Shown piece after piece: positions 1-29,888 of a DNA stretch of 29,888 nt. Numbering within the stretch: position 1 is the first letter of the stretch; each line of letters begins with the position of its first letter. Source of the DNA: Baffinella frigidus (lineage: Eukaryota > Cryptophyceae > Cryptomonadales > Baffinellaceae). The notes beneath the pieces are model-generated. The model was not told where the DNA came from, ran no database searches, and worked only from the letters and a program-made list of their open reading frames with translations. The DNA is taken from the NCBI GenBank assembly GCA_026770585.1, contig MU646321.1:275521-305408 (forward strand), in the 5' to 3' direction. Both the position numbers and the translations under genes were made by a program.

Positions 1-3000
1 CCCCGCCCCCCCTAGAGCCGAGGGAGTTCCCCACCCGGATCCAGACAGCATCCCTGGGAAGGTCGCGCAACGTTTAGGTCTTGGAGCCATTTTGCCATTG
101 GAACCATTTAGCCCCTGGAACCATTTATTTACCTCCTGGAGCCATTCCCGGGCGCAGCAACGCGTCTTCTGTACCGCGAGACATTTTCCCGTTTCTTAAG
201 GCTCATTCTGTTTCTTAAGGCTCATACATTTCTTAAGGCTGATACATTTTCCCGTTTCTTAAGGCTCATGCCTGTTTCTTAAGGCTCATACTGTACCGCA
301 AGACACTTTCCCAAGGCGGGCCCGTTTCTTAAGGCTCACAAACGTTTGTATCACTCAACTCAAGGCGCAAGGGCCTCATTAAGGACCTGCATCGAGAGAA
401 GTAAAGAAGAAGAAGACACTCTCAGCGCGAAACGTTGCGTTTGGAATGCGGGTTCACTAGGGCGGAACGTTGCGTTTGGGCGAAACGTTGCGTTTGCGAA
501 ACGTTGCGTTTGGGATTCAGGCGTGGCACCCGGGGAGGTAGCGCTCTCGGGGGATAGAGGGTCGTCTGCGGTGTTGTTATTTTGAATAACCCCTAAGCGA
601 TGAGACCTAAGACCCTACGGTAGGCAACCCGTAGAGGCATAGGGGGGTTCCTACAGATACGGTAAGGGAAACTCGGGCACTGAGTACACGAAAATCCCTT
701 CGTAGCTCGCTGTGCGGTACCGCTAGACACTTTTCGCGCGAAACGTTGCGTTTGGGATTCGGGGTTTGCACCTGGGGAGGTAGCGCTCTCGGGGGATAGA
801 GGGTCGTCTGCGGTGTTGTCGAGGCCTGGGTAGCAGGAGGGGGTTTAGGGGTTTGAGGGTGGGGTTTTGGGGGTGGGGGTTGGGGGGTGGGGTTTGGGGT
901 TTGGGGTTTGGGGTTTAGAGTGTGGGGGTTGAGATTTTGGGGTTTAGGTTTAGGGTCTAGGGTTGAGGGTTTAGGGTTTAGGGTGTAGGGTTTAGGGATT
1001 AGGGTGTAGGGTTTAGGGTTTAGGGTGTAGGGTTTAGGGTTTAGGGTTGAAGGTTAAGGGGTCAGGGTTTCGGGTTTCGGGTTTAGCGTTTCGGGTCCAG
1101 GGTTTAGGGTTTAGGGTTTAGTGTTTAGTGTTGAGGGTTTAGGGTGTAGGGTTTGACCTGCCCAGGAGCATGAGGGGTCGAGGCCGAGGGGGACGGCGCC
1201 TGTTAGGGGATAGGGTTAGGGTTTCCACACAGCGTTTTGCAGAGTCGTTCCACGAACGGGTGAAGTATCCGGCTATAGTGGGATCAAATCAATCCTCAAG
1301 GTCCTAACCACACAGCGGACTTCGAAGGGATTTTGAACAGCCCCTGAGCGATAAGACCTAGGACCCTACGGTAGGCAACCCGTAGGGCCATAGGGGGGTT
1401 CCTACGGGCCGCACGAGGGGTCGAGGCCGAGGGGGACGGCGCCTGGTTTGGGGTTTAGGTTTGGGGTTTAGGTTTGGGGTTTAGGTTTAGGGTTTAGGGT
1501 TTATTGGGGGTTAGGGTTCTAGGGCTTAGGGTGTGGGGGTTGGAGTTTGGGGTTTAGGGTTTAGGAGTTAGGGTTTGGGGTTTGGGATTTGGGATTTGGG
1601 GTTTGAGGTTTGTGGGTTTTGGGGTAAGCTGTAAGGCTTTGGGGTTCAGGGGTTTGGGGTTTGGGGTTCAGGGGTTTGGGGTTGGGGTTCAGGGGTTTGG
1701 GATTTGGGGTTCGGGGTTTGGTGTTTGGGGTTTCGGGGTAAGGATTTAGGGTTTGGTGTTTGGTGTTTCGGGGTTAGGATTTAGGGTTTGGTGTTTAGGG
1801 TTTGGGGGTTATGATTTAGGGTTTGGTGTTGAGGGTTTGGGGGTAAGGATTTAGGGTTTGGTGTTTAGGGTTTGGGGGTTAGGATTTAGGGTTTGGTGTT
1901 TAGGGTTTGGGGGTTATGATTTAGGGTTTGGTGTTTAGGGTTTGGGGGTTGGACCGGCGCCCTCTCGAAAACACGTGTCGCGTACGACCAGGATGCACCT
2001 GGTTTGGGGTTTGGGGTTTGGGGTTTGGGTTTTGGGTTTTGGGTTTTGGGTTAGGGTTTGGGGTTTGGGGTATGAGGTTTGTGGTTTTTGGTTTGTGGTT
2101 TGGGGTTTGGAGTTTGTGGTTTGGGTTTGGGGTTTGGGGTTTGGGGTTTGGGGTTTGGGGTTTAGGGTTTAGGGTTTGTGGTTTGGGGTTTGTGGTTTGT
2201 GGTTGTGGTTGTGGTTGTGGTTTGTGGTTTGGGGTTCGGGGTTAAGGGTTTTGGGGTTTGCACCGCGTCGTCCCGAACGAGGCTGCGAGCGTAGCGAGAT
2301 GCAACAGGGCGAAGAGGATAGCGGCGAGTTCCACGACAGCAGCGACTTCACACACCGCCGGGGTATCTCCCGCTACGCACGCGTCAGAAGCCTGCGGGAA
2401 AGTTGTTTTTTGAAAAAAAAAATGGATCAGGAAAGGACTTTATGTACATGTGTTTCCACGTAGAGCAAACGTATATAGATGCAGGCACTTTATAGCTACA
2501 CGCAGAGCTTTTTTCCTGGTACACACAGGTTCCCATATCTAAGCTATTGAAACCTGTTCGGATTTAGGGTACAGAGCTGAACCTGGGGGGGACGCAGCCT
2601 ACCCCCCCCTAAACCCTTGAACCTGACCTTGAACCCTAAACCTTACACCTGCACCTATCAAGCGAAAACCTTAGCCATAAACCTGGCGGGAGAGGCAGCA
2701 CGCGTCTGCTCCACACGCGGGCGTCCCCCTCTAGTCCGTTGTGTGGGATATTAAAGTCTATACTTTTCTTGTACGTTGACCCAGCACGCATAGAGGGTAT
2801 CAAGCAGAAGGTCTCTCGGAGAACGTAGAGCCATTCCGGTAGGACTTGTCGCGTTTTTGAATTCGAGATTTCAAGATTTCAGACTTCAAAAAGGTTTTAA
2901 AGGTCGTAAAATGTTTTAAAACACACCGTTTCAAATCGCATGGTACAAATGAAGTCTGAAATTATCAAATTCCAAATTCGAAAACGCGACAAGTCCTACC

Positions 3001-6000
3001 GGAATAGCTCTAACACGCGAGCACAGCGCTAGTGTTCTGGTGAAGAGCGGAAAACCTAGCGCTCGAGAGTCCCAAGTGTCGAGTATCAAAACAACGTGCA
3101 CAGCTCTTCCCTGTCCATTTTTTTTCCGCGAAGCTCTTGGATTGTATCAGGCGCGCGCGACATGTGGAGGGCTGAACCTGCAGAGACACCCGAAGTCTGC
3201 CGCGCACACGCCCTACATCCCTAAATCCTGAACCCCAAACCTCTAGGGACATTCAGCAGATGGGTGTCACCCTCTCGGGGAAAGTGACACGCGCGTTCTG
3301 GTGAAGGGCTAACCCCTAGCGTGGTTAGTGTTTAGAGTCTAGGGTTTAGGGTCGCGCGCGCGACATGCAGAGGGCTGTACCTGCCGAGGCACGCAGCACA
3401 CGTCTCCCGACTATGTAACTGCATATAGAGATTTTAACCTGGATGGAGAGACAGCACGCGTCTGCCCCACACGCGGACACCACGCCCCATATCCCTGAAC
3501 CCTTATCCCCAAACCTGGAGGGACACGCAGCAGATGTCTGCTCCACACGCGGGCGTCGCGCGCTCGGGGAACGTGACGTGGGAGCGCGGGCACGCGGAGA
3601 TGCTCCAGATGACCGCGGAGGCCGCGAATGCCCTGTTTCGTACCCAGGGAGGAATTAATATGTATGTTTTGTACCAGGAGATGGATTAACAATAGATGTA
3701 TAGAGTATATATATCTAATTGTAGAGCGGGGGTCGCGCGTTCGGGGAACGTGACATGCGAGCGCGGACACGCGGAGATGCTCCAGATGACCGCGGACGCC
3801 ACGAAGGCCCTGTAGGGGGCCGCACCGCGCACGAATCAGTGAATTTTAGTGACGGTCTCGTGACCTCAGCTCACGAAACTCACTTGGAGAGATGGTCACA
3901 GCTCAAATTACCCCCCCCCTCCTCCCCCCAGGGTAACGTCGCGTGTTCAGGAAAGGGCTTTACAATTAGTTGTACACTATCTACATATATATTGTTGATT
4001 CGTTTCCTGATACCAGGAAGTGGATTAACACTAGATGTATCGCGTGTATAACTACTTGTACAGCCCCTTTTCTGGTGCAAAATGGTTGAGCGCGGGCACG
4101 CGGAGATGCTCCATATCACCGCAGACGCCTCGAATGCCCTGTTTTGTACCAGGGGATGAATCAACAACAGATTTATAGACTATTAAATTATTAACAATAG
4201 ATGTATAGAGTGTACAACTAATTGTAGAGCACAGAGACGCTCCATATCACCGCGGACGCCGCGAATGCCCTGTTTTGTACCAAGGGAGGAATTGATATGT
4301 ATGTTTTGTACCAGGAGATGGATTAACAATAGAAGTATAGAGTTTATATCTAATTGTAGAGCGGGGGTCGCGCGCTCGGGGAACGTACCAGGAAACGAAT
4401 TAACAACAGATGTATAGACTATAAAAGTATTAACGATAGATGTATAGAAAATACAACTAATTGTAGAGCCGTTTCACACGGGGGCGTCGCGCGCTCGGGG
4501 AACGTGACATGCGAGCGCGGGCACGCGGAGATGCTCCAGATGACCGCGGAGGCCACGAAGGCCCTGTTTTGAACCAGGAGATGGATTAACAATAGATTCA
4601 CATAAAACCGGGCAATTGTGTACCAGGAGATGGATTAACAATAGATGTACAGAGTGTATAACTACTTGTGCAGCCCTCAGTTGGTGCATTTTTTTTCACG
4701 AAGCTCCTGGTGTGTACCAGGAAACGAACCAACAACAGATGTTCCGAGAATCCGGATATTTTAGAGCTCCCTGCGTGCGAGAACGCGGGGCTCGCCCGAT
4801 AGTTTGTACCAAGCGCGGGCAGGATTAGTACCAGGAGGGGAGATGATGAGTCAACTGTACCCGACGTTCCTCGGGGACGGTGCGCGCGAGGTTCATCCGG
4901 ATGAAAGCGAGACCCGCACGGGGCAGTTGACTTACCCAGGCACGTTTTGTACCAGCGTGGTAACTAATCCGGGCAGGTTTAGTACCAGGAAAGGGAATGA
5001 TTAGTCATCCCTCCTGGAGTTCCTCCTGGATTCCACGGCCGCACGTGGGGCTCAGGCCCGGCGTGGTCACCGCAGTTGACTAACCCCCACGCTTTTTGTA
5101 CCATAAAACGAAAATATCTGCATTATTAGTACCGGGAAATGGAGGGATTAGTCAACTGCCTCGCACCCGATGCTCGCCGTGCAGAGAACGGCGCGCGCGA
5201 GGTTCATCCGGATCGAGGCGAGGCCCGCTTGGTACTCGACGAGCGTCACCCCCAGGAGGACGAGGGAGAGGGAGAGGCGTGTTATGATGGACGCGATTGT
5301 TTGCACCGCCTGTTTTGGGGGTGAGGGGTCAGGATCCCGGCTCGGCCTGAGTGGGTCTGGGCACGCCTTGGAATGTGTTTATACTGGGAACTCTTTAGTG
5401 CGTTGGACTAAAATAAGTTGGACTAAAAATACTTTTATCCGGATCGAGGCGAGGCCCGCTTGGTACTCGACGAGCGTCACCCCCAGGAGGACGAGGGAGA
5501 GGGAGAGGCGTGTTATGATGGACGCGATTATTTGCACCGCCTGCGTCAGGGTGTAGGGGTCAGGTGTAGAATTTATTTGTGTAGCTGCGGTTTGAGGGTG
5601 GTGTTTAGGAGTTGGGGTTAGGGTAAGGATCCAGGGTTTAGGGTTTGCGGGAGAGGGAGACGCGCGTTGTGAACACGGTGTGCACCGCCTGAATGTTTAA
5701 GCTTCGAGGCTGAGGTTTGAGGCCTGCTTGGTACTCGACGAGGGTTACGCCAAGGAGGACGAGGGAGAGGGGGAGGGAGACGCGTGTTGTGATGGATGCG
5801 ATTGTTTGAACCGCCTGTTTCGGGGGTTTGGGTTTTGGGTTTTGGGGTTTGGGGTTTTGGGTTGAGGGTTTGGAGTTCGGGGTTTGGGGTTCGGGGTTTG
5901 GGGTTTAGGGGGTATAATTTATTTGTGTAGCTGCGGTTCAGGGGTTGGGGTTAGGGTTCAGGGTTTAGGGTTTGAGAGAGAGAGAGAGACGCACGTTGTG

Positions 6001-7592
6001 ATCGAGAAGACAGCGTGCGCTGCCTGGGTGAGAATCTGGTGGACGTGCCAGATGGCACCGCCAGCCCTCAAGAGTGGGAGCAAACCGCCTTTTTCGAGAA
6101 CCCTGATTGAAGCTGGATGTCTTCGGATTCCGGCGACCTAGATAACAATTTCGACCCGAAGTAGACCAGATTGTGGTGGATTCGAGTAAGCCCCCCCCCC
6201 TCGGACTAAACCCTGGGGGCGAGTCGTGGTGAAAATTTCTACAGGTGACATATCCCGATCTGGCAAACTTCGGGTGGCTGGTGGATGAGAACCGGTTTCG
6301 TATCGTGTGAATTTCGATGAAAAAGGGTTTTATCTCAGAAAAGGACTTTTAGAAGTCGTTTTCCTAAGTCAACTCCCCCATAATTCCGTCAACTTATTCT
6401 TTACTCTACGCATAAGTTGACGGATTTGTAGGGGAGTTGACTTTAGGAAAAGGACTTCTAAAAGTCCTTATTTTCCGATGTCTTTTACAAGTGATTTTAC
6501 CGCGGCCGAATCGTCTCTTAAGGAAACGATTGACTTTTGATGGCGGGTTTCCCGTTTTTAGGGGATTTGTACGGGGAGTCGCCCGAAATCGGGGAGCTTT
6601 GCCGTACAAAAATAATAGAAAGACACATGCAAAAGACATCGGAAAATAAAAAGGTTGTTTTCCGATCGAATAGAAACGATCGGAAAACAACCCTTTATTT
6701 TCTGAGATTAGATTCAGACCCCTGCCAGCTGCACGATCCGCGCGACTCAGTCAGAGTGTTCGTTTCGGGTTTAGGGAAACGGAGTTTTCGGTTTTTGGCA
6801 TGCGGGTAACGATTCTAAATACCTCCCTGGTACAACAGATCCCATTCTCGAGGAATACTGAGGCTCATCTAGGTAGCTCATGGTATTCTACCAGCAGCCC
6901 TCAGAATGGGAGCACATCGTCTTTTCCTCTTTCCCTGATTTTCACCACAGGTCGTTGGGGCCCGACGACCTCCAGCACAAATCAAGGTTCTCGAAAAACA
7001 CGGTTTGCTCCCACTCTTGAGGGCAATCTGGTGATGGATACCTGTGCGGCTGGGGGTCCCGCGCCGGCGAACCCGAGCGTGGCATGCAAGCTGAGACACG
7101 CGACGGCGGCAAGGATGGGGACTGCGACGGAGGCCCGCAGCGCGAGGAGCCCCGCTCCGGAGGTGAGCGCCGCTGCGAGCTGGCAGCGCTTCCACCACAC
7201 GAAAAGCAGGAGGGCGAGAGCGGATGAGGCGGGGAGGAGCAGCAGCGTCGCGACCCCCGCGGTCGGCTGGAAGGACAGGCTGTCGATGAGCCAGGGGATG
7301 CGTGTCGCTGCCGCTGCATCTGCGGATACTGGGAGCAGAGGATCTTGTTAGGGGCTTCAACGAACGGAGGCATGCGGCAAGGACGGAAGGGGAAAAGGCA
7401 TGGATCGGAGGGGCATTGGTTCGGGGATGGCAGACCCTTACCTGCGAAGAACCCCGCGTCAACCGCGCAGAAGCAGGCCAGGAGGATTGCGAAGAGGGCC
7501 GCCAGGATCAGGAGGGTCGCGACAGAGAGCGTCGACCACCTGCGCGCAGGAGATTCACCCTCCCCCTTGACGGGTTCCTCCTGAGCCATCAT
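1..7592 (-). CDS. Multi-exon six-helix membrane protein, unknown family (3' end outside window)
   Basis: I assembled this gene from exons whose reading phases join: 7592-7442, 7328-7042, 5309-5167, 3632-3515, 2391-2264, 1998-1955, 1199-1158, 825-772 and 53-1 (minus strand). They give about 340 codons and run off the left edge. All nine exons are open, and the acceptors are AG followed by G (T for exon 2). The start MMAQEEPVKG is a true ATG. Predicted membrane helices lie near residues 22-44, 74-96, 116-140, 150-170, 187-207 and 249-271. The loop between helices 5 and 6 holds six cysteines (208, 223, 228, 229, 238, 247), which suggests disulphides in a lumenal or extracellular loop (inference). 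The tail is short and Gly/Pro/Ser-rich. I do not recognise the family; tetraspan-like or transporter-like proteins are possible. Exons 3 and 4 have many partial copies in the introns, so which copy is used is uncertain. Gene B starts divergently 309 bp away. Confidence 0.68.
191..340 (+). repeat. Short tandem repeat GTTTCTTAAGGCTCAT
   Basis: Six imperfect units, some separated by TACATTTTCCC or TACTGTACCGCAAGACA spacers. It lies in the last intron seen of the membrane-protein gene. Confidence 0.88.
428..520 (+). repeat. AAACGTTGCGTTTG repeats
   Basis: Four copies of CGAAACGTTGCGTTTG lie within 90 bp, one more at 739-754 and related forms near 12340. The core AACGTTGCGTT is partly palindromic. 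Function unknown. Confidence 0.85.
535..577 (-). repeat. Echo of exon 8 of the membrane-protein gene
   Basis: The sequence complementary to the donor-side 43 bp of exon 825-772 is repeated almost exactly. Its acceptor side is replaced by the foldback element at 583. A second echo of exon 7 lies at about 1396-1443, where the acceptor side is intact and the donor side is replaced by the same foldback family. Confidence 0.85.
583..718 (+). mobile_element. Foldback family 'CACAGCGGACT', copy 1 (left end lost)
   Basis: It shares AACCCCTAAGCGA..GACC, CCTACGGTAGG and CATAGGGGGGTTCCTAC with copies at 1309 and 14376. The right end AAAATCCCTTCGTAGC-CGCTGTG is present. Confidence 0.85.
835..1157 (+). 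repeat. TTTAGGG/TTTGGGG array (intron of minus-strand gene)
   Basis: Degenerate heptamers of the plant/algal telomere type fill the intron between exons 1199-1158 and 825-772 of the membrane-protein gene. The sense strand is C-rich. It is not a chromosome end: units are heterogeneous and genes lie on both sides. Confidence 0.9.
1309..1416 (+). mobile_element. Foldback family 'CACAGCGGACT', copy 2 (right end lost)
   Basis: It begins CACAGCGGACTTCGAAGGGA and continues as in copy 3 to TTCCTACGGGCC, where an exon-7 echo of the membrane-protein gene begins. Confidence 0.85.
1445..1950 (+). repeat. TTTAGGG/TTTGGTG array
   Basis: The array holds higher-order units such as GGATTTAGGGTTTGGTGTTT repeated six or more times from 1740 to 1950, showing local amplification of degenerate heptamers. 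Confidence 0.9.
2002..2262 (+). repeat. TTTGGGG/TTTGTGG array
   Basis: It fills the intron between exons 2391-2264 and 1998-1955. Reading it as protein gives GFGVWGLGF-type strings, which are not genes. Confidence 0.9.
2695..4570 (-). repeat. Many copies of exon 4 of the membrane-protein gene
   Basis: The full exon is 3632-3515 (AFAASAVIWSISACPRSHV, ending CCVSLQ). Acceptor-side copies start near 4570, 4275, 4142 and 3812, coding ASAVIWSISACPRS or close variants. Donor-side copies (CGADACCLS-Q|GTT) end near 3443, 3254, 3175 and 2694. Between copies lie GTACCAGGAGATGG-type repeats. Confidence 0.83.
2828..3010 (+). mobile_element. Foldback family 'GAGCCAWTCYGGTAGGACTTG', copy 1
   Basis: Nearly perfect 30-bp ends (GAGCCATTCCGGTAGGACTT) with longer imperfect arms through AATTCGA and TTTCAGACTTCA. 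The interior contains GTACCATG-like and TTTTAAAAC motifs. No ORF. Confidence 0.9.
3650..5110 (+). repeat. Dispersed GTACCAGGARATGGATTAACAA repeats
   Basis: At least eight copies of TGTACCAGGAGATGGATTAA followed by CAATAGATGTATAGAGT-TA lie between 3660 and 4740, with shorter TAGTACCAGGAAA forms to 5110. They separate exon-4 echoes. Apart from these and the echoes I see no gene here. Confidence 0.82.
5167..6025 (-). repeat. Five copies of exon 3 of the membrane-protein gene
   Basis: Acceptor plus exon start (CAG|GCGGTGCA-AC) occur with exon starts near 6018, 5814, 5688, 5545 and 5309. The 5309 copy is complete to its GTGCGA donor and codes for AVQTIASIITRLSLSLVLLG. The others stop after 40-120 bp, three of them directly at CAAACCC-type repeat. 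A degenerate donor-side fragment sits at about 4870-4905. Confidence 0.85.
6063..6148 (+). mobile_element. Half element related to the palindrome at 6896
   Basis: The 85 bp starting CCCTCAAGAGTGGGAGCAAA match the complement of 7022-6940 and, less well, 6896-6960 on the same strand. Confidence 0.82.
6152..6276 (+). repeat. Imperfect inverted repeat
   Basis: CGACCCGAAGTAGACCAGAT at 6152 is mirrored by ATCCCGATCTGGCAAACTTC at 6252. The centre is CCCCCCCCCC and GGGGGCGAG. Confidence 0.7.
6325..6710 (+). mobile_element. Nested palindromes, foldback complex
   Basis: Three hairpins lie inside one outer inverted repeat. The outer ends are GGGTTTTATCTCAGAAAA at 6325 and its near complement at 6690-6709. 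Hairpin 1 (6339-6470) has about 58-bp arms containing AAGTCAACTCCCC. Hairpin 2 (6469-6646) has ends TTATTTTCCGATGTCTTTT. Hairpin 3 (6645-6700) is AAGGTTGTTTTCCGATCG with its complement. No gene. Confidence 0.88.
6896..7022 (+). mobile_element. 127-bp palindrome just 3' of membrane-protein exon 2
   Basis: Left arm CCCTCAGAATGGGAGCACAT and right arm ending TGCTCCCACTCTTGAGGG pair over about 64 bp with mismatches. The centre is GGTCGTTGGGGCCCGACGACC. If exon 2 were not spliced at 7042, translation would end inside this element. Confidence 0.85.
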
Positions 7593-7900
7593 TCCCTAGG
7601 ACGCCGGCGTCCACGAGCGCTTCCTGGCAGCCAACTGCCTCCCTTGTTGAACCAGAACGGGGAGATTGGGCCGTGGACCACGAATAGGACTTTTAAAAGG
7701 ATTTTAATTTGTGGTCAAATTTCACCCGGAAATACGATTTCGGGGACCATCGATGTGATTTTGGTGTATCTTAAGGTTATACATTGTGAAGTTACTGCTA
7801 TGAAAGGCCAATATGAACAGCCTCTAATCCTTAATATACCCCAAAATCGTATTCCTCAGAAAACTCGCCGTGATGAAATTTGACCATCAAATTTGAGCCA
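7593..7900 (+). promoter_or_regulatory. Divergent intergenic region with foldback element (7708-7888)
   Basis: It separates the ATGs of the membrane-protein gene and the PhyH gene, so it should hold both promoters or 5' leaders. Most of it is a foldback element: left arm GTGGTCAAATTTCACCCGGA (7724), right arm ending near GATGAAATTTGACCATC (7888), with ATACGATTTCGGGG and CCCCAAAATCGTAT inside. No TATA box is recognised. Confidence 0.6.
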
Positions 7901-10120
7901 ATGGGCCGCAAGCGCACAGCACAGCCCTCGGGGAACGCACAGGGCAAGGCGGCGCGGACATCAACGCCAGAAAGCCCTCCGGGGCTGGTGGACGGGGAGG
8001 CAGCCGATGAAGCAGCAGGAGATATAGTCGGAAATCTCTTGCTGGAAAGCATCCCGGAGCTGCCACTGTCGTGCTGCTCCGCGCACACAAGTCAGGACGC
8101 CGTGCTACGCCTCGAGCAGCTTGGCTTCACGGTGCTACCAGGGCTTCTCTCTCCGAGTGACTGCGACGCGATCCGCGCGCTGGTTGACAGCGCACGAGGC
8201 AAGGCGTCAGACGACGACTACACGCGGATCCACAACCCGCGCCTTCGCAAGGATCTGCCGCTGCGGCTTCACCCCTTCAACGGCGCGCTCGCCACGCTCT
8301 TCAGCGCACGCGGCGGGCTGCTCAAAGCGGTTCTGGATGAGGCGGTTCGACCCACCGCGCGGCTCGTGGAGTTCGCGGCCATGACAATCCTGCCTGGAGC
8401 TCCCGCGCAGCCCGTCCATCAAGACGTGCATCAAGCGACGATTGTCGAGGCAGAAAACGCACGGTACATCACGGTGTTCGTCTCGCTCTGCGACGTGCCG
8501 GAGGTGCAGGGCCCGATGGAGCTGTGGGCGGGCACGCACCGCCTCTACATCCCGTGGGAGGAGGCGCCGCCAGCGGACGACGACTGCGCGTGCAGCGAGA
8601 GCGAGGACGGGGACGAGAAGTCCGAGGCCATCGACGAGTCGTCCGCGCGGCGTGCAGATGTCGGCGACCCTGAACCCTAGACCCTGAACCCCAAACCTCA
8701 ACCCCTAAACCCTAAACCCTAAACCCCACGCCCTAAACCCTAAACCCTACGCCTTAAACCCTAAACCCTCAGCCCTAAACCCTTAACCCTACACTCTAAA
8801 CAAAGGATTTCATCCCAAACCCTGACCCAGGACGCCCTAAACCCTACACCCTAACCCAGGTCGGCGAGCACACCTACGTGCAAGGGGCGACGGCGGGCGA
8901 GCCCCCCTCGGGGCTGGCAGCGCTCACGCTGGCGCACATGCGGCGGGGGTTGGGGCGCGTGAGGCTGACTGTGCGGAAAGGCGACGTGTACTTGGTTGAC
9001 CCGCGCGTGCTGCATCGAGGCAAGCCCCTAAAGTTAAAAACCTAAACCCTAAACCTTGCACCCTAAACCCTAGACCCTACACCCTAAGCTCTAGACCCTA
9101 AACCCTAAACCCTAAACCCTAAACCCTAAACCCTAAACCCTAAACCCGAAACCATCAACCCTAAACCATAAACCATAAACCCCAAGCCCTAAACCCCAAA
9201 CTCCAAACCCTAAACCCTCAACCCTACACCCTACACCCCAAACCCCAAACCCCAAACCCCAAACCCCAAACCCCAAACCCCAAACCCCACACCCCAAACT
9301 CCAAAATCCAAACCCTAAAACCCAAACCCCAAACCCCAAACCCTAAACCCTATACCCCAAACCTCAAACCCCAAACCCTAAACCAGGCACGGAAAACTGC
9401 GCCGCCGCCGCGAAACAGATGTTCTACCTCTCGTTCGAGCAGAGTGAGAGGCCCTAAACCCCGAACCCTGACCCCTACCCTTTAACCCTACCCCCTACTC
9501 CTTAACCCCCAACCCCTAAACGCTCATGTTCTACCTCTCGTTCGAGCAGAGTGAGGGACCCCACACCCCGAACTCTGCCCCCTACCCTTTAAACCTACCC
9601 CCTACTCCTTAACCCCCAAGCCCTAAACGCTCATGTTCTACCTCTCGTTCGAGCAGAGTGAGGGACCCCACACCCCGAACCCTGCCCCCTGCCCCCTAAC
9701 CCCTAACCACTAAACCCTAAACCCTGACCGTTAACCCCTAACCCCTATTGTAGTTTTCGGTTCAGCGCGGATTTTCCCAAGGTCGGGTCATCTGTAAAAA
9801 CGAGAAAAATGTATCATCTTATGGGTGGGGGGTGCATCTTGTCATCAAATCAATGCATCAGAGGCATAAAAATTTAGATGGGCGCAAAAATTATCGACAT
9901 TTTTTCGATTCTCCGACCTCCCGACCCCGACCCAAGATCCACGCTGACCCGAAAACTACAAAAAACTCTGAATCCTAAACCATAAACCCTAAACCCTCAT
10001 CCAGGCGAGGGCAAGCGGCGGCTCCTCGGGTCCACTGATTCGATGCTCGAGGAGTACAAGGGCAAGTTCTCACTGCATGATATCTGCGAGGCTGTTGCCA
10101 GTTTCCCGAAGAGATCGTGA
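7901..10120 (+). CDS. Phytanoyl-CoA dioxygenase (PhyH)-family Fe(II)/2-oxoglutarate oxygenase, 4 exons
   Basis: Exons 7901-8659, 8860-9019, 9387-9443 and 10005-10120 join in phase to a complete 363-residue protein ending in TGA. Residues 1-70 are a polar, probably disordered leader. The PhyH-like fold starts at LEQLGFTVLPGLLSPSDCDA, a typical opening of this family. The metal-binding HxD motif is His173-Gln-Asp175 (PVHQDVHQ). The distal His is H305 in DPRVLHRG, followed by KQMFYLSFEQ, which matches the usual strand after the distal His; Lys stands where many relatives have the 2-oxoglutarate-binding Arg. The family hydroxylates lipids or small metabolites with Fe(II), O2 and 2-oxoglutarate; the substrate here cannot be told. 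An acidic insert (CACSESEDGDEKSEAIDESS) lies between motif and distal His. Intron 2 uses a GC donor (9020) with an AG acceptor. An in-frame TTG at 7880 is not needed; ATG 7901 is the better start. Introns 1 and 2 are almost pure CCCTAAA-like repeat. Confidence 0.87.
8660..8859 (+). other. PhyH intron 1 with duplicated 8-bp boundary
   Basis: This 200-bp intron is mostly degenerate CCCTAAA. The first eight bases of the intron, GTCGGCGA, are repeated exactly as the first eight bases of the next exon (8860-8867). The donor GT is therefore part of a direct repeat that looks like a target-site duplication, as described for introner insertions. Confidence 0.7.
9020..9386 (+). other. PhyH intron 2, GC-AG type, CCCTAAA/CCCCAAA filled
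   Basis: A GC donor (CGAG|GCAAGC) and AG acceptor (CCAG|GCACGG) are required to keep HRG-TENCAAAA in frame. A short repeat AGGCA occurs on both sides. The interior is degenerate heptamer repeat with the C-rich strand as sense strand. Confidence 0.7.
9419..9663 (+). repeat. Three tandem copies of the 3' part of PhyH exon 3
   Basis: The stretch encoding MFYLSFEQ plus the donor region occurs at 9419-9450 (the real exon), 9528-9559 and 9632-9663. The spacing is about 105 bp. Each copy is followed by a similar CCCC-rich filler. The downstream two lack an upstream acceptor and are taken as intronic exon fragments. Confidence 0.85.
9748..9960 (+). mobile_element. Foldback element in PhyH intron 3
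   Basis: The terminal inverted repeat begins TTGTAGTTTTCGGTTCAGCG at the left and is mirrored at 9960. Arms are about 50 bp and imperfect, including GGTCGGGTC and its complement. The interior has no ORF. Confidence 0.75.
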
Positions 10121-10129
10121 TTTTGGAAG

Positions 10130-10350
10130 GTGTGGGGGAGGGGGGGCTCAATCCACGAGTAAACAATATATAAATAATGAGCGATTCTTTCAAAAAAAAA
10201 TGGGCGGCTCCTTATGAGCGAGGTACAGGGGTACCTCGCTCATAAGAAACAGCGCCCCCTTAGGTCCCTGCAGTAGGCCTGTGCCTAGGCCCCTCTGGTG
10301 GTCCCAGTGGGGGGGGCGCTTTCTTGTGAGCGAGGTACCCCTGTACCCTG
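10130..10350 (+). mobile_element. Foldback family 'GGGGTACCTCGCTCATAAG', copy 1
   Basis: ACAGGGGTACCTCGCTCATAAGAAA-type ends lie at 10226 and 10346. An extra outward copy (CTTATGAGCGAGGTAC) abuts the left end, forming a head-to-head palindrome. The interior has GC-rich CCTAGGCCCC palindromes. Confidence 0.88.
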
Positions 10351-10362
10351 TATGTGTCTGTA

Positions 10363-10550
10363 GATCGGGTCTCTCTTGAGTTTACACGATTCGAGAGCTC
10401 GAAAGTTTCGAAACTTTCAAACTACATTGTTACCGGGACTTGTTTTAAACGGACCAGTTCGCGATGTTTACTACACAAGTTGGCTGAGAGAGGTCGATTA
10501 TTTCGAAACTTTCGAGGTCTCGAATCGTGTCAACTTAAGAGAGATCCGCT
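10363..10550 (+). mobile_element. Foldback element with GATCGGGTCTCTCTTGAGTT ends
   Basis: Arms of about 55 bp include ACACGATTCGAGAGCTCGAA and its near complement at 10515-10535. The short ORFs across it are by-products. Confidence 0.87.
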
Positions 10551-10558
10551 CTAGATGC

Positions 10559-10718
10559 AGAGCCAATCTGGTAGGACTTGGCCAGAGCGAACTTCCAAGT
10601 TCCATTTGTACCATGTAATTTCGAACCGGTGCACTTTTTCGCCTTTAAAACCTTTTTGAAGTTGGAATCTTGGTAAGTTGGAAGTTCGCCTTGGCCAAGT
10701 CCTACCAGATTGGCTCTA
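10559..10718 (+). mobile_element. Foldback family 'GAGCCAWTCYGGTAGGACTTG', copy 2
   Basis: AGAGCCAATCTGGTAGGACT at the left and its complement at the right. It shares end sequence and internal CATTTGTACCATG with the element at 2828, on the opposite side of the PhyH gene. Confidence 0.9.
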
Positions 10719-10917
10719 GGAACAGCGCTCGATCTCTAAAGGCTCGAGAAAACACGTTTTTATTCGGATGGCATCCAACAAGCCCCCCATGATCCCCTCA
10801 CGGAAAGTTGACGAGGTGGTCGAAAGTTGATGAGGCCTTTTTTTTATCACGACCTCGCGACGAGAGAAAAACACTGATCTCAGTCTTGGAAGCACTGAAA
10901 GGTCTCTCTGAACGCTA

Positions 10918-11123
10918 CAGGCCCCACGAGTCCCGAGGAGTCTCCTGTCTTCGCTGGGTTTACTCGAGAGCGTGACCTGGCCTTAGAAGGCCGGAAGTTA
11001 CCAGTCAACTCTCTCTACTTAGACGGCCTAAGTGAATGTACTTAAGGAGGCTTAAGTGAATCTCCGCCGACGTCCTCATAACCTTGCGTCCTTAGATGCC
11101 CTTAGAACCTAGATACCCACAGT
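10918..11123 (+). repeat. Direct repeat of about 200 bp, copy 1
   Basis: GGAGTCTCCTGTCTTC, CTTAGAAGG, CAGTCAACTCTCT, GGCCTAAGTGAAT and CGTCCTCATAACCTTGCGTCC recur in order at 11530-11698. A short piece (TTAGATACCCACA) also occurs near 24553-24608. No ORF of note. Confidence 0.85.
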
Positions 11124-11298
11124 CTCTCTCCCTACCACTCAGCAGCGGCCGAGTTCCTTTCCCCCCGGACATCCGGGGGAAATGCGGTTAGCATCCAATT
11201 CAAATGGATAAGATTCTAGTACAAATAGTTTTGATGAACTGTATCCGTGAAGCCCTCGGTGCCTGCTATGTGGCTCCGAAGGCGGGGGGTCTGAACGC

Positions 11299-11518
11299 TA
11301 CAGGGGTACCTCGCTCATAAAATTTGAGAAACAGGTACATGTACCGACCGTTTTTGAGATTTTTCTTAAATTTAAGAATCGGGAACCGACCGTTTTCGAG
11401 ATTTTTCTTAAATCTAAGAATCGGGTACCGAGCGTTTTTGAGATTTTTCTTAAATTTAAGAATCGGGTACGGAGCGTTTTCAGAATCCCCGCTTCTTATG
11501 AGCGAGGTACCCCTGTAC
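11299..11518 (+). mobile_element. Foldback family 'GGGGTACCTCGCTCATAAG', copy 2, with internal 41-bp repeats
   Basis: The ends match copy 1. The interior holds three to four tandem units of about 41 bp (GACCGTTTTTGAGATTTTTC plus TTAAATTTAAGAATCGGG). Each unit is itself partly palindromic. Confidence 0.9.
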
Positions 11519-11529
11519 AAGCTCCACGG

Positions 11530-11698
11530 ATCACGCGGAGTCTCTTGTCTTCCATTAGGTTTACCGAAACGGATGAGCAGGCCTTAGAAGGACCAGAGTT
11601 TCCAGTCAACTCTCTTAAGTGAATCTACTTCGGAGGCCTAAGTGAATCTACATTGGCGTCCTCATAACCTTGCGTCCTCAGATGCCCTTAGCGCCTAC
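11530..11698 (+). repeat. Direct repeat of about 200 bp, copy 2
   Basis: See copy 1 at 10918. It lies between two members of the GGGGTACCTCGCTCATAAG foldback family. Confidence 0.85.
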
Positions 11699-11700
11699 AT

Positions 11701-11835
11701 GTACAGGGGTACTTCGCTCATAAGAAACCAACCCCCCCCAGGACCCTACAGTAGGACCATACGTAGGGCCCTATGGTGGTCCTAGCTAGGGGGGTGGGCG
11801 TCTCTGAAGAGCTTGCTGAAGAGGTACCCCTGTAG
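11701..11835 (+). mobile_element. Foldback family 'GGGGTACCTCGCTCATAAG', copy 3
   Basis: Ends GTACAGGGGTACTTCGCTCA and AGAGGTACCCCTGTAG. The interior has CCTACAGTAGG-like and GGACCATACGTAGGGCCC palindromes and is unrelated to the interior of copy 2. Confidence 0.87.
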
Positions 11836-12597
11836 ATACCCACAGGGGGGCGAGCAGCTTGTTTCACGTCACGTCAGAACCCCCCTCGGCGTCTCACAGA
11901 TAGACTCAGATCCTAGCCCCACAACAACAACCCCATCCGCTCGGTAGGCTACGGGGTACGTCCCTCCCCGGAAATCCGGGGAGGGACGCGACAAATTGCC
12001 GACTTTTGGCGTGTTTCTTGGGCCAGAAACCAATAATTAACTTAAGCACGGTTCCTCGTAGTGTTCCGAGTGGACCCTAACCCCTACGAAAGCGCTCGTC
12101 GCCGCGCCACCGCAATCGCCGCCACCTGCCGATAAGTTGACAATATATGTCAAAAGTTACCGATGCTCCAAAGTTGATGATGCTAAACTTGACGATGCGG
12201 GTACCACGCCAGGCCACACGAGGGAATTCGCCTAAAGTTGATTCTGGAAATTTGAACCAAACGTGTACCAGAAACACGCCAAACGTCAACAGCCCGCCGC
12301 CGCAACAATGTGGAATCTGTACCACGAAATAACTTTAAAGCGAAACGTTGCGTTGCAAAATGCAGAGAAACGTTACGTTACCAACCCGGCCGAATCGGTC
12401 ACGTTGCCCGCGAACACTTCGCGGGCAACGTGGCCAACCCCGTACAAACCTGGACGCGAGCGTAAAACCAACATTTTAAAAAGGTCTTACCTAGCCTGCT
12501 GAGCCTCGAATTATCGGGTGGTCCCAACCGAAAAGCGAAACGCCGAACCCGAAATCCACAACCCTACAACCGAAACCGCCTTCGCACGAGCCCGACA
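11836..12597 (+). other. No gene recognised; small palindromes
   Basis: Perfect palindromes include 11960-11987 (GTCCCTCCCCGG / CCGGGGAGGGAC) and 12399-12433 (CACGTTGCCCGCGAA / TTCGCGGGCAACGTG). AAGTTGA-TGATGC repeats occur at 12165-12200. ORFs are short and unconvincing. Confidence 0.5.
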
Positions 12598-12765
12598 CTG
12601 AGGCTGCGACGCGCACGACACCGCCCGCCCCCGCTGCGGTACGAGACCGGGTTCTCATGCGACGGCCTACCGTAGCCAACACTGTAGGCGCACCCTACCG
12701 TGAATCGCCTCGTAGGCGTGTTCTCCTGCAGGGACAATAGCGCGTGTATTGATCGCGTGGCACGA
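12598..12765 (+). repeat. Inverted duplicate of 14598-14762
   Basis: About 165 bp match the complement of 14762-14598 with few differences. The segment includes the exon part TRKTPPAPAA plus its GTACGA donor, so one exon fragment now lies on the opposite strand, just 3' of the gene's stop. Confidence 0.9.
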
Positions 12766-12830
12766 CGGATCCACTCCCCACCAAGAACGCTTCACATGTA
12801 CAACGTGGCGATTCTAAGCAGAGGAATTGA

Positions 12831-13400
12831 TCAGCCTGGAGTGGGTGGGGGGAGCACCAATCCCACAGCGAGCAGCGCCGCACCGAGGGCCCCCATAGCT
12901 CCCATACCCCCGCCGCCCGCCCTCCCCTTCCCTGTTTCCACCACCGCTGGTTTCGCCGCAGCTTTCGGTTGTGCTGGTGCCTGGTCGGGTGGAGTTGGTG
13001 TGTCAGAAGTGTGTGTGTGTGGGTGGGTGGGGGGAGAAATTGTCGGCCGCCTTTCCCTCCCCTGCTGCCACCACCGCTGGTTTCGCCGCTGGTTTCGGTT
13101 GTGCTGGCGCCTGCTCGGTGGGAGTTGGTGGGTCAGAAGTGTGTTCGTGGGCGGTTGTGGAGGGAATTATCGGCCGCCTCCCCCTTCCCTGCGTCCACCA
13201 CCGCTGGTTTCGCCTCTGCTTTCGGTTGTGCTGGCGCCTGCTCGGTTGGAGATTGTAGGTCAGCAGTGTGTGTGTGGGTGGGTGGGGGGAGAAATTGTCG
13301 GCCGCCTTTCCATCCCCTACGTCCACCACCGCTGGTTTCGCCGCTGGTTTCGGTTGTGCTGGCGCCTGCTCGGTGGGAGAGGGTGGGTCAGAAGTGGGGG
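12831..13400 (-). repeat. Four tandem copies of the terminal exon of the Ala/Pro/Lys-rich gene
   Basis: Acceptor plus exon start (AG|GC.CCAGCACAACCGAAA on the minus strand) recur with exon starts at 13365, 13237, 13110 and 12980, a period of 127-130 bp. The outer copies encode APAQPKPAAKPAVVAAGEGK-like peptides. The copy at 13237 carries small differences. Only the last continues into the Gly-rich tail and the stop codon. GTGTGTGTGGGTGGGTGG-type sequence separates the copies. Confidence 0.88.
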
Positions 13401-16149
13401 GCCGAAGCTCCAACAGGAATAATATTGGAGTGGGTGGTTCAGAGGTCGAGCTCTGTCTCAGTCTATTCCTTTCGGAGCTTCCACCGCGGGTGGTTTCACC
13501 GCTGCGGTGGTCTCTGAGATAAAAGTTTAACATATATTACCGATTGGAAACATCATAATGTTATAAATAGTAGCAATTGGAAAGAGTTGTTAGATATTGC
13601 TACCAATAAAGGCGGTTTGTTGTTGGTTGTGGGCGCCTTCTGGGATAGAGAGAGACCTGTGTTACTACCAACACGGCCGCCATGTCTGCACCTCCCCCGA
13701 GGCTGTGTGTCAGCAGGACCGAGTGGGTGGCTGAGGGTATGGGGGCTGGTTTAGGGTTGAGGGCTGAGGGTTGAGGGCGCAGGGTTTAGAGTGTAGGGTT
13801 CTCGGGGTTGTGTGCAGGGTGCGGGGTGTAGGGTTGAGTGTTTCGGGATTCGGACTCAGGGTTTTGGGGTTCGGGTGCACGGCTGGCCTCTTACCACAGG
13901 CGCCTCCCGCTCCCTCTCGCGCTCGGGCAGTTTCGGGTCTCGGGTTTCGGGTCCAGGGCTGGCTTCCACTTATTTGATCCGCAGAGCCCTTTGGTGGCAA
14001 TGGGCACGCACCGCAGCTGGGGCAGTCGGTGTCTTGCGCGTCGCAAGCGCCTCCAGCTCCCGCTCCGGGCCAAGGTAGCTTCGGGTGTAGGGTTCAGGGT
14101 TTCGGGTGTCGGGTTTTGGGTCCAGGGCTGGCTTCGTGGTTCGTGGTGTTCTCACCGCGGCTGGGGCAGGCGGTGTCTTGCTAATGCCAGAAGCTAACGC
14201 CAGCGGACCCCTTAGCATACGGTAGGAACCCCCCCTCCTCCTACGACTTTTAAAACAAAAAGGACTTTAAAAGTCGTAGGAGGGGGGCTCCTACCGTAGG
14301 CAATCCGTAGGCTCTAAGTACCTCGCTGGCGTTAGCTTTTTGCATGATTGCGCGTTGCAGCCTCTGGCTCGGGCATCGGACTTCAAAGGGATCTTGAACA
14401 ACCCCTAAGCGAAAAAACCTACGACCCTACGGTAGGTAACCCGTAGGGATATAGGGGGGTTCCTACGGATAAGGTAACGGAAACGCGGGCTCTCAGAGCC
14501 CGAAAATCCCTTCGTAGCCCGCTGTGTGGATGGGCACGCACCGCGGGGGGGGCGGGCGGTGTCTTGCGCGTCGCAGCCAGAGCTGGAGCCAGAGCTGGAG
14601 GCGCCTCAATACACGTGCTATTGTACCTGCAGGAGAACACGCCTACGAGGCGATTCACAGTAGGGTGCGCCTACGGTGTTGGCTACGGTAGGCCGTCGCA
14701 TGAGAAACCGGTCTCGTACCGCAGCGGGGGCGGGCGGTGTCTTGCGCGTCGCAGCCTCTGGATCCTCCTCCCGCTTCCTCTTTGGCGCCACCTCCTCCTT
14801 CATTAGGGTTTAGGGCTTAGGGCGCAGCCTCGGGGTTCAGGGCGCAGCCTCAGATTCTGGATTTAGGTATTAGGGGTCAGAGTGCAGCCTCCTCCCCCCT
14901 CTTCCTCTTCGGCGCCACCTCCTCCTGGGTTTAGGGTCTAGGGTTTGGGGTTTAGGGTTCAGGGGTTGGGGTTTAGGGTTTAGGGTTTAGGGTTTAGGGC
15001 TCAGCCTCAAATCCTGGGTTCAGGTTTTAGGGGTCAGGGTGCAGCCTCCTCCTCCCTCTTCCTCTTGACTCCTCTTGATGGTTTGGGGTTTGGGGTTGAC
15101 GGTTTGGGGTTTGGGGTTTGGGGTTTAGGGTCACCTCCTCCTTTGTTAGGGTTTAGGGTTTAGGGCGCCCACTCAAGAATGCTGGAGGATCCTATTCAAA
15201 TGTGGGGTTGTGAATATTTGTACCAGGATAGGGTGTTCCAACCTCGCGCCTGGACTAATTTCGCCTAGTTACCTGACCAATCAACGAACTTTACTACACA
15301 AATGCCCACTTTTAAAAGCACATCGGTTTTAAATAGGACCCTCTAGCATTTGGGGGTTGGGTAGTTTAGGGCCTGCGCGGCTCTGATCATGGGGTTTAGG
15401 TTTTAGGGTTTAGGTTTTAGGAGTTGGGGTTTAGGTTGTAGGATTTAGGGTTTAGGATTTAGGGTTTGGGGTCTCGGGTTTGGGGTCTCGGGTTTGGGGT
15501 CTCGGGTTTGGGGTCTCGGGTTTCGGGTTTCGGGTCTCGGGTCTCGGGTTTCGGGTTTCGGGTCTCGGGTCTCGGGTTTCGGGTTCAGGCGTTACCGCAG
15601 GGGCGCGCGACACGCCCGAAAGGTTCAGCTTCGGAAGACCCGCGGGGGGCGATCCTCCCTTAGGCGCCGAGGGGGGGGAGTTGAGGGTGATGGTCCCCAC
15701 GCTAATTTCACCCACCTGATTTCGGGTTTCGGGTTTCGGGTTCAAGGTTTCGGGTTTCGGGTTATAAGGTTCAGGGGTTGCCCCCCAGGGCCCTAAGGGA
15801 GGCCCTTGGGCGGCGAGGGGGGGGGGGTGAGGGTGATGGTTGCGCTGAGGCCAACTTCCTGGTTGAGGGTGTAGGGTTTAGAGTTAGATTGAGGGTTGAG
15901 GGTTGAGGGTTGAGGGTTGGGGGTCGAGGGTTGAGGGTTGAGGGAGGCGGAGGGCGGCGAGGGTGGGGAATTCGAGGGTGATGCTCCCCACGCTGAGCCC
16001 ACCCGCCTGGTGTGGGGTTGAGGGGTTGGGGTTGAGGGTGCAGGGTTGAGGGTGCAGGGCTGAAGGTGCAGGGTTTAGCGCCGCACGCACCGAACACGAG
16101 CGCCCACCCGCTCTCCTGCGGCCCACACAGTGGGCTTTCCAGATCTCAT
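12831..16149 (-). CDS. Ala/Pro/Lys-rich protein of unknown function, minus-strand multi-exon gene
   Basis: Three exons join in phase 0: 15715-15596 (40 codons, begins VGEISVGTITLNS), 14797-14720 (26 codons, begins EEVAPKRKREED, lysine/arginine-rich and possibly a nuclear localisation signal) and the terminal exon 12980-12831 (49 codons, begins APAQPKAAAKPAVV, ends LVLPPPTPG then TGA, with a small-residue hydrophobic stretch GAMGALGAALLAVGLVL). All three have AG|G acceptors, and the first two have GTAACG and GTACGA donors. The first exon is unsure: an ATG at 16149 (MRSGKPTVWAAGERVGARV) can splice in phase only through a weak donor near 16087. Every exon has two to six partial copies around it, so the true exon choice, and whether several copies are included, is open. 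I do not recognise the family; a low-complexity chromatin- or ribosome-associated protein is one possibility (inference). Confidence 0.5.
13740..13890 (+). repeat. TTTAGGG-like array
   Basis: Degenerate GGGTTTAGGG/GGGTTGAGGG in an intron of the minus-strand Ala/Pro/Lys-rich gene. Further arrays in the same gene lie at 14805-15165, 15390-15590 (TTTCGGG and TCTCGGG variants) and 15720-16080. Confidence 0.88.
14192..14337 (+). mobile_element. Foldback element with AGCTAACGCCAGCG ends
   Basis: The ends are inverted at 14192 and 14337. Inside, GGAGGGGGG...ACTTTTAAAA / AAAGTCGTAGGAGGGGGG forms a second strong hairpin and CCTACCGTAGGCAATCCGTA links it to the element at 27435. Confidence 0.88.
14376..14529 (+). 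mobile_element. Foldback family 'CACAGCGGACT', copy 3 (complete)
   Basis: The left end TCGGACTTCAAAGGGAT and right end ATCCCTTCGTAGCCCGC are inverted copies. Inner parts match the partial copies at 583 and 1309. Confidence 0.87.
15181..15347 (+). mobile_element. Foldback element with GCTRGAGGRTCCTATTYAAA ends
   Basis: Imperfect inverted ends at 15181 and 15347. An internal TTTACTACACAAATGCCC motif also occurs in the elements at 16141 and 22485, so the three may be distant relatives. Confidence 0.75.
15596..16006 (-). repeat. Three copies of exon VGEISVGTITL
   Basis: The full exon is 15715-15596. Copies begin near 15853 (EVGLSATITL, stop after 20 codons) and near 16006 (AGGLSVGSITLEF, running into CCCTCAA repeat). 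Each copy has its own CAG|G acceptor. Protein-level similarity is better kept in the first ten codons than further on. Confidence 0.8.
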
Positions 16150-16290
16150 AAGAAAACGGTTTTAATTTATAACTTTCTGGCAACGAAATTTACTACACAT
16201 AATGAGTTTTACTAGTAATATTAAAACATTCGTGTAGTAATTGTCGTTGAACCCAAAAGTTTTGAATCAAAACGGTTTTCACATGAGATC
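16141..16290 (+). mobile_element. Foldback element overlapping the putative start of the Ala/Pro/Lys-rich gene
   Basis: AGATCTCATAAGAAAACGGT at the left is mirrored by AAACGGTTTTCACATGAGATC at the right. An inner arm is ACGAAATTTACTACACA. The candidate ATG at 16149 lies inside it, which weakens that start. Confidence 0.82.
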
Positions 16291-17044
16291 GGAACGTTTA
16301 TGTTCGAGGTACTGTTTGAGCATTGCTCTGCAAAAAGACATGCTCTTAACCGATATTATTTCTGGTCGACATTTCTTTCGAAGCCCACCGTGTGGAACGC
16401 ACCTTTTATTGTTATGTGTGAAGTAGCTGATGCAGAGAAATGGCACTGCTCTGCACTCCTGCAAACTGTTCTAGCTGCGCATCGGTCGGGCTGACGGACT
16501 ATTCTTAAGTTGACGTTCTGTGTGCGGTACGGTACATATCCGTTGACTTTTGGGGTTGAAAATATCCCGGTCTGATCAAAATGGCGAGACAAAAACAGAG
16601 AGCGAGACAGTGCGAAAGGATGAGCCCAGAAATGACTCAGGCAGAGCTAGGTATCGCGCGAGATTCCCCCATACGACTCTCTTCGATTCGACGCCAGGTA
16701 CTGGAAATTTGAGAACGCGCCGTTTCGTTTCGTGGTACTAAATGAGTGTGTCGTGACCGGTGAAAACGCAGCTCCTCGTCCTTTCCACGTCCGCGCTTGT
16801 ACTTAGAATCGAAAAAAATCGGCGTACCATTAAAAGCAAGACTTGTAACTGAACTTCCACTTGACGACCTGGCGTGGTATGATACAAGACAATTGATACG
16901 ACTTCAATTTGGGTTATAACTTCTAGAACTTGTAAAGAGACGAAATAGTTTAATGATACGGCAGGGTTGGTCCCGCGCAGTCAGCGTGATGGCGCGCACC
17001 TCCTTGGGGTGATGGGTGACGCGGGGCAGCGATCTAGCGCTGTC
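16291..17044 (+). other. No gene recognised
   Basis: An ORF from 16581 (MARQKQRARQCERMSPEM) of about 42 codons could be a first exon ending at CGCCAG|GTACTG, but no following exon is found. AAGTTGACG/CGTTGAC words are scattered. The sequence is less repetitive than its surroundings. Confidence 0.35.
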
Positions 17045-17720
17045 TCAGTTTATTCGGGCGCATCGGTGAGCCCGGGCTCTGTCCCACTCCAAAGTTGACG
17101 GATGTGTACCGCAAACCCAGCACGCCAACGTGAGAAGATTCTGCCAGTCAACCCGGGCGAGGCAGGGCCAGACCTCGCTGGGCTGGGCGGCCGGCTGCTC
17201 GCGGATGGAGCTCAGCGACGGCGGTGTCTCACTGGGAGGAAAGAGATGATGCTGGTCGGGGACGCCCGGAGACGCGGGAGGCGTCCAGGACACGCTGGTC
17301 GCGTCGGCGGCCGGGGTGCTACCGCTCTTCTTCACCATGACGGTGTCCACTTTTAGCGAGCGGTCCATGCGCCCCGAGTCCCACTTGACGGCGCACGTCA
17401 GCTGGGAGTCGTGGATGTGCGTGAGGGAGCCGACGCCTTGCCACCGCTGCCCGGGGCGCATTACGACGCGCGAACCCTCCTGTCAAAGGAAAGGCGTTAC
17501 TGCGTGCTGAGGGGAACGCGTTGCTGACGACGGCTCTGGAGAACCCCCTTGTCCAACCAGCACACGACCATCGGGCGGATCGAGACCCTGAATGAGTCCT
17601 CCCGATAAATCGGGAGGATGGGTTGTGGCCGAACAAGGATCCTTCTTGGAATCCACCACTTTTTGCACGCGAGCGGTGAGTGCCATACAAATCTCTGCCA
17701 ACCAAGCAGCGAGGAGATGG
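17045..17720 (-). CDS. Poorly resolved minus-strand gene with SH3/tudor-like stretch
   Basis: The best-supported exon starts at 17479 after TTTGACAG and reads EGSRVVMRPGQRWQGVGSLT, then a VKWDSG turn. This pattern resembles small SH3/tudor-like or MIB/HERC2-type beta barrels (weak, from motif shape only). It stays open to 17045, but its last 25 codons lie in a dispersed repeat, so the true end may be earlier. Upstream, the frame beginning MAEICMALTARVQKVVDSKK (17701) is open to TRSPQHA. Joining it in phase to the exon needs removal of only 21 bases (17500-17480, GT...AG), unusually short; a different upstream exon is equally possible. The gene would be divergent to Rpn3, whose ATG is at 18085. 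Function unknown. Confidence 0.3.
17050..17130 (-). mobile_element. 75-bp dispersed repeat 'GTTGACATGCTGGGTTTGCG', copy 1
   Basis: On the minus strand it contains GTGCTGGGTTTGCGGTACA, CCGTCAACTTTGGAGTGGG and AGAGCCCGGGCTCACC. It is shared with 19268-19352 and 24703-24790. Confidence 0.88.
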
Positions 17721-18084
17721 AGGACGGGGCGTTGAGAAAGAGAAGCCGCTCGATCCCTGCATGAGGCGCAAGAACGAGGGAAAACAATGTGCTTCCCAGT
17801 GATCCAGCAAAGAAGCGGCGTGTTGGTGTCGCGTATTGTTTGGAAGGGGGAGGGGGAGGGGGGGGTATGTGACCTCCAGCACGGCTTCCTGCAAGTTTGG
17901 AGACTGCATCGGGGGTGAGTTGAGGACCCCAGACATGCGACCGATCAGCCGGCGGTGCCGCGGATTTGGAAAATTGAAAATGCATACATTTGCGCAAAAG
18001 TTGACATCAAGTTGACTTCTGGCTCCAAAGTGGCCCCCGGATTTCACCAGGTGTCCGCTTTCGAAGCCCTTCCCAGCTCTCGCG

Positions 18085-19989
18085 ATGGGACGTGGGGGCG
18101 CAAGGACGTCTGCTGACGATGCTCAAAATGCCAAGGACAAGGCGGAGAAGGCTGCTAACCCCACCGGGAAGAAGAAGGAGGCGCCCAAGCCCCTGGACCC
18201 GCTCACGATTGCCATGAACGGTACGTGCCGCCGGCGGAACCCGCCAGATTTCGGAACTGGTGTGCAGCGGCGCAAATCCGCCCCGACAAAGTGGCTTACT
18301 GTACGCTGTAGGTCGTGCGTAGGCGGCTGGTGGCAGGTAGTCTGTCCATGGGATGCTTCTGGCGGCTAGCAAGTGGTGCATTTGTGAAGGGTCTAGGGGA
18401 TTTGAAGAACAGTACCCGACCCGGACAATGGAGCGCGGGATCGCGCAACCGAACCTCTCCAGCTCAACCTTTTCGAGACGGGGGCTGGGTGCGGTACATG
18501 TCGAATCGGCGGTGCGAGCTGGCTCGCACGCTAGGGCGTCTTCCCCTTTCGCGGACGAGGAAGCCTGGCCTGGCAGAGGGGCAAAATGCGCTGCTCCGCT
18601 CTTTGCACGATGTTGCTGGGCGTGCAGAATCTCCCCCGACAAAACATACCCCATCCGCTCCCTCCTCGAAACCCCCCCCTTCCCCCCCACCTCCTCGACG
18701 CTGACGCCTACCCCCGCCCTTGCGTCCGCCGACCATGACGCGCGCCTCCCCCTCCGGCAGAGCTGAAGAGCGCGATGCAGACGATGGACAAGGCGGTGGC
18801 GAGCAAGGAGGCGCGCTACATGTCGCGCGTCATCCGCATGGTCCTTTCACCCCCCCCTGAAATTCAACCACGCGCAGCTGAAATTCAACCAAGCGCGGGT
18901 GTTCCCCCCCCCAAAAAAATCGACCTGAAACCTGAAACCCGAAACCAGGTCACCAAGCTCCGCCGCATGCTCTCCAAGGCCGTCCTCACCAAGGTCCTAC
19001 CTGACACCTCCCTCAACCTAAACCTAAACCTAAACCTAAAACGTCCCTAATGCGTAAACCTAAAAAATCCCCAAATCTTAACCCTAAAGCATCCCTAAAC
19101 CTAAACTAACCCTGAGCCTAGCCCCCAAGCCTCCGCCCCCCCCCCAACGCTGACGCGTGAAGCCCCCTCCTTAGGTGGGGGCAGAAGCACCCCCCCCCCA
19201 TTTGCATGGCATCCAAAAGGGCATGTGCAGGGAACAAAGTTTAGCTCTGCCTCACTTTCCACGGACTTTTCTCAAGTTGACATGCTGGGTTTGCGGTGCA
19301 AAGCCGTCAACTTTTGAGCGGGAAAGAGCCCGGGCTCATCAATTTGGTGAGCCCAAGATGTACGTACCCCCCACAATCGAATGCACCCTAGCGCATCCCA
19401 CCTGAACCCTACACCCTCACCCAATTCTTCAACCCTCGCACCTACACCCTACCCTGCACTAGGCGATCGAGACCTACATGACGGCGGACTCGGCGGTGCG
19501 CTATCTTCAGGGTATAATTTGCTATATTATCCCCGCAATGGCTTTACCATAGCACTAGGACAGATAGCGCGCCGCCGCTTAGCGCACCGCCGCTATCTGA
19601 AGATAGCGCACCGTCTTCAGGGTATAATTTGCTATATTATCCCCGCAATGACTTTACCGTAGCACAAACGCCACCCCTACGACAGCAAAAAAAAACTTAA
19701 CTCGAACGCGCCCTGGAGCCTTCCGTCTAAACCCTAACCCCTCCATCCAGGCGATTGAGGATGTGTAGGGGCCCCTAACCCCTAAACTCGAACTCACCCG
19801 AAAGCCTTCCGCCTAAATCCTAACCCCTCTGCCTGCCCGCTGTCTGCAGGCGATTGAGACGTACGTCGGGGTGGACTCGGCGGTGCGCGCGGCGATGCTC
19901 GAGGCCATTTCTGGCATCGTCGATCCCGAGCCTATGCAGGTGCCGCCTTCCTCTCTCTCTCTCTCTCGTTCTGTCTCTCTCTCTCTTTC

Positions 19990-20020
<31 letters not shown>

Positions 20021-23000
20021 CCTTCTCTCTCTCTCGCTCTCTCGCTTTCTCTCGCTCTCGCGCGCTCTCTCTCTAGGGTCTAGGTGTTAGAGTCGTACGT
20101 CGCTTAGGGTTCAGGCGGGATGCGCGGCCATGCTCGAGGCCTCTCTGGCATCGTGGATCCCGCGCACATGCAGGTACAGCACTGTCAGAGAATTTGCCCG
20201 CAGGGATAATGCCAACGTGGCAAACGTTGGCGGTGCAGGTAGATCTAATACAGCTCACTGAATCAACGTGTGTAGTGTTTAGTGTAGTGTTGAGTGTTTG
20301 GGGGTTGGGGTTTGCTCGCAGATACGCAGATACGCAGCTGGATGAGGCCGTGCAGGTTATGGTTTAGAGTTTAGGTGACACTGCGCAATAGCTCGACCTG
20401 ACTACGGTCTAGGGGTAAGGATTTGCTCGCCGACTCAAGTGAAATTTTCCTGCTTCAACCCCTGCGCGGGTTAGGTATCGCTGCCTGACACGGCGTCGAT
20501 CCCGAGCCTATGCAGGTGCCGCCTTCCTCTCTCTCTCTCGGTCGTCCTCACACCGAGTGACGACCACGCCGTGACCTGCTCAGCTCACCCAACGTGCAAA
20601 CCCAGTGACCAGCTCAGCTCACCCGCTGTGGCGCACACAGCGTTTCCAAGGGCCTATGCAAATTGGTCACGTAACACCCCGGAATCAAGGGTCAACGGAA
20701 CCCTCGAAACCGTGTGGTTATGAAAGGGAAGACGCGGGTCACAGCGCGGGGTACAGAGAGGGGGTCTTGAGGTCTCATCCCGAAAAGGCCCGGCCTGGGC
20801 TACGCACCCACGGGTTTGGGGTTTGGGGTTGCCACCCCACTCCGCTGCGTCACCCTCACCATCCACACCCACCAACCTCTGACCTCCGTTGGGCGATTTC
20901 CGAACGATCCACTGATGAGTCAACTGCATCGATAGGTGGAAGTTGCGCCCGTGGCGGCATCTGGGGCGAAGGAGGGGGGTCACCACCCACACCCACCAAC
21001 CTCTGACCTCCGCTGGGCTGTTCCCGACCGCAGGTGGAAGTTGCGCCGGTTGCGCCGGTGGCGGCAGCACCCGCGGTGGCTGCTGGCGCGAAGGAGGGGG
21101 CGAAGCAGCGGGATCACCATCCACACCCACCAACCTCTGGGCTGTTTCCGACCGCAGGTGGAAGTTGCGCCGGTTGCGCCGGTGGCGGCGGCGCCTGCGG
21201 CGGCGGCTGGCGCGAAGGAGGGGGACAAGAAGGAGGGGGAGGCGCAGGTTGATGACACGCCCGCTGAGAAGACGGTTTCACCCCTAAACCCTAAGCCCCA
21301 AATCCCAAGCCCTGGACCCTGAGCCCCAAACCCCAAACCCCAAACCCCAAACCCCAAACCCCAAACCTTACATCCCAAACCCTAAACAAAAAAAACAAAT
21401 ACCCTAAACACTAAACACTAAACCCGATACCCAAAACCCAAAATCCTAAACCCTAAACCCTAAACCCCAAACTCTAAACCCTAAACCCTAAACCCCACAC
21501 CAGGAGGAGGAGAAGGCGGAGGAGAAGACCAAGGAGAAGGAGGAGGCGGCCTTTTTCAAGAAGATGGTGCGGAGAACCCTGGACCCTAAACCCTAAACCC
21601 TAGACCCTAAACCCTATACCCTAAACCCTAAACCCTAAATCCTAAACCCTACAGGCGGGGATCCTAAAGCCTAAACCCTAAACCCTAACCCCTAACCCCT
21701 CAAGGTGGGGTACCTGAACCCGCAACCCTAAACTCCAAACCCGAAACTCCAAACCCTAAACCCTCAAGGTGGGGTTCCTAAACCCTATACCCTAAACCCG
21801 AAACCCTAAACCCGAAACTCTCAACCCGAAACCCCAACTAGGTGGGGATCCCCGAGGCGGAGGTGTTCGTGCAGCTGCTCGTCACGATATTCCTGCTCGA
21901 CCAGAAGGCGATGCAGGTTCATAGGGCAACGGCCTGACTTCAGGGTAGTTCAGCCTACGGCATTGACTGGATGCAGGTGCCTTCTCGCGTCCATTACGGT
22001 AATGGACACGTGTTTGCGCCGGGGAAGGGGTTGTGGAGGTGTGGTGTGTGGGGTGTGCGGCTTGCGGGGCCGCACACCCCTTGAACCCACCACGACCTTC
22101 TTGATGAAGATGGTGGGTGTGCCCGAGGCGGAGGTGTAGGGTTTGGAGGGGTTCGTCTAGCTGCTCGTCACGATATTCCTGCTCGACCAGAAGGCGATAT
22201 TCTCCTGGAGGGTGAAAATCGGACACACGTTTTATTTTGTGGTTCCACATATTTTATATTGGACTTGCAGCTGGTTTCATGGATTTGTACTGAGGCTGGG
22301 GGAACGTGGCGCGGAATTTCTGGGCCACGCAACGTTTCCCGCCTGAAAGTAGGGACTTTTAGGAAGAAATCGGTGTTAAAAAATCCTTGTCTCATGCTCG
22401 AGTGTTCCGAAATTGGCCAGTTTAGTCAACAGCAAAACGGGCCAATTTAGTCAACAGCCGTTCGTGGGAACGGGGGACTCTCCACTCGAGGCTGGAAGAG
22501 GGGGTATTTTAAATGCGGGGTTGTTAAATTTAGTACCAGTCACGGGCATGCTTGGTCACGTAGCTCAAGCTATAACTTGAGCTACGTGACCAAATGCCCC
22601 TATTTGTATGAAAATTACTACACATCCCCCCCCCCCCTTTCACTTGTAAAAGAAGCTCTGTTTTGAAATGGTCCCATTTCTAGCCTCGAGTGGCTGAACA
22701 GGGGGCGATGGGAAACTCTGAACCAGATCGATAAGTTTGAAGGTGTGGTGTGTGGGGTTAGTGGGTTAAGGCTTAGGGCTGTTTAGGGACTAGGGTCCAG
22801 GTGTTAGAGTTCAGCGTAAATATGCTAGGGCTTTGAATGAAACCCTGTTTTCTACCGTGTGGTTAGATGAGTTCAACAGTTGACATTTGAACCGCGATGC
22901 AGGGGGCTTCTCCCACTGTGAGGCACGTTCTGAAGGGTGTCAACTTAGACGAGGTCAACCGTTGACATTTGAGGCGCGATGCAGGGGGCGTCTCATCCCA

Positions 23001-26000
23001 ACGCAGGTTCTGAAGGAGGTCAACTTAGATGAGGCCAACAGTTGATATTTGAATGAGATCTAACAGGTTATTTTCACCCAAACCAAACTCAAACCAGGGG
23101 AGGGGGGCTTAAATTCTGAAGGATGTCAACTTAGATGAGGCCAACAGTTGACATTTGAATCGCGATGCAGGGGGCGGTGGCGAGCTCGGCGCTCCTCATC
23201 CAGCGCGCGACCTCCTTCAACCGCAGGTTACGAGCCCCTCTCAACCCCACACCCTCAACCCTCAACCCTCAACCCTCAACCCCAAACCTCAAACCTCAAA
23301 CCCCAAACCCCAAACCCCTCCTTCAACCGCAGGTTACAAGCCCCCCACCCGTAGATGACAACTTAGATGGGTGATGGCAACTTAGATGAGTTCAACAGAC
23401 GGCTCTGGACTGGCCACGATGGCCCCCCGCGTTCTCAATTCCCATCCGAGTCCTCTGAAAGCTCTGAAAGAAGTTTTACGCTGCCATTTGCAGATCTCTG
23501 ACACAGACAGGTTTTGGGCCTTCGACCGCGGGTGCAACCCCACACCATACGAATGTCGGTCGACTGGGGGGGGAGGGGGGGTAGAGTTGAGGATTCGGGG
23601 TTCAGGGATTCGCTGCCCCGCTCACCTGCGTGGGTGGATGGGTGGTTGGTTCCGGATGGGCGGACCAGCTGCCGGATGTCAACTTAGACGAGGTCGACCG
23701 TTGACATTTGAGGTGAGATGAAGGGCGCATCCCGGCCACGTTGGGGAGGTCACACGAGAGAGAAGATAATCTCGAGGGACCTACCCAGAGTCGTATATAA
23801 CCGAGTATACAACGTATACGAAGATAAATGCCTCCTGGTGCAGGACAGTGCACCAGCTGCCCTGTCCCTAACCCGAAACCCGAACCCCGACACCCGAAAC
23901 GCTGCAGGACAATGGACCAGCTGCAGTCGCGGGGGTACTTCTACTGGGCGCGGTGCATGGAGCTGATGGGCAAGTCGAGCGAGATCCGCCACGAGCTTCT
24001 CACCGCGTGCGTGCCCCTGAACCCTTCCGTATTGTACGTATATGCGGTGTTGGGTGTACATATATTCGGTGTTTGGTATACGTATATGCGGTGGTGGATG
24101 TACGTATATGCGGTGTTGGGTACGTACATTGGTGCTTGTACTGGGCGCGGTGCATGGAGCTCATGGGCAAGTCCCCCGAGATTCGCCACAAGCTTCTCAC
24201 CGCGTGAGTGCCCCCTCCTCAAGTGCTCCTCCCCCATCTTCAACCTCCCCAATCCCCCCAAATCTTCCTAAACATTTCCTAACCCTTCCTAAACCTTCCT
24301 GAACCTTCCTGAACCCCAAACCCTGCCCCCCACGCGCCTGTCGTTTTTATCCCTGGACCCTAAACCCCACACCCTAAACCCTAAACCCTAAACCCCTAAA
24401 CCGTAAATCCTAAACCCTGGTGCGGCAACAGGTACCGGACGTGCTCGCTGAAGCACGACCAGGTGGGGCAGGCGACGCTCCTCAACCTCCTCCTCCGAAA
24501 TTACATGGAGTTCAACCTCTACGAGCAGGTCTGTACCGCGCATGAGCCCTCAGAGCTTAGATACCCACACAGCCTAGGTGCCCTTAGATTAGAGCCTAGA
24601 TACCCACACGCCAAAACCGATGTTTCCATTTTGAAGTTCAACCTCTACGAGCAGGTCCGCACACACACAAACCCTACACCTGGCGTTAGGTCGGGTTGGC
24701 TGAACATTCCTAAGTTGACATGCTGGGTGGGTGGTGCAAATCCTTCAACTTTGGAGTGGGGAAGAGCCTGGGTTCACCAGATTCGTGAGACCTCCTCAAG
24801 CGCCTGCTCCGAAATTACATGGAGTTTTGGGGGTGCATCCATGTAATATTATACGTATATGCAGTGTTAGGTGTACGTATATTCGGTATTGGGTACGTAT
24901 ATGGTGCCTCAACCTATTCGAGCAGGGCCGTACACAAACCCCTAGCGCTGCCTGAGCAAAACTGGGCTCGCCATACAAGCATGTTAGTTGCCCTGTTGTG
25001 CTGAAGTTTCTGCTCTACATGTGTTTTAGTACGAGCACAGTTTTTCGTAGGCCCAAAAGAGTGCTGTTTCGGTGTCCAACCTAGTATCTCGAATGCCCAG
25101 TTTCCTCTTAATCCTGTTAATAACTTCTTTTCTGAGACAAGAACCCGCCCCCCCTAGCTGAAACGAACAGGCCTGTGCCGTGCCGACTCAGCCCGTACCA
25201 CACGGTGGACTACGGACCTTTCAGCAAGAGTCAACTTGCCCCGGCGCAATTAACTTAAGGCATGTATCTAGTGCAAATTCGGGTACCGCTAAATCTAGGG
25301 GGCCCGAAACCTGGGTAGCCCACCGTGTCCCTCGGGGGATCCTAGGACCAAAAAGTCTCGGCCTACGGCAGGAGGTCCTAGGCAATGCCGTAGGCCTAAC
25401 TACCCCATTTTCAGGCCGTTACCCTATTAACACGGCCCGCACGCCCAGCGAGCGGTGTGCAGAGAAGGCGGCCGCCGAATCATGCAAAACTCGTGGGAAG
25501 TTGGCGAGTGGTGAGGGCTGGGAGAGGTTTCCCTCTCAGGCGGACACGCTGATGTACAAAACGACCCCCCCTGAAACCAGGCAGACAGTGTGTGGTGGTC
25601 GGCGAACGAATCAACCGCACCCCTTACGGCAGGCGGACACCCTGATGCGCAATAAATGCAAAATTCGTGGGAGGTTGGCGAGTGGTGCGGGCTGAGAGAG
25701 TTGTCCCTCGCAGGCGGACACGCTGATGCGCAAGACGGCGTTCCCCGAGGGCGACGCGTCGAACAACCAGGTTCCCGATTCCTGAACCCTACACTCTAAA
25801 CCCGTACTGAGTTTGAACCCTAAACCATAAACCATAAACCATAAACCATATGATGTATTTGTTAAGGGGGTTTCAGCCTACCGACATTAAACCATAAACC
25901 CCAAACCACAAACCCCACACCCCCAACGCTAAGCTCCCAACCAACAAGCAGCTGGCGCGGTACCTGTACTACACGGGGCGCATCATGGCTTATTGTTTAT

Positions 26001-29000
26001 TGATTTAGGGTTCAGGGTCCAGGGTCCACCGCTTGCTGCACATGTTTTTTCGAGGGCAGCGTTGGTGGCGTTGTCAGCGCCGGGTGGGGTTCAGGATTTT
26101 GGGTTAGGGTTCAAAGTTCAAGGTCATAACTCAAGCTCCCAACCAACACGCAGTTGGCGCGGTACCTGTACTACACGGGGCGCATCAAGGCAGTCCAGCT
26201 CGAGTACACCGACGCCTTCCGGTCCCCTCCTAAACCCTCAATCCTCAACCCTACCAACCCCTAAATCCCAAACCCTGAACCCTAGATGGAAACGCCCTCG
26301 GTTTGTTAGTAGAGGGGGCGCGCGAGCTGGTTTTTGGTTGGGAGATTGGGGTTTAGGGTTAGGGTTTGGGTTTGCTGGACGTCCAACAGTCGTGGTGGGC
26401 GGTACCTGTACTAACGGGGCGCATCAAGACGGTCCAGCTCGAGTACAGCGACGCCGTCCGGTCCCCTCCTAAACCCTCAATCCTGAACCCTACCAACCCC
26501 TAAATCCCAAACCCTGAACCCTATACCCTGAACCCTGAAACCTCAACCCTACACTTCAAACCACGCGACGCGCTGGCGTGCCTGACAAAACCTCTTGTCT
26601 GGAGGAAACAGGAACTTGCAGCAAGCGCAGCGCCGCAGGCACTCGAGAGGAGTGCGGTGGATGCTCAAACGCCTAACAAACCCTCTTTCCCGGAGGACAG
26701 GACTATGCAGCAAGCCCTAGACCCTGAACCTTGAATACACTTAGCAGGAACCTGCAGCAAGCTCGCACGCGAGGTGTGCAGTGGATACTCGAGGTCTCTC
26801 TGTTCCTGTTGCAGAGAGAGACCTTGCTGCAGCAAGCGCAGCGCAAGGCCCCGCAGGCGTCCGCGCTCGGCTTCCGCAAGACGGTCCACAAGTTCCACAA
26901 CCATCACCCCTCACAAAACCCTGGACCCTAACCCCCCACGCGGAGCAGGCACCTGCAGCACGCGCCAGGCACTCGGGAGGTGTGCTGTGGGCGCTCAAAC
27001 ACGAGCCTGATAACCCAAACCCTCTTTCTCCGAGGACAGGAACATGCAGCTAGCCATAAACCCTCAACCCCAAACCCTGGAAGCAGGAACCTGCAGCAAG
27101 CGCAGCGCAAGGCCCCGCAGGCCTCGGCGCTCGGCTTCCGCAAGACCTCAACCCTCAACCCGAAACCCTGATCCCGGATCCCGGATCCCTGATTCCTGAT
27201 CCCTGCACACTAAACCAGGAACCAGCAGCAAGCGCAGCGCTCCCGTCATGACATGCGCTGAGGTGTTCTGCTGCTCACACACACTCTCCCGCGAACCTGG
27301 CAGGAACCTGCAGCAAGCGCAGCGCAAGGCCCCGCAGGCGTCGGCGCTCGGCTTCCGCAAGACGGTCCACAAGTTCCAGATCATCGTCCAGCTCCTCATC
27401 GGCGAGATCCCGGTGAGCCCCTACCAACATCAACAACCGGGTAGTTAAGCCTACGGTATTGCCTACGATAGGCCGTAGGACCCTAGGGGGGGTCCTATGA
27501 AACATAGATCCTGGGGGCCCTGCGGCCTACCGTAGGCAATCCGTAGGCCTAACTACCCGGTTGCAGGTTGTAGCGCAGCGCATGAGCACCAACATCATCT
27601 ACCAACATCATCAACCAAAGTACCAACATGTGCTGCACTACAACCTGCAACCGGAACGCTGGGACCTCAACGCGCCCAGCAGCACGCGGGGATGAGCGTA
27701 GTGGTGAACCGCAGCACGCCTCTGAAGACGCCATACGCGAACTCGAACCCCGACACCATGCCCCCTTGACGTCAAAACATCCCTATGAAGTTGAGTATCT
27801 CCAAACCCTGAATCCCGAACCCTCAACCCCTGCACGACACAACAGGACCGGTCGACGTTCTCGCAGAAGGGCATGGTGGAGTCGCTCCGGCCCTACCTCC
27901 ACATCACCCAGGTCTGCGCCCGAAACACGAAACCCGGAAGCACGAATGAACCCTCAACCCGCAACCCTCACCCCTCACCCCTCACCCCTCACCCCTCACC
28001 CCTGATACCGCCTGAACCCTCAACCCTTAACCCTCAACCCTAAATGACCCCTGAACGAAGTCTGAAACCTGAAACCTGAAACCTGAAACCTGAAACCTGA
28101 AACCTGAACGCTACCTCGACTGAACCCTGGATGAACGCTAAACCCTACACCCTGAATGAACCCCGAATGAACCCTGAGCCCTGAGCCCAGAACCCTGAGC
28201 CCTGAGCCCTGAACCCTGAACCCTGACCAGGCGGTGCGTGTCGGAGACCTCACAGCCTTCCACAAGGCCATGCAGGTGCTCCTCGACGCGAGTTAGCTCT
28301 GTCTAAGTCTGTTTTTTTTCTGAAACCAAATAATAGCCATGGCCATGCAGGTTTCACGCCGGAACCCTGGGTGTATCAGAACACTGTGTGGTTTCGTTGA
28401 GTCGGGTTTGATGCCAGAACACTGCCTGCTGTCGTTTACACGCTTTGGCATGCACCTGCACCTGGTGCTCCTCGACGAGGACCTCACCGCGTTCCACAAG
28501 GTCATGCAGGTTTCGCGCCAGAACACTTGTTGATTTCCTGGTTGATTTCCCTTGGTTGCTATTTGTTTCCAGCGTCGTTTCCCAGTCGATGACAGGGCCG
28601 TGGGCATTTTTTTGGTTTCAGAATGGTTTGTTCGGTTACAGGGATCTCACCGCCTTGCTCTAGGCCAAGCAGGTTGACGCCAGAACACTTGTTGGTTTCG
28701 TTGTTTCGCTGTTCGATTACTACCGGGTTGTTTCATATTCGGTTTCGACGTCGCAGACTATTTGATTTTGGTGTTCGTGTTGTTCGGTTCCTCTTTCTAC
28801 CCAGCACAGCCTACCGTAGGCAATACCGTAGGCCCAACTACCCGGTTTCCAGGACGTTGCCCCATTAATGCGCAATAATGTTTCGTTCGTACCAGGGACC
28901 ACTTTTACACGGAAGGGGGCCTCACGCGTATCCCTTCAGTGACCAGTAGGCTCATACGCCCTACCGTAGGGCCCTAGGACCTGCCTAGGGCTTCCACGGG

Positions 29001-29824
29001 CGATTATTCGCCCGTTGGTCACCTAAGGGATACACAGAACAACCTCACCTCTAACGCCAAATCCGAAACTAGGAGCACGGGGCGGTGTTCAAGGCGGACA
29101 AGACCTACTCGCTGATCGCCCTAAGCCCTAATCCCCAGTCCCTGAACTCTGAACCCTAAGGGTGCGAGCTTTAACCTTAACGCAACACACGGATATTTAC
29201 TGTGATAACGCAACACACGGATATTTACTGTGCAACACACGGATATTTACTGTGATCCCGTGATGCACAGGAGCACGGGGCGGTCTTCAAGGCCGACAAG
29301 ACCTACTCGCTCATCGTGCGGCTGCGCCACAACGTGATCAAGACGGGCCTGAAGAAGATCAACACCGCTTACTCCGCCATCACCCTCACGGTGACTTTTG
29401 GCGAAGTGGGTGTGGGTTGTGTGATTTTTCTAGTAAAGTGGCCGATGTGTGGTACAAATAATAGAAAGACGTACTCGCTGATCGTGCGGTTAAGGCACAA
29501 CGTCACCAAGACGGGCCTCAAGAAGATCAACACCGCCTACTCCGCGACCACCCTCACGGTGACTTTTGGCGAAGTGGGTATGGATTTTGCGGTTTCTCTC
29601 GTAAAGTGGCCGATTCCTGGTACAAATAATAGAAAGACTCTGTTTCGCCAGCTCGACCCTAATCGCTTTTGCTTAACCCCCCCCCCCGACGGTCAGCACG
29701 AATACATAGAGATTGAGATTAGATCAATAAATAAATTATGGTTATTACTGTCTGATCGCGTACCTAGTAATAACCCTGAACCCGGAACCCGAACACAGGA
29801 CGTGTGCGCGAAGCTCGGGCTGGA
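18085..29824 (+). CDS. RPN3: 26S proteasome regulatory (lid) subunit Rpn3/PSMD3, 17 exons, C-terminus outside window
   Basis: Exons: 18085-18220, 18761-18840, 18949-18993, 19850-19939, 21158-21274, 21504-21566, 21842-21916, 23171-23226, 23908-24006, 24432-24528, 25714-25770, 26154-26221, 27304-27412, 27846-27911, 28231-28275, 29271-29390 and 29799-29824. They join without a phase break into 449 codons. Hallmarks of the family: [20 protein letters not shown] (about 267-286), [20 protein letters not shown] (306-325), RKAPQ...ALGF (about 335-346), LLIGEIPDR (about 358-366), [15 protein letters not shown] (about 412-426). Rpn3 is a PCI-domain lid component of the 19S particle and acts as scaffold in ubiquitin-dependent proteolysis. 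The human protein has 534 residues, so about 90 C-terminal residues are missing beyond the GTAAGT donor at 29825. Residues 118-177 are Ala/Pro/Glu/Lys-rich and look like an insertion. Most exons have partial copies in flanking introns. Confidence 0.93.
18221..18760 (+). other. Rpn3 intron 1
   Basis: This 540-bp GTACGT...GGCAG intron is one of the few introns here without heptamer repeats. It ends in a long pyrimidine tract (CCCCTTCCCCCCCACC type). ORFs on both strands within it look incidental. Confidence 0.7.
19268..19352 (+). mobile_element. 75-bp dispersed repeat, copy 2 (Rpn3 intron 3)
   Basis: Contains AAGTTGACATGCTGGGTTTG, GCCGTCAACTTTTGAGCGGG and AGAGCCCGGGCTCATC. The inner GTTGAC/GTCAAC pair could form a hairpin. 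Confidence 0.88.
19503..19667 (+). repeat. Direct repeat with palindromic spacer interrupting an exon-4 echo
   Basis: About 50 bp beginning TCTTCAGGGTATAATTTGC occurs at 19505 and again at 19613. Between them GCTATCTGAAGATAGC and related GCGCACCGCCGC units form a small palindrome. The first copy sits exactly where the exon-4 fragment stops. Confidence 0.8.
19952..20075 (+). repeat. (CT)n microsatellite downstream of Rpn3 exon 4 donor
   Basis: About 125 bp of imperfect CTCTCT follows the donor of exon 4. A short form follows the exon-4 echo at 20528-20540, so the tract was copied together with the exon end. Confidence 0.9.
20936..21274 (+). repeat. Three copies of Rpn3 exon 5 start ([13 protein letters not shown])
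   Basis: Copies begin at 20936, 21034 and 21158, each after an AG. Each is preceded by the same CACCCACCAACCTCTG sequence. The third is full length and is used in the model. The first two end after the GAKEG codons and run into intron-like sequence. Confidence 0.88.
21275..21841 (+). repeat. CCCTAAA/CCCCAAA heptamer arrays in Rpn3 introns 5 and 6
   Basis: Degenerate heptamers fill both introns around exon 6 (21504-21566). GGTGGGG-T-CCTAAACC units recur at about 21656, 21703 and 21767; they are echoes of the exon-7 acceptor and start (AG|GTGGGGATCC). Confidence 0.85.
22096..22198 (+). pseudogene. Echo of joined exons 6 and 7 of Rpn3, without the intron
   Basis: TTCTTGATGAAGATG (exon 6 tail FFKKM-like) runs directly into GTGGGTGTGCCCGAGGCGGA (exon 7 start VGVPEAE). 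The 275-bp intron that separates them at the real locus is absent. Exon 7 is then split by about 15 bp of TAGGGTTTGGAGGGG before the [14 protein letters not shown] part resumes. It also has an in-frame TAG. Confidence 0.72.
22485..22690 (+). mobile_element. Foldback element with CTCGAGGCTRGAA ends
   Basis: The ends are inverted copies of CTCGAGGCTGGAA. Arms continue through TATTTTAAA/TTTGAAATG. In the middle, 22551-22592 is a near-perfect palindrome around TTGGTCACGTAGCTCAAG. Confidence 0.85.
22865..23170 (+). repeat. TCAAC repeats preceding Rpn3 exon 8, with exon-8 start echoes
   Basis: Units of the type GTCAACTTAGATGAGG-CAACAGTTGACATTTGAA recur at about 22870, 22938, 23020 and 23126, and again near 23678. 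Each contains an inverted GTCAAC/GTTGAC. Several end in CGCGATGCAG|GGGGC, the exon-8 acceptor, at 22903 and 22985 as well as at the real 23171. Confidence 0.85.
23317..23332 (+). repeat. Echo of the 3' end of Rpn3 exon 8
   Basis: TCCTTCAACCGCAG followed by GTTACAAGCCCC repeats the exon-8 end and donor at 23213-23232. CCCTCAA/CCCCAAA repeat precedes it. Confidence 0.85.
23846..24203 (+). repeat. Echoes of Rpn3 exon 9
   Basis: The real exon is 23908-24006. A short acceptor-side copy starts at 23846 (GACAGTGCACCAGCTG). A donor-side copy spans about 24135-24203 ([20 protein letters not shown]) and has a better donor (GTGAGT) than the real exon (GTGCGT). The intervening DNA has four TACGTATATGCGGTG-type units (24036-24125). 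Confidence 0.88.
24635..24925 (+). repeat. Echoes of Rpn3 exon 10
   Basis: Fragments lie at 24635-24654 (FNLYEQ plus donor GTCCGC), 24792-24824 ([11 protein letters not shown]-like, no donor) and about 24908-24924 (LNLFEQ-like). The real exon is 24432-24528. Confidence 0.85.
24703..24790 (+). mobile_element. 75-bp dispersed repeat, copy 3 (Rpn3 intron 10)
   Basis: Contains AAGTTGACATGCTGGGTGGG, CTTCAACTTTGGAGTGGGG and AGAGCCTGGGTTCACC. It abuts an exon-10 echo. Confidence 0.88.
25365..25440 (+). mobile_element. Half element of the CCGTAGGCCTAACTACCC family
   Basis: GGCAATGCCGTAGGCCTAAC followed by TACCCCATTTTCAGGCCGTT resembles 28815-28865 and the right arm of the element at 27435. Confidence 0.75.
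25484..25770 (+). repeat. Tandem units carrying Rpn3 exon 11
   Basis: The unit TGCAAAA-TCGTGGGA-GTTGGCGAGTGGTG plus acceptor occurs at 25484 and 25657. Exon-11 starts (ADTLM) follow CAGs at 25540, 25633 and 25714. Only the last reads through to [10 protein letters not shown] and the donor. Confidence 0.87.
25952..26524 (+). repeat. Three copies of Rpn3 exon 12 with intron starts
   Basis: Copies lie at 25952-25985 (truncated after TGRI), 26154-26221 (real) and about 26396-26460 (one base lost in the YYTG region, no acceptor). The last two are followed by the same intron start, GTCCCCTCCTAAACCC, for about 60 bp. The duplicated unit therefore includes the exon and the intron beginning. Confidence 0.9.
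26610..27412 (+). repeat. Six echoes of Rpn3 exon 13 plus the real exon
   Basis: Copies begin near 26612, 26751, 26832, 26951, 27088 and 27217; the real exon is 27304-27412. The copies at 26832 and 27088 preserve [17 protein letters not shown] in frame. The others break after NLQQA or QQAQR. All are plus strand. Only the last reads on into [13 protein letters not shown] and a GTGAGC donor. Confidence 0.9.
27435..27562 (+). mobile_element. Foldback element with AACCGGGTAGTTAAGCCTAC ends
   Basis: Both ends are inverted for about 40 bp (AACCGGGTAGTTA-GCCTACGG). The interior is CCTAGGGGGGTCC and GGGGGCCC palindromes. It lies in Rpn3 intron 13. Confidence 0.9.
27945..28230 (+). repeat. CCCTCACC / CCTGAAA / CCCTGAG arrays in Rpn3 intron 14
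   Basis: Several local amplifications: CCCCTCAC x5 (27966-28003), CTGAAAC x6 (28059-28106), GAACCCTGAGC units (28150-28228). They look like drifted CCCTAAA heptamers. Confidence 0.88.
28231..28690 (+). repeat. Echoes of Rpn3 exon 15
   Basis: The real exon is 28231-28275 ([15 protein letters not shown]). Copies are 28338-28347 (end only), 28479-28509 ([10 protein letters not shown]) and 28641-28672 (with an in-frame TAG). Each donor is followed by a related intron start, GTTTCGCGCCAGAACAC type. Confidence 0.87.
28806..28865 (+). mobile_element. Half element of the CCGTAGGC-AACTACCCGGTT family
   Basis: CCTACCGTAGGCAATACCGT, then AGGCCCAACTACCCGGTTTC: the right arm of the 27435 element without its left arm. 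Confidence 0.85.
28928..29034 (+). mobile_element. Foldback element with GTATCCCTTCAGTGACCA ends
   Basis: The ends are inverted at 28928 and 29034. Inner CCTACCGTAGGGCCCTAGG / CCTAGGGC and GGGCGATTATTCGCCC make further hairpins. It lies in Rpn3 intron 15. Confidence 0.9.
29073..29560 (+). repeat. Echoes of Rpn3 exon 16
   Basis: A truncated acceptor-side copy is 29073-29119 ([15 protein letters not shown]), the full exon 29271-29390, and a donor-side copy 29466-29560 (from [12 protein letters not shown] onward). The third differs by few residues and is followed by the same intron start, GTGACTTTTGGCGAAGTGGG. It could in principle be an alternative exon. Confidence 0.88.
29182..29257 (+). repeat. 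Short tandem repeat before exon 16
   Basis: Three units of CAACACACGGATATTTACTGTG, about 24-27 bp each, lie just upstream of the exon-16 acceptor. Confidence 0.9.
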
Positions 29825-29888
29825 GTAAGTGACCGACACCGAATTCATCTCTGTCACCAGAAACGAAACCCAGTTATCCATTAGCAGA

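Follow-up and report, generated by a model that had tools for sequence, protein, structure and literature searches.

Single duplications that cross an exon–intron boundary are known, and a close case is the potato RdRp gene, in which a boundary-crossing tandem duplication made an intron (PMC4974935). Like the Rpn3 gene of the cryptophyte Baffinella, whose introns hold partial copies of its exons (here called echoes), potato RdRp carries a direct tandem copy of an intron end plus an exon start, with the upstream exon piece turned into intron and the copies diverging, and the same gene has a second, intronic duplication. Potato thus offers two events, whereas in Baffinella 11 of 17 Rpn3 exons and 6 of 16 exon cores elsewhere are affected; the new potato intron is backed by phylogeny and RNA, whereas the Rpn3 echoes are observed in genomic sequence. 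Fill-in at break ends yields small tandem duplications in mammalian cells, involving CST-Pol alpha-primase (PMC8355091), and these resemble the echoes in being short direct duplications at one site, but they are described as short (<100 bp), whereas Rpn3 duplication periods (~100 to 580 nt) are mostly longer and come with spacers. Repair-mediated duplications in primates are likewise proximal, short and in some cases furnished with splice sites or exons; they differ in including one inverted exon copy, copies within 50 bp were excluded from them as tandem, and the excerpts of that study mention no polarity rule (PMC2671141). Interstitial telomeric sequences are inserted at double-strand breaks (PMC2246262, PMC7215372) and are intrachromosomal, as are the CCCTAAA-like arrays of Baffinella, which often lie between duplicated flanks; unlike them, the Baffinella arrays take up introns and show a strong strand bias with respect to the gene (CCCTAAA-like 14-mers, sense:antisense, 81:5 in Rpn3 introns and 59:0 in PhyH). 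Among the matches listed from the open-access literature, no title or opening of an abstract described intron saturation by exon fragments or telomere-like cryptophyte introns. What is unusual here is the saturation, together with CCCTAAA-like arrays among the copies that are mostly C-rich on the sense strand.

The window, a 29,888-nt stretch of nuclear DNA of Baffinella frigidus (contig MU646321.1), presumably comes from strain CCMP2293. The genome of Baffinella sp. CCMP2293, placed with B. frigidus, is reported as 534.5 Mbp with 41.1% repeats, 6.1 times that of Guillardia, and the main text of that report never uses the word "intron" (PMC9756366). We modelled Rpn3/PSMD3, an essential gene of the 26S proteasome, in the window with 17 phase-consistent exons:

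18085..29824, + strand: Rpn3 gene, 17 exons, incomplete at the window end
18085-18220, 18761-18840, 18949-18993, 19850-19939, 21158-21274, 21504-21566, 21842-21916, 23171-23226, 23908-24006, + strand: Rpn3 exons 1-9
24432-24528, 25714-25770, 26154-26221, 27304-27412, 27846-27911, 28231-28275, 29271-29390, 29799-29824, + strand: Rpn3 exons 10-17

The model protein matches PDB chain 5vfp_V ("26S proteasome non-ATPase regulatory subunit 3", E 8.7e-91), and its best protein match is T484DRAFT_1765475 (P0001) of B. frigidus. Since exon 17 terminates at a GTAAGTG donor and relatives are ~100 residues longer by a count made by eye, Rpn3 extends past the window end. A protein search of the genome (382,457,362 bases, 1364 contigs) with the Rpn3 of a relative (P0004) gave seven matches, all seven within this window.

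We defined an echo as a partial copy of an Rpn3 exon inside an intron, and compared the 17 exons by BLAST with the Rpn3 gene with its exons masked, using a cut-off of at least 28 bits. This produced 26 exon-to-intron matches, 24 of which scored at least 28 bits; all 24 were same-strand (sense) and all 24 sat in an intron adjoining the parent exon, as the original prediction had it, and the two sub-threshold matches both involved exon 5 (one minus-strand, one plus-strand). Dinucleotide-shuffled exons (100 shuffles) gave means of 0.03 same-strand (maximum 1) and 0.29 opposite-strand matches (maximum 4), and the real exons gave a single weak opposite-strand match in window positions 1-18000. Echoes were found for 11 of the 17 exons (4, 5, 7, 8, 9, 10, 11, 12, 13, 15 and 16), exactly the list drawn up from reading the sequence, which had put the number at no fewer than ten; of 1349 exon bases, 692 have an echo, and detectable echo makes up 991 of the 10,455 bases left unmasked in the gene region. 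Most echoes have their own flanks and have diverged from the parent exon, by up to ~21%, with a few short ones identical. Some also carry the start of the following intron, again as predicted, with 63 nt beyond the donor for exon 12, 33 nt for exon 4 and, in the best alignment, 37 nt for exon 16, whose tandem unit extends further. The echoes and their associated repeats, all on the + strand where a strand applies, are:

19461..19501, +: exon 4 upstream echo, acceptor side, 34/41 identical
20078..20175, +: exon 4 downstream echo, nearly whole, with donor, 80/93 aligned; start also found in the looser junction scan
20494..20548, +: exon 4 downstream echo, donor side plus 33 nt of intron, 52/55
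20856..21113, +: exon 5, two upstream echo units of intron tail and acceptor side, repeating every 124-134 nt and continuing into the real exon
22094..22198, +: exon 6 tail fused to exon 7 without intron 6, downstream echo, ending 4 nt before the exon 7 donor
22863..23176, +: end of intron 7, 80-nt repeat units reaching the first nt of exon 8
23238-23320: CCCTCAA array between exon 8 and its echo
23317..23344, +: exon 8 downstream echo, donor side, 27/28
23840..23857, +: exon 9 upstream echo, acceptor side, from the junction scan, under the BLAST threshold
24131..24214, +: exon 9 downstream echo, donor side, 75/84
24632..24654, +: exon 10 downstream echo, donor side, from BLAST
24792..24927, +: exon 10 downstream echo, split by an insert; BLAST match 24792-24826 linked by eye to a donor word at 24912
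25482..25563, +: exon 11 upstream echo, acceptor side plus 58 nt of intron, 72/82
25629..25652, +: exon 11 second upstream echo, acceptor side, from BLAST and junction scan
25931..25989, +: exon 12 upstream echo, acceptor side, 56/59
26399..26523, +: exon 12 downstream echo, nearly whole, with the donor side and 63 nt of intron, 120/125
26604..27240, +: exon 13 upstream echoes, all acceptor side; BLAST matches at 26612, 26748, 26827, 27087 and 27219, further weak ones in the junction scan
28480..28511, +: exon 15 downstream echo, donor side, 29/32
29071..29118, +: exon 16 upstream echo, acceptor side, 45/48
29466..29638, +: exon 16 downstream echo, head-to-tail tandem duplication of period 168, aligned copies overlapping by 5 nt

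We then asked which part of the exon each echo retains, after merging the 24 matches to 22 echoes (the exon 5 pair into one and the exon 7 pair into one) and extending the second exon 10 echo by eye over its insert to the donor end (24912, junction scan). All 12 upstream echoes kept the acceptor side and lacked the donor side, and all 10 downstream echoes kept the donor side, ending within 6 nt of it (Fisher 1.5e-6 for the 22 echoes, several of which share a parent, so that events are not all independent). Three of the 10 downstream echoes, those of exons 4, 7 and 12, are nearly whole, and the exon 7 echo lies downstream yet keeps its acceptor side, stopping 4 nt short of the donor. No truncated copy among the 22 echoes lay on the wrong side of its parent exon. 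The claim that fragments keep either the acceptor or the donor side therefore stood, refined in that the side kept depends on whether the copy is upstream or downstream. A scan for junction words over exons 2-16 counted acceptor words at 15:0 (upstream:downstream) and donor words at 0:12, compared to 1 and 4 in all other introns; two further settings gave 12:0 and 0:6 (0 and 0 in other introns) and 11:0 and 0:6 (2 and 2). With looser settings, acceptor words numbered 14 to 18 upstream and 1 to 3 downstream, every downstream one falling inside a near-whole copy (exon 4, 7 or 12), and there were 9 to 12 donor words downstream with one upstream (exon 8, 22993, in a setting that gave 9 and 15 in other introns). 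Duplication of a whole exon accounts for the three near-whole copies, and the clean 15:0 is setting-dependent. The intron-7 repeat that ends at the exon 8 acceptor also has a 58-nt copy downstream, at 23674-23731, almost without exon sequence.

A duplication [a..b][a..b] across an acceptor places the truncated copy upstream, and one across a donor places it downstream, so tandem or near-tandem duplication over exon–intron boundaries must give this polarity, whereas free re-insertion need not. The view that the pattern is unlike tandem duplication is not supported, because the upstream/downstream rule is the geometry of sub-gene tandem duplication in which one breakpoint falls within an exon. 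We consider it probable that the echoes are halves left behind by many small direct duplications that arose independently, whether or not these took in an exon. A duplication across an acceptor would leave a left copy cut within the exon and a whole right copy, and one across a donor a whole left copy and a right copy without its 5' part; selection would retain only events that leave one complete exon, after which the truncated half would decay in the intron. Judging from known biology, the likeliest route would be staggered-break repair in which both overhangs are filled in and the ends then joined. Adjacent nicks in plants reportedly lead to small tandem duplications (Schiml et al. 2016), and re-replication or slippage may also be a route to them. 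Filler (CCCTAAA-like arrays, minisatellites, foldbacks) would often lie between the copies, perhaps joined in the same event, and later indels would widen the spacers.

In 14 gap-free stretches selected among the 22 echoes, mismatches numbered 10, 13 and 31 at the first, second and third codon positions, out of 227, 229 and 226 sites, respectively. Some third-position bias is already expected when a copy decays freely and its parent accepts silent changes only; the excess beyond free decay is borderline by a rough estimate, and some copies may once have been coding.

The reading closest to the original prediction is local templated insertion, in which breaks in introns are filled with DNA copied from close by, through SDSA, polymerase theta or template switching. 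Proximal donors and spacers of hundreds of nucleotides agree with it, and 824 proximal duplications, some with splice sites and exons, are described in human (PMC2671141). However, templated insertion should place either exon side on both flanks and also yield pieces from exon interiors and some copies in inverted orientation, and with 0 of 22 truncated copies on the wrong side and 0 of 24 inverted we regard it as unlikely. Copying from the nascent or spliced transcript, by RNA-templated repair or retrocopying, would give sense orientation and locality; all 24 copies are sense, and in the echo at 22094-22198 exon 6 is fused directly to exon 7, with intron 6 absent. Its exon 6 tail part matches at 15 of 19 nt, a score equalled by none of 59,698 random windows, or at 16 of 24 nt over a longer piece of the tail, a score reached by 6 of 59,678 random windows, and this one echo may be a retrocopy of exons 6-7. 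But many copies contain intron sequence, the upstream/downstream rule would not follow from copying of RNA, and the looser scan of all 16 spliced junctions gave 3 hits (6-7, 10-11 and 11-12) compared to 41 over 256 mispaired controls, or ~2.6 per 16, while the stricter setting matched 1 of 16 (controls 23 over 256). We accordingly rejected intron-less junction copies as a class, their 3 of 16 junctions in the looser setting being not above controls, and a transcript origin of the echoes in general is very unlikely.

A role for the copies as working exons, alternative or mutually exclusive, would fit the third-codon-position mismatch bias and the use of five of them as exons in the deposited T484DRAFT_1765475, but 19 of the 22 copies lack one splice side, the three near-whole copies show indels, an internal stop or the loss of one end (the exon 7 echo carries a stop), and the Rpn3 proteins of relatives P0002, P0004, P0006 and P0007 show no comparable duplications by eye, making this reading highly improbable. 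The published CCMP2293 assembly was built from Illumina reads with AllPathsLG (PMC9756366), and short-read assembly could in principle create false copies; yet most copies are diverged (up to ~21%) with flanks of their own, similar copies occur in other genes, and in our judgement an assembler is unlikely to create decayed, polarity-obeying copies, so an artefact is scarcely credible.

We analysed repeat pairs across the window with simple repeats masked. Among direct repeat pairs, 67 of 74 lie less than 1 kb apart; inverted pairs number 25. Local direct repeats (<1.5 kb) cover 46% of exon bases, 27% of Rpn3 intron bases and 22% of the remaining non-simple bases of the window. In Rpn3, 13 of 30 local pairs touch exons compared to 9.5 by random placement (p=0.16), and exon-targeted copying was rejected for want of significant enrichment. 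The prediction that introns are built partly from exon DNA thus holds for the share of echo given above, but not in the sense of a process aimed at exons, and we take exons to be tracers of duplication because their parent copies do not drift. Pair identities span 69-100% over the 69 local pairs of the window, indicating duplications of mixed age, and the predicted recurrent local process is borne out as local, recurrent and spread over time.

Spacers between copies, inflated by the masking of simple repeats, have a median of 202 nt and are at most 10 nt in 4 of the 69 local pairs. Head-to-tail arrays comprise the 168-nt unit of exon 16 with its 5-nt overlap, a 107-nt unit in PhyH (x 2.7) and a 127-nt unit (x 3.7) at 12917-13396, and the two upstream units of exon 5 continue into the exon. 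Strict head-to-tail junctions are the minority, so that filler or subsequent indels have to be invoked, and spacers contain CCCTAAA-like arrays, a 22-nt minisatellite (exon 9) and other DNA. In random stretches of the genome, where 14 of 19 were all N and left five usable (four partly N), we counted 59 local direct and 28 local inverted pairs, 16 of the inverted pairs being foldbacks; this sample gives weak support for genome-wide local duplication.

Repeated small tandem duplication offers a simple, testable reading of how introns can grow, and perhaps arise, in a large cryptophyte genome, with exons acting as labelled tracers that make intronic tandem duplication visible. The polarity rule can be used in any genome to tell tandem duplication from templated re-insertion.

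A second gene in the window behaves similarly, and two introns, one in each gene, consist almost wholly of telomere-like repeat:

7901..10121, + strand: PhyH gene (T484DRAFT_1765473), from a protein match
8660-8859, + strand: PhyH intron 1, 95% CCCTAAA-like
9387-9443, + strand: PhyH exon 3, followed downstream by two donor-side echoes, at 9526 and 9633, with a period of 107
21567..21841, + strand: Rpn3 intron 6, 94% CCCTAAA-like

PhyH exon 2 has no echo, and a six-frame Pfam scan of window positions 1-18 kb found PhyH only. PhyH intron 2 has an apparent GC donor (GAG|GCAAGC) at 9019-9020, placed there by the reading frame and relative P0122. Beyond the window, we sampled 16 exon cores found with the Pfam TCP-1 model (10) and a proteasome model (6), adding 1.5 kb to either side as far as the contig reached. 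Same-strand echoes occurred at 6 of the 16 cores, giving nine matches, none inverted, compared to 0.016 matches per core for mononucleotide shuffles. By halves, all nine lay on the predicted side, six upstream of the 5' half and three downstream of the 3' half. These cores are HMM matches rather than exact exons, several belong to one gene and some copies possibly lie in the same exon; three matches at one core (L042) partly overlap and two of them reach only 72-74% identity, a stop interrupts L031 and L044, which are among the six cores with echoes, and core L029 is on an 11-kb contig. The sample supports generality beyond the window less firmly than the repeats within it, as support rather than proof.

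The strand bias of the CCCTAAA-like arrays recurs around the 16 other exon cores (sense:antisense 290:10, overlapping loci counted more than once), where six of seven contigs with arrays are sense-dominated (the exception, C319, has 0:2) and C97 and C237 have no arrays. The arrays are mostly C-rich on the sense strand for genes on both strands, as at 21276-21839 and 8664-9390. In window blocks 1-6200 and 12900-16100 array orientation is reversed (4:84 and 0:41), which suggests minus-strand genes there. In 12 of 19 introns at least 60% of the last 40 nt are CCCTAAA-like, and the CTAA of the array could serve as branch point and its C-rich tract as acceptor context.

In Rpn3 intron 6 the acceptor/exon-7 start motif AGGYGGGGWWCC occurs at 21653, 21703 and 21767 in addition to the real site at 21840; these are its only four matches in the window, all within 200 nt, compared to a chance mean of 0.08. 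PhyH intron 1 opens with 8 nt, GTCGGCGA, identical to the start of exon 2. Intron gain by AGGT duplication would leave the splice junction directly repeated at the two intron ends; comparing such repeats in the 19 introns with mispaired controls gave p=0.004 in register, p=0.017 locally and p=0.025 over the first 10 nt, and p=0.54 over the last 12 nt, with PhyH intron 1 and Rpn3 intron 7 scoring highest; a direct-repeat signature common to all intron ends is only moderate in this 19-intron test, and we set that candidate aside. Array flanks scored a paired mean of 14.6 versus 9.3 mispaired (p=0.0002), a score inflated by repeat similarity near array edges, and since only 2 of 67 arrays exceeded the 99th percentile (0.67 expected) on this inflated score, we do not lean on arrays being flanked by duplications.

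As a tentative and rather doubtful proposal, telomere-like repeats together with local duplication might generate introns in this lineage. Broken coding DNA would be patched by a C-rich CCCTAAA-like array flanked by a duplicated piece bearing AG|GT, and the array would bring a ready branch point and acceptor context, so that splicing could remove the insertion at once. Candidate products would be PhyH intron 1 and Rpn3 intron 6, the latter also in view of the downstream echo that fuses exons 6 and 7. Against this proposal, the scan of spliced junctions came out no higher than mispaired controls, the 19-intron test is only moderately positive, and the exon 6-7 echo may be a retrocopy.

Echoes also affect annotation. 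The deposited T484DRAFT_1765475 takes five of them as exons, which adds 90 residues by alignment, and lacks nine residues of exon 5. The insertions are:

19463-19495, + strand: echo-derived insertion
21034-21075, + strand: echo-derived insertion
26824-26892, + strand: echo-derived insertion
28480-28509, + strand: echo-derived insertion
29469-29558, + strand: echo-derived insertion

The deposited protein ends in GLE, where the window reads GAG TAA, and because this end falls inside the likely GTAAGTG donor the deposited Rpn3 annotation is probably wrong. Gene models of such genomes can carry false repeats, as these five stretches illustrate.

Several further repeats in the window are of note. 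On the minus strand, the 127-nt unit repeated 3.7 times at 12917-13396 may hold an alanine/proline-rich exon, in which case tandem duplication may lengthen a protein. A cluster of direct repeats at 3544-4676 has units of 40-190 nt that are 72-95% alike. Foldback (inverted repeat) elements lie within Rpn3 introns at 22544-22599 and 27434-27563. A dispersed element of ~80 nt occurs in both orientations at 17065-17146, 19269-19354 and 24697-24792, its copies 78-87% alike; it has GTTGAC/GTCAAC near its ends by eye and is possibly a small mobile element.
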